Of a stretch of 64,000 bases of DNA, positions 1 through 64,000 are shown piece by piece. The number at the start of each line of letters is the position of its first letter. The first letter of the stretch is position 1. Below the pieces are notes generated by a model. It saw only the letters and a list, made by a program, of their open reading frames with translations, ran no database searches and was not told the DNA's origin. Source of the stretch: Pectinatus haikarae (lineage in GTDB: Bacteria > Bacillota > Negativicutes > Selenomonadales > Selenomonadaceae); contig NZ_WIQM01000016.1 of the NCBI RefSeq assembly GCF_015732185.1, positions 527,001 through 591,000 on the forward strand, read 5' to 3'. The position numbers were made by a program, and so were the translations under genes.

Positions 1-236
1 TTGGAATGTCCATTTCTGGAATTGCCAGTTTCTTTATTTTTATAGTCATATTTACTGTAGCCAAGAGATTCATCCAATTCACCATCAAGAGCACCTTCCA
101 ATAAAACAGACATCATATCCCTCATGACATTTTTAACATCTGCACCATCACGAACATTGGTATTAGTATCCTTTAAATAATTTTTCATCATTTCCCGCAT
201 TGCTGCTTTTTGGGTACTTTCATTTTTCCTGCTCAT
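1..236 (-). CDS. IS256-family transposase, N-terminal part (cut by window edge)
   Basis: Reading from position 236 towards 1, the frame starts MSRKNESTQKAAMREMMKNY and stays open for 78 codons to the window edge. The later stretch LLEGALDGELDESLGYSKYD is the hallmark N-terminal region of mutator/IS256 transposases, which cut and paste DNA with a DDE catalytic core; that core lies outside the window. A good ribosome site (GGAGGTTTT, 241-249) precedes the ATG. An IS6-like element lies only 26 bp upstream of this start, so the native promoter of the gene has probably been displaced. Family assignment rests on the visible N-terminus only. Confidence 0.8.
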   Translation of the reverse strand, partial: MSRKNESTQKAAMREMMKNYLKDTNTNVRDGADVKNVMRDMMSVLLEGALDGELDESLGYSKYDYKNKETGNSRNGHS

Positions 237-254
237 AAATAAAACCTCCAAACT

Positions 255-262
255 GATTTTAT
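255..262. repeat. Left 8-bp target-site duplication of the IS6-like element
   Basis: GATTTTAT at 255-262 recurs exactly at 1453-1460, directly outside the two inverted ends of the element. An 8-bp duplication is the size usually produced by IS6-family transposition. Confidence 0.7.
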
Positions 263-1452
263 CGTATTGTAAAGTTAAATGAAAGTTGAGGACTCGTCAG
301 CCCTTCTGGTACAATAGTTTTATCACAAACACTGTACCTCCCGAAAGGAGACGAGTCCTCATGACAAAATCATATCAGATTTGCTGTCCAAAATGCAACA
401 ACCATCAAAACTTTTATCGTTATGGCAAAGATAAAGATGCAAACCAAAAATATCTTTGCCGTGTATGCGGGCATCAATTTGTACCATATGCCAATACAAC
501 CGGCAAATCAGGAAGGCCACGCATACGTTCTTACCCAATTTGCCCTATCTGCGGGAAGGCCATGTTTCTTCATCATGAACACAAATATTATTCAAACTAC
601 CAATGTGGTGACAAGAAATGCGGTCATTCCCTTTTTGTCCCAAAACAAGCTGCTATTACAGCACCTTCTATGTCGAAATTGTCAGGAAAAACCAATTTCA
701 AGCGAATGCGTTATCCTATGCATGTTATTCTGACAGCATTGTCAATGTTTTATTTAGGCAAGAATTCTTTCCGCAATATTGCTCTTATTATGCGTACGGT
801 CATGAATATTCAGCTTTCTCACACCACCATCAGCAACTGGTGTACGAAATTTGCCCCTTTGTTTCACAACATTGCACTTGAATTGATACCAACGCTCAAT
901 TTCGACTCCGATGAATGGCACGCGGACGAAACCGTGGTGAAAATCCGTGGCATGAAATATTATCTTTGGTTAATTGTGGACAGCGAAACACGTTTTGTCC
1001 TCGGCTTTCATCTTTCCAAACACCGGGATAGTCCTCAGGCTTTTTCCTTGCTTAATTCCGTTAAGCACCTTGGCAAACCCAGAGCCATTGTAACCGACCG
1101 TTACAGTGCCTACAAAGTTCCTGTAAAAGCAGTGCTGAACATCAAACATATCCGTGTCCACAGCTTCAGTGACGATATCACCAACAACCTGATCGAATGC
1201 TTTAACAAGCAGTTCAAAGCATGGTATAAAACCAAACAGGGATTTTCTTCTTTCAATTCCGCCAACAACCCTATCGCCGTTTTTCTCTTTTTTTACAATT
1301 TTGTCCGGCCTCATTCCGCTCTTAACAGTTTGACTCCGGCACAAGTTGCAGGGCTCAATCTTTCTGCCAGAAGTAAACACAAGCTTTTGTTCGTTGCTTG
1401 AAGTATTTGGCTGTTTCTGTTTGTTAATCTTTCATGTTTACTTTACAAAGCC
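263..1452 (+). mobile_element. IS6-like insertion sequence, complete (1190 bp)
   Basis: The element is bounded by imperfect inverted ends: left CGTATTGTAAAGTTAAATG (263-281) and the reverse complement of the right end, GGCTTTGTAAAGTAAACATG. The core TTGTAAAGT is shared. Both ends are flanked by the direct repeat GATTTTAT. One transposase gene fills the interior. An extra inverted repeat, GAGGACTCGTC at 288-298 and its complement at 350-360, encloses the transposase leader and could fold in the mRNA in front of the start codon. The intact ends, intact gene and perfect duplication suggest a recent insertion. Confidence 0.75.
361..1401 (+). CDS. DDE transposase of the IS6-like element
   Basis: The 346-residue protein starts at ATG 361, which has AAAGGAG about 10 bp upstream; a longer frame from 286 lacks such a site. 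Two Cys-rich zinc-ribbon-like segments come first (CPKC...CRVCGHQF, then CPICGK...CGDKKCGH), followed by a DDE core: WHADETVVKIRG (first Asp), IVTDRYSAY (second Asp) and NNLIECFNKQFKAWYK (Glu). The core resembles the IS6/IS240 DDE domain. The double zinc ribbon is longer than in compact IS6 transposases such as that of IS26, so a related but unclassified family is possible. The frame is intact and probably active. Confidence 0.8.
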   Translation: MTKSYQICCPKCNNHQNFYRYGKDKDANQKYLCRVCGHQFVPYANTTGKSGRPRIRSYPICPICGKAMFLHHEHKYYSNYQCGDKKCGHSLFVPKQAAITAPSMSKLSGKTNFKRMRYPMHVILTALSMFYLGKNSFRNIALIMRTVMNIQLSHTTISNWCTKFAPLFHNIALELIPTLNFDSDEWHADETVVKIRGMKYYLWLIVDSETRFVLGFHLSKHRDSPQAFSLLNSVKHLGKPRAIVTDRYSAYKVPVKAVLNIKHIRVHSFSDDITNNLIECFNKQFKAWYKTKQGFSSFNSANNPIAVFLFFYNFVRPHSALNSLTPAQVAGLNLSARSKHKLLFVA

Positions 1453-1460
1453 GATTTTAT
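1453..1460. repeat. Right 8-bp target-site duplication of the IS6-like element
   Basis: GATTTTAT, identical to 255-262, lies directly after the right inverted end. Confidence 0.7.
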
Positions 1461-1640
1461 ATTACATCAGCTTGAAGGTTTACACAATCTATGAAGAAGT
1501 CCCAGAGATTTTTCACACACCCCCAAAACACCAAACTCTATATGAATTAAGGCTTCTTAAAATAATTAATATTATAAAAACTATAGGGTACACACTCTTA
1601 ATCAACCATTCTGGATTCTTATTTTCGGTGGATCACCAAT
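1461..1640. other. Non-coding stretch, probably the displaced upstream end of the IS256 element
   Basis: No credible gene is seen. Before the IS6-like insertion this DNA would have lain directly upstream of the IS256-type transposase gene. It contains TTTACACAA near 1478, resembling the ends of IS256 elements, but without the other end of that element the boundary cannot be fixed. Confidence 0.35.
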
Positions 1641-1674
1641 AAAAAAGGCATCTCAAATCCGAGAAGCCTTTTTT
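1641..1674. terminator. Bidirectional intrinsic terminator
   Basis: AAAAAAGGC.TCTC and GAGA.GCCTTTTTT form a stem with a 6-nt loop, with A and T runs on the two sides, so it can stop transcription in both directions. Confidence 0.75.
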
Positions 1675-1891
1675 ATTGCCCTGTATTTTATTTTTGTACC
1701 TTATCAAGTTCTCAACGATCGATTAAAGCCGTTCCGTTTTGATAAAAATAAGGCATTTATAATTCTTTTTGCGTTCTTAAAAATACGAAGCGAAAATTCA
1801 TCCAAATTATCCTAAATATGGCAATTATCACATATTTCTCAGCAGTTAAGCAATTATGCCAGTGTTTTTTGTTATATTTAAATATAAAAAT

Positions 1892-2203
1892 CTATCTATT
1901 TATAAGGGAAATATTCGGTGCAATAGCTGAATATCCCACTCCTTCACGCGGCCGTTCCATCCAAACCACAACTGTATCTCTCCATTTCAGATAATGTGCT
2001 GTTTTTTTATGTTCAGCTGCAGCTTCTTTCGTTTTATATGCTTCATATAATAAAAATTTAGTTTCATCATCATTACTTTGAAGTACATCAAAGCGAAAAT
2101 TTCCGGCTTCCTCTATTGAATGAGTATGATTTTCCAATGTAGCTTCAACAAATTCATTAATATATTCCTTTTTTACGTAAATAGTAACACATGTAACAAT
2201 CAT
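1892..2203 (-). CDS. Antibiotic biosynthesis monooxygenase (ABM)-domain protein
   Basis: This 103-residue protein is one ABM ferredoxin-like fold, as in YgiN quinol monooxygenases and LsrG-type isomerases. Visible family features are the strand MIVTCVTIYVKKEYINEF, the helix with NHTHSIEEAGNFRFDVLQS, the strand TKFLLYEAYKTKEAAAEHK and HYLKWRD near the end. Such proteins are small cytoplasmic dimers that act on quinones or reactive carbonyl compounds; the substrate cannot be read from the sequence. GGAGA lies just upstream of the ATG. It stands alone: the next gene downstream on this strand is absent and the regulator at 2497 is about 290 bp upstream. Confidence 0.75.
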   Translation of the reverse strand: MIVTCVTIYVKKEYINEFVEATLENHTHSIEEAGNFRFDVLQSNDDETKFLLYEAYKTKEAAAEHKKTAHYLKWRDTVVVWMERPREGVGYSAIAPNISLINR

Positions 2204-2288
2204 ATATAAATCTCCTTTTCTTAACCTGTTAATTGTAAGGATAGGTTTATCCTCCTATATAATTATATCATCATATACTAAATCAGCC

Positions 2289-2331
2289 CATAATTTCATT
2301 TTGCGCATAAGGTCATTAAAATGAAATTATG
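2289..2331. repeat. 14-bp inverted repeat downstream of the DeoR-type gene
   Basis: CATAATTTCATTTT (2289-2302) and its exact complement (2318-2331) are separated by 15 nt. It lies past the stop of the DeoR-type gene and may act as a transcript end, although no T run follows. The half site ATTTCATTT resembles the operator palindromes at 3282, 4318 and 4379. The rest of 2204-2496 holds no visible gene. Confidence 0.5.
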
Positions 2332-2496
2332 AGCCGATTATCCTTTTTGAAAGATTTGTTACCCTATCCCTTACTTTTAAAAAATTTATCTCAGCATTTG
2401 CAAGCTGCCTTTGTTCGAATGAGAATATAACTTACTATTATGATTTTTTTATGTATGAAATTCTCCATAAATATCCAGTACATATCACCATCGATA

Positions 2497-3246
2497 CTAG
2501 ACAGTTATCACCTGAACGTCTCTTTGCCGCAGTTCGTCAAATATATCTTTAGGAATTTTACTATCAGTAATAAGTATCTGAGGTATATTTTTTATATTTA
2601 AAGGAATTGTACCGCGCAGCCCAAATTTTTCGCTTTCAGTAAGAATAATTAATTTATCACAGGAGTTTGCCATATCTCGAACAGCCTGTGATCTCATTTG
2701 ATCTTTATTTGCAAAACCACTGTTTCTATTATATCCGTCCGTCCCGATAAAGAAAAATTCGACATTATAATTTTCTGCATTAGCACGAATCATCGGACCG
2801 ACAAGACATTCCGATTTTTCTTGATAAAGTCCACCCAAGATAATGATTTGAAATGAAGCTTGCCGTTGACGCAGGCTTTTAGCAATATAAGTGCTATTGG
2901 TCACAATTGTCAGGTTATTTTTGACAGCGGCAAGTTCTAATGCCAGCAAGGCACAACAGCTGCCATTTTCAATCATGATTGTATCACCGTCCTTGACTAG
3001 CTCGACAGCCCGTTTAGCAATTTTTATCTTTGAATTGTAATGATACGCCAGCCTCCCGGCAATATCATCTTCGTTATGTAAAACAGCATATCCATGCTCA
3101 CGTTTCACCATCCCGGTAGATTCAAGTTTTGTCAAATATTTACGTATTGTCACTTGAGAAATCTGCAATTTTTTAGATAACTCGACAACATCTATTTTTT
3201 TATAAGCAATCAGAATTTCTAAAATATCATTTAAAATATTTTTCAT
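2497..3246 (-). CDS. DeoR-family transcriptional regulator of the glycyl radical enzyme locus
   Basis: The 249-residue length is typical of the family. Residues 1-60 carry a winged helix (LSKKLQISQVTIRKYLTKLE). The rest is the DeoR sugar-phosphate isomerase-like effector domain, with GDTIMIENGSCCALLALEL and FIGTDGYN. Such regulators usually repress nearby catabolic genes until a phosphorylated metabolite binds. It lies downstream of the broken activase gene and 1.3 kb from the divergent glycyl radical enzyme gene. A near-perfect palindrome, ATTTCAAATGAAATTA, sits 36-51 bp upstream of its ATG, and related copies flank the enzyme promoter, so self-regulation and control of the enzyme are both likely (inference). 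The effector is unknown. Confidence 0.82.
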   Translation of the reverse strand: MKNILNDILEILIAYKKIDVVELSKKLQISQVTIRKYLTKLESTGMVKREHGYAVLHNEDDIAGRLAYHYNSKIKIAKRAVELVKDGDTIMIENGSCCALLALELAAVKNNLTIVTNSTYIAKSLRQRQASFQIIILGGLYQEKSECLVGPMIRANAENYNVEFFFIGTDGYNRNSGFANKDQMRSQAVRDMANSCDKLIILTESEKFGLRGTIPLNIKNIPQILITDSKIPKDIFDELRQRDVQVITV

Positions 3247-3281
3247 TTAATTATCCTTTTCATAGTATGCCGTTTATTTAA

Positions 3282-3297
3282 ATTTCAAATGAAATTA
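3282..3297. promoter_or_regulatory. Putative operator, copy 1
   Basis: ATTTCAAATGAAATTA contains the palindrome AATTTCAAATGAAATT. It shares the core AATGAAATWA with 4318-4333 and 4379-4394. It lies just upstream of the DeoR-type gene and overlaps the activase stop region. Confidence 0.55.
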
Positions 3298-4207
3298 AAA
3301 AAAGGCAGCTATATCATTTTTTATGAATTGTTTTTGAAAGTCTTTTAAATCTTCTTTATGCAAGGCAGACACATTCCTATAAGCATATTTTCTATTCAGC
3401 ATTTTATATTTTTTTTGACCATACTGATGAAAAGGCAGAAGCTGAACTCTTTCGGCCCCAACTTCTCTCAATCTTCCAATAAACCCGACAGCATCCTCTG
3501 TCTTGTCATTATAGCCTGGGATGACAGGAATTCGAGGCAAAACTATTTTCCCCATATTAATAGCTGTTTTTATATTAGCCAACGGCAACTCATTTGAGAC
3601 GCCAGTCCCTTCTGTGTGTTTACCCAAATCCCAATGTTTAAGATCAAAAAGGATCAAATCCGCATTCTTAACAACATGCACAAATACATCAGAAGGTGCA
3701 TAACCGGATGTTTCGACCGCGATGTGAATATTTTCATCCCTAAGTTTTTGAATCAGCGCTGCAGCAAACTCCGGCTGGCTTAAAACCTCTCCGCCCGAAA
3801 GAGTAACCCCCCCCATTGCTTTCTTCATAAAACTCATGATCCTGCAGACAAATTCGCACTACTTCATCAACGGACATTATTTCGCCCTCACATTTCAAGG
3901 CTTTTTCCGGACATTCCATGATGCATGTTCCGCATTCTGCACACCTTTCAGCATTTATATAAACTTTATTTTTTTCCCATGAAATGGCCTTTTGAGGACA
4001 AATATCACTGCAATGATAACAGCGAACGCACTTATCTGAATCCCAAAGAATTTGTATGGCAGAGTATTGACTTTCCGGATTGGCACACCATTGACAGCGA
4101 AGCGGACATCCTTTGAAGAAAACTGTCGTCCGTATTCCCGGACCATCATCAGTGCTAAATTTTTGAATATTAAAAATAACACCTGATGGTGTGTTTTTAG
4201 TGTTCAT
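3295..4207 (-). pseudogene. Glycyl-radical enzyme activase (radical SAM), frameshifted
   Basis: Two overlapping frames together give a full activase of about 300 residues. The upstream part has the radical SAM motif CPLRCQWC and two ferredoxin motifs (CVRCYHCSDICP, CAECGTCIMECP). The downstream part continues with GGVTLSGGEVLSQPEF and VETSGYA. The break falls in a run of eight G (plus-strand C 3807-3814): the sequence as given reads NGGGYSFG, while seven G would restore NGGVTLSGGE. The enzyme would use SAM to place the radical on Gly of the glycyl radical enzyme encoded divergently. ATG 4207 is chosen over an upstream TTG because AAAGG precedes it. The frameshift may be a phase-variable tract, a sequencing error or a real mutation. 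Confidence 0.85.
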
Positions 4208-4317
4208 AACCTGACCTTTCAATTTAATATTCTACTTTTAACGACTATCTCATTTTGCCTTATATCTATTAAAATTTTTACCAAATATAATATCATTATA
4301 ACACATTCCTTATTTTA

Positions 4318-4333
4318 ATTACTAATGAAATTA
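4318..4333. promoter_or_regulatory. Putative operator, copy 2
   Basis: ATTACTAATGAAATTA, 14 bp upstream of the -35 box of the glycyl radical enzyme promoter. Start-to-start distance to copy 3 is 61 bp. Confidence 0.55.
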
Positions 4334-4346
4334 ATTATATTATATA

Positions 4347-4375
4347 TTGACATAAAAATTAATAAATGCTAATAT
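4347..4375 (+). promoter_or_regulatory. Sigma-70-type promoter of the glycyl radical enzyme gene
   Basis: TTGACA (4347-4352), 17-bp spacer, TAATAT (4370-4375). It is a near-consensus promoter, giving a leader of about 190 nt. Such strength in a catabolic gene fits control by a repressor bound at 4379-4394. Confidence 0.75.
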
Positions 4376-4378
4376 TTA

Positions 4379-4394
4379 ATTACAAATGAAATAA
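4379..4394. promoter_or_regulatory. Putative operator, copy 3, over the transcription start
   Basis: ATTACAAATGAAATAA begins 4 bp after the -10 box, where a bound repressor would block initiation. Confidence 0.55.
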
Positions 4395-4424
4395 GAATAT
4401 TATAATGTCTAAAAAGGAGAGCAC

Positions 4425-4515
4425 AGCTTTTTAATAGTAGTAAAATTTTCTCAATATTAAGTAAACAAATAATATAAGCTGCTCAGCAAAATTTTTCATC
4501 GGCCATTAAAAAGCT
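4425..4515 (+). other. Long-range stem in the leader of the glycyl radical enzyme mRNA
   Basis: AGCTTTTTAAT (4425-4435) and its exact complement (4505-4515) enclose 69 nt that contain a small GCTG/CAGC hairpin. It may be a structured regulatory leader; no known riboswitch class was recognised. Confidence 0.3.
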
Positions 4516-4569
4516 AAGTCTGCACAGGCATAATGCGCAATTTTCTGTCAAATAAACGGAGGTAAGCAA

Positions 4570-6984
4570 ATGAAAAACAACGACCATTTTGGTATCCTGA
4601 CCGAACGTATGCAAAATTTTCGTGAAGAGGTTTTAGATGAAAAACCGTATATTGATGCCGAACGAGCTATTCTTGCAACAGAATCCTATAAAGCCAATCT
4701 CAACCAGCAAAATGTGATAAAGCGGGCCATCATGCTGCAAAATATTTTAGAAAAAATGACTATCTATATTGAAAATAAAACACTGCTGGCCGGCAACCAG
4801 AGTACCAAGAACCGCAATGCTCCAATTTTTCCGGAGTATACGATGGATTTTGTCATTGACGAGCTGGATAAATTTGAAAAACGTGATGGAGATGTGTTCT
4901 ATATAACAGAAAAAACCAAGGAACAGCTTCGAACTGTTGCACCCTTTTGGAAAAATAACAACTTGCGTGCAAGAGGAGAAGCACTTCTTCCTAATGAGGT
5001 AAGTATCTTTATGGAAACGGGTATCTTCGGAATGGAAGGTAAATTAAATGCGGGCGACGCTCATCTGTCCGTAAACTATAGCAAATTGCTTTCCGATGGT
5101 TTAGCCGGCTATGAAGAACGCACAAAAAAATTAAAAGCTGAACTTGATCTCACAGACCCTAACAGTATCGATAAATATATATTCTATAAAGCTGTTCTGA
5201 TTGTCATAGCTTCAATTCGAAATTTTTCTCTCAGATATTCAAAATTGGCTTCAGAACAGGCTGCTAAGGAAACCGATTTACAGCGAAAAGCCGAACTCAC
5301 GGAAATATCAAGAATTTGCTCTAAAGTACCATATGAACCGGCAGCCTCTTTTCGTGAAGCGATCCAATCCGTATGGTTCATTCAACTTATTCTTCAGATA
5401 GAATCGAATGGCCATTCCTTGTCGTATGGTCGCTTTGATCAATATATGTATCCTTTTTTTATAAAAGATATAGACAAAAAACGTATTACAAAAACAGATG
5501 TGCTGGAGCTTCTGACCTGTCTCTGGATAAAAACTCTGACCATCAATAAAGTTCGTTCTCAAGCACACACATTCAGTTCAGCCGGAAGTCCTATGTACCA
5601 GAATGTGACCATCGGCGGCCAGACGACCGACAAAACTGATGCGGTAAACGAACTTTCCTTTATCGTATTGCAATCAATTGCCCAGACCCGTCTGACACAG
5701 CCAAATCTAACAGTACGTTATCATAAAAACCTCAACAAAAATTTTTTTGACGAATGCATTGAAGTTATGAAACTTGGTTTCGGCATGCCCGCATTCAATA
5801 ATGACGAAATAATTATTCCGTCATTTATTAATTGGGGCGTAAACGAGGATGATGCCTATAATTATAGTGCAATTGGCTGTGTAGAAACTGCCGTCCCCGG
5901 AAAATGGGGTTACCGCTGCACAGGTATGTCATATATAAACTTTCCGCGAGTACTTCTTTGCAGTATGAATAATGGCGTTGATATGACCTCCGGTAAAAAA
6001 TTCACCAAGGGTTATGGTTATTTTACAGAAATGACTTCCTATGAACAATTGCTGTCCTCCTGGGATAAAACAGTCCGTGAAATAACACGTTACAGTGTCA
6101 TTATTGAAAATGCTATTGATAAAGCCTCCGAACGTGATGTTCCCGATGTTCTTTGCTCACTGCTCACAGATGATTGTATCGGCAGAGGCAAAACAATTAA
6201 AGAAGGCGGCGCAATTTACGACTTTATCTCTGGTCTGCAGGTCGGTATTGCCAATATGGCTGATTCATTGGCGGCTATTAAAAAATTAGTTTTCGATGAA
6301 AAGAAAATTACAGCCAAGCAGCTTTGGGATGCCATCACAGATAACTTTCAGTCTCCTGACAGCAAAAAAATTCAAGCCATGTTAATTTATGATGCACCTA
6401 AATATGGCAACGATATTGATTATGTAGATAATTTGATCGTAGAAGCGTATGATTCATATCTGGATGAAATAAGAAAATATCCTAATACGAGACATGACAG
6501 AGGCCCGATTGGCGGCATTCGTTACGGCGGCACATCTTCGATTTCTGCCAATGTCGGGCAGGGTATGGGAACAATGGCAACCCCGGACGGCAGAACAGCC
6601 CACGAACCATTGGCTGAAGGCTGCTCCCCCTCCCACAATTCAGATAAAAACGGTCCGACGGCAGTGTTTAAATCCGTAACAAAATTGCCGACGGATAAAA
6701 TCACCGGCGGTGTTTTATTAAATCAAAAGATGACGCCAATGATGCTGTCTTCCGAAAAAAATAAACAAAAGTTAGAAATGCTTATAAAAACATTTTTCAA
6801 TCGTTTGCACGGTTATCATGTCCAATACAATATTGTTTCGAAAGAAACATTATTAAATGCGCAGGACCATCCGGAAGATCATAAAGATCTGATAGTCAGA
6901 GTTGCCGGCTACAGCGCTTTCTTCAATGATCTGTCCAGAGCAACACAAGATGATATTATTGATAGAACGGAACAATCCTTGTAG
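4570..6984 (+). CDS. Glycyl radical enzyme, dehydratase/lyase (PflD/YbiW-like) type
   Basis: The 804-residue protein has the PFL-family barrel. The active-site Cys lies in SAIGCVETAVPGKWGYR (Cys437, Glu439), and the C-terminal glycyl radical site reads VRVAGYSAFF (Gly780). A single Cys followed by Val-Glu, not adjacent Cys-Cys, is the pattern of eliminases such as glycerol, propanediol, choline and hydroxyproline enzymes, and argues against true pyruvate formate-lyase. The substrate cannot be fixed. GGAGGT lies 7 bp upstream of the ATG. The activase that should charge it is divergent and frameshifted, so as sequenced the enzyme may stay inactive unless another activase substitutes. No shell proteins of a microcompartment are seen nearby. 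Confidence 0.88.
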   Translation: MKNNDHFGILTERMQNFREEVLDEKPYIDAERAILATESYKANLNQQNVIKRAIMLQNILEKMTIYIENKTLLAGNQSTKNRNAPIFPEYTMDFVIDELDKFEKRDGDVFYITEKTKEQLRTVAPFWKNNNLRARGEALLPNEVSIFMETGIFGMEGKLNAGDAHLSVNYSKLLSDGLAGYEERTKKLKAELDLTDPNSIDKYIFYKAVLIVIASIRNFSLRYSKLASEQAAKETDLQRKAELTEISRICSKVPYEPAASFREAIQSVWFIQLILQIESNGHSLSYGRFDQYMYPFFIKDIDKKRITKTDVLELLTCLWIKTLTINKVRSQAHTFSSAGSPMYQNVTIGGQTTDKTDAVNELSFIVLQSIAQTRLTQPNLTVRYHKNLNKNFFDECIEVMKLGFGMPAFNNDEIIIPSFINWGVNEDDAYNYSAIGCVETAVPGKWGYRCTGMSYINFPRVLLCSMNNGVDMTSGKKFTKGYGYFTEMTSYEQLLSSWDKTVREITRYSVIIENAIDKASERDVPDVLCSLLTDDCIGRGKTIKEGGAIYDFISGLQVGIANMADSLAAIKKLVFDEKKITAKQLWDAITDNFQSPDSKKIQAMLIYDAPKYGNDIDYVDNLIVEAYDSYLDEIRKYPNTRHDRGPIGGIRYGGTSSISANVGQGMGTMATPDGRTAHEPLAEGCSPSHNSDKNGPTAVFKSVTKLPTDKITGGVLLNQKMTPMMLSSEKNKQKLEMLIKTFFNRLHGYHVQYNIVSKETLLNAQDHPEDHKDLIVRVAGYSAFFNDLSRATQDDIIDRTEQSL

Positions 6985-7130
6985 CCGGGTTGTTATGTCA
7001 GTTATTTTTCTCATCTGCTGAATGTTTTCAATTAATATTCCTTGTTCGTTCAAATCTATGTATTTTTACCTTTATCAAAATTCCAGACATTATCTATTTT
7101 ATGGGAGCAAAATATCAATTTGCCGTGTTT

Positions 7131-7178
7131 GCCCCAGACCGGACAATGAAATCCTGCATTGTCCGGTCTGGGGCATTT
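7131..7178 (+). terminator. Strong terminator after the glycyl radical enzyme gene
   Basis: GCCCCAGACCGGACAATG (7131-7148) pairs perfectly with 7157-7174 across an 8-nt loop, then ATTTTATT follows. The 18-bp GC-rich stem is unusually long. The remainder of 6985-7262 holds no visible gene. Confidence 0.8.
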
Positions 7179-7262
7179 TATTGTAAAAAATTATTATCTC
7201 AAACATATATGAATAAAAAAATGGCACAGCTGCGGTCATGAATACAATTTAATTAATTATTA

Positions 7263-7292
7263 TTTACACTATCGGCTTTATTCTGCTATACT
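7263..7292 (+). promoter_or_regulatory. Promoter of the clpX-like/def-like pair
   Basis: TTTACA (7263-7268), 18-bp spacer, TATACT (7287-7292), about 100 bp before the start codon. Confidence 0.55.
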
Positions 7293-7389
7293 ATATTTTA
7301 CGGAACTTTTACAGCACAAAGCTCTGTTATATTCACCATTTTTAACGAAAAATAAGTTTAATACTGCTTCATAGAAAGAAGGAATGGAT

Positions 7390-8706
7390 ATGGCCCAAAA
7401 TGATTTGCACCATACATGCAGTTTTTGTAAACGCAATATAAAGATCACAAATCAATATGATCTGCCTATTTTTGATCCCCAAACTGGATTTGCCATTTGT
7501 AAAAATTGCATAAAGGAAATTTATCAATTAATTAGTGATAATGAAGAAGAAAGTGCAAAAGTTGTCCGTCAGAAATTTATAAACGATTTAGATGCCGTTC
7601 TTGATAAAAATAAACCGCATATTATAAAAAATTATCTTGATGAATATATCGTCAATCAGGACCATGCAAAAAAAATTCTATCTGTGGCTGTTTATAATCA
7701 TTATAAACGAATGAAATGCATGGACAATGGCGATAATGTCGAAATCGAAAAATCGAACGTCATCATGCTCGGTCCTTCCGGCTGCGGTAAAACGGCTTTG
7801 CTTTCTCACCTGGCCAAGCTTCTTGATATACCTTTTGCCGTTACAGATGCATCAAGTTTGACCGAAGCCGGTTTTGTGGGCGCTGACGTTGAAGTTGCCG
7901 TGAGAAATCTTTATTATGCCGCCGATAAAAACATTGAGAAGACAGAGCATGGCATAATCTATTTAGACGAATTTGACAAGATCGCCCGAAAATCCGGTGA
8001 AAACAACTCCATAACAGCCGATCCCGGGCATGAAGGCGTTCAGCAGGCTTTACTCAAAATGCTTGAGGGCAGTGTAGTGGAATTTACGGCAAGAGGGCAG
8101 CGCAAACATCCAGAAGCCCCAACTACAAAAGTAGACACTACTAATATACTCTTCATAGTCGGCGGCGCTTTTGTGGGCATCGACAAACTTATAGAAAAAC
8201 GTTTGAAAAAGGACGATTCAGCTATCGGCTTCGGTGCTCAGGTTCAAAATAAAAATAAAGAACCAAAGTATGATGAGCTTATCAGAAAAGTAACCCCGGA
8301 AGATCTTATGAAATTCGGTATCATTCCGGAAATAATCGGACGGTTGCCTATTATCTGCACATTGGAAACACTCGACGAAAATGCGCTCCTGCGTATATTG
8401 ACCGAACCGAAAAACGCACCTGTCAAACAATACGAAAAATTAATGTCTGTCGATAATGTAGAGCTCGATTTCACAGAAGAAGCCCTGCGCGCAGTAGCCA
8501 GAAAAGCTATTGCCAGAAAAACAGGCGCACGCAGTCTTAAGGGAATTCTTGAGGATGCCATGCTTGATCTCATGTATGAGCTGCCAAAATCAAAACTTCA
8601 CCGCAAGGTCGTTATCAATGCTGATTGTATCGAAAAAAATGAGCAGCCAAAAATAGAAATACTGCCGGACAGCTCCGTTGAAGAGAAGGATAATTTTGCG
8701 GGGTGA
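7390..8706 (+). CDS. ClpX-type AAA+ unfoldase, divergent
   Basis: The 438-residue protein has the ClpX layout: an N-terminal zinc domain (CSFCKRN...CKNCI), Walker A GPSGCGKTALL, Walker B GIIYLDEFDKIARK, the RKH loop (GQRKHPEAP) and the ClpP-docking IGF loop (SAIGFGAQ), so docking to ClpP is expected. The pore-1 loop reads GFVG (residues 161-164) in place of the usual GYVG, and the following ED is AD; several other near-invariant positions differ. It sits with a deformylase-like gene, not with clpP, tig or lon, so it is probably a second ClpX. ATG 7390 is preferred over ATG 7384 because AGAAGGA lies 6 bp before it. It unfolds proteins for ClpP degradation or remodels complexes in the cytoplasm. 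Confidence 0.85.
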   Translation: MAQNDLHHTCSFCKRNIKITNQYDLPIFDPQTGFAICKNCIKEIYQLISDNEEESAKVVRQKFINDLDAVLDKNKPHIIKNYLDEYIVNQDHAKKILSVAVYNHYKRMKCMDNGDNVEIEKSNVIMLGPSGCGKTALLSHLAKLLDIPFAVTDASSLTEAGFVGADVEVAVRNLYYAADKNIEKTEHGIIYLDEFDKIARKSGENNSITADPGHEGVQQALLKMLEGSVVEFTARGQRKHPEAPTTKVDTTNILFIVGGAFVGIDKLIEKRLKKDDSAIGFGAQVQNKNKEPKYDELIRKVTPEDLMKFGIIPEIIGRLPIICTLETLDENALLRILTEPKNAPVKQYEKLMSVDNVELDFTEEALRAVARKAIARKTGARSLKGILEDAMLDLMYELPKSKLHRKVVINADCIEKNEQPKIEILPDSSVEEKDNFAG

Positions 8707-8713
8707 TTGCTAA

Positions 8714-9190
8714 ATGGTTAAGCCGATTCTACTGCTCGGCAGCAGTGATCTGTATGACATCAGTCGGCCAGTCACTGAGACTGAAAATATAAAAAGCTTA
8801 ATAGAAGACCTGCACGACACATTACAGGACTGGCGGCAAAAAAATAATGCCGGCCGCGCAATAGCGGCCCCGCAGATCGGTATAAAAAAAAGGGTCATTT
8901 ACATGAATATCGATGAACCGATCATATTCATAAACCCTCGTCTGGAATTCCCGACACCGAAAATGATGGAAATCTGGGATGATTGTATGTCTCTGCCGGG
9001 TCTTTATGTTAAAGTGCGCCGATATGAACAATGCAATATCCATTTTACAGATATAGAAGGAAATAAAAAAAATTTTTATCTGCAAGGCAGCTTGTCCGAA
9101 TTGATCCAACATGAATATGACCATCTAGAAGGCGTGCTGGCAACGATGAGAGCCATCGACAGTAAATCCTTCCGCATGCCGCGCGACTAA
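8714..9190 (+). CDS. Peptide deformylase-like protein
   Basis: This 158-residue protein has the three deformylase motifs in altered form: GRAIAAPQIG (motif 1), DDCMSLPG in place of EGCLS (motif 2, metal-ligand Cys kept) and QHEYDHLEG (motif 3, HExxH). The metal site is therefore complete, and N-formyl-methionine removal is possible, but the changed motif 2 suggests a specialised or weak enzyme. It begins 7 bp after the clpX-like gene, with GGGTGA overlapping that gene's stop, so the two are co-transcribed. Pairing a deformylase with an unfoldase hints at a shared role in N-terminal quality control (inference). Confidence 0.8.
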   Translation: MVKPILLLGSSDLYDISRPVTETENIKSLIEDLHDTLQDWRQKNNAGRAIAAPQIGIKKRVIYMNIDEPIIFINPRLEFPTPKMMEIWDDCMSLPGLYVKVRRYEQCNIHFTDIEGNKKNFYLQGSLSELIQHEYDHLEGVLATMRAIDSKSFRMPRD

Positions 9191-9214
9191 AATGCCCCAT
9201 TTATATTTCTTCAC

Positions 9215-9275
9215 AAAAAAACTGCCCGCCAATAAGTTAGATTCAAAACCTAGCTTAAATCAGCGGGCAGTTTTT
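9215..9275. terminator. Bidirectional terminator between convergent genes
   Basis: AAAAAACTGCCCGC and GCGGGCAGTTTTT pair across about 33 nt. It serves the def-like gene on the plus strand and the phosphoethanolamine transferase on the minus strand. Confidence 0.75.
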
Positions 9276-9403
9276 CTATGAATTTCTCCTTTTAGAATTG
9301 GTCCGCCATATCTGGCATCCCACATTTTATGGCAATGCATAATATTTATATAAACAAACACCATATTATTTCAAAACTTTATCAGCTCTCACCGGTCAGC
9401 CCC

Positions 9404-11101
9404 TCAACGCGCAGCCTCCGAGCGTATCTGCGTATCATAATTGCGCCCCTGCACCATGCGCTGCCGCGATGCATCAAATTCAACATTTATGATGCTTCTT
9501 TCAGGCTCATATTCCGTTGTTTTTATATCAGCTATATCAAGTATCGTATGGATCATGTCGTCAGTCATATAGGGTCTGTCAATGGCAGCAGTAACGGATG
9601 CCCACTTCTGCGGGTAAGTCCTTTTAAATTCATCTGAAGCCCACATAATCATCGGTACTTCGAGCATATAGTGATTTGGATTTTCTTCTACATGTCCAGA
9701 AAAGCCGCTATTGTCATCATATACGGTCTCACCATGATCAGGTAGATAAATAACGATGGCATTCAATGAACGAAACTTATCAATAATGCCGCTGACGATA
9801 TAATCATTATAGTATAGCGCATTAGCATACTGCGCTAAAACAGTCTTCTTATCATCATCTGCATCCCGGACAATATCTTCCCTGCCGAATTTAGAAAAAG
9901 CATATGGGAAGCGCTTATAGTAAAGACTGTGTCCGCCCATCAAATGCAGTACATAAAAATTTTTCCCGGCAGAATTTTTCATCGCCGTGTCAAGCAGCGG
10001 AAAAAGATCTTCGTCCAGTGTGCCGTAATCCTCATGTGATTCACGCATGCTGGTAAATTCATGAAAGGCGCTGCGCTTGGCATATAGCAATGCCACATTC
10101 CCCCATATACCCGAACTTTCCTGATTGGACAGCCAATTCGTTTTATAACCGGCAGCATTCATCACATCAATAAGATTATTATATTCATACCATGGTTTGT
10201 CCGCCTCATAATTGCAAAAGGTGAACAATTCGCGCAATACTCCGACAGTGGTGGCATGCGGGCTGATGCAGTCAGTGAATACAGCCAGCTCATTTTTGGC
10301 TCTGAGTTCGTCGAGATTTGGTGTGTCAGGAAGCGAATAGCCATATAGATGCATATGATTCCTATTAGTTGCTTCGCCTAAAATAAAAACAATATTGGGG
10401 ATGGTACTGTTATTTCCTATTATATCATCGGTCGCGGACATCTCTTGATCAAGATTCTGATATGTTCTTATATTGCTGATCGCTGTCTGAGCTGCAGCAT
10501 ATACACGAACAGCAGGAATATCGAGCAGATTGCTTAATATTAGCGGTTTATAGCAAAGAAGAAGTGAAAAACCGGCAGTAATACCGCTTATAAGTAAAAA
10601 CACCGGAACAAAGCTTCCCCGTCTGTGTTTTGCGAAAAATCCAGACTGAAAGAATGCCTTTTTTTTCAACAAGTAAGCAGCCGTGAAAAAGAACAGCCAA
10701 TAAAGCAGCCAACTCCAGTTAATATACATCTTAAAAAATTCAGAAGCTTCATTACTGTTTGTTTCAAGAAGAGCTGTTATAATCCCCGGTCCTACAACAG
10801 CATTATATGTATAAATAGAAAAAAGTTCCGCCAGACATAAAGCCCCGCTTATATAAAAGATCAATGAGCCCAGAATTTTCCTGATGCAGCGGCAGGGAAC
10901 AGCTGCCAGTAATAAAGTAAATGCCAATATTGCCGCAAATAAAAACAAAGCCTCAAGAAGCATGACAAGAAAATTATTTGTCTGCCATAATGACCATCCA
11001 ACAGACAGATAATTGAATATAAAAATACCAATAATAAAGCCTTCATAGCCACTGAGTTTTTTCAAGATTATCGTAAAAATTTTTTCATTGACTGAGTTCA
11101 T
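9404..11101 (-). CDS. Phosphoethanolamine transferase, EptA/EptC-like
   Basis: The 565-residue protein has about five N-terminal membrane helices (within residues 1-180) followed by a periplasmic sulfatase-fold domain. Key elements are ILGEATNRNHMHLYGY (metal site), SPHATTVGVLREL with the probable Thr nucleophile, LHLMGGHSLYYKRFP and YLPDHGETVYDD. It would move phosphoethanolamine from phosphatidylethanolamine to lipid A or core sugars at the outer face of the inner membrane, lowering the negative charge of LPS and raising resistance to cationic peptides. Its presence supports a diderm cell. It is a single gene, with CTCCTT (reverse GGAG) just upstream of the ATG. Which site on LPS is modified cannot be told. 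Confidence 0.85.
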   Translation of the reverse strand: MNSVNEKIFTIILKKLSGYEGFIIGIFIFNYLSVGWSLWQTNNFLVMLLEALFLFAAILAFTLLLAAVPCRCIRKILGSLIFYISGALCLAELFSIYTYNAVVGPGIITALLETNSNEASEFFKMYINWSWLLYWLFFFTAAYLLKKKAFFQSGFFAKHRRGSFVPVFLLISGITAGFSLLLCYKPLILSNLLDIPAVRVYAAAQTAISNIRTYQNLDQEMSATDDIIGNNSTIPNIVFILGEATNRNHMHLYGYSLPDTPNLDELRAKNELAVFTDCISPHATTVGVLRELFTFCNYEADKPWYEYNNLIDVMNAAGYKTNWLSNQESSGIWGNVALLYAKRSAFHEFTSMRESHEDYGTLDEDLFPLLDTAMKNSAGKNFYVLHLMGGHSLYYKRFPYAFSKFGREDIVRDADDDKKTVLAQYANALYYNDYIVSGIIDKFRSLNAIVIYLPDHGETVYDDNSGFSGHVEENPNHYMLEVPMIMWASDEFKRTYPQKWASVTAAIDRPYMTDDMIHTILDIADIKTTEYEPERSIINVEFDASRQRMVQGRNYDTQIRSEAAR

Positions 11102-11295
11102 TTTTTCTCCTTAGTACAGCAGTCTATACCAACATACTTATTTTTCAGAAAAGAAATACACTGCTTGAAATTTATCAATATTATAGCACATACAGCATTA
11201 CGAACAAGCTCTATATTATATATCCGGACAAATTGCCATTTAATTACATATGACTTTTGCCGGATTCATTTTACATATTTGATATAAATTTTTTC

Positions 11296-11324
11296 TTGAC
11301 TTTTTTTTTGTAACTGTATATAAT
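11296..11324 (+). promoter_or_regulatory. Promoter of tRNA-Gln
   Basis: TTGACT, 17-bp spacer, TATAAT; the tRNA starts 20 bp after the -10 box. Confidence 0.8.
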
Positions 11325-11344
11325 ATTTAAGTCGGCAAAAGTAT

Positions 11345-11420
11345 TGGGGTATCGCCAAGTTGGTAAGGCACGGGATTCTGAATCCCGCATTCGTTGGTTC
11401 GAGTCCAGCTACCCCAGCCA
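11345..11420 (+). tRNA. tRNA-Gln (CTG)
   Basis: The acceptor arms TGGGGTA/TACCCCA, the T arm GGTTCGAGTCC and the anticodon stem CGGGA-TTCTGAA-TCCCG are all clear. The anticodon CTG reads CAG. The terminal CCA is encoded. A good promoter and a terminator make it a single-gene transcript. Confidence 0.95.
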
Positions 11421-11431
11421 ATTGTAATTTC

Positions 11432-11458
11432 AGCACCGCATATGCGGTGCTTTTTTTG
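11432..11458 (+). terminator. Terminator of tRNA-Gln
   Basis: The self-complementary AGCACCGCATATGCGGTGCT is followed by a T run. Confidence 0.85.
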
Positions 11459-11533
11459 TATATAAACATATTATTCCAGCGATTTCAATATGCAAATTAT
11501 TCTTAATTGTTGTCAGAATTTACAACAAAATAA

Positions 11534-11562
11534 TTGATAGTGAATTTAATTTAGTGTATAAT
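11534..11562 (+). promoter_or_regulatory. Promoter of the pel-type operon
   Basis: TTGATA, 17-bp spacer, TATAAT. Directly upstream, TTGTTGT (11507-11513) and ACAACAA (11522-11528) form a small dyad that could bind a regulator. The leader of about 140 nt has one weak hairpin (CTGCTG/CAGCAG near 11640-11665). No cyclic-di-GMP riboswitch is seen here. Confidence 0.65.
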
Positions 11563-11711
11563 TCATATCAGTTAATTATGATTATCAAACAAATATTAAT
11601 TATTATAATTTTATATGTAATATATTCATGCCAAAAAAACTGCTGATACACCTATGCTCCAGCAGCAATCCTTATTTTTCTATTTATCCTATAAACAGGA
11701 GGTTCTTATCG

Positions 11712-12665
11712 ATGCAAAATGTTTTAGTAACTGGTGGTGCAGGTTTTATAGGTTCCCATCTGGTTCCCCACCTTTTAGCTCTGGGACACCAAGTCACCGT
11801 CCTTGATGATTTAAGCAACGGAAGAGAAGAAAACATTCCTTCCGAGGCAGAGTTTATCAAAATGGACATCTGCAACGAAAAAATCACCGGGGTTATGCAG
11901 AAAAAGAAATTTGATTCAATAATTCATCTGGCAGGTCAGACAGCTGTTTCTGAGTCCTTAAAAGATCCTATTATGGATGAAAAGCTTAATATAGAAGGCA
12001 TGATAAATATCCTGCGAAGTGCATGCCAAACAGGAGTCGCACGTATAATTTTTTCATCAACTGCTGCAGCTTACGGCAACAATGAAAACCTTCCCTTACG
12101 AGAAAGTGCGCTTGCCACGCCATTATCATTTTATGGTCTCAGCAAAGTCACCGCCGAAAAATACATCCGACTTTATCATGACTATTTCGGGATAGATTAT
12201 ATAATATTTCGTTTTGCCAACGTTTATGGTGAACGGCAGGGAGACGGAGGAGAAGGCGGTGTAATAAGTATTTTTGCCAAACAAATTGCCAATGATCAAG
12301 ATATTGCTGTTTTTGGCGATGGCGGACAAACAAGAGACTTTATTTATGCTGGAGATATATCATCCGGTCTGGGACAGGCTCTTGTGACAGACAATACAAA
12401 TGATACATATAATTTGAGTACATATACGCAGACAAGCCTGAAACAGCTTATAACACTGTTCGGCAATATCGCGCACAAAAATTTTTCTATAAAATATACC
12501 AAAGCGCGCTCCGGTGACATATACCATTCTATGCTGGATAATACCAAGGCTATAGAAAAACTGGACTGGCACATGCATACCTCCTTATCAGAAGGATTAA
12601 ATAAAACTTTTGCATATTTCAAAAAAGTAAAAGCTGAAGCGCACCAATGCGGTGATATTAAATGA
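11712..12665 (+). CDS. NAD-dependent sugar-nucleotide 4-epimerase (PelX/GalE-like)
   Basis: The 317-residue protein is an extended short-chain dehydrogenase: TGGAGFIGSHL binds NAD, SSTAAAYG supplies the catalytic Ser, and Tyr141 and Lys145 (FYGLSK) complete the active site. The family interconverts UDP-glucose/galactose or UDP-GlcNAc/GalNAc. As first gene of a Pel-type operon its likely job is to make UDP-GalNAc for the polymer, as proposed for PelX in some pseudomonads (inference). ATG 11712 is chosen over a start 84 bp upstream because AGGAGG lies 9 bp before it. Its stop overlaps the next gene by 4 bp (ATGA). Confidence 0.85.
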   Translation: MQNVLVTGGAGFIGSHLVPHLLALGHQVTVLDDLSNGREENIPSEAEFIKMDICNEKITGVMQKKKFDSIIHLAGQTAVSESLKDPIMDEKLNIEGMINILRSACQTGVARIIFSSTAAAYGNNENLPLRESALATPLSFYGLSKVTAEKYIRLYHDYFGIDYIIFRFANVYGERQGDGGEGGVISIFAKQIANDQDIAVFGDGGQTRDFIYAGDISSGLGQALVTDNTNDTYNLSTYTQTSLKQLITLFGNIAHKNFSIKYTKARSGDIYHSMLDNTKAIEKLDWHMHTSLSEGLNKTFAYFKKVKAEAHQCGDIK

Positions 12666-14794
12666 ATATTTTAATTGTAGGCGGCTGTGGATTTTTAGGC
12701 TCTCATTTTGCTGAAAAACTGCACAAAGAAGGCCATAAAATTTTTATAATAGATACGTGCAAAGATGCATCAGGCTGTGCCTTTACCTTTAAGCCGCAAA
12801 TTTTACAGTGCAGCGCTGAAGAAAACAGCTGTAAAACTTTTTTCGAATTATATAATTTTGATACAGTTATTTATTCCGTAAATACTGCTAAGATTTCTTA
12901 TCAGAAAAAATTTTCCGGATTATTAAATATTTTAGAATTATCCCACCGCCATAATATAAAAAAATTCATATTCATATCGGATGCCAAAAGCAGCATGATG
13001 ATGAAATGCGACAACGATTATGTTTTTCATTGCATCCAGCAGGAGACATATTGCAAAAATTGGACCAAAACCTTCAAAATTCCCGTCATTATAATTAAAT
13101 TGCCTAATGTATATGGTCCCGGTATGCTTCATAGCGATTACCCTTCAATAATACCTGCGGTTTTTGACGCTCTGTCTTCCGGTGAAAAATTGACAGATGA
13201 AAACATATCAGCATATCATCCCCAAAATTATATTTACATAAATGACGCGGCCGAAGTAATAAAAAAGGTTGTTGCCGCAGAGGGACTGCCCCCTGTACTT
13301 TGCGCTGAAGATGATTTCAATATATCGGCGGAAGGTTTAAAACATATAATTTCTGCTGTTCTGACAGGGAATGAACCCCAAAAAGGAAAAGATGATTTTA
13401 CTCCTGTCAGCCCTACAGCAGATACTGAAGCTGCAAAAAAAATTTTAGACATAAAAACCAAATACAGCTTATTTGAAGGAATAAAGCTCACAGGGACTTG
13501 GTATAAAGACACCATAATCAAGGATAAAAAAACAATAAAGTCATCCAATTTGCATTCACGATTTAGAACACTGCGTCCATATATGGAAAATTTGATACTT
13601 TTTGCCATAGTGTTTTTCATCACCGTTCAGTTGAATATCGTCAATAATTTTGAAGCAATGTCCGGTCTTGACTACAGCCAAATATATATACTTATAATGG
13701 GCCTGATTTATGGCAAAAAACAGTCTCTTATTGCTGCATTTTTATCTATGGCACTGTTCCTGTTCAAAATAAATTCAAAGGGTCTGGACGTAATTTCTGT
13801 ATTTTATAATATAGAATATACCATGCATCTGATAGCATATTTATTCATGGCCGTTTTTACAGGTTATATTACCGACAAACACAATTTTCATTTGCAGGAT
13901 ATGCTCCGCGAGCTGAATAAAATGGACACCAGACAAAAATTTTTAACAAAGGCATATGACGCAGCAATAGCACTGAAAAATAAATTTTACAGTCAAATAG
14001 TCAACTCAAGCGACAGCATAGGCTGGCTATACAACTCAGTAAATAAGTTATACAACATTGAAAGCGAAAAAATATATACGTCTGCCGTAGAGGTAGTATC
14101 TGAATTGATGGGCACGGAGAATACAGTTGTCGCGACAATTAATAAATCTGCTAATGGCAATATCTTTTTGCGTAGAAAAATAAAAAGAGGCAGCGCAACA
14201 GCAGCTTTACCGCTTTCTGCCAAAGTAGCCGATCATGAGTATCTTGATAAAGTAGTGAATAAAAAAGAAACTTTTGTAAATAAAACACTTGAAAAAAATA
14301 TACCGGATATGGCGGTGCCGGTGATTGTCCGCAATGAGGTGATCGCTGTGATAGGTATATATGCCATTCCTTTTGAATTTTTCTCTCTGCATTATGAAAA
14401 AATGATGCGTATCATAAGTATGATGATAGCAGAAGCATTGGATAAGGCATCACAATATGAAAGAGAAACACATGACCAGAAATATATCAAAGACACTGTT
14501 ATAATGAGAGAAAAGCCTTTTCTTGAAACAGAGAAAATCTTGCGGCAGCGTGGTATTGACAGCTACTATAAGTTTAGAATAGATGAAGTAAACGGCATTG
14601 TTCTGAAAAACGGTCTGAAAAATATACAAAAATCGGCCGATTATCTGCAAAAAGCTACCCGAGATGAAGATTATATCGGTATTGCAGGAGAATCTTTGTA
14701 TATTTTAATGGAGGAACTGCCGACAGATATGCTAGCCACAGTGCAAAAAAGATTTTTAGAAAAAAACATAAAACTATCTCCGGCAGGTAATTGA
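12662..14794 (+). CDS. pelD: PelD-like cyclic-di-GMP receptor fused to an N-terminal epimerase-like domain
   Basis: This 710-residue protein joins two modules. Residues 1-290 are an epimerase fold with the NAD loop GGCGFLGSH, but the catalytic Tyr-x3-Lys is degenerate (Tyr120 is followed by VFHC, with no Lys). Residues 310-405 hold three or four membrane helices; 410-450 look coiled; about 450-600 are GAF-like; the end is a degenerate GGDEF domain. There RDED (667-670) is placed like the RxxD inhibitory site of PelD, followed by AGESL where GGDEF would be. In Pseudomonas and Bacillus, PelD binds cyclic-di-GMP at this site and switches on Pel synthesis at the inner membrane. The N-terminal fusion is not part of classical PelD. 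Confidence 0.8.
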   Translation: MNILIVGGCGFLGSHFAEKLHKEGHKIFIIDTCKDASGCAFTFKPQILQCSAEENSCKTFFELYNFDTVIYSVNTAKISYQKKFSGLLNILELSHRHNIKKFIFISDAKSSMMMKCDNDYVFHCIQQETYCKNWTKTFKIPVIIIKLPNVYGPGMLHSDYPSIIPAVFDALSSGEKLTDENISAYHPQNYIYINDAAEVIKKVVAAEGLPPVLCAEDDFNISAEGLKHIISAVLTGNEPQKGKDDFTPVSPTADTEAAKKILDIKTKYSLFEGIKLTGTWYKDTIIKDKKTIKSSNLHSRFRTLRPYMENLILFAIVFFITVQLNIVNNFEAMSGLDYSQIYILIMGLIYGKKQSLIAAFLSMALFLFKINSKGLDVISVFYNIEYTMHLIAYLFMAVFTGYITDKHNFHLQDMLRELNKMDTRQKFLTKAYDAAIALKNKFYSQIVNSSDSIGWLYNSVNKLYNIESEKIYTSAVEVVSELMGTENTVVATINKSANGNIFLRRKIKRGSATAALPLSAKVADHEYLDKVVNKKETFVNKTLEKNIPDMAVPVIVRNEVIAVIGIYAIPFEFFSLHYEKMMRIISMMIAEALDKASQYERETHDQKYIKDTVIMREKPFLETEKILRQRGIDSYYKFRIDEVNGIVLKNGLKNIQKSADYLQKATRDEDYIGIAGESLYILMEELPTDMLATVQKRFLEKNIKLSPAGN

Positions 14795-14795
14795 A

Positions 14796-15713
14796 ATGAT
14801 AGAAATTATAGCGGGCTTTTTTCTAACAGCACATTTAGCGGCTGCGGCTGCCGTATATTTTATACTATCCAGAAAGAGCAGGCAGAAGGCTTTCTGTATG
14901 GGAGCGATAGTTTTATTTATCCCGATAGGCGGACTAATATATTACTGTGCCGAGGTACTGCTGTCCAGACGTTTTACGCAGAAAAATTTCATCAATGTCT
15001 ATGACTACAGCCTTCAGCGATCGGAAGATACTGACAGAAATATGAACTTCATCGATTATGATGAAGACGCGATCCCCATTCAGGATGTAATTGCCATAAA
15101 TGGTATCTCAAATAAAAGAGAGATATTGATAAACACAATCCGGCAAAATTTATTGACGGATTACAATACGCTCCTTACTGCGATGCACGATGATGACAGA
15201 GAAGTATCTCATTATGCAGTCTCAGTCATAACAAACACTGTCGACCGCATGGAAAATGAGATTTTTAAATTGAATAAGACAATCTACGATGATGACGGTG
15301 CTATATCCGCGTCACCCGATGTTTTGAAAAAATATGAAAAAATACTTGCCAATTATATCAAAGTATGCTCTATGGATGAAATAACAGAAAAGAATTTGCT
15401 GGAAAAATATGATACTGTATTAAGCAATATATTGGAACGGGCACAGGAACCGCTTTATTTTGAAAAAGCCGTCGCGCTGAAAATGAAACAGAATGATTTA
15501 TCCAAAGCTGAATATTTCTGTCAGTGGTATGAAAGAGCTTATCCTCTTTCGGAACGGCCTTATATCCTGCTGATAAAATTATATGCCAGCAAAAGAGACC
15601 GCGAACAGCTGGAAAGCTCCATAAAAAAGATGAAGGCCCTGCCGTCTGTCATCTCAAGTGATGCGCTCGGCTTGATACGGTATTGGGATACAGGAGACAG
15701 CGCCAATGTATAA
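14796..15713 (+). CDS. pelE: PelE-like membrane/TPR protein
   Basis: The 305-residue protein has two membrane helices at its N-terminus (residues 1-24 and about 32-53) and then a helical domain with TPR-like repeats (for example EKAVALKMKQNDLSKAEYFC and AYPLSERPYILLIKLYASK). That is the layout of PelE, a partner of PelD in the inner-membrane Pel complex. It starts 2 bp after pelD and overlaps the next gene by 8 bp, so translation is coupled. Assignment rests on layout and position more than on invariant residues. Confidence 0.65.
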   Translation: MIEIIAGFFLTAHLAAAAAVYFILSRKSRQKAFCMGAIVLFIPIGGLIYYCAEVLLSRRFTQKNFINVYDYSLQRSEDTDRNMNFIDYDEDAIPIQDVIAINGISNKREILINTIRQNLLTDYNTLLTAMHDDDREVSHYAVSVITNTVDRMENEIFKLNKTIYDDDGAISASPDVLKKYEKILANYIKVCSMDEITEKNLLEKYDTVLSNILERAQEPLYFEKAVALKMKQNDLSKAEYFCQWYERAYPLSERPYILLIKLYASKRDREQLESSIKKMKALPSVISSDALGLIRYWDTGDSANV

Positions 15714-17532
15714 GAAGAATCTATTTTTGGCTGTTTTAATCATTTTTGCAATGGGGCTTTTTTTTCAATTCAATCGAATGGATGTCCTGCTTCATTTATT
15801 TAAAAGCAAAAATGTGACAAATGCCGTAACTGCCTATATCAAAGAACCCGACTCGGCAAAGCGCTTGACGAAGGATCGTTTTTTGATAATCTATGACAAT
15901 GAAAATGTTTACTCGACGTTTTTAAAGTACAGGCTGCAAACCCAAATAGAACACTATATGAAAAAAGATGCTGATGTCATCACCATAAATGACAGCAGTT
16001 CTTTTCCGGCTAAAGATTACAGTGCCGTATTATGGGCTGCGGAGCGTTTTGACAATGAGGTGTTGTGGAACAGTGCAAGACAATATGCTGATAACGGCGG
16101 CACGCTGGAAATTATGACAACAGGCGGTATCGAAAATGCCCCTGCTCTTTATGAGCCTTTAGGCATCAGCAATGTAAACGGTTCAGTAACAGCAGCAGGC
16201 ATCAATATGACCAGCACTTTATTACTGGGTACCAATGGATTCAAAATGGCAGAAGGCGACACCAGCTACAATACATATGCCCTCAATTGTGAACTCCAGC
16301 CGGCAGCCAGTGTATATTTCACAAGCACCGACAGCCTGCCGCTTGCCTGGGAAAAAAAGCAGGGCAATGGTAAAATTATCGTATATAACGGCACGGAACT
16401 ATATGCGAAAAAGAATTTGGGGATTTTAACAGCACTGCTGTCTCAAAGTCAGGATGATTTTTTGTTTCCGGTCAGCGCCACAAAAACTGTATTTATCGAT
16501 GATTTTCCGGCACCTGTGCCTGATGGAGATTTCAGCAAAATCTATGCTGAATACGGACTGGCAACAGCCGATTTTTACGAACGGATCTGGTGGCCTTACA
16601 TGCTGGAAACAGCCAAAAAATATGATCTAAAATATACAGGTGCAATAATTGAAACATATAATGATGAAGTAACTGGGGATTTTCGCATATATGATCAGAA
16701 TGCACGGAGAAACCTTATCAAATACGGCAGAGAACTGTTGAACAGCGGTGGTGAGCTTGGCATCCACGGTTATAACCATCAATCACTCGTAGGTGCAGGA
16801 TATGGTGTAAGAAAATATCTTGGCTATAATATATGGGAAAATCAAAAAGAAATGGAAAACTCTCTAAGTGAACTTAAGCGATATATAGCTGATGCCTTTC
16901 CCGGTTACGAAGTTCATGCGTACATACCACCGTCAAATGTATTCAGTCCTGAGGGAAAGGCTGCTGTTAAGAAGATTTTCCCTTCAATAAAGGCCTATGC
17001 ATCAATGTATGAGGGAAATTACAGCGCTGAAAAAGTCTATTATCAGGATTTTAAACAAAACGAAGATGGAACCTTCGAATTTCCGCGCTTATCGGCAGGT
17101 TATAATCCTGACAGGAGTATGTATTACAGTGCTATAAACGGATTGAATGCCTATGGCATATTCAGCCATTTTGTTCATCCTGATGAGATTTTTTACGAAG
17201 AAAATGGTAATAACCGCTTTAGTGATATGGAAAATGGATTTGACCGTTTTATGGAATATTTTACCGATAACTATATATGGCTGCGCAGCACGACACTCAG
17301 TGATACCTTAAAATATTTCGGTGATTATCTGTCAATGGATTATAAATATCAAGAAAAAAATAATGTTTTGCACATTGACACATGGAATTACCAGTACGAA
17401 CCGTCTTATATACTGCGTTCCACCAAAAAAATAAGGCGCTATGAAGGCTGTGATATAACTAAAATTCAGAACGACGCTTACTATATAAAAATAAAGAGCA
17501 GTGAAGCTGCCATAACTTTTGACGAGGAATAG
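15706..17532 (+). CDS. PelA-type polysaccharide deacetylase (DUF2194-like)
   Basis: The 608-residue protein has an N-terminal signal anchor (residues 5-23), an alpha/beta domain up to about residue 255 and a CE4-like deacetylase domain. Visible catalytic parts are FIDDFPAP (Asp265/Asp266), GIHGYNH with a His-x3-His metal pair (His354, His358) and FSHFVHPDE (His488, His491). It matches the deacetylase part of PelA and the stand-alone version described in Gram-positive pel clusters, which removes acetyl groups from GalNAc units to give a cationic polymer. It lacks the PelA hydrolase domain, which is a separate gene at 22527. AGGAG precedes ATG 15706. Confidence 0.78.
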   Translation: MYKKNLFLAVLIIFAMGLFFQFNRMDVLLHLFKSKNVTNAVTAYIKEPDSAKRLTKDRFLIIYDNENVYSTFLKYRLQTQIEHYMKKDADVITINDSSSFPAKDYSAVLWAAERFDNEVLWNSARQYADNGGTLEIMTTGGIENAPALYEPLGISNVNGSVTAAGINMTSTLLLGTNGFKMAEGDTSYNTYALNCELQPAASVYFTSTDSLPLAWEKKQGNGKIIVYNGTELYAKKNLGILTALLSQSQDDFLFPVSATKTVFIDDFPAPVPDGDFSKIYAEYGLATADFYERIWWPYMLETAKKYDLKYTGAIIETYNDEVTGDFRIYDQNARRNLIKYGRELLNSGGELGIHGYNHQSLVGAGYGVRKYLGYNIWENQKEMENSLSELKRYIADAFPGYEVHAYIPPSNVFSPEGKAAVKKIFPSIKAYASMYEGNYSAEKVYYQDFKQNEDGTFEFPRLSAGYNPDRSMYYSAINGLNAYGIFSHFVHPDEIFYEENGNNRFSDMENGFDRFMEYFTDNYIWLRSTTLSDTLKYFGDYLSMDYKYQEKNNVLHIDTWNYQYEPSYILRSTKKIRRYEGCDITKIQNDAYYIKIKSSEAAITFDEE

Positions 17533-17536
17533 TCCG

Positions 17537-18952
17537 ATGAAAATTTGCATTTTGACGGAAGGTAATTATCCATATGTGGTTGGCGGCGTATCAGCATGGA
17601 TCCATATGCTGATACAGGGCATGCCGGAACATCAGTTTATAATTTATTCAATAGGCGCGGAAGAGAAAGACAGAGGCAAATTCAAATATCAGTTGCCTGA
17701 CAATGTCATAAAGGTACAGGAAACATTTCTCGACAGCATATTACACTTAAAAGCACCTACTAAAGTAAGGGCAAAGTTAAGCGACGAACAGAAAAAATCC
17801 TTGCAGGAGCTGCTGAAGGGTGTAAATAAATTCGATTTCAAAATGCTCTTGAGCATTTTTCGTCAAACAAAAAAAAAGTATACTTTTATGGAAATTTTTA
17901 TGTGCCAGGATTTCTACGATATTGTTATGACCGTTTATAAAAACAAATTTCCGTACCTGCCCTTTACGGATTATTTCTGGACAATACGTTCCATGCTTCT
18001 GCCGTTATTTTATCTGCTGCAGGAAGACTATCCTAAGGCAGATCTTTATCACAGTGTTGCCGCGGGTTATTGCGGTGTCATAGGAGCAATGGCTTCTTTA
18101 CTGGAAAACAAACCATTTTTATTGACCGAACACGGTATCTATTCAAGAGAAAGAGAGGAAGAAATATTAAAATGCAGCTGGGCTGAGGGCGATTTCAAAA
18201 AAGTCTGGATCAAATATTTTTATGCTTTGTCTAATCTATCGTATGAACACGCAGACACAGTGACGACACTTTCAGAGGGAAATCTAAATGTAGAGCTGGC
18301 TCTTGGCTGCGACGAAAAAAAAATTCTTATAATACCCAACGGAGCAAAAGTTGACCGTTTCAGCACTGTCACCTCCGATTACAGTGGAAAACGTCCTTTT
18401 ACAGTCGGCGCTATCGTCCGCATAGTGCCTATAAAAGATATCATCACCATGCTTCGCAGCTTTTATATGCTGAGTCGTGATATTCCCAATGCACGCTTTA
18501 TCATTATGGGCAACTGTGAAGAAGACCCCGAATATTTTGACTCCTGTAAGAATATGGTAAAAACGCTTAATCTGAGCAGCGTAGAATTTACAGGTGCAGT
18601 TGATATCTTGACACGCCTGGATGATATAGATGTACTGGCATTATCCAGTATAAGTGAGGGGCTGCCCTTGGCTATACTGGAAGGAATGGCTTCCAGGAAG
18701 CCTTTTGTTTCAACAGATGTAGGCTGCTGCCGTGAACTGCTTTACGGAAGTTACGATGATGACTTGGGCAAGGCGGGAATAATCGTTCCCGTGATGGATT
18801 TCAAAGCTATGGCAAAAGGCTTTCTTCTGCTGGCCCAAACCCCTTCACTGCGTCAAAGCATGGGAGAAATTGGCTGTGAGCGAGTGAAAAAATACTATAC
18901 GTATGAGGAGTTCATAACAAATTTTAAAAATCTTTACAGCAGCTATAATTAA
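17537..18952 (+). CDS. pelF: PelF glycosyltransferase
   Basis: The 471-residue protein is a GT4-type cytosolic transferase with the PelF hallmarks ILTEGNYPYVVGGVSAWIH at the N-terminus, LTEHGIYSREREEEI in the middle and the EX7E-type motif SEGLPLAILEGMASRKPFV near the end. PelF polymerises UDP-activated N-acetylhexosamines into Pel at the inner face of the membrane. ATG 17537 is chosen because GAGGAA lies 8 bp upstream; that site sits in the end of the deacetylase gene, whose stop is 4 bp before. This is the best-conserved marker of the operon and identifies it as Pel-type. Confidence 0.9.
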   Translation: MKICILTEGNYPYVVGGVSAWIHMLIQGMPEHQFIIYSIGAEEKDRGKFKYQLPDNVIKVQETFLDSILHLKAPTKVRAKLSDEQKKSLQELLKGVNKFDFKMLLSIFRQTKKKYTFMEIFMCQDFYDIVMTVYKNKFPYLPFTDYFWTIRSMLLPLFYLLQEDYPKADLYHSVAAGYCGVIGAMASLLENKPFLLTEHGIYSREREEEILKCSWAEGDFKKVWIKYFYALSNLSYEHADTVTTLSEGNLNVELALGCDEKKILIIPNGAKVDRFSTVTSDYSGKRPFTVGAIVRIVPIKDIITMLRSFYMLSRDIPNARFIIMGNCEEDPEYFDSCKNMVKTLNLSSVEFTGAVDILTRLDDIDVLALSSISEGLPLAILEGMASRKPFVSTDVGCCRELLYGSYDDDLGKAGIIVPVMDFKAMAKGFLLLAQTPSLRQSMGEIGCERVKKYYTYEEFITNFKNLYSSYN

Positions 18953-19013
18953 AAAAAATAACTGATATAATCGACTCAGCTTAAAGGCTGCCGGATGAAA
19001 AGGAGATAAACAA

Positions 19014-20489
19014 TTGGCTGGAATAGGTTTCGAGTTAAAACGATTATTTGCAGACAAAAGCGTATATGGTTACAGCAAAGCTTTTTCATATACAATCATG
19101 GTAACACTTGGTCCTTTTATTCTTATGACAGTGATGATTTTATCCATTCAGCTGATGCTGAAAATATTCGATAAGCCTTTTTATTTATCGGAGCTATACG
19201 TTGTTTCCGTTATTTATCCCTTTATCTTTTCTCATATATTTTCCAGCGGCTTCAATATGATCATAACTCGCTATATTTCTGACAAGCTCTACATAAAAAA
19301 ATATGATGATATAATCCCTTCAATGTATGGTATATTGAGCATAGCTCTTTTTTGCGCTGCCATACCCGGTGCTCTGTTTTTTTATTTTGCCAAAATTGAT
19401 CTTATCCTGAAATTGTTCACATTTATTTTCTTTATGCAAATGATCATGTTATGGTTGTTAGGTGTCTATCTGAGCGCACTGAAGGATTTTGCCAAAATCG
19501 TACGCTGTTACGGTATCGGTATTACCGTGGCAATAGTTCTCAATTTTTTAGCTCTATATATAAATTTCCAGGATACCGTTTCAATGGCAATGATCTGTAT
19601 GAATACAGGCATACTGTTGATAAATATTTTGCTCTTGTTTGAAATAAAGAAATATTTCACAACATCCAGCAATGACTATTTGGGATTTCTCCCCTATTTT
19701 GACAATTATGGCAGTTTATTCACTGCCAATTTATCTGTTACTTTAGGAATGTACATTCCCAATATAATTTTTTGGTTCAGTGAAATGCAGACAGTGGTTT
19801 CCGGTACATATATCTATGCTCCGTCATATGATACTGCCACATTTTTTGCATTTATGTCTTCACTGGCAGTAATGGTAATGTTTGTTGTAGTAACCGAAAC
19901 AAATTTTTATACGAAATATGCACGTTACTTTAATTATATTACAAATAAAGGAAACGCCGCCGATATTGAAACCGCAAAAATCGAAATGATTGGCACGATG
20001 TGGCGGGAACTGCGCAATATATTTGAATTTCAACTGGTGATCACGCTTTTGTTCATAGTTGCCGGCAATTATCTTCTCCCGCTGCTTGGCTTGAATTATG
20101 AAGCCATATCAATTTATCAAGTTGTCTCTACCGGAGCATACGCTTGTGCCTTAATGCAGATAATCATCATTCTGCTGTTTTATTTTGAAGACAGACGCGG
20201 TGCCATGGTACTATGCATATCATTTTTGGCACTTAACATAATTTCCAACTTGGTCAGTCTGCATATGGGACGCACGACCTTTGGCACAGGATTTTTCTTA
20301 ACCTCCTTTATTATGCTGCCCGCAGCTGTATACAGACTGGATAACTACATGCAAAATATAGACTATTACATATTTTGTAAAAGGCCGGTATATCACAACC
20401 GGGACAATGGTATATTTACTATCATTTATGAAAAGCTTATCTGCGGTAAAAGGGAAGGTGTTATCGTTGAACAACCACAAAAAGGCTGA
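19014..20489 (+). CDS. pelG: PelG polysaccharide transporter
   Basis: The 491-residue protein starts MAGIGFELKRLF, the typical PelG N-terminus, from a TTG codon with AAGGAG 9 bp upstream. About 12 hydrophobic helices cover the chain, as in the polysaccharide flippase (MOP) superfamily. PelG is thought to carry the growing Pel chain across the inner membrane together with PelF, PelD and PelE. The end of the gene overlaps the start of the next by 23 bp. Confidence 0.88.
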   Translation: MAGIGFELKRLFADKSVYGYSKAFSYTIMVTLGPFILMTVMILSIQLMLKIFDKPFYLSELYVVSVIYPFIFSHIFSSGFNMIITRYISDKLYIKKYDDIIPSMYGILSIALFCAAIPGALFFYFAKIDLILKLFTFIFFMQMIMLWLLGVYLSALKDFAKIVRCYGIGITVAIVLNFLALYINFQDTVSMAMICMNTGILLINILLLFEIKKYFTTSSNDYLGFLPYFDNYGSLFTANLSVTLGMYIPNIIFWFSEMQTVVSGTYIYAPSYDTATFFAFMSSLAVMVMFVVVTETNFYTKYARYFNYITNKGNAADIETAKIEMIGTMWRELRNIFEFQLVITLLFIVAGNYLLPLLGLNYEAISIYQVVSTGAYACALMQIIIILLFYFEDRRGAMVLCISFLALNIISNLVSLHMGRTTFGTGFFLTSFIMLPAAVYRLDNYMQNIDYYIFCKRPVYHNRDNGIFTIIYEKLICGKREGVIVEQPQKG

Positions 20490-22515
20490 TGTAAAAACTG
20501 CCTCTTCGATTTTATATAGGAAGATGCGAAGCTCAATCTTCTACGCGATCATACCGTTAGGATTATTTTTACCGGCCGGCAGCGCATCTGCCGCAGGAAA
20601 TCCAGGCGCTGTATCTGCTGTGGATGAAAGTGAAGACACTATAGACAGCATTCAAAATGAGGCACAGTCAGTAACTGACAGAAAAAATAATGAAGCTGCT
20701 CTGCAAAGCACACAAAAAGATTTACAGCAAACTGAACTGGATATTACTTCCACTCAATCATCCTTAGCAGATAATTCTGTGAATATCACACAAGGACAGG
20801 CAGATTTAACTGCCATCCAAAAAAATCTTCAGACAGCTGTGCAGCAAGAAGATACTGCCTATGACAATTTTTTAAAAGCCTATGCAAAAGCGCTTTCCGC
20901 CGTTGATGAAGCAACCGCATTACAAACAGAACTTATCCGTTATCAGGCAGAATATGAAGCAACCGTGTCATATGAAAATCATATCAACAGCATTTCATCC
21001 GTGTCCTCAAACAACACTACGGCTATAGCGGGTCGTGCAGAAGAGGGAAACGGCAGCGTACCATCAGAAATAGAGGCTAAACTGAAGGAATATAATTATG
21101 ATGAAAATTATCTTGATACAATAAATAAACAGCTTTATGGCGGTCAATCTCAAGCCGACAGCGGCAGCACTGTCCAAGATGAAAGTGAAGAGAATGATGC
21201 TGTTCAGGAACAGGCAGCAGCCGATGCCGCATCCCGTACTGCACAGGCAGAAAGCGAACTTGAAAATGCGCAGGGCCGCATGGACGAATTGCAGGATATC
21301 ATCGCTGCAAGCGACGACGCCAAAACCGACTGGGATGATGCCCAAAAAGACGTTGCTGAACTTACAAAAGACGAATCAGAACAAAATGAATATTTGGCTG
21401 CTCTTTTGCAGGATCAACATGAACTGACAGGATATCTTACCGAATACACAGAAAACAGGAAGAATCTTGCCGATGATATCCTCTCCATAAAAGAACTGCT
21501 TAATCCCTATCAAAATTACAGCAGTTTGCAAACTTCGGCCAAATTTTACACATGGCACGACGGCACCGGCCACAAGGGAAAACAATATATTAATCGGACA
21601 GATTACAGCGCAGCCATAGGAAAGTTTGAATTTGGTCTCAGCGGAGGAACTTTCAGATCAAATAATGAAAGCAGCAATAACGGCAGTGCCGGCGGTCTCC
21701 TCGATACAGACCTGCACATGGGCATCCGCAATTTTAGTGAAATAAATCAAGTTACCTACAATATGGATATAAACATCCCTACAGGAAAAAACAATCTGCG
21801 AAGCACTACTGCAATGTCAACTGATCTTGTCCCTTATGACAGATTCGGTGACGGTTGGCAGATCACTCCCTCCATACGTGTCAAACACAAAGTCAATGAT
21901 ATAAATTATATACTCTATGGCGGCGGTATAAATTTCAAGGGAAGTTATAATTACAACAACACCAGCATCAATCCCGGCACAGAATTTACAGGAAATATCG
22001 GCTGGCTGCATGCAGCCGAAGGAGAGCAATTTTTATCTCAGATGTTTTTCAACAAATCCGCCAGAAGTCAGGACGGTGACCTCTCCTATAGGGACGGCAG
22101 CAGTATTGAATGGCGCAATACATATAACAAACAATTGACGAAAAATTATAACTGGCCATCATATGTTTGGCTGGCTTACAGCGCCAAACCGGACTATTAT
22201 GATGACACAACTGCATCCGGCAGCCAGACACGTATCTTTTACGGCACAGGCATAGAGAAAAAACTTTCCGCTAAAGAAAAGTTACGCTTGATGTTTCACG
22301 GTATGCACAGCATAGGCAGCGATTATGATCCTGTCACACAACTGGCCTTCTCAGGCAGAGACAGATATTCTCTGAAACTGTCATATAATAAGATCCTCAA
22401 TGACAAAAACAGTTATTCTGTCTCATTAGAAGATTTTTATATGAAAGACAGCGGCAACAGCACACAATCATACAAAGGTATAAATTTAATGTTCAGCTAT
22501 AACAGGAACTTTTAG
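20467..22515 (+). CDS. Coiled-coil plus beta-barrel outer-membrane protein, putative Pel exporter
   Basis: From TTG 20467 (GAAGG 8 bp upstream) the protein has 682 residues. A signal peptide (RSSIFYAIIPLGLFLPAG, then SASA) is followed by a long Gln/Glu/Ala-rich helical, coiled-coil region to about residue 330. The rest consists of alternating Gly/aromatic strands (for example KFEFGLSGGTF, NYILYGGGINFKGSYNY) and ends LMFSYNRNF; a terminal Phe is a mark of barrels folded by BamA. Pel export in Pseudomonas needs the PelB barrel with TPRs and lipoprotein PelC; neither is recognisable here. This gene is placed to do that job, with the coiled coil spanning the periplasm in place of the TPR scaffold (inference). 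I know no named family for it. Confidence 0.7.
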   Translation: MNNHKKADVKTASSILYRKMRSSIFYAIIPLGLFLPAGSASAAGNPGAVSAVDESEDTIDSIQNEAQSVTDRKNNEAALQSTQKDLQQTELDITSTQSSLADNSVNITQGQADLTAIQKNLQTAVQQEDTAYDNFLKAYAKALSAVDEATALQTELIRYQAEYEATVSYENHINSISSVSSNNTTAIAGRAEEGNGSVPSEIEAKLKEYNYDENYLDTINKQLYGGQSQADSGSTVQDESEENDAVQEQAAADAASRTAQAESELENAQGRMDELQDIIAASDDAKTDWDDAQKDVAELTKDESEQNEYLAALLQDQHELTGYLTEYTENRKNLADDILSIKELLNPYQNYSSLQTSAKFYTWHDGTGHKGKQYINRTDYSAAIGKFEFGLSGGTFRSNNESSNNGSAGGLLDTDLHMGIRNFSEINQVTYNMDINIPTGKNNLRSTTAMSTDLVPYDRFGDGWQITPSIRVKHKVNDINYILYGGGINFKGSYNYNNTSINPGTEFTGNIGWLHAAEGEQFLSQMFFNKSARSQDGDLSYRDGSSIEWRNTYNKQLTKNYNWPSYVWLAYSAKPDYYDDTTASGSQTRIFYGTGIEKKLSAKEKLRLMFHGMHSIGSDYDPVTQLAFSGRDRYSLKLSYNKILNDKNSYSVSLEDFYMKDSGNSTQSYKGINLMFSYNRNF

Positions 22516-22526
22516 GAGGAACGGAT

Positions 22527-23516
22527 ATGAAAAGAAAATTTTTTATCTGTATAATGTTACTTTCGCTGACGATCCCTTTCACAGAATGCAAAGCAAATGA
22601 TGCAGCAGAAAATTCTCCGTATTTTTACAGAACAAAAATGATTGATTTCATTAGCGATATATCTTCTTACGCTAAAAACCAAAAACATGACTTTGGTTTT
22701 ATCACCAATAACGGCCTGGAACTTTATCAGAGCAGCGAAGTGCCTGCCGGCTACGCCGGGCAGCTTCTGGGTGCGGCAAACGGCGCACTGATAGAAGGTT
22801 CTCAATACACATGGGATGACAATCACAACGGCGGTGTACAGACGTCTGTCGAAACAAAAAAATACATAACTGATTCTATTGCTGTTCTTCACAGCAATAG
22901 TAAGCTCATCCTTTCTGTCGATTACTGCGGAGATGATAAACAAAACGCATTGACAGCAATAGAAAAAAATAATGCGGAACATATCGTCACATTCCCCGCA
23001 CGATATAAAGAGCTGACCTCTCTGGAATACGGCAGCCTGGAAAAAAACGACAAAAATCGTGATATAAATACACTGAATACCGTCAAGTCCTTCATCATTC
23101 TGCTCAACCCTGAAAAATTTACTGATAAAGCAGATTACCTGTCAAAATTAAAAACATCTTCTGCAGATCTTCTAATAATCGATTTATACTATAATGGCAG
23201 TCCGTTATCCTCAGAAGACTTAAATTATCTCAAAACAAAAACCGACGGCCATAGACGTCTTGTGTATTCATATATGAGTATAGGTGAGGCAGAAGACTAC
23301 AGATACTACTGGCAGACACAATGGAATGAGGAACTTCCTGACTGGATAGTCACTAAGAACGACCAATGGCAGGGTAATTATCCTGTAAAATATTGGCGTA
23401 AGGAATGGCAGAAAATTATTTACGGTACCAAAAACGCTTATCTTGATAAAATCATATCTGCCGGTTTCGACGGAGCTTTTCTGGACATAGTGGACGGCTA
23501 TCAAAACTTTGAATGA
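22527..23516 (+). CDS. Secreted GH114-like glycosidase (separate PelA hydrolase module)
   Basis: The 329-residue protein has a signal peptide (MKRKFFICIMLLSLTIPFTE) and a TIM-barrel of the endo-alpha-1,4-polygalactosaminidase/TM1410 type. Marker segments are SADLLIIDLYYNG, YSYMSIGEAEDYRYYW (likely catalytic acidic residues) and GAFLDIVDGY at the end. The hydrolase domain of PelA is related and cuts GalNAc-rich Pel. Here it stands alone as last gene, 11 bp after the barrel gene, with GGAGG before the ATG. It probably trims or releases Pel in the periplasm or outside the cell. Confidence 0.78.
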   Translation: MKRKFFICIMLLSLTIPFTECKANDAAENSPYFYRTKMIDFISDISSYAKNQKHDFGFITNNGLELYQSSEVPAGYAGQLLGAANGALIEGSQYTWDDNHNGGVQTSVETKKYITDSIAVLHSNSKLILSVDYCGDDKQNALTAIEKNNAEHIVTFPARYKELTSLEYGSLEKNDKNRDINTLNTVKSFIILLNPEKFTDKADYLSKLKTSSADLLIIDLYYNGSPLSSEDLNYLKTKTDGHRRLVYSYMSIGEAEDYRYYWQTQWNEELPDWIVTKNDQWQGNYPVKYWRKEWQKIIYGTKNAYLDKIISAGFDGAFLDIVDGYQNFE

Positions 23517-23676
23517 AATAATCGCAAAGATTCCCTAAAGCATATTTTTTGTTAGCCTGCAAATCATTCTATATTTCCGGAACTGCCGGCAGAATTCGCC
23601 AGCGTGCTTTGCAATGACGGAAAAGGATATTTTTCTTCATTCATTCTTTTTATACTTTCATTTAATCAATGTTTTC

Positions 23677-23705
23677 TTTACATTACTGATATAAAATGGT
23701 ATGTT
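23677..23705 (+). promoter_or_regulatory. Possible promoter of fbp
   Basis: TTTACA, 17-bp spacer, TATGTT, about 58 bp before the start codon. The rest of 23517-23762 shows no gene and no clear terminator for the pel-type operon. Confidence 0.4.
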
Positions 23706-23762
23706 TAATAACACATTGGTAACTTGATTTGAGAACGCGCATAAAAAGGAGTCGATGAATAA

Positions 23763-25658
23763 ATGATTGCACAAGAACAATGGTATAAATACCTGCAGTT
23801 GTTGTCTGAAAAATATCCGACCCGTCAATCTGTCTACGCTGAGCTTATTCATTTAAACGGTGTTTTGAGTCTGCCAAAACCGACTGAACATTTCATGAGT
23901 GATCTGCACGGTGAATATGAATCGTTTTTTCATATATTGAATAATTGTTCCGGCGTAATAAAAGAAAAAGTAGACAAAGTTTTTACAGAAAAAATGTCTG
24001 ATGAAGAGAAGGCAGATTTTTGTACTCTTATATATTATCCGCTGGAAAAATTAACGACATTGAAAAAGAAAAATTTACTTTCTCCCGAATATTATAAAAA
24101 GACTATTTTAAATCTTCTTGATTTATCAAAATTTATGTCATATAAATATCAACCCCGCGAAATCAATAATGCTATTCCTGAAGGCTATGGTTCAATAATC
24201 GACGAGCTGCTGCGCGGCCGGCCGGATGCCGATTATGTGCCCCGTGTTTATCGGCAGAAAATGCTTGATACACTTATCAGTATAGGCAGCGGCGATGATT
24301 TTATCTTTGCCTTTACTGTATTAATCAAAAGACTGGCCGTGGCCCGACTTCACATTGTGGGTGATTTTTTTGATCGCGGCAAACGTCCTGATGCTATTTT
24401 GAATATGCTGATGGAACACCACAGTATCGATATCCAATGGGGAAATCATGATGTTCTTTGGATGGGAGCCGCTTGCGGCAGTGAAACCTGCATCGCAGAG
24501 GTCGTACGCATAACATTGAAATACAATAACATTGAGGTTCTTGAAAGAGGTTATGCTATAAGTGTCCGCCCTCTTTTTTTGTTTGCGGCAAGAATGTATC
24601 CCCATGACAACCCCATCGAAGCGGCTCAAAAGGCAATAGCTGTTATTCTTTTCAAGCAGGAGGCCGCTATCATCAAAAGGAATCCGGATTTTGCTATGCA
24701 AGAACGCCTTCTTTTGCATAAAATAAATTATAAGGAACATTTTTTTCTTTCTCATAAGAAAGAATATGAAATGCAGACTGACTATTTCCCAACAATAGAT
24801 CCGTCTGCTCCCTTCAGCTTAACCGAAGAAGAATACGAGATCATAAGAGGTCTCCAGTCATCTTTCATAGAAAGCAGACAACTGCAGCGGCATATTCAGT
24901 TTCTTTACAAAAAGGGCAGTCTGTACAAATGTTATAATGGGAATTTACTGTTCCATGGATGTGTTCCTGTTGATGATGAAGGCCGCTTCAGAAGTATTCA
25001 TTTAGAAGGAAAAAATTACAGCGGCAGAGCCTATTTGGATTATGTGGAACAAAAAATACGGCAAGCCTATTTTGGTGAAAAAGATCAATTCACTATAGAC
25101 TTTATGTGGTATTTATGGTGCGGAATAAATTCACCCGTCTCCGGACGGGAAATGAAAACATTCGAACGTATTTTTGTAAAGGATAAAAGTCTTTGGGAAG
25201 AACCATCCGACGCTTATTTTCGCTATTATGACAAAGATTGGTTTTGTGAACAATTATTGCAGGAATTTGGCTTGGATCCGAATCACGGACATATTATCAA
25301 CGGACATGTACCGATAAAGGTAAAGGACGGTGAGACTCCTATAAAAGCAAAGGGAAAAGCTATTGTTATCGACGGCGGCTTCTGCCGGGCTTATCACAAA
25401 AAAACAGGCATCGCAGGATTTACACTTGTTTCAAATTCCCGCGGATTGAGATTGATAGAGCATCGTGATTTTACAAACGTAAAAGCCGCTATTATGAATA
25501 ATAAAGATATCGAATCAGTATCTGAATCAGTTGAGGTGCAAAGCTATCAGACAACCATCGCCGATACTGAAGAAGGTGAAAAAATCCAGGAACAGATAAA
25601 CGATTTGTATCATTTGATGCTGCTCTATAAAAACGGGATATTAAAACCATTGGAATAA
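23763..25658 (+). CDS. fbp: Fructose-1,6-bisphosphatase, class III
   Basis: The 631 residues match the Firmicute class III enzyme, a calcineurin-like metallophosphatase unrelated to the usual bacterial type. Metal-site motifs are visible: FMSDLHGEYESFFHIL, VGDFFDRGK, WGNHDVLWMG and NGHVPIK near the C-terminus. It hydrolyses fructose 1,6-bisphosphate to fructose 6-phosphate in gluconeogenesis, in the cytoplasm. AAAGGAG precedes the ATG. It stands as a single gene after the pel-type operon; a gluconeogenic supply of sugar phosphates for polymer synthesis is possible but not shown. Confidence 0.95.
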   Translation: MIAQEQWYKYLQLLSEKYPTRQSVYAELIHLNGVLSLPKPTEHFMSDLHGEYESFFHILNNCSGVIKEKVDKVFTEKMSDEEKADFCTLIYYPLEKLTTLKKKNLLSPEYYKKTILNLLDLSKFMSYKYQPREINNAIPEGYGSIIDELLRGRPDADYVPRVYRQKMLDTLISIGSGDDFIFAFTVLIKRLAVARLHIVGDFFDRGKRPDAILNMLMEHHSIDIQWGNHDVLWMGAACGSETCIAEVVRITLKYNNIEVLERGYAISVRPLFLFAARMYPHDNPIEAAQKAIAVILFKQEAAIIKRNPDFAMQERLLLHKINYKEHFFLSHKKEYEMQTDYFPTIDPSAPFSLTEEEYEIIRGLQSSFIESRQLQRHIQFLYKKGSLYKCYNGNLLFHGCVPVDDEGRFRSIHLEGKNYSGRAYLDYVEQKIRQAYFGEKDQFTIDFMWYLWCGINSPVSGREMKTFERIFVKDKSLWEEPSDAYFRYYDKDWFCEQLLQEFGLDPNHGHIINGHVPIKVKDGETPIKAKGKAIVIDGGFCRAYHKKTGIAGFTLVSNSRGLRLIEHRDFTNVKAAIMNNKDIESVSESVEVQSYQTTIADTEEGEKIQEQINDLYHLMLLYKNGILKPLE

Positions 25659-25767
25659 GAATATTCTATATAGCTATTTTTCCATTTCTGTATTAAAATT
25701 AAGATAGTTTTAATATCTGCCGGCACAGCTTCGCAGATATCTTAGTGTAAACGCGGGAGGTAACACA

Positions 25768-26757
25768 ATGAAAAACATAAATTGGGCAATTCTGGGAACA
25801 GGCGTTGTCGCCAATGAAATGGCATCCGCATTGAAAAATGCCGGGAAAAAAGTCTACGCTGTCGGCAACCGCACTTACAGTAAAGCGGTATTGTTTGCAG
25901 AAAAATATGGTATAGAGCATATCTATGAAAATTATCATGATATGTTCCATGATGATAAGGTGGATATCATCTACATAACCACTCCGCATAATACCCATAT
26001 CAATTTTCTCAGGGAAGCTCTTGCCGCGGGCAAGCATGTTTTATGTGAAAAATCAATTACGCTTAATTCCGCTGAACTGCGTGAGGCAGTGGAGCTGGCT
26101 GAAAAAAACAAGGTCATTCTCGGTGAAGCTATGACGATCTATCATATGCCCCTTTATAAAAAATTAGCAAATATGTACAAAACCGGAGAGTTTGGCCGGG
26201 TAAATCTCATCCAGCTTAATTTTGGCAGCTTCAAAGAATATAATATGGAAAACAGATTTTTCAATAAAAATCTGGCCGGCGGCGCCATGTTGGACATAGG
26301 TGTTTATGCCCTTTCGCTTGCACGAATATTTTTGGCATCAAAACCTGACAAAATTATATCCCAAGTTCGTTATGCCCCCACAGGTGTCGATGAAAAGGCC
26401 GGGATAGTCATGACAAACGCAGAGGGGGAAATGGCAGTGATTTCCTTATCTCTGCATTCTAAGCAGCCTAAAAGGGCAGTGATTTCCTGTGAGAAATGCT
26501 ATATAGAAATCATGGAATATCCGCGTGCCTGCGAAGCGGTCATCGTCGATGCACAATCCGGTGAAAAAACAATGATCAGAGAAGGGGACAGACAACGTGC
26601 TCTGCAATATGAAATGGAAGATATGGAAGAAGCTGTAAAGGGTGATTTTCAAATACTGCGTCTTAGTGACACTATTGATGTTATGAATATGATGTCAGGA
26701 ATGCGTGATGAGTGGCAATTATACTATCCGGAAGAAAAAGATAAAAAAATCTTATAG
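25768..26757 (+). CDS. Gfo/Idh/MocA-family oxidoreductase
   Basis: The 329-residue protein begins with a Rossmann fold (LGTGVVANEMASAL), then ITTPHNTHINFL and CEKSITLN, where the usual family Lys-Pro is Lys-Ser. The C-terminal alpha/beta domain carries GGAMLDIGVYALSL. Such enzymes oxidise or reduce sugars, inositols or related hydroxy compounds with NAD(P); the substrate is not evident. GGGAGGT lies 7 bp before the ATG. It is a single gene with no sugar transport or catabolic partner nearby. Confidence 0.85.
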   Translation: MKNINWAILGTGVVANEMASALKNAGKKVYAVGNRTYSKAVLFAEKYGIEHIYENYHDMFHDDKVDIIYITTPHNTHINFLREALAAGKHVLCEKSITLNSAELREAVELAEKNKVILGEAMTIYHMPLYKKLANMYKTGEFGRVNLIQLNFGSFKEYNMENRFFNKNLAGGAMLDIGVYALSLARIFLASKPDKIISQVRYAPTGVDEKAGIVMTNAEGEMAVISLSLHSKQPKRAVISCEKCYIEIMEYPRACEAVIVDAQSGEKTMIREGDRQRALQYEMEDMEEAVKGDFQILRLSDTIDVMNMMSGMRDEWQLYYPEEKDKKIL

Positions 26758-26983
26758 ACAGCACAGACATATCTGTATCCTGTAAAATTCTATTTAAATC
26801 TCTGAAAAAGCCTTACAATATACTCTGGAAAGCAGTATAATGGTTGCATGAATCCGATGATGCTCAAAAGCCCTGAAAATAATAAAATTCTATATAAATT
26901 TATCATTATATATAAAGAAAAAACTATCTTTATATGGTAAAATAGTGTATAAAATATAATTTTTTGAAAAGGATAGGGATAAT

Positions 26984-27295
26984 ATGAACAAAGCAGACTT
27001 AGTTACTGAAGTATCACAAAAAATGGAGACTACTAAAAAAGATGCAGAAATAGCGTTAAATGCGGTTCTGGCAACCATTGAAGAATCCCTTGTGAAAGGC
27101 GACAATGTCCAGCTTATCGGCTTCGGCACTTTTGAAGTGAAAGCACGTGCCGAAAGGAAAGGCCGCAATCCGCAGACCGGTGCCGAAATAAAAATCCCTG
27201 CATCAAAAACAGCAACTTTTAAAATAGGGAAAAAACTTAAAGAAAAAATAAATATTGCACCTAAGGCTAAAAAAACCAAAAAAGCTAAAAAATAA
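26984..27295 (+). CDS. HU-type DNA-binding protein with lysine-rich tail
   Basis: The first 90 residues are a normal [22 protein letters not shown], then [21 protein letters not shown] with the DNA-inserting arm. The last residues ([12 protein letters not shown]) form a short Lys/Ala tail not found in typical HU but common in some Firmicute and actinobacterial variants. It bends and compacts DNA as a dimer. AAGGATAGGG precedes the ATG and a strong terminator follows, so it is a one-gene unit. Confidence 0.92.
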
Positions 27296-27311
27296 ATTCG
27301 CATGCTCAGAA

Positions 27312-27359
27312 GAAAACTCCCTGCATCTGATTGTAAAATCAATTGCAGGGAGTTTTCTT
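27312..27359. terminator. Terminator of the HU gene
   Basis: GAAAACTCCCTGCA and TGCAGGGAGTTTTC pair, with further pairing inside. Flanking A and T residues make it usable from both sides, so it also serves the convergent gene at 27394. Confidence 0.8.
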
Positions 27360-27393
27360 CTTTTTATATTCAAGCGGATATTAAGCCTCTGTT

Positions 27394-29172
27394 TTATTGC
27401 GGTAATTTCAAATTCATATTACCATAATCATTTATTATAAAAGTACTTGCATGAATCGCCTTGCATTTTTTCTTTACGGCAGCCGCCTTCGATGCCAATA
27501 TCGTAGAGGTAAGGCCATCCTTACCGGTTATTCTTAAAACGGCCAGAGAGACCGTCATCAGCGGGAACTTTTCTATCTGCCCATTCCTGTTGGCAGCAGC
27601 GATATATTTTTCCATTCGGTGTTTGGCCGAATAGAAATTTTTACTTTCCATATCAAAATTTTTTATGAGCATATTACATACTTCTGATATTTCATCCGCG
27701 GGAATAAACGCTATAAAATCATCACCGCCTATATGTCCGAGAAAAAATTTCTTCGTATATTTGTTCAGTGTTTCATGCAGCAGCCTGGCCGTTGCTATAA
27801 GCACCGTATCCCCTGATTCAAAACCGTAAACATCATTATATACCTTAAAATTATCTATATCGATGTAAATGACCGCGAAGGGTATAAATTTTTCCAAATA
27901 AGCAGCCAGGGTCCATTCTATCACATTATTCCCGGGCAGTCCCGTAAGCGGATTGGCATGGCGGGCACGGTTTATCTCCAATTTGGTGGTGACCTCAAGC
28001 AGTTTTTTTATAGTTACCGTTCCGTAGTATTTACTGTCTTTTACGACAATGATGGCATCATATGTGCATCCGTTCTGCCTGTTGAGCACCTGTTGGGATG
28101 TTTCTTCTATGGAGGTCTCATAATCAACAATCAAGGGTTTGTTATTCATCAGCAAACGGATGGGACGATTACTGTACAGCGATATGCCATATTTAGTTGC
28201 AAGATGCTGATAAAACATATTATAATTCAATATTCCTGCCGGAATACCCTCATCCACAATTATTACATCCAAAGGTTCCTGCATGGAACGAAGATAATCC
28301 AAAATAACATGTCCCATCGTTTCGGAAGAAAAGGTCGTCTGCTTAGATGCTATTTCACCGATAGTCATATTCAGCAGCGTGTTTAAGCGAAAATTTTCTT
28401 TTTCCCTGTTTACTTCACGAATATAACACACAATACTTTCTTCCAGTTCCAAAAGCTCCGGTTTTGGCCGTCCCAGAAAAAAACCCTGTCCATAGTCGAC
28501 ACCCAGCTCAATAAGAATATTCAGTTCTTCCTTGCGTTCTATTCCCTCTGCAATTATCTTTATATTGGCAGAATGGGCAAAACCGACTAAAGCTTTGACA
28601 ATAGATTTTCTGATATGGTTTTTATCTATATCTTTTACAAGGCCGATATCAAGCTTTATAAATTGAGGCGCTATCTGCGCCAAAAGATTCAGCCCGCTAT
28701 AACCTGCGCCCACATCATCAATGGCTATTTTATAATTCTGGCATTGATAGTTTTCCAATACAGCGCAAAAGGATTTATAGTCATCAACTGTTGTTTTTTC
28801 ACTTATTTCAAATACTATATCCCTTTCATTCAAATTGCATTGCTGCAGAAATTTCGCCGTAGACCCTTGATGAAAATTGCGATCATATAAAATTCGCGCA
28901 TCTACATTTAAAAACAATTTTCTACTGCCCAGAATATTTTCCACATTTTTTATGGCCAGGCTGCGGCAGAGATAATCCAAATGCCACAAGCATTTCTCTT
29001 TTTCGGCAAGTGCGAAAAGTGCATCAGGCGGATGAAGCGGACTGCCCTCCGGTCCCCGGCTGAGCGCTTCGTAGGCAAAAATCTCCCCATTTTTTAAGGC
29101 AACGATAGGTTGATACACTGGTGTTATAAGTTTATTTTCCAGAATCATCTTCAACTCGCCACTTTCATTCAA
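27394..29172 (-). CDS. EAL-CBS-GGDEF protein (cyclic-di-GMP turnover)
   Basis: Of 592 residues, 1-240 are an EAL phosphodiesterase domain (YEALSRG, LNVDARIL, AIDDVGAGYSGLNLL), about 260-390 a CBS pair and about 400-560 a GGDEF domain whose signature reads GGDDF. The EAL motif is complete, so hydrolysis of cyclic-di-GMP is likely; GGDDF may still be active or may serve as a GTP sensor. No RxxD inhibitory site lies in front of it. CBS domains often sense adenine nucleotides. No membrane segment is seen, so it is cytosolic. It could set the signal level read by the PelD-like protein and the riboswitch nearby. Start is TTG 29172, with GAGAAGG 7 bp upstream; Met 29148 is an alternative. Confidence 0.85.
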   Translation of the reverse strand: MNESGELKMILENKLITPVYQPIVALKNGEIFAYEALSRGPEGSPLHPPDALFALAEKEKCLWHLDYLCRSLAIKNVENILGSRKLFLNVDARILYDRNFHQGSTAKFLQQCNLNERDIVFEISEKTTVDDYKSFCAVLENYQCQNYKIAIDDVGAGYSGLNLLAQIAPQFIKLDIGLVKDIDKNHIRKSIVKALVGFAHSANIKIIAEGIERKEELNILIELGVDYGQGFFLGRPKPELLELEESIVCYIREVNREKENFRLNTLLNMTIGEIASKQTTFSSETMGHVILDYLRSMQEPLDVIIVDEGIPAGILNYNMFYQHLATKYGISLYSNRPIRLLMNNKPLIVDYETSIEETSQQVLNRQNGCTYDAIIVVKDSKYYGTVTIKKLLEVTTKLEINRARHANPLTGLPGNNVIEWTLAAYLEKFIPFAVIYIDIDNFKVYNDVYGFESGDTVLIATARLLHETLNKYTKKFFLGHIGGDDFIAFIPADEISEVCNMLIKNFDMESKNFYSAKHRMEKYIAAANRNGQIEKFPLMTVSLAVLRITGKDGLTSTILASKAAAVKKKCKAIHASTFIINDYGNMNLKLPQ

Positions 29173-29270
29173 AGATAAACCTTCTCCTCCCGATTAGCTG
29201 GTACTCCGTTCAGTTTAAAGGATTTTTATTATGCGATTGTTATAAATTTGTTATTTATTTGATAAATAAT

Positions 29271-30188
29271 TTATTTTTCGGCAGATTTCGCATTGAGGGA
29301 AGATAATACCGCCCCTTCAAAGTCGTGACAAATTTTTATCCAGCTTTTTAATAATGGAGAAATATATTTATTTTTATGATAGACAATATTGAAACTTCTT
29401 TTTAAAATAACATCACTGACTGAAAATACCTTCAGTTTCCCCTGCTCCAACTCAGGTCCGATTATCCTGCGTGAAATAACACTCACTCCCAGATCGGCAA
29501 TGACTGCTTTTTTGATGGCTTCAGCATTATTGTAAACACCGGCGATTTTAATTTTTTTATTATGCGACTGCATCATCTGCTCGAACAGTTCTCTCGTCCC
29601 ACTGCCGGATTCCCTGACAAAAAAATTCAGTTCCGCAGCATCTTCCAATGATATCTCTTTCTTTTCGAGAATACTATTATGTGCTGCTGTGATAAAAACA
29701 AGTTCATCTGCCATGAATGGCTGAACAATTAAATATTCCGAGCGGATTCTCCCTTCTACCATAGCTATATCCAATTCATCTTTCAAAAGCATATTTTCTA
29801 ATTCTTTTGTGTTATGTATTTCTGATAATATTTCAGCATTTTTATTTTTTTTGCGCATTTCTTCCAGCAAATTTATCAGAACTGCCTCACCTATGGTCAT
29901 GCTTGCTCCGACACGCAGACTGCATTGAACACCATAGCATTGCATAGTGGTTTCAATCTGCTTATTTAAATTCACTATATGACGTACATATATCAAAAGC
30001 TGTTTTCCTGCTTCTGTAATGAACAATCTGCGTCCCAAACGCTCAAACAGAACAGTTTTATAGTAAATTTCCATTTCATGGATAGCCAGACTCACTGAGG
30101 GTTGTGTCATATGCAGCCTGGCTGCTGCTTTTGTCATATTATTCTCGTCACAGACGCAGATAAAAATTTTCATATGTCTCAGAGTCAT
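29271..30188 (-). CDS. LysR-family transcriptional regulator
   Basis: The 305-residue protein has the N-terminal winged helix MTLRHMKIFICVCDENNMTK followed by RLHMTQPSVSLAIHEME, and the C-terminal two-lobed effector domain. GAGGATAAAAT precedes the ATG. No divergent target gene is close; the plus-strand neighbour at 30649 has its own riboswitch. The target and effector are unknown. Upstream, 30189-30455 is AT-rich and holds no gene. Confidence 0.85.
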   Translation of the reverse strand: MTLRHMKIFICVCDENNMTKAAARLHMTQPSVSLAIHEMEIYYKTVLFERLGRRLFITEAGKQLLIYVRHIVNLNKQIETTMQCYGVQCSLRVGASMTIGEAVLINLLEEMRKKNKNAEILSEIHNTKELENMLLKDELDIAMVEGRIRSEYLIVQPFMADELVFITAAHNSILEKKEISLEDAAELNFFVRESGSGTRELFEQMMQSHNKKIKIAGVYNNAEAIKKAVIADLGVSVISRRIIGPELEQGKLKVFSVSDVILKRSFNIVYHKNKYISPLLKSWIKICHDFEGAVLSSLNAKSAEK

Positions 30189-30455
30189 ATTTTATCCTCA
30201 TATCATTTTTTCTATTGTTTTTATCGAATTATATCATTTAAGCTATGGTAATACAAATTATTTATGTGCAATGCAATATAATATATTTTTTTAATATTAT
30301 ATTTTATGTAAAATTTTCTAGAAAAATAATAAATATTATAGTAATATATAAGATGTGGTTTTTCAGGTAATATGACTATTCCCGCCATGTAGAAATAGTC
30401 CATAGTTCATGCAAAAAAATCAACATTTTTTTTGCGGGCCTATTCGGGGATTTTC

Positions 30456-30484
30456 TTTACATCTTTCATTGTATGCTGTAATAA
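30456..30484 (+). promoter_or_regulatory. Promoter of the riboswitch-controlled chemoreceptor
   Basis: TTTACA, 17-bp spacer, TAATAA. The predicted start (about 30491) coincides with the first base of the aptamer. Confidence 0.6.
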
Positions 30485-30490
30485 GATATT

Positions 30491-30572
30491 ATGGGCAAAC
30501 TTATTGAAAAATAAGGACGCAAAGCTATGGGTCTGTGCTGATAAAATATTTGCACTGATCGCCAGGCTGCAT
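30491..30572 (+). ncRNA. Cyclic-di-GMP-I (GEMM-I) riboswitch aptamer
   Basis: The conserved GEMM-I parts come in order: GGGCAAAC, a hairpin with a GAAA-type loop (TTATTGAAAAATAA), GGACGCAAAGCTA, and the second arm ending GCCAGGCTGC. These match the known class that binds cyclic-di-GMP between its two helices. Its 3' end overlaps the 5' arm of the terminator at 30566-30595, so ligand binding and terminator folding should exclude each other; that would give more transcript when cyclic-di-GMP is high (inference). Confidence 0.85.
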
Positions 30573-30595
30573 AAATTTATTTGTGCAGCTTTTTT
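30566..30595 (+). terminator. Expression-platform terminator of the riboswitch
   Basis: GCTGCA (30566-30571) pairs with TGCAGC (30584-30589), followed by TTTTTT. It lies between the aptamer and the chemoreceptor start. Confidence 0.75.
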
Positions 30596-30648
30596 CATGT
30601 GCACAAATTTTAGACAAACAAAAAATACTTATCGGAGGAGACAAATTT

Positions 30649-32367
30649 ATGAAACGATTAGCTGACCTAAAAATTAAGTCCAAATTGAGCCTCTTAATCT
30701 TTTCAGTAGTGATATTTCTTATTATTGTAGGATATACCAGTCACTATTCGACTCAGATACTCTCAGAAAAACTCAATATCATGTATACAGACAGATTGCA
30801 GCCTATTCAGCTGCTAAATTCGGCCCGGGCGGAAAGCAGACGAAATGAAGCCATAACATATTCCATATTTGCGTCCAGAGATTCTGCCGAACAGCAGACA
30901 TTGCTGGGGTCACTTGAGGAACATAAGAAAATATATATTGACTTTTTAGATAAATTTCAACAACGCACTCTCGATGAGACCGAAAAAAATGATATAGAAA
31001 AAATTAAGGCAGATACAAAAATATACCGTGAAGCATGGCAAACTGCTATTTCAATGGCGGTGGCTGGTAATCAAGAAGAAGCCATACTTTATTTCAAGAA
31101 AAACGCTCTTCAGCATCTGACTGATATCAATAAAACCCTTGATGATTTATCCAATTACGAAAATCAGCTGGCCGAACAGGAGAATCAACTTGGCAATAAA
31201 ATTGCTTCTTTAAATGACAATATAACCCTGATAATAACTTTAGCAGCAATAATTTTATCGGGAGGTCTGGGATTGCTTATTTCCCGTTACATCTCCATAC
31301 CGTTGCATAGTTTGATGGAAGAAGTTGACGAACTTTCTGCCGGAGATTTTAAAAATACTGCCGATAATTCACATTATTATAATGATGAAATAGGCAGCTT
31401 GGGAAGAGCAATGGGAACAATGCGCAGCAAGCTGCGTGAACTTATCAAGCAGATACATAATTCAGCTGAACAGCTGGCAGCATCTTCGGAGGAGCTTTCA
31501 GCAAGTGCCGATCAATCCGCACAAACCTCCGATCAGGTCGCAAATTCCGTTACAGAAGTCGCCAGCGGTGCGGAGAAGCAGCTTGAACTGACCGATAAGG
31601 CCAGCAGTACTGTAAAACACATTTCTGCTGCAGTCACTGAAGTCTCATCCAATACCAGAACACTCGCTAATTCGGCTGAGAAAGCCGCAGCTGCGGCCAA
31701 TGACGGTGAAGCGTCCATCCAGCAGGCTATGGATCAAATGAAAATCATTGAAAATAAAACAAATGATACAGCCGCGGTTATCGAAGAGCTCAATGCACGA
31801 TCTGCACAAATAAGTCAGATTGTTGATGTTATTTCCAGTATAGCCGGCCAAACTAATTTATTGGCTCTGAATGCAGCGATCGAAGCAGCCAGTGCCGGCG
31901 AAGCAGGAAAAGGTTTTGCTGTAGTGGCCGAAGAAGTAAGAAGGCTTGCAGAACAATCCCAATCTGCGGCAAAACAAATCACCGAGATCATAGGACAGAT
32001 TCAGAAGCAGACGAACAGTGCCGTAAATTATATGAATGACAGCAAAAACGAAGTGGACAACGGAACCGTTGTCGTCGCCAATACCGGAAAGAACTTTGAG
32101 CAGATACTGTATATGGTAAAGACCATGACTGAACAGATATTGGCAATATCTGCATCAGTCGATAAAGTAACGCAGCATTCAAGAAATGTTGTTGATGCCG
32201 TCGATTCCATAGACACAGAAAGCAAAAAGGCTTCTGATGAGACACAGAATATATCAGCAGCCACTGAAGAACAATCAGCCACTGTGGGAGAAATAGCCTC
32301 AGCCAGCGGTAAACTGGCAAAATTAGCAGAAAATCTGCAAGCTATGGTTCAGGAATTTAAGGTTTGA
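30649..32367 (+). CDS. Methyl-accepting chemotaxis protein
   Basis: ATG 30649 follows CGGAGGAG by 8 bp and gives 572 residues. There are two membrane helices (about residues 12-33 and 190-212), a four-helix-bundle-type sensor domain between them, a HAMP segment and a cytoplasmic signalling domain with the hairpin tip [17 protein letters not shown]. The protein would sense a periplasmic or membrane cue and steer CheA. Control by a cyclic-di-GMP riboswitch links it to the motile/sessile switch. No che genes are nearby. Confidence 0.93.
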
Positions 32368-32381
32368 TAATATGCAAAACG

Positions 32382-32417
32382 CCCTGCGGATTATTTTTAT
32401 CCAGCAGGGTATTTTTA
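32382..32417 (+). terminator. Terminator of the chemoreceptor gene
   Basis: CCCTGCGGAT and ATCCAGCAGGG pair with one bulge, followed by TATTTTTAT. Confidence 0.75.
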
Positions 32418-32555
32418 TATATTTTCTCAATGATCTTTTTCCTACGGCACATTTCTTCTTTGATCGATCAAAGGCTTTTTCTTTTCCGTAACACTGATAC
32501 TCAGTGATTCTTTCCTTCAAACACCGCTGACTTTACAGTATAATAAATAATCTTA

Positions 32556-33002
32556 TTAATCCGACAGGGCCGAAACATTATCAATTATGTTCGATAAAAC
32601 AACAAGATTGGAAGTTTTTACCAATCCCGGATGATTTTTTATCCTGGACAGCAATGATTTCAGCGTACGTGCATCTTCCGTTATTATTTTCAAATAGTAA
32701 TCAAAATCCCCTGTGATATAATAACATTCATTTATCTCCGGTTCTGTTTTTGCATATTCGGCAAATTCTTCACCGGCCGTAGTGCTGGCAAAGCGCAGAA
32801 ACATGAGTGCCATCAAATGCTTGTTTATTTTTTCCGGATCCAATATTACTGTATATTGTTTTATGACTCCTGAGGTTTCCAATTTGCGCAGCCTCTCGCT
32901 GGCTGCCGGCATTGACAAGGAAATAGCAACACTCAAATCGGAAATTGTCATCCGCGCATTTTTTTGCAAATTCTTTAATATTGCTTTATCTGTTTTATCC
33001 AT
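32556..33002 (-). CDS. Lrp/AsnC-family regulator at the end of the nif operon
   Basis: The 148-residue protein starts MDKTDKAILKNLQKNARMT, has the AsnC winged helix in residues 1-60 and a RAM ligand domain (GDFDYYLKIITEDARTLKSLL). Its ATG overlaps the stop of nifV-alpha (ATGGATAA), and GGTGA lies 5 bp before it, so translation is coupled. An in-frame ATG at 33014 is an alternative. Family members bind amino acids and control amino-acid or nitrogen genes. Being last in the nif operon suggests feedback control of nitrogen genes (inference). Confidence 0.85.
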   Translation of the reverse strand: MDKTDKAILKNLQKNARMTISDLSVAISLSMPAASERLRKLETSGVIKQYTVILDPEKINKHLMALMFLRFASTTAGEEFAEYAKTEPEINECYYITGDFDYYLKIITEDARTLKSLLSRIKNHPGLVKTSNLVVLSNIIDNVSALSD

Positions 33003-33774
33003 TTTCTTCACCATTAACCCTCTCATTTTTATCGCTGTTAAATATTGATGAAGCGGCAAAAATGAATTTGTCCATATCACAGTTGCCGCAGCGTTCCCCT
33101 ATGCCATTTACTGTAGTATCAATGAAAAAAGCACCGGACTGTACGGCTGCTATTGAATTGGCCACAGCCATGCCCAGATCATTGTGCGCATGAAATTCTA
33201 TATCTATAGACGTTTCCTGTATAAGCCTGCTGATCTGCTCATGCACGGCAAGGGGCGTCATAATGCCTACCGTGTCGGCAAATCGCACCCTGCCAACGCC
33301 AAATTGCTTTACTTTACGCACTACTGCCAGCATAAAATCCATTTGCGCTCTTGATGCGTCTTCCATGCCGACAGTAACTTCTGCTTTATTGCCTGTTGCC
33401 GGATAGACAACTTTATCTATTTCCTGCAGCAGCCAAGTCTCATCTTTCTTCAGCTTTTCGTGTATCTGCCTGTATGAGACCGGGATGCTTATATGGATTA
33501 TATCAGCATTGCATGCAAGAGAAGTGTTTATATCATCGGCATTCAGCCTATTCCACACTGCTATGCGGGCATTATGGCAGACTTGCTTTATTTTCTTTAT
33601 GATTTCCTGCTCACTTTTTCCGATGGCCGGGATACCTGCCTCTATCTGATAAACGCCTTTTTCATCTAACATTTTGGCCACAGCAATTTTTTCTTTATCA
33701 CTGAACATAATAAGAGGGCTTTGAGTACCATCACGCAGCGTCGTATCAACAATATGAATATATGGAGCCATCAT
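32995..33774 (-). CDS. nifV-alpha: Homocitrate synthase, alpha (N-terminal catalytic) half
   Basis: The roughly 260-residue protein is the TIM barrel of the isopropylmalate/homocitrate synthase family: HIVDTTLRDGTQSP supplies the metal-binding Asp, FADTVGIMTP the middle motif and IEFHAHNDLGMAVANS the His pair. Homocitrate, made from acetyl-CoA and 2-oxoglutarate, is the organic acid of FeMo-cofactor. The usual C-terminal part is a separate gene directly upstream, as in Clostridium pasteurianum and C. acetobutylicum. Its start region overlaps or abuts the stop of that gene; ATG 33774 is chosen, with GTG 33783 possible. Confidence 0.85.
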   Translation of the reverse strand: MMAPYIHIVDTTLRDGTQSPLIMFSDKEKIAVAKMLDEKGVYQIEAGIPAIGKSEQEIIKKIKQVCHNARIAVWNRLNADDINTSLACNADIIHISIPVSYRQIHEKLKKDETWLLQEIDKVVYPATGNKAEVTVGMEDASRAQMDFMLAVVRKVKQFGVGRVRFADTVGIMTPLAVHEQISRLIQETSIDIEFHAHNDLGMAVANSIAAVQSGAFFIDTTVNGIGERCGNCDMDKFIFAASSIFNSDKNERVNGEENG

Positions 33775-33775
33775 C

Positions 33776-34699
33776 TCAAACACGTCCCATCATTTCTACC
33801 AGATCATAAAATTCTTTATCTGTTAGCGAGCGGCACAAGATACGTGATTTTTCCTTTACTTTTTCAAGAATAGCAGCTGTGTCCAATCTGCGACAGCTGA
33901 GCTTGAGTTCTTTCAGCTTGACCTCCACAGCCTTCCTGCCCGATGTACTGCCTAAAATAATACGGCGCTTCGCATTGATGAATTCCGGTGGATAAGGTTC
34001 ATAAAGCTGCGGATTTTTCATTATTCCGTCAACATGAATACCCGATTCCACGGCAAATATGGCATCACCTATAACAGGTTTATTTACAGGTATGGATATT
34101 CCTAAAACTGCAGATACAATCTTCTTCAATAATCTAAAGTTCATTTTTTCTCTCATTGGTACAATTCCTGCCAGATGAGCCGCCAGTAGTATTTCTTCCA
34201 AAGGAGCATGATCGGCTATTCCACAAAACGACGTCACCGCCTGCTGTCCGCGCTTATGCCATGCAAAAGCAAGCGCCGTTGCCTGATTGAGGGAATCGAA
34301 TGGTTCAAAGGAAACTGGTTTTTGCTCGCCACTCCAATGTGTGAATATCGCTTCGATATCAAGAACAGACAGTCGTGTCAAACCAATAATCCGTGTTTCA
34401 ATCTTTTTTCCTGATGCATTGTAAACATTCTGCCTGATCAGCTGTTTTTTTGCGGCAGCATATTCCTTTGCCGTTAATACATAACGATAAGCCCCTTTAT
34501 AATGCCATATATCTTCATAGTCATTTATGCGCAGAATATATTTTTGAGCAGGAAGAACTGCCATATCGGCTATATTTTGCCATACAGGAACAGTCATTTC
34601 CACCGCATCTACAGGCAGTCTCTCCAGACATTTTAAAATCAGCTTCTGCTGCCACTTAGATGCAGTGTCCACATAACACAGAGTAGCATCTGTTATCAT
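33776..34699 (-). CDS. nifV-omega: Homocitrate synthase, omega (C-terminal) half
   Basis: From ATG 34699 (AAAGGAGG upstream) the protein has 307 residues. The C-terminal half carries the synthase linker and subdomain signature GDAIFAVESGIHVDGIMKN, then ILGSTSGRKAVEVKLKELK. The N-terminal half looks like a decayed barrel (RIIGLTRLSVLDIEAIF, EPFDSLNQATALAFAW) without the catalytic DTTLRDGTQ motif. It should pair with the alpha subunit. This split, with omega before alpha, is a clostridial trait. Confidence 0.82.
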   Translation of the reverse strand: MITDATLCYVDTASKWQQKLILKCLERLPVDAVEMTVPVWQNIADMAVLPAQKYILRINDYEDIWHYKGAYRYVLTAKEYAAAKKQLIRQNVYNASGKKIETRIIGLTRLSVLDIEAIFTHWSGEQKPVSFEPFDSLNQATALAFAWHKRGQQAVTSFCGIADHAPLEEILLAAHLAGIVPMREKMNFRLLKKIVSAVLGISIPVNKPVIGDAIFAVESGIHVDGIMKNPQLYEPYPPEFINAKRRIILGSTSGRKAVEVKLKELKLSCRRLDTAAILEKVKEKSRILCRSLTDKEFYDLVEMMGRV

Positions 34700-34754
34700 A
34701 TTACCGCCTCCTTTTGAAGACAGGCACGAAGAAATAAATGATATTCGTGCAAAT

Positions 34755-37418
34755 TTACAATGCCTTATCCAGAAATTCTCCGGCATTTTTTTTAGATATG
34801 GCAGCTTTTTTAACAGCATCTTCTATACGGTCATAAGTGATTATCACATCTATGCCGGCTTGTTCCAATCTCTGCTGTGGAGCTTCACCGATCCTCAAAG
34901 AAATAACAGCAGCACAATCCTTTATTGTTATTATTATTTTATCGATCTTATCAGCCTTATCATTACAGGTCTGTTTCCCCATGCAGTATCTCTCTACATT
35001 GCGTTTTTCAATAAAACGTACGTTGCTGCCGTCACTTTCATATATATAGAATTCTTCTGCCTGCCCAAAATGACAATCGATAAGCATTCCGCTTTTGGTG
35101 GCTGCCGCAAAACGATATGATTTGATGGGAACAGCCGTATTCTTCACTTTTTCTGTACATTTTCTATATTCTATGGACAGATCGTTGCCCAAAGTCCCCA
35201 CAGCATCGGCCCGGCACTGCCTGCAATGATACATCTGTTTCATATGGATACCGCATTTTTTTCTCATTTCCATTATTTCCTTGTTGGAAACCAGCGGCAT
35301 ATCCTGAAACGCACTGTCTTTTACAGGTATAAGCTGCATTATATTAGTTATTTCACAGCCAAGTTCCTTTACCTTTTTCACCACATCTTCAATATGTTCA
35401 TCATTGATGCCCTTGAGCATAACTATATTTACTTTGCACATTATACCGTGCCTTGTAAGATACCTCAGCCCGTTCAGCTGGTTGCCCAGAAGAATGCCCG
35501 CTGCGCTTTCCCCTGTATAGCGTACTCCCATATAATCAATATGTTTGTATATTTTCGCACCGATCCGCGGATCTATGGTATTTAATGTGACCGTTACATG
35601 TGATACACCGAGGTCTATCAATTCCTGCGCATATTGAGGCAGCATCAGACCATTGGTGGAAAGACAGAATGTCACAGCGGGATCAGCCTCTTTTATAAGC
35701 TGCAACGTTTTTTTTGTCTGTTCGAAATTTGCTAATGCATCGCCCGGACCGGCTATACCCACCACTGTCAGATCAGGTACCCGTTCTTTTACAAGCATAT
35801 ATTTTTCGAATGCTTCCTGCGGCGATAATATTTCCGTAGTGACACCGGGTCTGCTTTCATTGGGACAGTCATATTTTCTTACGCAGTAATTGCACTGAAT
35901 ATTGCATTTCGGTGCTACCGGCAGATGAATACGTGCATATTTTTTACTTCCGCAGGTATAGCAGGGATGCGTAAGAGTCTTTTCCTTCATTATCTGCTTT
36001 TGTTTTATGTCTATTACATTATCCGGCTGTGTATCTGTGGATTTTTTTTCATCGCTGCTGAAATACTTATTATATAGTTCGCTGCGGTAACTTCCTTCAA
36101 GCCTGGCTAAAAGAGTATTGGCTATATCGTCCAGCATTCTGACAGAACCTTCATAGCCGAGCATTCTGACACGCTGCCCGCCGACTCTGTCATGTATGGG
36201 AAAACTGCAGCGCAGCAAAGGAATTTTTGTACGCTCCTCAATACGATGTCCATCACCGCTGCCGATCATTATATTCGCTCCGCATTCGATCACAGCATTT
36301 TCGATAGCAGTGAAATCAGCATCATTTATGATCGCCGTTTTTTCCACAAATTGCAGCTTTGCCGCCTTTTCCATCTGTCCCTTTATATTTTCCGCAAAAC
36401 CGCGGCATGCTGATCCAGTAGCACACACTACGGGAATAATACCATTTTCACAGCAAAGACTTACGATCCCTTTTACAAGATCCGGTTCGCCAAATATAGC
36501 TGCACGCCCCATAGCATTGTACTTATGCGAATCCACCATAGCATCAAGATAGCGTCCGCGTTCTTTGCGCAGGCTTTCCGGTACTTTTCCGCCCAGTTCC
36601 TTCAATTTTTGGACAAGAGCATCAACTGCTTTTATCCCGATAGGCAGATCAAGCCGGCAATAAGGAACATTATACTTTCTGTGCAGATAAACAGCGGGCG
36701 AAAATTCGTCGACATTGAATGTGGACAATTCAATAGTATATTTGGCACCGGCCATCTTGCTTATCACACTGAGCGGTGTGCCTCCCTTTGGCAGCCGATC
36801 GTATTTTTCAACATGAATACCGTCGAGATTGTCGGCTATATCCGGCAGTAAAATATAATCTATATCCATAGAATCTAAAAGATTTTTTAAATAACGTGTA
36901 TCAGCCGGCGAAATCATGCCCGTCACTATATTTATCTTACCGTTCTGCATTGTGTCCATTTCAACATTCTCTACTACCGCTCTTATAGCACGGAAAAAAC
37001 CGTCAAAATGGGTGCCCGCATAACTTGGTGATGAAATAGGAATTATTTTTGCCTTGCATTCCGGATGGGTTTCATAAAATCTTTTAATTATGGCCGCTGT
37101 ATCTTCACCTATAGTTTCAGCCAGGCAGGTCGTAGACACACCTATCACTTCAGGATCGTACAAGCGGATAAGATTTTCCAGTCCTATGATAAGATTTTTT
37201 TCTCCACCGAAGACTGTCCCTTCTTCGGTTAGAGAAGAAGACGCTATATCTACCGGTTCGTTATAATGCGTTGCCATATGTCGTCTTATATATGTGCTGC
37301 AGCCTTGCGAACCATGCAATATAGACATGCAGCGGGCGATTCCGTACAAAGCAGTCACAGAACCAAGGGGCACACACATTTTACAGGGGTTTATGTTTAA
37401 GTTAACGGCATTTTCCAT
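34755..37418 (-). CDS. nifN-B: NifN-NifB fusion
   Basis: From ATG 37418 (AAGGAAGAGG upstream) the protein has 887 residues. Residues 1-430 are NifN (CKMCVPLGSVTALYGIARCM, HGSQGCSTYIRRH). From about 470 comes the NifB radical SAM domain, with CNIQCNYC for the SAM cluster and GIAGPGDALAN. The last roughly 110 residues are a NifX/NafY-like domain (SGMLIDCHFGQAEEFYIYE). NifB builds the Fe-S-C core (NifB-co), and NifEN is the scaffold on which it matures into FeMo-cofactor; fusion would channel it. The same fusion is known in clostridia. It starts 58 bp after nifE. Confidence 0.93.
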   Translation of the reverse strand: MENAVNLNINPCKMCVPLGSVTALYGIARCMSILHGSQGCSTYIRRHMATHYNEPVDIASSSLTEEGTVFGGEKNLIIGLENLIRLYDPEVIGVSTTCLAETIGEDTAAIIKRFYETHPECKAKIIPISSPSYAGTHFDGFFRAIRAVVENVEMDTMQNGKINIVTGMISPADTRYLKNLLDSMDIDYILLPDIADNLDGIHVEKYDRLPKGGTPLSVISKMAGAKYTIELSTFNVDEFSPAVYLHRKYNVPYCRLDLPIGIKAVDALVQKLKELGGKVPESLRKERGRYLDAMVDSHKYNAMGRAAIFGEPDLVKGIVSLCCENGIIPVVCATGSACRGFAENIKGQMEKAAKLQFVEKTAIINDADFTAIENAVIECGANIMIGSGDGHRIEERTKIPLLRCSFPIHDRVGGQRVRMLGYEGSVRMLDDIANTLLARLEGSYRSELYNKYFSSDEKKSTDTQPDNVIDIKQKQIMKEKTLTHPCYTCGSKKYARIHLPVAPKCNIQCNYCVRKYDCPNESRPGVTTEILSPQEAFEKYMLVKERVPDLTVVGIAGPGDALANFEQTKKTLQLIKEADPAVTFCLSTNGLMLPQYAQELIDLGVSHVTVTLNTIDPRIGAKIYKHIDYMGVRYTGESAAGILLGNQLNGLRYLTRHGIMCKVNIVMLKGINDEHIEDVVKKVKELGCEITNIMQLIPVKDSAFQDMPLVSNKEIMEMRKKCGIHMKQMYHCRQCRADAVGTLGNDLSIEYRKCTEKVKNTAVPIKSYRFAAATKSGMLIDCHFGQAEEFYIYESDGSNVRFIEKRNVERYCMGKQTCNDKADKIDKIIITIKDCAAVISLRIGEAPQQRLEQAGIDVIITYDRIEDAVKKAAISKKNAGEFLDKAL

Positions 37419-37476
37419 GACAGCCTCTTCCTTTCTCTCCAAAACAAATGTAAAGTATATCTCCTGCGGCAGCAAT

Positions 37477-38823
37477 TCAAATGGCTGTCATATATTCCCA
37501 AACCGGGCTGTTAATACTGAGGTTTATTTCTCTTGTAAAATTTTCTACACCTTCATAACCGCCCAAAGCATGCTTTCTTTCATGATTATGATCGCAAAAA
37601 GCCACACCCAGTTTATAAGCAAGCGGCCTTTCTTTTACTCCGCCAACCAATATATCCGCTTTTTTCTGTTTTATAAAAAACTCGAGCTCCGCAGGATTGG
37701 CATCATCCAGTATTACTGTATCATCATTCACTATGCTCTGAATAACTTCATATTCATCTTTTTTCCCTGTTTGTGTGCCGACGACTACTGTTTCAATCCC
37801 CATTTCATTAAATTGCCTGATCAAAGAAATAGCCTTAAAACCGCCGCCGACATAAATTGCTGCTTTTTTACCTTCAAGATTAGGTCTGTATTTTTCCATA
37901 AATTTTCTGAGACGGAAGCCTTCATTTTTCGTAAAAGCCTCTGCCTTTTCCACCATTGAAGCATCGCCCAGCATATGTGCTACCTGCATTATGGAAGCAC
38001 TCGTATCTTCAATGCCAAAAAAACTTACCTTCATGAATGGGATGCCGAATTTTTCCTCCATCATATTCGCCAGATACATCGATGATCCGGCACACTGAAC
38101 TATATTCAGAGCAGCCGATGGTGCTTTTATAAGTGTCGCATAGGAAGCATCACCAGTAATCGTCGACACCACATCTATGCCTATTTTTTTAAAATAATTT
38201 TTTATCAGCCACATCTCTCCGGCCAGATTGAAATCGCCGAGAATATTCACACCGCTGTGCAGTGCCTTTTCAGACAGCTGATGAGGACTGATCAAACGCA
38301 TCATTGCATCGCATGCCAGTTTATATCCCTGCCTTTTTGTACCCGAAAAGCCAGCCGCTTTTACCGGGATCACACGAATATGATATTTTTCGCCGGCCTT
38401 CCTGCATACTGCCTCCACATCATCTCCTATTACCCCGACAATGCAGGTAGCATATACAAAAATCAATTCAGGCGAATATTTCGCTGCTATTTCATCTATT
38501 GCCGCCATTAATTTTTTTTCTCCGCCGAAGATGATATCCTCTTCTCTGAGATCTGTAGAAAAACTGTTGCGATAAAGTTCACTGCCGCTTGACAAACTTC
38601 CCCTGATATCCCATGTATAGCTGGCACAGCCGATAGGACCGTGGACTATATGAAATGCATCTGTTATCGGGTTTAAGACAACACGCGCGCCGCAATACAC
38701 GCAGGCTCGCTGACTCACAGAACCGGAAATACTAGCCTTATCGCAGTCTATGCTTTTGCTGCTGCAGCCAATATTTTTTACCATTATTGACTTTTGCCGC
38801 GTTTCTAAAATTCCCTCGCTCAT
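37477..38823 (-). CDS. nifE: NifE, FeMo-cofactor scaffold subunit
   Basis: The 448-residue protein is NifD-like but has the NifE marks: QRACVYCGARVVLNPITDAF, HGPIGCASYTWDIRGSLSSG and STDLREEDIIFGGEKKL. It pairs with the NifN part of the next gene to form the scaffold for cofactor maturation. ATG 38823 has AAAGGATG upstream; a longer frame to 38850 lacks one. It is separated from nifK by 346 bp containing two hairpins, so its level may be set apart from the structural genes. Confidence 0.93.
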   Translation of the reverse strand: MSEGILETRQKSIMVKNIGCSSKSIDCDKASISGSVSQRACVYCGARVVLNPITDAFHIVHGPIGCASYTWDIRGSLSSGSELYRNSFSTDLREEDIIFGGEKKLMAAIDEIAAKYSPELIFVYATCIVGVIGDDVEAVCRKAGEKYHIRVIPVKAAGFSGTKRQGYKLACDAMMRLISPHQLSEKALHSGVNILGDFNLAGEMWLIKNYFKKIGIDVVSTITGDASYATLIKAPSAALNIVQCAGSSMYLANMMEEKFGIPFMKVSFFGIEDTSASIMQVAHMLGDASMVEKAEAFTKNEGFRLRKFMEKYRPNLEGKKAAIYVGGGFKAISLIRQFNEMGIETVVVGTQTGKKDEYEVIQSIVNDDTVILDDANPAELEFFIKQKKADILVGGVKERPLAYKLGVAFCDHNHERKHALGGYEGVENFTREINLSINSPVWEYMTAI

Positions 38824-38889
38824 AATCCACACATCCTTTTTCCAAAACACATCTGTATATTAAAATCACCGATAAATAAAAATACAAAG

Positions 38890-38933
38890 ACCCCCTAATA
38901 CAAATTAATACTTCATTGTATTAGAGGGCCTTC
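38890..38933 (-). terminator. Terminator-like hairpin between nifK and nifE
   Basis: CCCTAATACAA and TTGTATTAGAGGG pair across about 12 nt. Read on the minus strand, a GC-rich base is followed by a T-rich stretch (TCTTTGTATTTTTAT), so it is probably a partial terminator in front of nifE. Confidence 0.55.
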
Positions 38934-39077
38934 GATTCTGTCTATATTTTTTTATTATACACAAATTATTATAAAAACACAATAGTAATTCCTTGATAAA
39001 CAAAAGTTCTCATCTAAGTGTTAAATTATTCAGCTAATATAAGCAATAAAAATGTCCGCGCCAATGACTAATCGCCC

Positions 39078-39113
39078 TGCTGCAGCTGTATTTTGTAACA
39101 GCAGTCAGCAGAG
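39078..39113 (-). other. Stem-loop just after nifK
   Basis: CTGCTG...CAGCAG, with inner pairing CTGT/ACAG, lies about 57 bp past the nifK stop on the minus strand, without a T run. It may protect the 3' end of the nifHDK message. Confidence 0.4.
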
Positions 39114-39169
39114 CGTTCAGTGCTTATCGATATAAAAAACGCCACAATGCTACGGAAGCGATAAGAAAC

Positions 39170-40534
39170 CTACATGACCAATTCAAAATCTTTATCTTCT
39201 GAATCACGATCCTGCCTGTCAAGCAGTGTGTTTGAAATCATCTCAGTCAGGCGCATCGCCCCCCTGTAGCCGACGAGAGGCATATATGGATGTACATAAC
39301 GATCAAGGATCGGGAATCCGGCTCTTACGAAAGGTACATCTTCAGCACGTGCAATATATTTGCAATGAGTGCCGCCAATAAGAAGATCAACAGGTTCATT
39401 TTTTATCAGCTGATGCAATTCAAATAAATCCGCGTTTGCTTTGGCAATACAATCTGTCACACCATATTTCAAAAGCATTTCCTTAGCCTTCTTAGTGAAT
39501 TTTTCATCCGGCGTGCCCGTTATCATATATTTTGGCTTCATGCCTAATTCAAGACAGAAGGCAGCTATTCCTAAGACGGTGTCCGGATCGCCGGCAAGAG
39601 CGGCGCGCTTATCCCCGTAATATGCATGTGAATCTATCATTATGTCGAGCAATTGTCCGCGTTCTTCTTCAAGTTCGGCAGATACTTCTCTTTTACTCAA
39701 ATGAGAAAGTGCCATTATATATTTATCTGTGGCTTCTATACCTATAGGCAGTGGCAGAGAAGAAAAATCTACCCCGCATTTCCTTTTCAACTCCATTGCC
39801 GGTGCCGCGCTTGTTATTTCTCCCAATGCAAGGACATGCTGTGCCCCGCCAAGTTCACGAATTTCATTAATGGTCGTACCCCCTTTGGGATACATTTCAT
39901 AATGACCTGTGAGCGCTGAATTCATAGTCCCGTCGGTATCAGGAAACATTGTATATTTCACACCGATCATTTTGGCAATACGTTTTAATTCATGCATGTC
40001 GCCAGGATTTACAAATCCCGGAAATATGCCGACTTTTCCCGTTGCCGTGGTTTTTTCGTCACTGAGATATTTGATGAAGCCTGTCATCATATTGGCAAAG
40101 CCAGTTATGTGTGACCCCACATAACTGGGAGTATTTGTATGAACGACAAGTTTTCCTTCCGGTATTTCCAGCTGCTGAATCAGCGTCTTCAAATCGTCGC
40201 CGATTGTTTCACTCAGGCATGTCGTGTGTACAGCAACAATATCCGGATCATATATATCAAAGATATTTTTCACTGCTTTTTTCAGATTGCTGCCGCCGCC
40301 AAAAACACAAGCTCCTTCTGAAAATGAACTTGTAGTGGCTATGGCCGGTTCCTTAAAATGACGGGCAAGAAAGGTCCGGTGATATGAACAGCAGCCCTGT
40401 GAACCATGACTGTGGGGCATACAGCGATGCACACCGAGCGCCGCATACATAGCCCCCACCGGCTGACATGTTTTAGCCGGATTTACACGCAGGGATTTTC
40501 TGTTTACCAATTCTTTCGGTGTCATATCAAGCAT
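39170..40534 (-). CDS. nifK: Nitrogenase MoFe protein beta chain
   Basis: The 454-residue protein is NifK of the short clostridial type. Visible are NPAKTCQPVGAMYAALGVHRCM and HGSQGCCSYHRT (P-cluster Cys), TTCLSETIGDD and GFPILDRYVHPYMPLVGYRGA. It binds P-clusters at the interface with NifD. ATG 40534 is chosen because GGGAG lies 9 bp before it; it overlaps the nifD stop by 8 bp, so the two chains are translationally coupled. Confidence 0.96.
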   Translation of the reverse strand: MLDMTPKELVNRKSLRVNPAKTCQPVGAMYAALGVHRCMPHSHGSQGCCSYHRTFLARHFKEPAIATTSSFSEGACVFGGGSNLKKAVKNIFDIYDPDIVAVHTTCLSETIGDDLKTLIQQLEIPEGKLVVHTNTPSYVGSHITGFANMMTGFIKYLSDEKTTATGKVGIFPGFVNPGDMHELKRIAKMIGVKYTMFPDTDGTMNSALTGHYEMYPKGGTTINEIRELGGAQHVLALGEITSAAPAMELKRKCGVDFSSLPLPIGIEATDKYIMALSHLSKREVSAELEEERGQLLDIMIDSHAYYGDKRAALAGDPDTVLGIAAFCLELGMKPKYMITGTPDEKFTKKAKEMLLKYGVTDCIAKANADLFELHQLIKNEPVDLLIGGTHCKYIARAEDVPFVRAGFPILDRYVHPYMPLVGYRGAMRLTEMISNTLLDRQDRDSEDKDFELVM

Positions 40535-42128
40535 AATTTTCATCTCCCATCGTGCCTTCCAAGGTTGGATGCGTCCTCCACGGAGGTGTCAGCATCTTCC
40601 ATGCCGGGGCATAAATACTCAAATAAGTGTTTCTGGCAAAGGTTATTGCCCCCTTAAAGCCTGCATAGGGTCCGCTGTAATCATAAGAATGCAGCTGGTT
40701 GGACGGAACACCTTTTTTCTCAATCATATATTTATCCTTAATACCTGAATAAAAAATATCCGGTTTGAAAATATCGAGTACCTTTTCCGTTTCATAGTGA
40801 TTAAAATCATCCACGGTTATAGTACCGTCCCCCATATCCTTGAACATTCCTTTATAATATTCCAGTTCTACATTTTGCCTGCGCAATTCATTGAAACGTT
40901 CCTTATCGAGTGCCACATGAAAAAATTCCTTGTCAGGCTCCACAGTTATCGTTTCTATATTTTTACTGTCGGCATCAAGTTTGATATTTGGCAGCACTTC
41001 ACGACCTTCATAATCATCGCGATGGGCAAATTCATATCCGGCTATAACTGTTTTGATCCCAAAATCTTTCAAGACGTTCTGGTAATGATGTGAACGAGAT
41101 CCGCCCACAAACACACCCGCTGTTTTTCCTTCAAGTTTCTGCCGATAAAATTTTCTTTCCTCTGCAATTTCTTCCAGTTCTTCCGCTATTACCTCTTCAG
41201 TGCGTTTTTTGATCTCATCGTTATCAAAATAATCGGCTATCTCGCGCAAGGTGCGGATAGTTTCATCGATTCCGACAAAATTCACTTTTATCCAGTCGAT
41301 ATTATATTTGGTTTTCATCATTTCTGCTATATAATTGATCGAACGATGACATTGAACCAAATTCAAGCTGGCTGTATGCGCATGAGTCAAAGCTTCATAT
41401 GAACCGTCTCCGGTGAGCACCGCAATCACCTCATAGCCGATTTTTTTGAGGATGCGCTCCTGCTCCCAGCCATCACCGCCTATATTATATTCACCGAGTA
41501 TATTGACCCGCAGACCTTTTTCCGGTATTTCATCTTTGGCAGACCCGATTACGCGCTTCATCAATCCGTTATTTGCTATATGATGCCCAGCTGATTGGCT
41601 CACGCCCTTATATCCTTCACAGCTGTATGCTATACAGGTCACGCCAAATTCTTTTTCCGCTTCGGAGGCAACTGAGTTTATATCATCACCGATAAGCCCG
41701 ATCGGACACGTAGAACAGATCATAACTGCCCGCGGATGAAAAATTTCCACAGCTTCTTTTATAGCCTGCCGCAATTTTTTCATACCGCCGAAAACAATAT
41801 CTGTTTCCTGCATATCTGTTGAAAAACTGTATTGAATAAAGTTTCGTCCGTCAGGAGAATCAGCTTTATTTCTTCTTGTCCCCCAGGTATAGTAACCGCA
41901 GCCGATAGGACCATGTGTTATTACTACAGTATCCCGCAGTGGGCCGAGAACAACCCCCTTGCAGCCTGCATAACAGCAGCCTCTGTTTATCATCATGCCC
42001 GGTACAGATCGGCTGTTGGCGGCTATTTCTTTAGGCACGCCGGTTTCATCCAGCTCTACGATATGATCTTTTCTATTTTTAAAAACACGGCCGGAATATT
42101 TATCCAGAATCACTTCGCGTGCATCCAT
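40527..42128 (-). CDS. nifD: Nitrogenase MoFe protein alpha chain
   Basis: The 533-residue protein carries FeMo-cofactor. Motifs: MINRGCCYAGCKGVVLGPL and HGPIGCGYYTW (P-cluster Cys), LVQCHRSINY (the Cys that ligates the cofactor Fe) and QLHSYDYSGPYAGFKGA (the His that ligates Mo). An insertion of about 50 residues near 380-430 (DADSKNIETITVEPDKEFFH region) is the mark of clostridial Mo nitrogenases. It follows nifI2 by one base. Confidence 0.96.
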   Translation of the reverse strand: MDAREVILDKYSGRVFKNRKDHIVELDETGVPKEIAANSRSVPGMMINRGCCYAGCKGVVLGPLRDTVVITHGPIGCGYYTWGTRRNKADSPDGRNFIQYSFSTDMQETDIVFGGMKKLRQAIKEAVEIFHPRAVMICSTCPIGLIGDDINSVASEAEKEFGVTCIAYSCEGYKGVSQSAGHHIANNGLMKRVIGSAKDEIPEKGLRVNILGEYNIGGDGWEQERILKKIGYEVIAVLTGDGSYEALTHAHTASLNLVQCHRSINYIAEMMKTKYNIDWIKVNFVGIDETIRTLREIADYFDNDEIKKRTEEVIAEELEEIAEERKFYRQKLEGKTAGVFVGGSRSHHYQNVLKDFGIKTVIAGYEFAHRDDYEGREVLPNIKLDADSKNIETITVEPDKEFFHVALDKERFNELRRQNVELEYYKGMFKDMGDGTITVDDFNHYETEKVLDIFKPDIFYSGIKDKYMIEKKGVPSNQLHSYDYSGPYAGFKGAITFARNTYLSIYAPAWKMLTPPWRTHPTLEGTMGDENYA

Positions 42129-42129
42129 T

Positions 42130-42534
42130 TTAATCCTCTCCTAACTGCTGCATTTCCACTTCCTGATATTGTCCCGTGCGGATATTATACCCACCGGTAA
42201 CAGGCATCACAAATACTTTTCCGTCTCCGGGCTGATCTGTCTGATTTATGTCAATTATTGTTTTAACGGCAAGCTCTACCTGTTCGTCGTCAACAATGAT
42301 AGAAAATGATCTGCGCGGTACAAGCCTGGTACCCTCTGAAAGATGTATGCCCATATCATTGGCCGGTACTTCTCCTTCATTTTCTACAATTACGTTTATA
42401 GCTTCCGCAGCCAGCGGTTTTTTCCCCCTGCCTACCGCTTTTGATACCGTAAAAGAAGGATATCCTGCCTTAGCCAGAGCGGCTTTTGTAGCATTTATTT
42501 TATTCATTCGCAAAAAGGCCATTATTTCTTTCAT
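42130..42534 (-). CDS. nifI2: NifI2, PII-like nitrogenase switch protein
   Basis: The 134-residue PII-family protein begins MKEIMAFLRMNKINATKAAL and has a long T loop and the end GKVFVMPVTGGYNIRTGQYQ. In methanogens NifI1 and NifI2 form a complex that blocks nitrogenase when 2-oxoglutarate is low, giving fast ammonia switch-off without modifying NifH; clostridia share the genes. It lies between nifI1 and nifD, as usual. Confidence 0.9.
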   Translation of the reverse strand: MKEIMAFLRMNKINATKAALAKAGYPSFTVSKAVGRGKKPLAAEAINVIVENEGEVPANDMGIHLSEGTRLVPRRSFSIIVDDEQVELAVKTIIDINQTDQPGDGKVFVMPVTGGYNIRTGQYQEVEMQQLGED

Positions 42535-42546
42535 CTAAAAACCTCC

Positions 42547-42882
42547 TTAAAGACCGGCTTTGCCGGAACTTATTGTATAGGCTTCTTCGACTTTTGTTAC
42601 AAAAATACGACCGTCACCAAAATTACCGTTTTCTCCTGTGCGTGCATTTTTCATAATTATTCTCACAATGTCTTCCTTATTAGAAGCCTCCGCAATAATT
42701 ATCAGCAATTCTTTCGGCAATTCATCATAATGAACTTCTCCTACAACGATCCCTTTTTGCCGTCCACGGCCATATACTTCTTCCTTGGTAACACCGACAT
42801 AACCGGCATCCAGCAATTCTGCCAGTACAGCAGCTGATTTTTCCGGACGTACAACAGCACGAATCATCAATAAATCGCTCAT
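42547..42882 (-). CDS. nifI1: NifI1, PII-like nitrogenase switch protein
   Basis: The 111-residue PII-family protein starts MSDLLMIRAVVRPEKSAAVL and ends with the GDGRIFVTKVEEAYTISSGK block. It is the smaller partner of NifI2, 12 bp upstream of it. The T loop carries GRGRQKGIVVGEVHYDELPK, typical for NifI1. A 201-bp gap with a stem-loop separates it from nifH. Confidence 0.9.
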   Translation of the reverse strand: MSDLLMIRAVVRPEKSAAVLAELLDAGYVGVTKEEVYGRGRQKGIVVGEVHYDELPKELLIIIAEASNKEDIVRIIMKNARTGENGNFGDGRIFVTKVEEAYTISSGKAGL

Positions 42883-42999
42883 CTGCAGTCCCCCTGTAAT
42901 ATATTATTAACAGCTATTATTTTAAAATTATGCTCGTTACAATATTCCATTTCCGTTCAATGGTGATCAATTCGCAACGGTCGAAACTATCAATCCAGC

Positions 43000-43027
43000 T
43001 TCAGAGGGAATATCAGCACCCTCTGAA
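43000..43027 (-). other. Stem-loop between nifH and nifI1
   Basis: TTCAGAGGG (43000-43008) pairs perfectly with CCCTCTGAA (43019-43027). No T run follows on the minus strand, so a role as 3' stabiliser of an abundant nifH-only mRNA is more likely than full termination. Confidence 0.5.
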
Positions 43028-43083
43028 ACAAGATCTTATGTTATTTATTCGCAGTATATATTAAAATATCAACATTTCAATTT

Positions 43084-43944
<861 letters not shown>

Positions 43945-43977
43945 TCAACATAAAGCTTAGCCTTGACAAGTTTGCCG

Positions 43978-44016
43978 AAAAACAAAATCCCGCTGCAGGT
44001 TTATACCCCAGCGGGA
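43978..44016 (-). terminator. Intrinsic terminator inside the nifH leader
   Basis: On the minus strand TCCCGCTG and CAGCGGGA form an 8-bp stem with an inner GG/CC pair, followed by TTTTGTTTTT. It lies after the promoter (44109-44137) and before the nifH start (43905), so full-length nif mRNA must read through it. Confidence 0.75.
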
Positions 44017-44031
44017 CATCTTTGTCCATTC

Positions 44032-44055
44032 ACAAACAATATAAATATTGTTTGT
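44032..44055. promoter_or_regulatory. Perfect 11-bp-arm palindrome in the nifH leader
   Basis: ACAAACAATAT and ATATTGTTTGT flank a 2-bp centre. It may be an operator downstream of the start site, or an RNA hairpin upstream of the terminator. Confidence 0.6.
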
Positions 44056-44108
44056 TCCATATTTTATATCTTTTTTGTAACCTTGTTAAGTTTTCTGTTG
44101 ATGCTGTA

Positions 44109-44137
44109 ACTATAAATCATTGCTTTTATATTGTCAA
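44109..44137 (-). promoter_or_regulatory. Sigma-70-type promoter of the nif operon
   Basis: On the minus strand TTGACA, 17-bp spacer, TATAGT. No sigma-54 (GG-N10-GC type) site and no NifA-type upstream site were seen, which suits a clostridial rather than proteobacterial control scheme. Confidence 0.75.
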
Positions 44138-44499
44138 TAGGAATAAATTGTATAAATCCATAGTCATTTATCAGATAATTCTCTCTTTTTATTTTGCAGC
44201 AGTTCAATTTTAATAACCAATAGTTTTGAATTAAAAATTTAACAGCAGGTCCCTGTTTTATTCATATTATTTAGCTGTCTGTCAGAAAAAATTTTTTCAA
44301 TAAAAATTATATATTTCTTTATAGCAGATAAGAAAAATTTTCAAAGAATAATATATCATTTTTTTTAATTATATTTTTTCTTAACAAAGAATCTGATATT
44401 CTTACAAAAACTTCTTTGCAAAAATGTCTTTCAAATACTTTTTTTAAGTAATTGCTGCAAATACAGTTTTTATCCTAAAAGTTGAAAAAATCCGCTCTA
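44138..44499. other. Non-coding region between divergent nif and anfO-like promoters
   Basis: Very AT-rich, with many A and T tracts and no gene. It may carry regulator sites or intrinsic bends; no single motif stands out. Confidence 0.5.
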
Positions 44500-44528
44500 T
44501 TGACATTTATGGACAGCAAAAGTACATT
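44500..44528 (+). promoter_or_regulatory. Promoter of the anfO-like gene
   Basis: TTGACA (44500-44505), 17-bp spacer, TACATT (44523-44528), 33 bp before the start codon. Confidence 0.6.
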
Positions 44529-44561
44529 ATTATTATAACGAAGCTACAAGGAGTGTTCTAT

Positions 44562-45182
44562 ATGAACAAAAAAATAGCTGTCACCTGCGACAAGGATAAT
44601 CAGCTTACCGATTTTGCCAGTCTCTCTCATATAATTATTTTTGAGAATAATGGCACTGCATGGAAAATCCGCAAAAGATTCCCCTTTAATTTTTCTTCGA
44701 TAAAAACAGCGCAGGAAATTCGTGATTACACCCGCAATCTCATTTTAAAACTTGATGACTGTAAGATAATTGCCTCCGGATCCATCAATGGACTTATCTA
44801 TAATGTTTTCGACAGAATGAGATTTGCAATATTTGAAATAGACAGCCTTGATGACAATATGCTGGACAAGATAATTACTGATATTTACAACAGCCTTCAT
44901 GATGTGAACAACAATGTTCCTGTTGCTACAGCCCCTGTAGAAACCACCGGCGGCATCTATTATCTTGATTTGATAAAGCTGCAGAACGCACATCCTGATA
45001 TTTCTTCTAAAAAAGCATTGCGTGCTTTTATTGACAACAGCCCTTTTATCAGGCTTGATCTTGTTTGTTCGCACATTCCGGCATGGCTCAAGTCACCAGA
45101 ATATGAAAAAAAATTGGATATTACCACACGAAACAGCGGTTCGTCTTTATTGGTTTCAATAAGTAAAAAATGCCTGGACTGA
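44562..45182 (+). CDS. AnfO-like nitrogenase accessory protein
   Basis: The 206-residue protein begins MNKKIAVTCDKDNQLTDFAS, then IIIFENNGTAWKIRKRFPF, matching the opening of the AnfO family, found next to Fe-only and other nitrogenases. A second domain follows from about residue 100. AAGGAG lies 7 bp before ATG 44562. AnfO has been linked to iron-only nitrogenase, but no anfDGK genes are in view and the MoFe genes are divergent, so here it may serve the Mo enzyme or an alternative nitrogenase elsewhere. Assignment is from recall of the N-terminal pattern. Confidence 0.55.
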   Translation: MNKKIAVTCDKDNQLTDFASLSHIIIFENNGTAWKIRKRFPFNFSSIKTAQEIRDYTRNLILKLDDCKIIASGSINGLIYNVFDRMRFAIFEIDSLDDNMLDKIITDIYNSLHDVNNNVPVATAPVETTGGIYYLDLIKLQNAHPDISSKKALRAFIDNSPFIRLDLVCSHIPAWLKSPEYEKKLDITTRNSGSSLLVSISKKCLD

Positions 45183-45290
45183 TCTAAATAAGAGAAATGT
45201 ATATAATAATTATTTTTCTCCGCAGCATTCAGGAGAACGGTGTATCTGATGCCGTTAATTTTCAATAATTCCAATCCAGAGGAGCAAACT

Positions 45291-46178
45291 ATGGACATAA
45301 CAACAAAATATGGTATTCTTTATAATTGCTATAATATTGCCCGGCATAAGAATGGGCAGGTGTCCGAATGCATTTGCCAGCAGGAAAGTCCTCTCACTAT
45401 AAGTGGTACGATATATTTTCCTTATTACAGAGAAAATGAGCGTCGTAAGCTTTCACCTTCCATAAAATTTTACAGTAATGGCAGCGTGAAATCTCTTTAT
45501 CTGGAGGAACAGACCATAATAAAATCTTCTTTAGGCAATTTTCCTGCAGAGCTAATCACCTTTTACCCTGACGGCAGTCTTTGCCGTGTCTTTCCGTTAA
45601 ACGGCAAAATAACCGGTTATTGGAGTGAAGAGAGTGAAATTAAGCTTATCGAAAAAATGCCGTTTTCTTTTTTCGGCGGTGCTTTTTCAGCAAGACCTAT
45701 GTGTTTTCATTTTTATGAAGACGGAAAGTTAAAAAGTCTCACATTGCAGCCAAGTGAACGTATATTACTGAATACCCCCGCCGGTAAATTGAAAATCAAA
45801 TGCGGCTTTTCTCTTTACGAAGATGGCAGTCTTCGCTCGACAGAACCGGCTGCTGCCCAGAAAATATCCACAGCTATAGGAGAAATAACTGTTTTTGATC
45901 CTGACAGCGTGAATGTGAGCGCTGACAACGGCTCACTTATTTTCACCAAAACAGGTGATATTGCTTCACTGAAAACGACATCTTCAATCACTGTCACTGA
46001 TACACACGGCCACAGTTTTGAAATAACCCCCATAAAAACAGTTCATCCGCTCAATGAAAATGCACTGCTCATACTGCCGCTGCTATTGAAATTTACGGAT
46101 GGCTGCATAACAATAATACGCAGCGGACTGGAGCAGTACAGCTATCCCGTTGACCAAACTCATTTTACAATAATTTAA
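45291..46178 (+). CDS. Unknown protein with MORN/YwqK-like repeats
   Basis: I do not recognise this 295-residue protein. It repeats a beta-hairpin unit of the form FYxDGSLxSLxL: IKFYSNGSVKSLYLEE, ITFYPDGSLCRVFPL, FHFYEDGKLKSLTLQ and FSLYEDGSLRSTEP. Such units resemble MORN or YwqK repeats, which form extended beta sheets. There is no signal peptide or membrane segment. AGAGGAG lies 8 bp before the ATG. It follows the AnfO-like gene by about 108 bp on the same strand, so it may be a nitrogenase-linked factor or may simply be a neighbour. Confidence 0.6.
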   Translation: MDITTKYGILYNCYNIARHKNGQVSECICQQESPLTISGTIYFPYYRENERRKLSPSIKFYSNGSVKSLYLEEQTIIKSSLGNFPAELITFYPDGSLCRVFPLNGKITGYWSEESEIKLIEKMPFSFFGGAFSARPMCFHFYEDGKLKSLTLQPSERILLNTPAGKLKIKCGFSLYEDGSLRSTEPAAAQKISTAIGEITVFDPDSVNVSADNGSLIFTKTGDIASLKTTSSITVTDTHGHSFEITPIKTVHPLNENALLILPLLLKFTDGCITIIRSGLEQYSYPVDQTHFTII

Positions 46179-46219
46179 TGCTCTTATCTGTTAAAATTAT
46201 TTCAGGCCGCTTCCTATCT

Positions 46220-46909
46220 TCAGGCAAATTTCACAGCAGCAATACAGATTAATAAATTGGCCAGCATTGCCGCATAATCTCCCGCATTAAGCTTTGTCGA
46301 AGCCATGAAGGTCCTTTTTTTCTTATCGGAAAACCTTCGCAGGGATAAACTTATCGCCATATTTTCACTGCGGGATATGGCTTTGAAAACCATCGGCTTG
46401 AGAATCATCATATAATCCACAATGCGCCGCACGGGATTGCCTGCGGAATGAAATCCTCTGCATGCCTGAGCTTGCCGTACCTCTTTGCTTTCTTTCAGCA
46501 GATCGGGCACAAAACGCAATACAGCAGTTATCATAAAAGCATAATCATACGGCAGACGGCATTGCTTTACAAGCGATGCCGTTATTGATTGTGTCGGCGT
46601 TGTTGCCACAAGTATCAACAAAGACACCGCCATTATAAACATTTTATAGGCAGACCCCACTGCCAAAAACAAGGATGTACCGAAAAGCAGCTGTATGAGA
46701 GCGAGCACTACAGCAAATACAGTCAGAGCACCGATACCCTTCCACAAAACTTTACCGCCGCCCATTAAGGCGGCACAGAACAATTCCAGAAAAATAAGAA
46801 TACCCAATGCATAGAGGCTCGCAGTACAAAGACTTGCTACTGACACTGTCAGCGCCATAAGCAGCTTTGTTAATGCTGCAAAATCAATTACACTAATTGT
46901 TTTTGCCAT
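46220..46909 (-). CDS. ECF transporter membrane subunit (EcfT)
   Basis: From ATG 46909 (GGAGGGAAG upstream) the protein has 229 residues with about five membrane helices in the first 130. The coupling-helix region has the EcfT marker ARG motifs in altered form (RQAQACRGFHSAG; a later SLSLRRFSDKKKR). EcfT links the two ATPases to the substrate-binding S subunit. It overlaps the end of the ATPase gene by 17 bp and is last in a three-gene operon. Confidence 0.82.
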   Translation of the reverse strand: MAKTISVIDFAALTKLLMALTVSVASLCTASLYALGILIFLELFCAALMGGGKVLWKGIGALTVFAVVLALIQLLFGTSLFLAVGSAYKMFIMAVSLLILVATTPTQSITASLVKQCRLPYDYAFMITAVLRFVPDLLKESKEVRQAQACRGFHSAGNPVRRIVDYMMILKPMVFKAISRSENMAISLSLRRFSDKKKRTFMASTKLNAGDYAAMLANLLICIAAVKFA

Positions 46910-47708
46910 TTTCTTCCCTCCGGACAGCAATTTTGTTGTATAATTCCGCCGGTGTCAGGCACAGCTCCAGCTTCATTTCATGACTGATGCGCACAGCTTC
47001 AGGCAGTTCCAGCCCCAGTGCAGCAGTCCTTTCTTCATCCGTGAACAGCTCACGCGGCGTTCCCTCAAAAGCTATACATTTATTGGAAAGAACCAGAACC
47101 CTATCCGCATGCTCTGCCAGAATATCCATGTCATGCGTTATCAGTATAATTCCTATTCCCTTCTTATTCAGCTTTCTCATCAGACGCAGCAGAACAGTCC
47201 GTTCCCTGCAGTCCTGTCCCGAAGTCGGTTCATCAAGGATCAGCAGCTTAGGTACAGCAGCAAGCGCAGAGGCTATTGACAGCCTTTGCTTGTCTCCCAG
47301 CGACAAAAGCTGCGGCATGCACTCCTGCTTATCTGCCAGCTCCGTATCAATGAGTGCCTGCTGCACATTTTCCTCTGCCAGCTTTATATCCATTCCCAGT
47401 GCCAGAGGTGCATAAGCAGCCTCGCTGTGCACCGAAGATGCAAACAGCTGGTGATCGGGATTCTGAAACACATAGCCTATATCCTTTGCCAATATATAAG
47501 ATGGCATATCGCTGATAATTTTTCCGTTGAGTTCAATAGTTCCCGCATCCGGTTTCATAAGTCCCATAATAAGCCGGGTAAGCGTAGTCTTACCCGTGCC
47601 GTTGCGTCCTGCCACAGCCGTTATCAGCGTTGTGTCTATCTGCACGTTTATATCGTTAAAAATCTTTTCCCTGGCATAGGAAAAAGAAATATTTTTCAGA
47701 TTCAGCAT
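46893..47708 (-). CDS. ECF transporter ATPase
   Basis: The 271-residue ABC ATPase has Walker A GRNGTGKTTL, Q loop VFQNPDHQLFA, Walker B LLILDEPTSGQD and the switch His in LITHDMD. The signature reads LSLGDKQRL where LSGGQ is usual, so this half may be a weaker ATPase that works with the fused ATPase next door. Its ATG overlaps the stop of the preceding gene (ATGCTGA). Confidence 0.88.
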   Translation of the reverse strand: MLNLKNISFSYAREKIFNDINVQIDTTLITAVAGRNGTGKTTLTRLIMGLMKPDAGTIELNGKIISDMPSYILAKDIGYVFQNPDHQLFASSVHSEAAYAPLALGMDIKLAEENVQQALIDTELADKQECMPQLLSLGDKQRLSIASALAAVPKLLILDEPTSGQDCRERTVLLRLMRKLNKKGIGIILITHDMDILAEHADRVLVLSNKCIAFEGTPRELFTDEERTAALGLELPEAVRISHEMKLELCLTPAELYNKIAVRREENGKNN

Positions 47709-48985
47709 ATGCCCTGCCCCATTTCCCAGCGAATCTTCCAGCGAAGCGGAATAACTTCAGGATACACTTTATTTTCATACATATATTTAAAGCATTTATC
47801 CTTTTCTCCGCTTATTTTCAAATAAGATTTATCAATAACCGCCATTTGGGCCTGCATATCAAGAACATATTTCAGATCATGTTCTGCCACTATAATAGTT
47901 TTACCGTCATCTTTATTTAACCTGTACAACAGCTCATAAATTTCTTTTGCTCCTTCAGGATCAACTGCGGCTACCGGTTCATCAAGGACAAGCACCGGTG
48001 TATCCATAGCCAGCACAGCAGCGATCACAAGGCGCTGCTTCTGACCTCCTGACAATGAAGAAATTTTACGGCTGCCCATTTTTTCCAGACCTGTTTTTTT
48101 AAGAACGTCATCACGTTTTTTTATTATATCCAGCGGGTCCATGCCTATATTTTCCAAAGAAAAAGCTATTTCATCGTTAACAGTTTCCGTAACCAGCTGA
48201 GCTTCATAGTCAGCCATAACCACACCGAACTTTCTGTTCAAAAGGGCCGGATCATCGTTGATGATATCAAAACCGTCTATATTTATAGACGAATTTTCAA
48301 AGCCTCCGAAATAAGATGGTCTTACACCGGCCATAGAAAGGAGCAGCGTGGTCTTGCCACTGCCGTTTACACCGGTAATAACAAAGAAACTGTTTTTCGG
48401 TATAGTAAGATCAATATCATGCAGTATAAAAGGAGCTCTGTCTGCAATATTATCATCATTGAAAATTTTTGCCGCAGGTAAATACAAAAGTTGTCCGGCA
48501 ATACTGCCCAGTGCCGCTACCAAAAGCACAGCAGGCAGCATTGCATAAAGATAAAGAGACATTGGCAGAGATAATACAATTTTTGTAAGCGTAACAAAAA
48601 TACCGCCACTTATAAACGTAGTTATAAATATAATTATCACAGGTTCCAGTCTCAATCTGCCAAGCTTGAAATCAAGAATATGTGACCCAGCCAATAATGC
48701 GCATACCAGCGCTGCGACCGGATCACTTATCAGATTGGCATACGGCAGAGCTGCCTTTGATGTCATCGTTGCTATTATTCCCGAAACCATGCCTATGCCG
48801 AATCCCTGACGCAGTGACGGTCTGCACAGCAATATAGCTGTTGCGTACATTACTATGTTCCAATTGAGGGATATTCCGCCTACATTAGGCGATATTATAC
48901 GCAGTATAACACCTATAGCTAAAAGTAAAGTAGTTATAGTTATCCAGCGCAGATCACTTTTATTATAACGTTTATTCTTCGTCAT
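47702..48985 (-). CDS. ECF substrate-binding subunit fused to an ATPase
   Basis: The 427-residue protein joins about six membrane helices (residues 10-185; LLLAIGVILRIISPNVGG, RQGFGIGMVSGIIATMTSKA) to an ABC ATPase (Walker A GVNGSGKTTLL, signature LSGGQKQRL, Walker B VLVLDEPVAAVDPEG). The membrane part resembles S subunits of the TrpP-like type. S subunits are normally separate proteins; a fusion with an ATPase is unusual. The substrate is unknown. The operon faces the anfO-like genes and is close to nif, so a cofactor or metal needed for nitrogen fixation is one possibility, with tryptophan or a vitamin as others. Confidence 0.8.
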   Translation of the reverse strand: MTKNKRYNKSDLRWITITTLLLAIGVILRIISPNVGGISLNWNIVMYATAILLCRPSLRQGFGIGMVSGIIATMTSKAALPYANLISDPVAALVCALLAGSHILDFKLGRLRLEPVIIIFITTFISGGIFVTLTKIVLSLPMSLYLYAMLPAVLLVAALGSIAGQLLYLPAAKIFNDDNIADRAPFILHDIDLTIPKNSFFVITGVNGSGKTTLLLSMAGVRPSYFGGFENSSINIDGFDIINDDPALLNRKFGVVMADYEAQLVTETVNDEIAFSLENIGMDPLDIIKKRDDVLKKTGLEKMGSRKISSLSGGQKQRLVIAAVLAMDTPVLVLDEPVAAVDPEGAKEIYELLYRLNKDDGKTIIVAEHDLKYVLDMQAQMAVIDKSYLKISGEKDKCFKYMYENKVYPEVIPLRWKIRWEMGQGIC

Positions 48986-49088
48986 TGGACCATTCCCTTA
49001 TTTAAAATTCAGCTATGTTCTTTTACTTACCGACAAGATATATTTTAACATGATAACTTCTTAAATCAAATCTTTTTATTTTTTGCAT

Positions 49089-49132
49089 AAAAATAAACCG
49101 CCGCAAATCAAAGTACAAGATTTACGGCAGTT
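49089..49132 (-). terminator. Terminator of the kinase-like gene
   Basis: AAACCGCCGCAAATC and GATTTACGGCAGTTT pair with one mismatch; on the minus strand ATTTTTAT follows. Confidence 0.65.
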
Positions 49133-49226
49133 TGGCCCGAAAGCTCCATTTATTTCCCAATAATCAATGCTATCGTGCTGTATCCGTCCATGCATATCAA
49201 GTACAGCACATACTCAAAAACCTATC

Positions 49227-50681
49227 CTATTTAAAAGCAAAAGTCATTTTTGCCGCTGTATCTGCATAGTTATCAGAGCGGAGGACCACCTTCAGCGCAG
49301 AATCCTGCCCAGAAGGTGAAAGCAATACTGCCTTGCCGAGCGGAATCTCAAATTTCAATTCTCCGCCTGCGGGAATATTTATATCGCGGCGATATTCAAC
49401 AGCCTTTGCCTGATGACTGGTAATTGTATTTGGCGGGTCGTCAATTTTAGCCAAATCAACATTATATGGTATCACTTTTACTATTGGATTTTTTATATCA
49501 CTGTCTGTATTATTTTTTATGGAAAGTACAAGTTTGGCATTATTGGGAAAGGACACTGCCTGCCCCCCTTTGGAACCCCCGGCATCAGACAAGTCAGAGG
49601 CCTTTCCCATATGCACCACTGTGACACCCGCATTTTCTTCCTGCGGTCTGTCAGGAAAAGCAAGGGAAACCCCCAGCTTTCCCTTGGCAAAACTGCCGGA
49701 ACCGTCGCTTGCTGAAACTGCTGCCGAACCATCCCCCGCCGCTTCAGCGCCCATGCCTCTTTCAAGCTGCAGATCGGCCGCCTCGACTGCCGCGGCTTTT
49801 TGTTCACGGGCAAAAGCCTGCTTTGTCTGCATGTCCTTCACCGGATCATAAAAATGATTTGTGAACCATATTCCGCCTAAAATCAAAACGTAAATGGCTG
49901 CACATGCAGCAGCGATCTTATAAGGAGAAATAGTACCTGCATTTTTTACTGCCTTCAGCAGCTGATTTCCATTGCTGTAACGTTCATCCGGAGAACTGTC
50001 AAGACAACGTTTCAACACTTTTTCATACTTGCCCTTATAATCTGCCCCCAAAAAATTTTGCATTGTCATTCCCAAAGAATAAACATCACTGCGGAAATCT
50101 GTCCTGCCCATAACAGACTGCTCCGGCGGCGCAAAACCGATCATCCCTTTATAAACAGACACATCTTCATAATTTTTTCCTTCCGCGGCATGATCAAGCC
50201 CGATAAACTTCACCCGTCCTCCCATAAACATTATATTCTTCGGGCTGATGGCACGATGCATTATCGCCTTATCATGCAGCGCTTTCATACCGCCTGCCAG
50301 CTGTGTGAAGATCATTTTTGCCAGTTCGTCACCGATCGGTTCAAGCTCCCGCTGCTTCATCCATTCGTCAAGCGTCGTTCCTGTCAGATATTCTTCAATG
50401 ACGGTAGTGATGCCAGCTGCTGAATTTTCATTTGCATATATGATCTGCGGCAAAGCAGGATCTGAAAATGATGCCAGTTTTTTATAGGCAAGATCTATAC
50501 CATATATATGCTTCAATACAAAAAATTTTCCTGTATCCTTCGACTTTACCAGCAGTGTTTCACCCTGACTGTTATTTTTCAATTCTCTGACAATCCTATA
50601 ATTGTCTTCGATGCCATCTGCTGCAGATGCATTACTGCTTTCAGCCTGAGCCGCATCATTTACAAGCTGTTCCTGATCCAT
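49227..50681 (-). CDS. Membrane protein with degenerate Ser/Thr kinase domain
   Basis: The 484-residue protein has a Hanks-type kinase domain (about residues 25-260), one membrane helix (AACAAIYVLILGGIWFTNHF) and an external C-terminal domain of about 170 residues that looks beta-rich. The catalytic loop reads HRAISPKNIM, so the catalytic Asp of HRD is Ala, and the DFG position reads GLD. The ATP-binding Lys (FFVLKHIYG) remains. It is probably a pseudokinase that signals by binding. ATG 50681 follows AGGTTGG by 5 bp; the frame stays open to 50792. It has no phosphatase partner nearby. Confidence 0.75.
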   Translation of the reverse strand: MDQEQLVNDAAQAESSNASAADGIEDNYRIVRELKNNSQGETLLVKSKDTGKFFVLKHIYGIDLAYKKLASFSDPALPQIIYANENSAAGITTVIEEYLTGTTLDEWMKQRELEPIGDELAKMIFTQLAGGMKALHDKAIMHRAISPKNIMFMGGRVKFIGLDHAAEGKNYEDVSVYKGMIGFAPPEQSVMGRTDFRSDVYSLGMTMQNFLGADYKGKYEKVLKRCLDSSPDERYSNGNQLLKAVKNAGTISPYKIAAACAAIYVLILGGIWFTNHFYDPVKDMQTKQAFAREQKAAAVEAADLQLERGMGAEAAGDGSAAVSASDGSGSFAKGKLGVSLAFPDRPQEENAGVTVVHMGKASDLSDAGGSKGGQAVSFPNNAKLVLSIKNNTDSDIKNPIVKVIPYNVDLAKIDDPPNTITSHQAKAVEYRRDINIPAGGELKFEIPLGKAVLLSPSGQDSALKVVLRSDNYADTAAKMTFAFK

Positions 50682-51049
50682 AAATTCCAACCTGCTTCTT
50701 CCATTTTTGTAAAATTCTGCCTCAATATCGCTGCAAAATAATCTTCGTTTTAATTTTATTATACTTTGTACTAATAAATTATAATTTGACATCGAACATA
50801 AAAATCCCTGTTTAATGAAAAATTTTATTACAGCCAGACGAAGTCCCTATCATATTTTTATTTACTTTATCATGGACTTGCAGCTATGCCTTCAAAGTGA
50901 CTGACCATTTCTTTATATTATGATCTACACGCAATATCAATACCCATGCTCTGATAAAGCCTTATTTATCCGTACCCGCACCAATAAAACCTATTATCAG
51001 TACGTATGCCTTTATCTTATGATCTTTCATCACCCCACTTACTATTGCC
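50682..51049. other. Non-coding spacer
   Basis: It contains several short TTATGATCT-like repeats but no credible gene, RNA or promoter that I can support. Confidence 0.4.
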
Positions 51050-51089
51050 AAAAATAAACCGCCCGCTGCTGTTTTAAAGCACGGGCGGT
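51050..51089 (-). terminator. Terminator of bglA
   Basis: ACCGCCCG (51058-51065) and CGGGCGGT (51082-51089) pair; on the minus strand TTATTTTT follows. Confidence 0.8.
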
Positions 51090-51112
51090 ATTATTTCTGC
51101 AAACTTTACCTA

Positions 51113-52540
<1,428 letters not shown>

Positions 52541-52552
52541 TTATAAAAATTA

Positions 52553-53059
52553 TTATCTTTTTTGCGCCGCAAGCCAGTCCATATGCAGTGCAATAAAACC
52601 AGCTTCATCTTCGGCCATATTTATAGCAAACTTCTTATTAAGTTTCAGGACAGCTTCTCTGCCTATTCGAAACTCTTCCGGATAAAATCGCTGTATTTCC
52701 CAGATCATCATATTTCGTACAATATTACCATTTTTGAAGCGTTGAACAGCCATATGTATGTGGTCAGTCAAGGAAATATAAATACCTTCATTCAAATTTT
52801 TTCTGAGTTTACTTTCTGCCAATTCAATAATCTCATTGGATATTTCCACATATTCTATGGACAAATCCGCTAAAAGTTTTTTCAGCTTCTCCATCATTTC
52901 ATGATCAGAAAGCGTATAAACCTTATCAATCATTGAATCGTCAATGAAATCCCCTATCCTTTTTTTAAACGCTATACCGCATCCCATGGCCACGATTTCC
53001 TGTCCATCTGTATTTTTACTGAGAATGACATTATTATTTAATATCTTTTTTATCAGCAT
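52553..53059 (-). CDS. LicT/BglG-type antiterminator lacking the second PRD domain
   Basis: The 168-residue protein begins MLIKKILNNNVILSKNTDGQ, the RNA-binding CAT domain (1-56), then one PRD domain with both regulatory His (TDHIHMAVQRF and FIALHMDW). Family members are about 280 residues with two PRDs; this one stops just after PRD1, and bglA begins 18 bp later. A deletion that removed PRD2 and a PTS permease gene would explain this. With only one PRD it may be constitutive or lack HPr/EII control. Its own leader has a RAT-like site and terminator. Confidence 0.85.
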   Translation of the reverse strand: MLIKKILNNNVILSKNTDGQEIVAMGCGIAFKKRIGDFIDDSMIDKVYTLSDHEMMEKLKKLLADLSIEYVEISNEIIELAESKLRKNLNEGIYISLTDHIHMAVQRFKNGNIVRNMMIWEIQRFYPEEFRIGREAVLKLNKKFAINMAEDEAGFIALHMDWLAAQKR

Positions 53060-53088
53060 CTTAAATTACTCTCCCTGCAAAGAAGTAT

Positions 53089-53175
53089 TCATCCTTTATG
53101 CGAACGCAAAAAAGACGAATAAAACAGGGATTGCCCCTCGCTTTGTTCGTCTGTGAAATCCATACGCTCATTCAT
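53089..53175 (-). CDS. Possible 28-residue leader peptide
   Basis: A small frame (MNERMDFTDEQSEGQSLFYS, then SFLRSHKG) starts at 53175 behind a strong TTTGGAGGG site and ends 30 bp before the antiterminator gene. The RAT-like element and terminator lie within it. It could be a translated leader, or the ribosome site may be a chance match. Confidence 0.35.
   Translation of the reverse strand: MNERMDFTDEQSEGQSLFYSSFLRSHKG
53108..53161 (-). promoter_or_regulatory. RAT-like antiterminator site overlapping a terminator
   Basis: On the minus strand, 53161-53128 starts GGATTT and continues AAAGCGAGGGGCAATCC, much like the RAT site bound by LicT/SacY (AAAGCAGGCAAAACC at its 3' half). It overlaps a hairpin GACGAA/TTCGTC with inner AGGG/CCCT pairing, followed by TTTTTT (down to 53108). 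Binding of the CAT domain would prevent termination. Confidence 0.65.
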
Positions 53176-53243
53176 TTTAATCCCTCCAAAAATTTCTTTT
53201 GAAGGTTTGGCCAACTAAATGTCACCATACAAATATTAGTTTC

Positions 53244-53272
53244 ATATTAGCATACAAAACAATCAATGTAAA
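53244..53272 (-). promoter_or_regulatory. Promoter of the licT-bglA operon
   Basis: On the minus strand TTTACA, 17-bp spacer, TAATAT. Confidence 0.7.
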
Positions 53273-53342
53273 GATTATAAAAATTTTATTTATTCTATCA
53301 ATAATTAATGTAAATTTATTCCCAGATATTTATTACAAAATC

Positions 53343-53371
53343 TTGCAATCAGCATTGTGACGTGATAAAAT
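53343..53371 (+). promoter_or_regulatory. Promoter of rpsT
   Basis: TTGCAA, 17-bp spacer, TAAAAT, about 35 bp before the start codon. Confidence 0.6.
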
Positions 53372-53406
53372 ATTTAAATGAAATGTTATGTAAAGGAGTG
53401 AATTAA

Positions 53407-53673
53407 TTGCCAAATATTAAATCTTCAATTCAAAGCGTAAAAACTGATGCAGAACGCCGCGCGAAAAACGTATCGGTGAAATCTACCGTTAAAACTGCTT
53501 TTCGTAAAGTCAATGATGCAGTTAAAGCTGGCAATGCTGATGAAGCTAAGTCTCTTTTAGCTGTTGCCTGCAAAAAAATAGATAAAGCTGCCGCTGATAA
53601 TGTTTTTCATAAAAATGCAGCAGCCCGCCGTAAATCTCGCTTGGCTCAGAAAATCAACGCTCTGGCTAAATAA
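53407..53673 (+). CDS. rpsT: Ribosomal protein S20
   Basis: The 88-residue basic protein (PNIKSSIQSVKTDAERRAKN; ending NAAARRKSRLAQKINALAK) is S20, which binds 16S rRNA early in assembly of the small subunit. It starts with TTG; AAAGGAG lies 8 bp upstream. A non-ATG start is common in rpsT and fits its known translational self-control in other bacteria. It is a single gene with its own promoter and terminator. Confidence 0.96.
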   Translation: MPNIKSSIQSVKTDAERRAKNVSVKSTVKTAFRKVNDAVKAGNADEAKSLLAVACKKIDKAAADNVFHKNAAARRKSRLAQKINALAK

Positions 53674-53679
53674 TTTTTT

Positions 53680-53712
53680 ACCTGCTTCTATAATCGCGGA
53701 GCAGGTTTTTTT
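53680..53712 (+). terminator. Terminator of rpsT
   Basis: ACCTGCT and AGCAGGT pair across 13 nt, followed by a T run. Confidence 0.85.
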
Positions 53713-53743
53713 ACGCCTTTAAAACTCTCTTAATAAAAAATGA

Positions 53744-53772
53744 TTGACACTAAACCTTCTTTATGATAAAAT
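53744..53772 (+). promoter_or_regulatory. Promoter of the tRNA cluster
   Basis: TTGACA, 17-bp spacer, TAAAAT, 26 bp before the first tRNA. Confidence 0.8.
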
Positions 53773-53798
53773 AATTTTCGCAGTTATGAAAAGAATAT

Positions 53799-53876
53799 GG
53801 CCCTGTAGCTCAGTTGGATTAGAGTGTTTGACTACGAATCAAAAGGTCGCAGGTTCGAATCCTGCCAGGGTCACCA
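53799..53876 (+). tRNA. tRNA-Arg (ACG), copy 1
   Basis: Acceptor GGCCCTG/CAGGGTC, anticodon arm TTTGA-CTACGAA-TCAAA, T arm GGTTCGAATCC, encoded CCA. ACG is read as ICG and decodes CGN codons. Confidence 0.95.
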
Positions 53877-53883
53877 TTAACAT

Positions 53884-53969
53884 GGGTAGGTGCCCGAGTG
53901 GTTAAAGGGAACAGACTGTAAATCTGTCACCGCGAGGTTACGATGGTTCGAATCCATCCCTGCCCACCA
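53884..53969 (+). tRNA. tRNA-Tyr (GTA), copy 1
   Basis: Class II tRNA with a long variable arm; acceptor GGGTAGG/CCTGCCC, anticodon loop CTGTAAA, encoded CCA. Confidence 0.95.
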
Positions 53970-53987
53970 TTTTACAATTTCATACAT

Positions 53988-54065
53988 GGCCCTGTAGCTC
54001 AGTTGGATTAGAGTGTTTGACTACGAATCAAAAGGTCGCAGGTTCGAATCCTGCCAGGGTCACCA
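53988..54065 (+). tRNA. tRNA-Arg (ACG), copy 2
   Basis: Identical to copy 1 at 53799. Confidence 0.95.
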
Positions 54066-54072
54066 TTAATAT

Positions 54073-54158
54073 GGGTAGGTGCCCGAGTGGTTAAAGGGAA
54101 CAGACTGTAAATCTGTCACCGCGAGGTTACGATGGTTCGAATCCATCCCTGCCCACCA
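54073..54158 (+). tRNA. tRNA-Tyr (GTA), copy 2
   Basis: Identical to copy 1 at 53884. A weak hairpin with a T run (about 54172-54209) follows and probably ends the transcript. Confidence 0.95.
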
Positions 54159-54215
54159 TTTATTAATTGGCAACAAAAGTTTTGACAATATTTTGTCAGA
54201 GCTTTTTTTAGTTTT

Positions 54216-54276
54216 ACAATAAACAAGAAAGCAGACAAGAACACTCTCTGTTCTTGTCTGCTTTCTTGTTTATTGT
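54216..54276. repeat. Perfect 27-bp inverted repeat between tRNA cluster and mop
   Basis: Arms at 54216-54242 and 54250-54276 are exactly complementary around a 7-nt loop (ACTCTCT). The distal side of the stem is T-rich (CTTGTTTATTGT), so it may work as a terminator for the mop-mod operon, whose last stop is 5 bp away, although no separate T run follows. Confidence 0.75.
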
Positions 54277-54280
54277 GCGT

Positions 54281-54490
54281 TTAATCTACAGCAACAATCA
54301 CTGAACTGGCTTTTATTACTGCGTAAGCTTCCTTCCCCACTTCAAGGCCAAGTTCTTTTACTGACTGCTTTGTTATGGTAGCAGAAACAATATCCCCGCT
54401 TGCGAGCTTGATTTTCACAACATCGTTTACGCTGCCCGTATCAATGCCGCATATTACACCTTTTAGCTGATTTCTTGCACTTAATCTCAT
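54281..54490 (-). CDS. mop: Molybdenum-pterin/molybdate-binding protein (molbindin)
   Basis: The 69-residue protein is a single Mop/TOBE domain: MRLSARNQLKGVICGIDTGS, then VNDVVKIKLASGDIVSATIT. Such proteins form hexamers that store molybdate in the cytoplasm. It lies 9 bp after modC in the molybdate operon, where it would buffer Mo for the nitrogenase cofactor. Confidence 0.9.
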   Translation of the reverse strand: MRLSARNQLKGVICGIDTGSVNDVVKIKLASGDIVSATITKQSVKELGLEVGKEAYAVIKASSVIVAVD

Positions 54491-54499
54491 TTTCTCACC

Positions 54500-55546
54500 T
54501 CATTTCTTTAGTAAAATAAGTTTATCCTCCGGGATAGTCAGAAATATCGGCTTGTCTCTTAAACGAACCCATGCATCTTTTTCCAGCTCCCAGCGCAGCA
54601 GCAAACTTTCTTTGTCATGGGGGCGGATCATAATAATGTAGGAGAAGGTATCCTCAATTACTTTTATGATCTGCGCAGAAAAACAATTCACCTGCTGCTG
54701 AGCCGTTGTCGGTTCAAAAAAATGTGCTCTAAACCCAACATAAGACAAATCGTCCGGTACCTGCTGAGCAGTGAAAAGTTCCAGCTGCCAGTCGACTGCA
54801 TATAAATAATGCTCATCAATTTTATGAGCTTTTGAAGTATTTTTGCAGCCTGTCAATACTGCTGCTGTTAACGTCTGTGGATCATCGAAAATGCCATATT
54901 TATCGCTTACTGTCTCAATATGCCCATTACTCATGACAGCAACATGATTGCACAAACGATACACTTCATCACGATTATGCGAAATGAAAAGAGTCGTCTT
55001 TTTATATTTTTCAAGCAGATCGCCCAGTTCCAGTTCAAGCTGCCATTTAAGATAGCTGTCAAGTGCTGAAAAGGGTTCATCCAGCATCAGCAGTCTGGAC
55101 TGTGCAGCCAAAATTCTGGCAAAAGCCACTCGTTGCTGCTGTCCCCCTGAAAGATTTGCAGGATATATGCTTTCTAATCCCTGCAGATGAAATCTCTGAA
55201 TATATTCTTCTGCGGTTTTGCTTTTGTTTTCTTTACTGCCGCTGACCACAAAAGCAATGTTTTCAAATACTGTCATATTCGGAAACAAAGCATAGTTTTG
55301 AAAAAGATAGCCGGAATGACGTTTTCTGGGTGAAAGATTTATATTTTTCTCACTATCAAACAAAACTTGTCCGTCAAGTTCTATATAACCGCTGTCCGGT
55401 GTCTCTACACCGGCGATGCATTTCAATGTCATACTTTTGCCGCATCCCGAGGCTCCCAGTATAGCAAAAATTTCATTCTCCACGTTGAAATCAACATCAA
55501 GAGTAAATGCGTTCAGCTGTTTTTTTATTTTTACTTTCAATGCCAT
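54500..55546 (-). CDS. modC: Molybdate ABC transporter ATPase
   Basis: From ATG 55546 the protein has 348 residues: Walker A GASGCGKSMTL, signature NLSGGQQQRVAFAR, Walker B LLMLDEPFSALD and switch LFISHNRDEV. A C-terminal TOBE-like region (about residues 270-348) follows, as in ModC. It starts 2 bp after the modB stop. It drives molybdate uptake with the ModB permease. Confidence 0.92.
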   Translation of the reverse strand: MALKVKIKKQLNAFTLDVDFNVENEIFAILGASGCGKSMTLKCIAGVETPDSGYIELDGQVLFDSEKNINLSPRKRHSGYLFQNYALFPNMTVFENIAFVVSGSKENKSKTAEEYIQRFHLQGLESIYPANLSGGQQQRVAFARILAAQSRLLMLDEPFSALDSYLKWQLELELGDLLEKYKKTTLFISHNRDEVYRLCNHVAVMSNGHIETVSDKYGIFDDPQTLTAAVLTGCKNTSKAHKIDEHYLYAVDWQLELFTAQQVPDDLSYVGFRAHFFEPTTAQQQVNCFSAQIIKVIEDTFSYIIMIRPHDKESLLLRWELEKDAWVRLRDKPIFLTIPEDKLILLKK

Positions 55547-55548
55547 AC

Positions 55549-56241
55549 TCAGACCCCATTCCCCGCAGAGGACTTCATCGCATATCGCCCATTGTTTTTC
55601 AGCCATAAATTCATAAGAACTATCACGACAAAAGATATAGCAACTATTATCCCTACCCAGAAAAATGCTGCATTATTATCACCGGCCTGCACAGCCGAAT
55701 ATATTGCGGTTGATATAGTTTGTGTTATTCCCGGAATATTGCCCGCAACCATAATTGTTGCGCCAAATTCACCGAGAGCACGGGTAAATGCCAATATCAC
55801 CCCGGCAATAAGGCTGTGCTTTGTGTTTGGCAGTATTATATGCCAGAAAATTTTCCAGTCAGAAACGCCTAATGTTTTTGCCGCATAAATAATATTTTCA
55901 TCAAGCTGTTCAAATGCGCCTCTCGTAGTTCGATACATAAGCGGAAAAGCTACAACCACCGCTGCCAGAACCGTAGCTTCCCAGGAAAAGACCAGTGAAT
56001 AACCGAAGGACATCATTATCTGACCGATAGGGCTGTTTTTGCCAAAGGCGATCAAAAGGATAAAGCCGACCACTGTAGGCGGCAAAACCAAAGGCAGTGT
56101 CAATATAGCATCCAGAATTCCCTGAAAATGTTTCAGCCGCACTACAATATATGCAGCATATATACCTGTAAAAAAAGCTATGACAGTAGCCAGACAGGAT
56201 GTTTTAACAGATATTAGAAGCGGTGAATAATCCATCATCAT
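55549..56241 (-). CDS. modB: Molybdate ABC transporter permease
   Basis: The 230-residue protein has five to six membrane helices and the permease motif for coupling to the ATPase, RALGEFGATIMVAGN (EAA-type loop). ModB forms the channel as a dimer. Its start overlaps the modA stop by 4 bp (ATGA). Confidence 0.93.
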   Translation of the reverse strand: MMMDYSPLLISVKTSCLATVIAFFTGIYAAYIVVRLKHFQGILDAILTLPLVLPPTVVGFILLIAFGKNSPIGQIMMSFGYSLVFSWEATVLAAVVVAFPLMYRTTRGAFEQLDENIIYAAKTLGVSDWKIFWHIILPNTKHSLIAGVILAFTRALGEFGATIMVAGNIPGITQTISTAIYSAVQAGDNNAAFFWVGIIVAISFVVIVLMNLWLKNNGRYAMKSSAGNGV

Positions 56242-57056
56242 TTAGCCATTGTAAAGCCGTATTTTTCAAATATCTTTGCAGCTTCAGGTGTTTGCAGAAA
56301 AGCCACAAAATCCTTTGCTGCATCCATGCTTTTTGTCGATTTCAATATTGCAACAGGATAGATTATCGGTTTATGAGAACCGTCAGGTGCCTCTGCTACA
56401 ATGTTCACTTTATCGGAAATAGCAGCATCAGTCTTATAAACTAAGCCGCAGTCAGCTTCTCCGTTTTCGACCCATGCAAGCACGGCACGAACATCATTCC
56501 CATAAACAGCTTTGGGAGTGACAGCATCCTCGTATTTAAGATTTTTAAACACTTCTTCAGCATATTGCCCGGCGGGAACACTCTTAGGATCTCCTATAGC
56601 GATCTTTTTTGCCTTATCCGTTATAATATCAGAAAATTGTTTTATATCATTTTTATTGTCCTTAGGAGTTATAAGAACTATTTTATTTATCAGAAGATCC
56701 TTCCGCGTACCGTCTGCCAGCAGGCCTTTACTGTCCAATGTGTCCATTTGCTTCTGTGCTGCTGAAATGAATACATCTGCAGGAGCTCCCTGCTCAATTT
56801 GTGACTGCAATGAACCGCTTGCTCCAAAATTAAAGGTCAGTTCTGTATTAGGCTGCTTTTTTTTGTATTCTTCTGCCAGTGAATTCATAGTCTCTTTCAA
56901 ACTGGCTGCCGCTGACACTACGATCTTCTGCTGTTCTGCCGCCTTAGCACTGCTTTCATTTTTTTCCTCATTTTGCTGACCGCATCCGGCTGTCAGCACA
57001 GCTGCCGTCAACATGGCAAACAACAGTGTGACCATGATGTTTTTACATCTCTTCAT
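56238..57056 (-). CDS. modA: Molybdate-binding lipoprotein
   Basis: The 272-residue protein has a lipoprotein signal (LTAAVLTAGCGQQ; Cys becomes lipidated) and the ModA fold: VVSAAASLKETMNSLAEEYK, FNFGASGSLQSQIEQGAPAD and ENGEADCGLVYKTDA. It captures molybdate outside the inner membrane for ModBC. It is first in the operon modA-modB-modC-mop. AAGGAG lies upstream of the ATG. Confidence 0.94.
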   Translation of the reverse strand: MKRCKNIMVTLLFAMLTAAVLTAGCGQQNEEKNESSAKAAEQQKIVVSAAASLKETMNSLAEEYKKKQPNTELTFNFGASGSLQSQIEQGAPADVFISAAQKQMDTLDSKGLLADGTRKDLLINKIVLITPKDNKNDIKQFSDIITDKAKKIAIGDPKSVPAGQYAEEVFKNLKYEDAVTPKAVYGNDVRAVLAWVENGEADCGLVYKTDAAISDKVNIVAEAPDGSHKPIIYPVAILKSTKSMDAAKDFVAFLQTPEAAKIFEKYGFTMAK

Positions 57057-57201
57057 AATTATCTAACTCCTTATTTCCAATTCTATTTTTAGAATAATTG
57101 ATTGATCGAGAAATTGATAGTTAATTGCAGACATTCTTCAAAAAGAAGATATTGATGAAAAAAATATCATAAACGCTAACCGAACAGAATAGCTCACACA
57201 A

Positions 57202-57234
57202 GTACATATATATTTTCTCTGTGTATTTATGTAC
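57202..57234. promoter_or_regulatory. Dyad near the modA transcription start
   Basis: GTACATATATA and TGTATTTATGTAC form an imperfect inverted repeat just after the promoter. It could be a repressor site (ModE-like or other). Confidence 0.4.
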
Positions 57235-57243
57235 TGTATTAAT

Positions 57244-57272
57244 ATACTATTATTTTTTATTGTTTGTGTCAA
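57244..57272 (-). promoter_or_regulatory. Promoter of the modABC-mop operon
   Basis: On the minus strand TTGACA, 17-bp spacer, TAGTAT. It leaves a leader of about 180 nt. The rest of 57057-57475 is AT-rich without a gene. Confidence 0.7.
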
Positions 57273-57475
57273 GAAGGTTTCATTTTATAATATATCAAAA
57301 TATGTTATCAATATTATTTGTATATTGGTTAATAACTTTGCAAAAGAAATATGTATACACTTTTTACTTGTTTTTTTTAAGAAAAAACCAGTAATTTTTA
57401 TAATTAAAAAATATTATTGCTCATACATAAAAATATTATTGTTCAGTAAATTAAAAAATAAATATTTATAAAAAA

Positions 57476-57512
57476 ATGTACACACTTCAAATTCAGCAGA
57501 AATGTGTACATT
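57476..57512 (-). terminator. Terminator of the second chemoreceptor gene
   Basis: AATGTACACA and TGTGTACATT pair perfectly across 17 nt; on the minus strand TTTTTTATA follows. Confidence 0.75.
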
Positions 57513-57564
57513 AAAGATATATATTGGAATTTTTTAATCAAAAAGACTCTGAATTAAGAACATA

Positions 57565-59253
57565 TCATATTCTGAACTTTTTGGTTTCATCAAGTAATTT
57601 ATCTGTCAGCTGCTGCAGATTTTGGCATGAGGCGGAAATTTCTTCCAGCGAAGCTGTCTGCTCTTCTGTAGATGCTGAAGTATTTTCCATTTCATCAGCA
57701 ACGACCTTCGTTTCTTTATCCACTTCTTGTATTCTGGAAAGAATATTATCACCATTTTTAGCTACTTCGTCCATCGTTTCTGACATTTCCCTTACCTGCA
57801 TGGCTACAGAGGCAGCGATCTGCATTATATTGGAAAAGGCTTCTCCCGATTTATTGACAGATTCCATGCCCGCCTGAACTTCTCCTGTTCCAGAAGATAT
57901 AGCGTCAACAGCTTCCTGTGTTTCCTTCTGAATCCGGCCGATCAAGCCAGCGATCTGCTGCGCCGATTGCTGAGACTGTTCCGCAAGTTTTCTTACTTCT
58001 TCCGCTACAACGGCAAAACCTTTCCCCTGTTCACCGGCCCGTGCTGCTTCAATAGCAGCATTGAGCGCCAAAAGATTGGTCTGTCCTGCAAGTCCCGAAA
58101 TAGTATCGACTATCTGTCCGATTTCCTTGGAACGATCTCCCAAGGCAGATATGACATCCGAAGAACGCCTGGTGGTTTCCTCTATCTGCTTCATCTGCTC
58201 TATAGTGGAAAACATTATCTGTGTTCCTTCATTTGCCGTATTAAGGGCTTTTTCTGCATCATCAGCTGCAGCTCGGGCGTCACTGGAAACAGCCTGCATA
58301 TAGTTCGTTATATTCGCAGTATCCTGTGTGGACTGACTTATTCCCTTTGACTGTTTATCTGCGGATTGAGCCACTACAGTAACGGATTGTGCTATATGCT
58401 GTATCGCATTTGCTGACTGATCCGCTCCTGATGCGACCTGAGAAACAGTATTTGCTACATTTCCGGCGGTGCTTTGTATCGTTCTGACCAATGTATGAAT
58501 ATTTTCAATAGTTTTGTTGTAAACAGAAGCCATTTCACCAAATTCATCAGTACCCGTAAATTCTATCTTTTGTTTTAGATCCCCATCGGAAACTTTTTGG
58601 CTTACTAACAAAAATGCATTTATAAATTTACTCATATAACGTGTGACCACAGTTGCTATAGCCATGCCTATTATTATGGCTATAAGCAGACCTACACCTG
58701 TCATAATCTTGCTTTTGGTGTATTCGCTCTGCCCATCGGAAACATTTTTAGCTGTAGCTGTATTTATTTCTTCTACATAACTCTTTATATCATTATTAAG
58801 TTGTTCGCGCAACTGCCTTATTTTAATGGTCTGTGCTTTAACAGTATCTGTTTCCAAATTTTGCCCTGTTTTAAAATTTTTTATCCTATCATTTGTTAAT
58901 TTTTTATAATCCTGCCATAGAGAAATGGTATTGGTTACACGTTCTTTATAACCGGAAAACGATTTTTCCTGCAGTTCGTTTAAATCCTTATCAATAACTT
59001 GCTCAATATTTTGCATTGCATCCGTCCCTTCACTGGAAGAAGGTCGAAGCATAGCATTGCGCTGTGCTGCCATATATTCACTCAGCTCTTTGTCTATATT
59101 GGTTATCAATACTAATTTAGGAACGCGCTCTGTCCCCAGCTCATTAAGCCGTGAATTTACTTTATCCATGGAATATAAAGAAAATAAACCTATAATCCCC
59201 GTTAAAATTATTACAACTGCATACGAAATATACATTCTGGCTTTTAAATTCAT
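57565..59253 (-). CDS. Methyl-accepting chemotaxis protein
   Basis: The 562-residue receptor has two membrane helices (about residues 8-28 and 186-208), a four-helix-bundle sensor domain, a HAMP linker and a signalling hairpin with [20 protein letters not shown] at its tip. The sensor domain resembles the 4HB_MCP type, which binds small molecules. Unlike the receptor at 30649, its upstream region shows no riboswitch. Ligand unknown. Confidence 0.93.
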
Positions 59254-59617
59254 CCCATAAACACATCCTTTGTCTTTATGTAAAATAATTGATATCCCAC
59301 ATCAATAATTGTATGCAATATGCCCACAGACACAACTCTGCAAATTTTTCTTCTATTTAAGAAATATTCTGCAAACATACTGTAGAATAGGACTAATAAA
59401 AATATTCTCAACATTAATAAACTCATTTTTTCTTTACCTATCCCACCTCCTTATGCGAGACAGTTCGCACAACAGATAAACAACGCCCTTAGTTATGTTC
59501 CGGTTGCAGAATGTCAATAAAAAAGCACTATTATCTTGATGAACGGTACCTTATTCTCTTTTGAAAAGAGTATCAGATACCGTTCCCATGACCGAATAAA
59601 ATTTAAAAATCCTATTT
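59254..59617. other. Non-coding spacer with a long hairpin
   Basis: GAACGGTA (59541-59548) pairs with TACCGTTC (59578-59585) around an inner CTCTTTT/AAAAGAG hairpin. It lies about 30 bp past the wecB stop and is probably that gene's 3' end. No gene is seen. Confidence 0.5.
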
Positions 59618-60778
59618 TCATGAATCTAAGGAAAAGCATTCAGGCAAAGTATTCCTGAAACCATAATAATATAAGACCGCATCGACGATCCGCTTGGCAG
59701 CATGACCATCACCATATGGATTGCAGGTGCTGGCCATACGCATATATTCGGTTTTATCATCAAGCAAATATTTTACTTCATTATAAACGCGGTCCTTCTC
59801 TGTGCCTATCAGTTTTACAGTACCAGCCGCTACAGCTTCCGGGCGCTCCGTAGTATCACGCAATACTAAAACCGGCTTTCCAAGCGATGGCGCTTCTTCC
59901 TGAATACCGCCCGAATCTGTCATTATAAGGTAAGATCGATGCATCAGATTTGCAAAAGGTTCATAATCCAGAGGATCTATCAAATGTACTCCCCGCAGTC
60001 CTCCAAGTTCCTCATTGACGACTTCGCGTACCTTAGGGTTTTTATGCACCGGAAAAATTATTTCCACATCTTGATACTCAGAAACAATCTGCTTCATCGC
60101 TTTATATACATGGCGCATCGGTTCTCCGAGATTTTCCCGGCGGTGTGTCGTTACCAAAATGACACGTTTATCTATGTAATCTATATTCTGCAGCATCTTA
60201 TCGGCAAACTTATAGTTATCACAGACTGTTTTATGCAACGCATCAATGACTGTATTGCCAGTGACAAAAATATTCTTCTCCGGAACATTTTCTCTGATAA
60301 GATTTTCATGAGAAACTTGCGTAGGTGCGAAGTGGAGATCTGCCAGCGCACCGGTCAGTTTTCTGTTCATCTCTTCGGGAAAAGGTGAATATTTATTATT
60401 TGTTCTCAAGCCTGCTTCGACATGTCCTACCGCGGTTTCATGATAATAGGCCGCCAGTGCCCCCGCAAAAGTAGTCGTTGTATCTCCGTGAACAAGTACC
60501 ATATCAGGATGTTCTTCGGTCAAAACCTCATCCAGTCCCCGCATAGCTTTATCTGTTATATCAAAAAGAGTCTGCCCTGCCGCCATTATATTAAGATCAT
60601 GATCAGGTTTTATTGAAAAAAGATTCAATACCTGATCGAGCATTTCTCTATGTTGAGCTGTAACTGTTATGACAGGTTCTATTTCTTCGTGCCTGGCCAG
60701 TTCCAATATAACCGGAGCCATTTTAATGGCTTCCGGTCTGGTGCCAAAAACAGTCATTACTTTGATTTTTTTCTTCAT
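59618..60778 (-). CDS. wecB: UDP-N-acetylglucosamine 2-epimerase
   Basis: The 386-residue enzyme begins MKKKIKVMTVFGTRPEAIKM and has GHVEAGLRTNNKYSPFPEE and TDSGGIQEEAPSLGKPVLV, all typical of the non-hydrolysing epimerase. It converts UDP-GlcNAc to UDP-ManNAc for envelope polymers. ATG 60778 follows GGGAGGAAA by 5 bp. It lies 32 bp downstream of the wecA-type gene, with which it fits in glycan synthesis. Confidence 0.94.
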   Translation of the reverse strand: MKKKIKVMTVFGTRPEAIKMAPVILELARHEEIEPVITVTAQHREMLDQVLNLFSIKPDHDLNIMAAGQTLFDITDKAMRGLDEVLTEEHPDMVLVHGDTTTTFAGALAAYYHETAVGHVEAGLRTNNKYSPFPEEMNRKLTGALADLHFAPTQVSHENLIRENVPEKNIFVTGNTVIDALHKTVCDNYKFADKMLQNIDYIDKRVILVTTHRRENLGEPMRHVYKAMKQIVSEYQDVEIIFPVHKNPKVREVVNEELGGLRGVHLIDPLDYEPFANLMHRSYLIMTDSGGIQEEAPSLGKPVLVLRDTTERPEAVAAGTVKLIGTEKDRVYNEVKYLLDDKTEYMRMASTCNPYGDGHAAKRIVDAVLYYYGFRNTLPECFSLDS

Positions 60779-60810
60779 GGACTTTCCTCCCACCGTCGGA
60801 TAATAAAATA

Positions 60811-61857
60811 TCAGGTATGAATGTTATTTTTAGGATGAAATATCCCAATCTTCCTTGCACCGTAAATAATAACAAGCAATATAAATAACACTATTATCAC
60901 GCCGGCATATTCACTGACCTGTGTCAAAGCTATTGCGCTAAGCCCCAAAAAACTGCTGAACACATACATCAACAGCACAGCCTGCCGCTGTGTAAACCCC
61001 AGATCCAAAAGACGGTGGTGAAGATGTCCCTTATCCGGTTTAAAGATAGGAACACCGCTTCTATATCTGCGTATAATAGCAAAAGTCGTATCAAGAATAG
61101 GCAGTCCAAGTGCCAAAATAGGTACAATCAAGGCAATTGTAGTAGCACTTTTCACAACGCCGATTATAGACACACCTGCCAAAATGAATCCTAGAAACAT
61201 ACTGCCGGTATCTCCCATAAAAATGCGCGCAGGATTAAAATTGTATTTCAGAAACCCCAGCGAAGACCCTACAAGAGAAGCAGTGATAAAAACAATAAAC
61301 GCATCTCCCTGCTGATAACCAACCAAAAGCAATGTTATAGAAGCAATAGTGGAAACACCAGCAGCAAGACCATCAAGACCATCAATAAGATTGACTGTAT
61401 TTGTCAGGCCTACAATCCAAAAAACGGTCGCCGGTACAGATAGATACTCCAAAAAAATCCAATCGCCAAAGGGATTGGTCACAAAATCAATTCTGACATC
61501 AAAAGATACAAGTATACATGCCGCAGCGATCTGTCCAATAAGTTTCACCTTGGCAGGCAGGTTTTTATAATCATCTATTATTCCGACGACAACAATAAAT
61601 GTCCCGCCGATCAAAAGTCCTGCCAGATCCATCCCATGTTCAGCAGCTATATCTGTAGTAAATGACAGTATCAATACCGTCATCAAAAAACCGATATATA
61701 TTCCCAACCCTCCCAGACGCGGAACAGGATGACAGTGTACTTTCCTTTTATCTGGGGCGTCCATCGCATCCGTTTTAACAGCAAATTTTATCACCATCGG
61801 CATTATCAGCAATACAATGACCAATGAAATGATAAATGCCAGAAGAGAACTCGGCAT
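60811..61857 (-). CDS. wecA: Undecaprenyl-phosphate GlcNAc-1-phosphate transferase
   Basis: The 348-residue membrane protein has about eleven helices and the MraY/WecA motifs TDAMDAPDKRKVH, GIIDDYKNLPAKVK, NLIDGLDGLAAG and MGDTGSMFLGF, plus DKGHLHHRLLDLG, the His motif of WecA/TagO. It starts lipid-linked synthesis of O-antigen or other wall polymers. Called tagO in Gram-positives. It is the first of two coupled glycan genes. Confidence 0.93.
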   Translation of the reverse strand: MPSSLLAFIISLVIVLLIMPMVIKFAVKTDAMDAPDKRKVHCHPVPRLGGLGIYIGFLMTVLILSFTTDIAAEHGMDLAGLLIGGTFIVVVGIIDDYKNLPAKVKLIGQIAAACILVSFDVRIDFVTNPFGDWIFLEYLSVPATVFWIVGLTNTVNLIDGLDGLAAGVSTIASITLLLVGYQQGDAFIVFITASLVGSSLGFLKYNFNPARIFMGDTGSMFLGFILAGVSIIGVVKSATTIALIVPILALGLPILDTTFAIIRRYRSGVPIFKPDKGHLHHRLLDLGFTQRQAVLLMYVFSSFLGLSAIALTQVSEYAGVIIVLFILLVIIYGARKIGIFHPKNNIHT

Positions 61858-62067
61858 CTTTACAGCGCACTTCCTTTACTATAAGCAAACAATACCCTCT
61901 TTATCCATGGATGCAATTCTATTCAAAAGCTATCCACAGCCAAAGCTGTCAGTTTCATCACTGAAAAGCCTTTTATGAATATGCCATTCAACTTATACCA
62001 AACAGCAGGTCTTGTTTATTATTTGATGTGAATACTGCTATTATCTTAACCTAACCCAAGAAATATA

Positions 62068-62523
62068 TCAATATATTTTTCTGGGATCAGCTTCTACGAC
62101 TGAACCGTCAGCTTCCAGATAAACAGCCTTATCGATCATAGCATTGCAGATCATGCGCCTGCACAAAAGACATGGTTTGCCCGATGCCAATGTTCCATCC
62201 TCATTACAGCCGACGATGTAAATCACTGCACCCTTCATTTTTACCGGATCGGCAGCTATTATCGCATTTTGTTCGGCATGTACAGCCACACACAATTCAT
62301 ATCTTTGTCCTTTGGGAACATGCTGCCTTTCCCTTTCACAGATTCCTGTATCAATGCAGTTATCCTCACCGCGCGGAGCACCGTTATAACCAGTACTGAC
62401 AATAATTCTATCCTTTACAATGATAGCGCCATAGCGTCGGCGGAAGCATGTGGAACGCCGCCCTACCGCTCTGGCTATATCAAGAAAATATTCTGTCCAA
62501 TCAGGACGGCTGTATTTATTCAT
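62068..62523 (-). CDS. comEB: dCMP deaminase (ComEB-like)
   Basis: The 151-residue protein has the zinc deaminase motifs HAEQNAI and PCLLCRRMICN and an extra Cys/His-rich insert (CIDTGICERERQHVPKGQRY) as in ComEB. It converts dCMP to dUMP for thymidylate synthesis. ATG 62523 is chosen; GGAGAAAA lies 5 bp before it. It follows upp by 41 bp. The name reflects its position in the Bacillus com locus; no competence genes are here. Confidence 0.9.
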   Translation of the reverse strand: MNKYSRPDWTEYFLDIARAVGRRSTCFRRRYGAIIVKDRIIVSTGYNGAPRGEDNCIDTGICERERQHVPKGQRYELCVAVHAEQNAIIAADPVKMKGAVIYIVGCNEDGTLASGKPCLLCRRMICNAMIDKAVYLEADGSVVEADPRKIY

Positions 62524-62564
62524 ATTTTTCTCCAAAACTATAAGACCAATATATGGCAGCCCGA

Positions 62565-63203
62565 TTATAGCGTACCGAACAATCTGTCGCCGGCATCACC
62601 GAGTCCCGGCACTATATAACCGTTTTCATTAAGTTTTTCATCAATAGAGGCTGTATATATTTTTATATCGGGATGCATTTCATTTATAGCTCTTATACCT
62701 TCAGGTGCAGACACCAGGCACAGATAAATGATATGCTTTGCCCCTTTTTCCTTCAACAGAGAAAGAGCAGCCGCAGCCGATCCTCCCGTGGCGAGCATAG
62801 GGTCAATGACAATGAGCGTCCTCTCTGCCACGTCAGTCGGCAGTTTGCAGTAGTATTCGACAGGTTTGAGTGTCTTCGGATCTCTGTACATTCCCACATG
62901 TCCTATTTTTATAGTCGGAATAAGTTTGACGATACCGTCTACCATTCCCAGCCCGGCGCGTAAAATAGGGATGAGCCCCATCTTTTTGCCATTGAGAGTT
63001 TTAGAGCTGCATTTTGCCACCGGTGTATTTATGCTCACGTCTACAAGAGGCAGATCACGTGTTATCTCATATGCCATCAGCATCGATATTTCTTCCAGCA
63101 GCTCCCGAAAATCCTTAGTGCCTGTTTCTTCCATCCGCATCAATGTCAGCTTATGCTGCACCAGTGGATGATCAATAACGCTTATCTTTAAATCGTCAGT
63201 CAT
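62565..63203 (-). CDS. upp: Uracil phosphoribosyltransferase
   Basis: The 212-residue enzyme has the PRPP site [28 protein letters not shown] and the uracil-binding end [17 protein letters not shown]. It salvages uracil to UMP. It lies 17 bp after glyA; glyA-upp-comEB-wecA-wecB is a common Firmicute order. Confidence 0.96.
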
Positions 63204-63220
63204 TTTTATTCTCCCTCAGA

Positions 63221-64000
63221 TCAGTATAAAGGATATTTTTCACACAAGGTCTTCACTCGCTTAGCAGCCTGTGCCATTATACCTTCATCATTTGGATTAT
63301 TGAGTACTGCAGCTATTATGCCGGCTGCTTTAGCCATATCCTTCTCATCAAAACCGCGTGTAGTGAGTGCCGGTGTGCCCAGCCTTATACCACTGGTCAC
63401 AAAAGGACTCAACGGTTCAAACGGTATAGTGTTCTTGTTTACGGTTATACCTATATCATCAAGCAGTTTTTCAGCATCTTTTCCGGTGATGTTTTTATTT
63501 CTGAGATCCACCAGCATTAAATGATTGTCTGTGCCGCCGGAAACAATACGAAAGCCTTCCTGTGTCAGCGCTTCTGCCAAGGCACGTGCGTTCTTTATAA
63601 TCTGACGCTGATATTCCTTGAATTCGTCACTCAGAGCTTCCTTGAAAGCAACAGCTTTGGCTGCTATGACATGCATCAGCGGACCACCCTGAATGCCAGG
63701 GAAAATAGCTTTATTGAACTGCTTGCCGAATTCGGCATCACGACAAAGGATAATCCCGCCGCGCGGACCGCGCAGAGTCTTATGTGTCGTCGAAGTAACT
63801 ACATCGGCATATTCTATAGGATTTGGATGAAGACCTGCAGCCACAAGTCCGGCAATATGAGCCATATCAACCATCAGATAAGCGCCGACAGATTTAGCTA
63901 TCGCTGAAAGGCGTTGAAAATCTATGATCCGCGCATAAGCGCTGGCTCCGGCAATTATCATTTTGGGATGATGCTTTCGTGCCAGCTCTTGCAATGAATC
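63221..64000 (-). CDS. glyA: Serine hydroxymethyltransferase, C-terminal part (cut by window edge)
   Basis: Reading from 64000, the frame gives 259 residues of the enzyme, with [18 protein letters not shown] and the PLP lysine motif [14 protein letters not shown]. It makes glycine and methylene-tetrahydrofolate from serine. About 155 N-terminal residues lie outside the window. Confidence 0.95.

What the first reader, a model, noticed from the sequence alone, without database searches (positions are those of the whole stretch)
11712..23516. Pel-type operon for a diderm Firmicute with its own outer-membrane export part
PelD, PelE, PelF and PelG and a deacetylase are clear, as in the reported Gram-positive pel clusters, but this cell has an outer membrane and no PelB or PelC is visible. 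In their place come a coiled-coil/beta-barrel protein and a separate hydrolase. It looks like an independent solution for moving Pel through a Negativicute outer membrane.
Basis: partly seen in the sequence, partly recalled or inferred. Interest (0 to 1): 0.8.

Follow-up and report, generated by a model that had tools for sequence, protein, structure and literature searches.

The report
Outer-membrane exit for Pel in Negativicutes
A two-membraned relative of Gram-positive bacteria carries genes for the biofilm sugar polymer Pel and, in place of the usual outer-membrane exit proteins, an unnamed coiled-coil/beta-barrel protein that sits beside the Pel genes in nearly every Pel locus examined in its class and is probably a new kind of exit channel for biofilm polymers.

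Summary
Observation confirmed. Window 11712-23516 (most likely Pectinatus) is a co-directional galE-pelD-pelE-pelADA-pelF-pelG-barrel-hydrolase operon; no PelB-barrel or PelC match was found in the genome. The barrel protein (20467-22515) has no Pfam or PDB-sequence relative; NCBIfam gives only coiled-coil hits far below cut-off. Its AlphaFold2 model shows a long helical hairpin and a 16-stranded barrel. PgaA (tied with CdiB) and BcsC top the two fold searches, but ordinary porins score nearly as well. Of 57 Negativicute genomes with PelG, 52 have it beside pelG (18 with a 4-nt overlap) and one has it fused to pelG. In a named, partly overlapping set, 18 of 19 Negativicute pel loci have it and 0 of 61 others. 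Six of 10 copies outside pel lie beside other synthase-type polysaccharide genes, in genomes without a BcsC match. Most likely it is an undescribed family of outer-membrane exporters for synthase-made polysaccharides, standing in for PelB/PelC and probably BcsC. The hydrolase is not part of the exit: it is the known accessory PelAH type, here circularly permuted. Export itself is untested. Two fusobacterial pel loci show another arrangement.

The parts
11712..12665 (+). galE: UDP-sugar 4-epimerase, likely supplies UDP-GalNAc
   Evidence: Epimerase PF01370 E 1.9e-56; galE TIGR01179 E 2.9e-56, below its cut-off; GGAGFIG and YGLSK present; the longest ORF opens at 11628, but ATG 11712 follows AGGAGG
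12662..14794 (+). pelD with N-terminal SDR (probably inactive epimerase) domain, weak GAF match, C-terminal R-x-E-D I-site-like motif
   Evidence: Epimerase 3-206 E 9.7e-18, GAF 469-593 E 0.025; motif at residue 667, GGCGFLG present but no YxxxK in the first 300 residues; motif in 46 of 50 uncut PelD-profile ORFs of 380 aa or more
14796..15713 (+). pelE-like gene
   Evidence: no informative Pfam/NCBIfam match; profile matches genes in the same position in other pel loci
15706..17532 (+). pelADA: DUF2194 polysaccharide deacetylase
   Evidence: PF09960 E 4.3e-120; Polysacc_deac_1 E 1.1e-4, just below cut-off
17519..18952 (+). pelF: GT4 glycosyltransferase
   Evidence: NF038011 PelF 371 bits, cut-off 100; PF11997 E 6.1e-81
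19014..20489 (+). pelG: inner-membrane Pel transporter
   Evidence: PF16933 E 1.7e-122; only PelG match in the genome
20467..22515 (+). coiled-coil/16-stranded barrel protein, proposed outer-membrane exopolysaccharide exporter; signal peptide read by eye ending near LPAGSASA; barrel about 21529-22515
   Evidence: AF2 mean pLDDT 79.8, most barrel blocks 80-97 with lows of 54-79 in loops (modelled from 20464, one codon early); PgaA Z 19.7, BcsC Foldseek rank 1; no Pfam match; NCBIfam only coiled-coil-type hits far below cut-off, best E 6.9e-5
22527..23516 (+). pelAH-like hydrolase, circularly permuted TM1410/GH191-GH114-type glycoside hydrolase
   Evidence: N half matches TIGR01370 positions 186-296, C half 58-175; fold matches TmGH191 and the PelA hydrolase domain; AF2 pLDDT 89.4

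Best explanation
The operon makes, modifies and exports a Pel-type (GalNAc/GalN) polymer in a diderm Firmicute, and the 20467-22515 product is the outer-membrane exporter. Proposed path: GalE provides UDP-GalNAc; c-di-GMP bound by the PelD I-site switches on PelF, with PelE; PelG carries the chain through the inner membrane; PelADA deacetylates it in the periplasm; the permuted hydrolase trims it; the chain leaves through the 16-stranded barrel, whose long helical hairpin reaches into the periplasm and does the bridging work that TPRs and PelC do in Proteobacteria. The barrel is one branch of a Negativicute family that also serves other synthase-dependent polysaccharides, in place of BcsC. Shown here: gene content, absence of PelB-barrel matches, predicted fold, linkage, alternative loci. 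Inferred: secretion, polymer identity, passage through the barrel, contacts of the hairpin, c-di-GMP control.
For: Adjacent to pelG in 52 and fused in 1 of 57 PelG+ genomes of the class; 4-nt overlap in 18. Profile search: 55 of 57 PelG+ genomes have the barrel (in the other two the contig ends in or just before the gene) against 8 of 284 without PelG above the cut-off. Within genus g1, 2 genomes have both and 3 neither. 18 of 19 named Negativicute pel loci (partly the same assemblies) against 0 of 61 others, 55 of which have 3 kb or more after pelG. Predicted 16-stranded barrel; PgaA first in VIA-align, tied with CdiB; BcsC Foldseek rank 1, PelBC rank 33; PelB, BcsC and PgaA are reported to share a 16-stranded barrel (PMC12141448, passages). 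No PelB_C over cut-off in the 57 genomes. Copies beside BcsA-like/PilZ + MBOAT, BcsB + GT2, and GT2 + deacetylase genes in 6 of 10 non-pel loci, with no BCSC_C match in the 9 genomes holding these ten copies nor in the window's genome.
Against: No experiment. CdiB, CymA, BamA and ordinary porins score almost as well as PgaA/BcsC (Z 16-19.7), and PelBC is not among the 50 rows of the VIA list, so fold alone does not say exporter. OmpM of the same class also has a coiled coil and a 16-stranded barrel. 4 of 10 non-pel copies have no evident synthase neighbour. Genes of one operon travel together, so linkage alone does not name the step. PelC was tested with one query only. Seven weak PelB_C matches, below cut-off, exist in other Negativicute genomes and were not followed.
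Confidence: 0.8

Rival explanations
1. The barrel is an outer-membrane anchor or tether (OmpM-like), or a lectin holding Pel at the surface, not the exit channel.
For: Coiled coil plus 16-stranded barrel is also the OmpM plan (PMC10628300, passages); the lumen and pore of the model were not examined.
Against: No SLH domain; no profile relation to one of the genome's own two OmpM-type proteins. Copies sit in several types of polysaccharide-synthase locus, which fits export better than wall tethering. It would leave these diderms without a visible exit for Pel.
Confidence: 0.1
2. A general or nutrient porin that merely rides in the pel operon.
For: Fold comparison includes many porins with similar scores.
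Against: 53 of 57 adjacent or fused, 18 with a 4-nt overlap; only 8 of 284 genomes without PelG over cut-off carry it; 6 of 10 non-pel copies are in other polysaccharide loci.
Confidence: 0.05
3. A diverged PelB: same ancestor, TPRs replaced by a coiled coil.
For: Same predicted strand number and place in the pathway; PelBC among the Foldseek matches (rank 33).
Against: PelB_C profile does not match in the window genome; hhalign with one Azonexus PelB gives probability 0.4%; the top structural rows are PgaA, BcsC and unrelated barrels.
Confidence: 0.15

Closest known systems
PelB/PelC of Pseudomonas (Pel outer-membrane exporter)
   Same: place in pathway; predicted 16-stranded barrel; large periplasmic helical region before it
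   Different: no PelB_C sequence match, coiled-coil hairpin instead of TPRs, no PelC found with one query
BcsC and PgaA (cellulose and PNAG outer-membrane exporters)
   Same: 16-stranded barrel, top of the Foldseek and VIA lists respectively; family members sit beside BcsA/BcsB-like genes
   Different: no BCSC_C match, no TPR match, 7-9% identity on structural alignment
OmpM of Negativicutes
   Same: coiled-coil stalk plus 16-stranded barrel in the same class of bacteria
   Different: no SLH domain, no profile similarity to one OmpM tested, tied to polysaccharide operons
Gram-positive pelDEADAFG clusters with galE/pelAH accessories (Whitfield 2020, PMC7112168)
   Same: pelD-E-ADA-F-G order, SDR-PelD, split deacetylase and hydrolase, galE
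   Different: all eight genes co-directional here, and an added outer-membrane barrel not found in 61 loci of other organisms
TM1410/GH191, GH114 and GH166 (PelA) hydrolases
   Same: sequence of both halves to TM1410; fold to TmGH191 and PelA
   Different: order of the halves swapped (circular permutation)

Membership tests
PelB | PelB_C barrel profile (PF24604) | tested here: not met
   0 matches at E<=1 in the own genome; control W01 1.7e-58; no Pfam match for the protein at E<=0.5
PelB | N-terminal TPR array | tested here: not met
   no TPR family at E<=0.5; model shows a long helical hairpin
PelB | 16-stranded outer-membrane barrel | tested here: met
   16 strands counted by me between residues 352 and 682 of the predicted model; prediction only
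PelB | partner lipoprotein PelC | tested here: inconclusive
   one Azonexus PelC query: no match in the own genome at E<=1
PelB | needed for Pel export | not testable with these tools
   needs mutants
BcsC | BCSC_C profile (PF05420) | tested here: not met
   0 of 10 genomes at E<=1; E. coli is among the three controls that ring, one of them over cut-off
OmpM | N-terminal SLH domain | tested here: not met
   no SLH in the protein; the genome's SLH porins lie elsewhere
OmpM | sequence relation to the OmpM barrel | tested here: inconclusive
   hhalign probability 0.5% against one OmpM sequence
Gram-positive-type pel operon | pelD, pelE, pelADA, pelF, pelG in order | tested here: met
Gram-positive-type pel operon | makes Pel (GalNAc/GalN polymer) | not testable with these tools
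   polymer chemistry cannot be read from sequence alone
TM1410/GH191-GH114 hydrolases | sequence similarity over the catalytic half | tested here: met
   TIGR01370 E 5.3e-40, 137 bits, below its curated cut-off of 181; TM1410 E 5.8e-24; GH114 PF03537 over cut-off
TM1410/GH191-GH114 hydrolases | order of the barrel halves | tested here: not met
   halves swapped

The most novel reading that the evidence does not exclude
A previously undescribed, class-wide family of coiled-coil outer-membrane secretins carries the synthase-dependent exopolysaccharides of Negativicutes (Pel, cellulose-like and others), replacing both PelB/PelC and BcsC. The ancestral pelDEAFG core is a monoderm-compatible module to which diderm lineages each attached their own exit: PelB/PelC in Proteobacteria, the coiled-coil barrel in Negativicutes, and PelG-lipoprotein plus a small barrel in Fusobacteria. 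In some genomes the exit part is translated as one polyprotein with PelG and released at an internal signal peptide.
Probability: 0.5. Interest if true: 0.78.

Novelty: new variant of a known kind. Interest (0 to 1): 0.66.

Why it matters
I found no description of how diderm Firmicutes move biofilm polysaccharides through their outer membrane in the listings of my paper searches (most lists were capped, and subscription papers and preprints are not held). A single unnamed family linked to Pel and cellulose-type loci would fill that gap for Negativicutes. It makes a simple deletion test possible, and offers a comparison of how outer-membrane exits are gained when pel moves between monoderms and diderms.

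Tried and rejected
Tried and rejected. (1) Truncated or frameshifted hydrolase: the TM1410 match stops half way and no continuation is visible in the other two frames; relatives end at about the same point and the N-terminal half matches the missing C-terminal half of the profile, so it is a permutation. (2) Homology of the fusobacterial barrel to the Negativicute one: hhalign probability 0.4%, no support. (3) Homology to PelB, OmpM and PDB sequences (none at E<=10): none found. No row named OmpM is among the 50 shown by either fold search, and PelBC is in the Foldseek list but not among the 50 VIA rows; this excludes nothing. (4) My first PelD motif pattern gave 1 of 36 and a second 27 of 50; both were too strict, and R-x-[ED]-D-x-x-G gives 46 of 50, where two of the four misses have R-x-Q-D. 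(5) The distance correlation barrel-PelG of 0.85 over 36 genomes (Mantel 0 of 2000) was set aside: all pairs of pel genes tested correlate 0.80-0.97, so it says only that they are inherited together. (6) The odds of co-occurrence (54/5/8/274, p 5e-48) ignore phylogeny and are not used as proof. (7) Seven weak PelB_C matches in other genomes (E 0.0017-0.43) were not followed. (8) The barrel profile search added one genome to the single-sequence one, G231 (63 against 62 of 341). (9) The coiled-coil profile has one weak hit (18 bits) in a non-Negativicute locus, L194, in a gene about 6 kb past pelG with no barrel match; I take it as chance coiled coil.

Rows dropped or special in the count of 57: two PelG matches below cut-off (G205, G021) are left out; G219 and G097 lie at contig ends, G097 being counted as adjacent by its coiled coil alone, as are G197 and G247; G195 has the barrel 5.3 kb downstream; G190 and G251 have it on another contig, whose neighbours I did not study and which I did not count among the ten non-pel copies; G247, G249 and G250 have broken reading frames. 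Gaps are measured from longest-ORF starts.
Full report
What is there. The window holds eight co-directional genes from 11712 to 23516: galE, an SDR-fused pelD, a pelE-like gene, a DUF2194 deacetylase (pelADA), pelF, pelG, a coiled-coil/barrel gene and a glycoside hydrolase. PelF, PelG and DUF2194 are over their curated cut-offs. PelE rests on position and a shared profile. The nearest relative among the 80 named loci is Pectinatus cerevisiiphilus (PelG 70% identical, the others 27-42%), so the window is most likely a Pectinatus, and I take its class to be Negativicutes. The genome has one PelG, one Omp85 and two SLH porins of OmpM type, as expected of a diderm.

Is the usual exit missing? The PelB C-terminal barrel family PF24604 has no match in the own genome at E<=1 and none over cut-off in the other 56 PelG-positive genomes of the class, while the same search finds the Azonexus plasmid PelB at 1.7e-58. 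Eight of the 59 genomes or records had a match at E<=1: the Azonexus control and seven Negativicute matches between 0.0017 and 0.43, all below cut-off and covering a fraction of the profile; I did not follow these. A PelC query from Azonexus gave nothing at E<=1 in the own genome, and in 15 other Negativicute genomes only weak matches in two (E 0.11, 0.22 and 0.55); one sequence is a weak probe for a small lipoprotein.

The barrel protein. Read from TTG 20467 it has a signal-peptide-like start (my reading of the sequence, ending near LPAGSASA), a long helical region and a C-terminal barrel. The AlphaFold2 model (19 aligned sequences, mean pLDDT 79.8, pTM 0.63) shows helices 49-179 and 245-346, an uncertain linker between them, and 16 strands between 352 and 682, by my count from the printed elements. 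At 1.5 A per residue the helices would be about 195 and 150 A long (arithmetic, not a measurement), long enough to cross much of a periplasm. Foldseek ranks E. coli BcsC first and lists PelBC at rank 33. VIA-align ranks PgaA first (Z 19.7, 263 residues, 3.7 A), tied with CdiB; CymA, BamA, BcsC (18.0) and porins follow within about three Z units, and PelBC is not among the 50 rows. So the fold says 'outer-membrane barrel of the right size', not 'exporter'. PelB, BcsC and PgaA are reported to share a 16-stranded barrel (PMC12141448, passages seen). Sequence finds no relation: no Pfam family for the window protein, only coiled-coil-type NCBIfam hits far below cut-off (MscK E 6.9e-5, 21 bits against a cut-off of 991), no PDB sequence for the family profile at E<=10, and no hhalign support against one PelB or one OmpM. 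Three of 26 family members touch a generic barrel family, PF13557.

Linkage. I searched 341 genomes of the class, at least 80% complete. PelG is over its cut-off in 57 (59 at E<=0.001) and the barrel is found in 63 by profile (62 by single sequence). Of the 57, 55 have the barrel; in the two others (G097, G219) the contig ends inside or just before the gene. Of the 284 without PelG over cut-off, 8 have it. The gene is within 1 kb downstream of pelG in 52 (in a few, only its coiled-coil half before a contig end) and in the same reading frame as pelG in one; one lies 5.3 kb downstream in the same cluster, two lie on other contigs, and one contig ends. In 18 the ORFs overlap by exactly 4 nt, as in translational coupling. 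In genus g1, two genomes have both genes and three have neither. Against other organisms, the 80 named pelG loci split cleanly: by record title 19 are Negativicutes, of which 18 carry the barrel or its coiled coil, and 0 of 61 others have a barrel match, with at least 3 kb of downstream sequence in 55 of those 61. The 19 are partly the same assemblies as in the census, so the two counts are not independent.

Beyond Pel. Ten copies lie outside pel loci, in nine genomes. Six are next to genes of other synthase-dependent polysaccharide systems: a BcsA-like synthase with PilZ plus an MBOAT acyltransferase (L125, L128), BcsB plus a GT2 synthase (L122, L123; a DUF2334 protein in L122), and a GT2 plus deacetylase set (L121, L124; the L124 GT2 was recognised by eye). 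BCSC_C has no match in the nine genomes that hold these ten copies, nor in the window's own genome. The other four copies (L120, L126, L127, L132) show no clear synthase neighbour; L132 lies at a contig edge. This is the main new result: the family looks like a general outer-membrane exit for synthase-made polymers in Negativicutes, and pel is its commonest partner.

The fusion. In G055 pelG runs on without a stop into a signal-peptide-like segment, coiled coil and barrel, 1135 aa in all. An error in one assembly could make this. Similar joins exist elsewhere: in 18 of the 61 other loci PelG is followed in frame by about 570 residues, and in two fusobacterial plasmid records by about 250-310; 18 of these 20 have a lipobox-like motif just after PelG. 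In the two Bacillota examples that I read, the extension resembles CotH-type sequence (by eye). A secreted or lipid-anchored partner fused to PelG thus recurs, and the partner differs by lineage.

The hydrolase. It is the PelAH type known beside Gram-positive pel loci (PMC7112168, section 6 read) and is found near pelG in 48 of the 57 genomes. Its halves match the TM1410 family in swapped order: residues 30-200 to profile positions 186-296, the rest to 58-175, and TM1410 itself aligns the same way, the second piece weakly. The model is confident (pLDDT 89.4), and Foldseek pairs only about half of it (about 150 columns of some 285) with TmGH191, as a permutation would give. Hydrolases of the Mcinerneyibacterium and fusobacterial pel loci align with it over their whole length, so they share the order. 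GH191 enzymes are reported as alpha-galactosaminidases, and the main text of that paper does not contain the word stem 'permut' (PMC12054363, passages). I found no paper holding both 'circular permutation' and 'GH114'.

How it probably works. Synthesis and inner-membrane steps should follow the Gram-positive scheme. The c-di-GMP input is suggested by R-x-[ED]-D-x-x-G in PelD (46 of 50); that this equals the PelD inhibitory site is recalled from the literature. The SDR half of the window's PelD lacks YxxxK, in line with the inactive SDR domains described by Whitfield et al.. The exit step through the barrel is inferred from fold, linkage, absence of the usual exit, and reuse beside other synthases.

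What is in print. The words Selenomonas and diderm are not in the main text of Whitfield 2020 (PMC7112168), and Selenomonas, Negativicutes, Veillonella and Fusobacteri- are not in that of its companion (PMC7112194, passages). PelF and PelG homologues are mentioned in Selenomonas sputigena (PMC13339959, passages). A fusobacterial operon with pelG is mentioned as putrescine-responsive (PMC12826042, passages). Searches listed no paper that, by title and abstract start, describes this barrel; the lists were capped (20 of 59, 12 of 257, 12 of 203, 8 of 11, 15 of 129 and 10 of 15), subscription papers and preprints are not held, and one relevant review could not be read.

Verdict. The weak points are that export is untested, that porin folds are alike, and that four of ten non-pel copies are unexplained.

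Noticed in passing
L062:14001-17025 and L063:14001-18239 (Cetobacterium and Fusobacterium plasmid records): Fusobacterial pel loci: PelG fused in frame to a lipobox-like motif plus YDKNGF-type repeats, followed by a 305-316 aa protein that looks like a small outer-membrane barrel (30% identical between the two). No PelB_C match in the Cetobacterium record. Possibly another separate outer-membrane exit.
   Followed up: partly
L163-L168, L170, L172-L174, L176, L177, L180, L184, L185, L189, L190, L192: In 18 Paenibacillus, Brevibacillus and related loci PelG is fused to an extension of about 570 aa (CotH-like by eye in the two examples read); a lipobox-like motif follows PelG in 16 of the 18.
   Followed up: partly
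window 22527-23516; also L207:2642-3580 and L063:17280-18239: Circularly permuted TM1410/GH191-type hydrolase shared by Negativicute, fusobacterial and Mcinerneyibacterium pel loci.
   Followed up: yes
L076:9171-12578 (G055): PelG, a signal-peptide-like segment, coiled coil and barrel in one 1135-aa reading frame; single genome, could be an assembly error.
   Followed up: partly
L080:10714-14545 (G244): Barrel gene split into two parts about 1.5 kb apart, as if interrupted by an insertion.
   Followed up: no
L120, L126, L127, L132: Copies of the barrel family with no evident polysaccharide-synthase neighbour; L127 lies near a sugar dehydrogenase-like gene (by eye).
   Followed up: no
window 30484-30574: c-di-GMP-I riboswitch just upstream of a methyl-accepting chemotaxis protein gene (30583-32367); an EAL-GGDEF protein lies at 27394-29172 on the minus strand.
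   Followed up: no
window 34755-38850, minus strand: Nitrogenase-component-1-type genes, one fused to radical SAM and FeMo-co domains (NifN-NifB-like, name recalled).
   Followed up: no
window 53799-54158: Tandem repeat of a tRNA-Arg/tRNA-Tyr pair.
   Followed up: no
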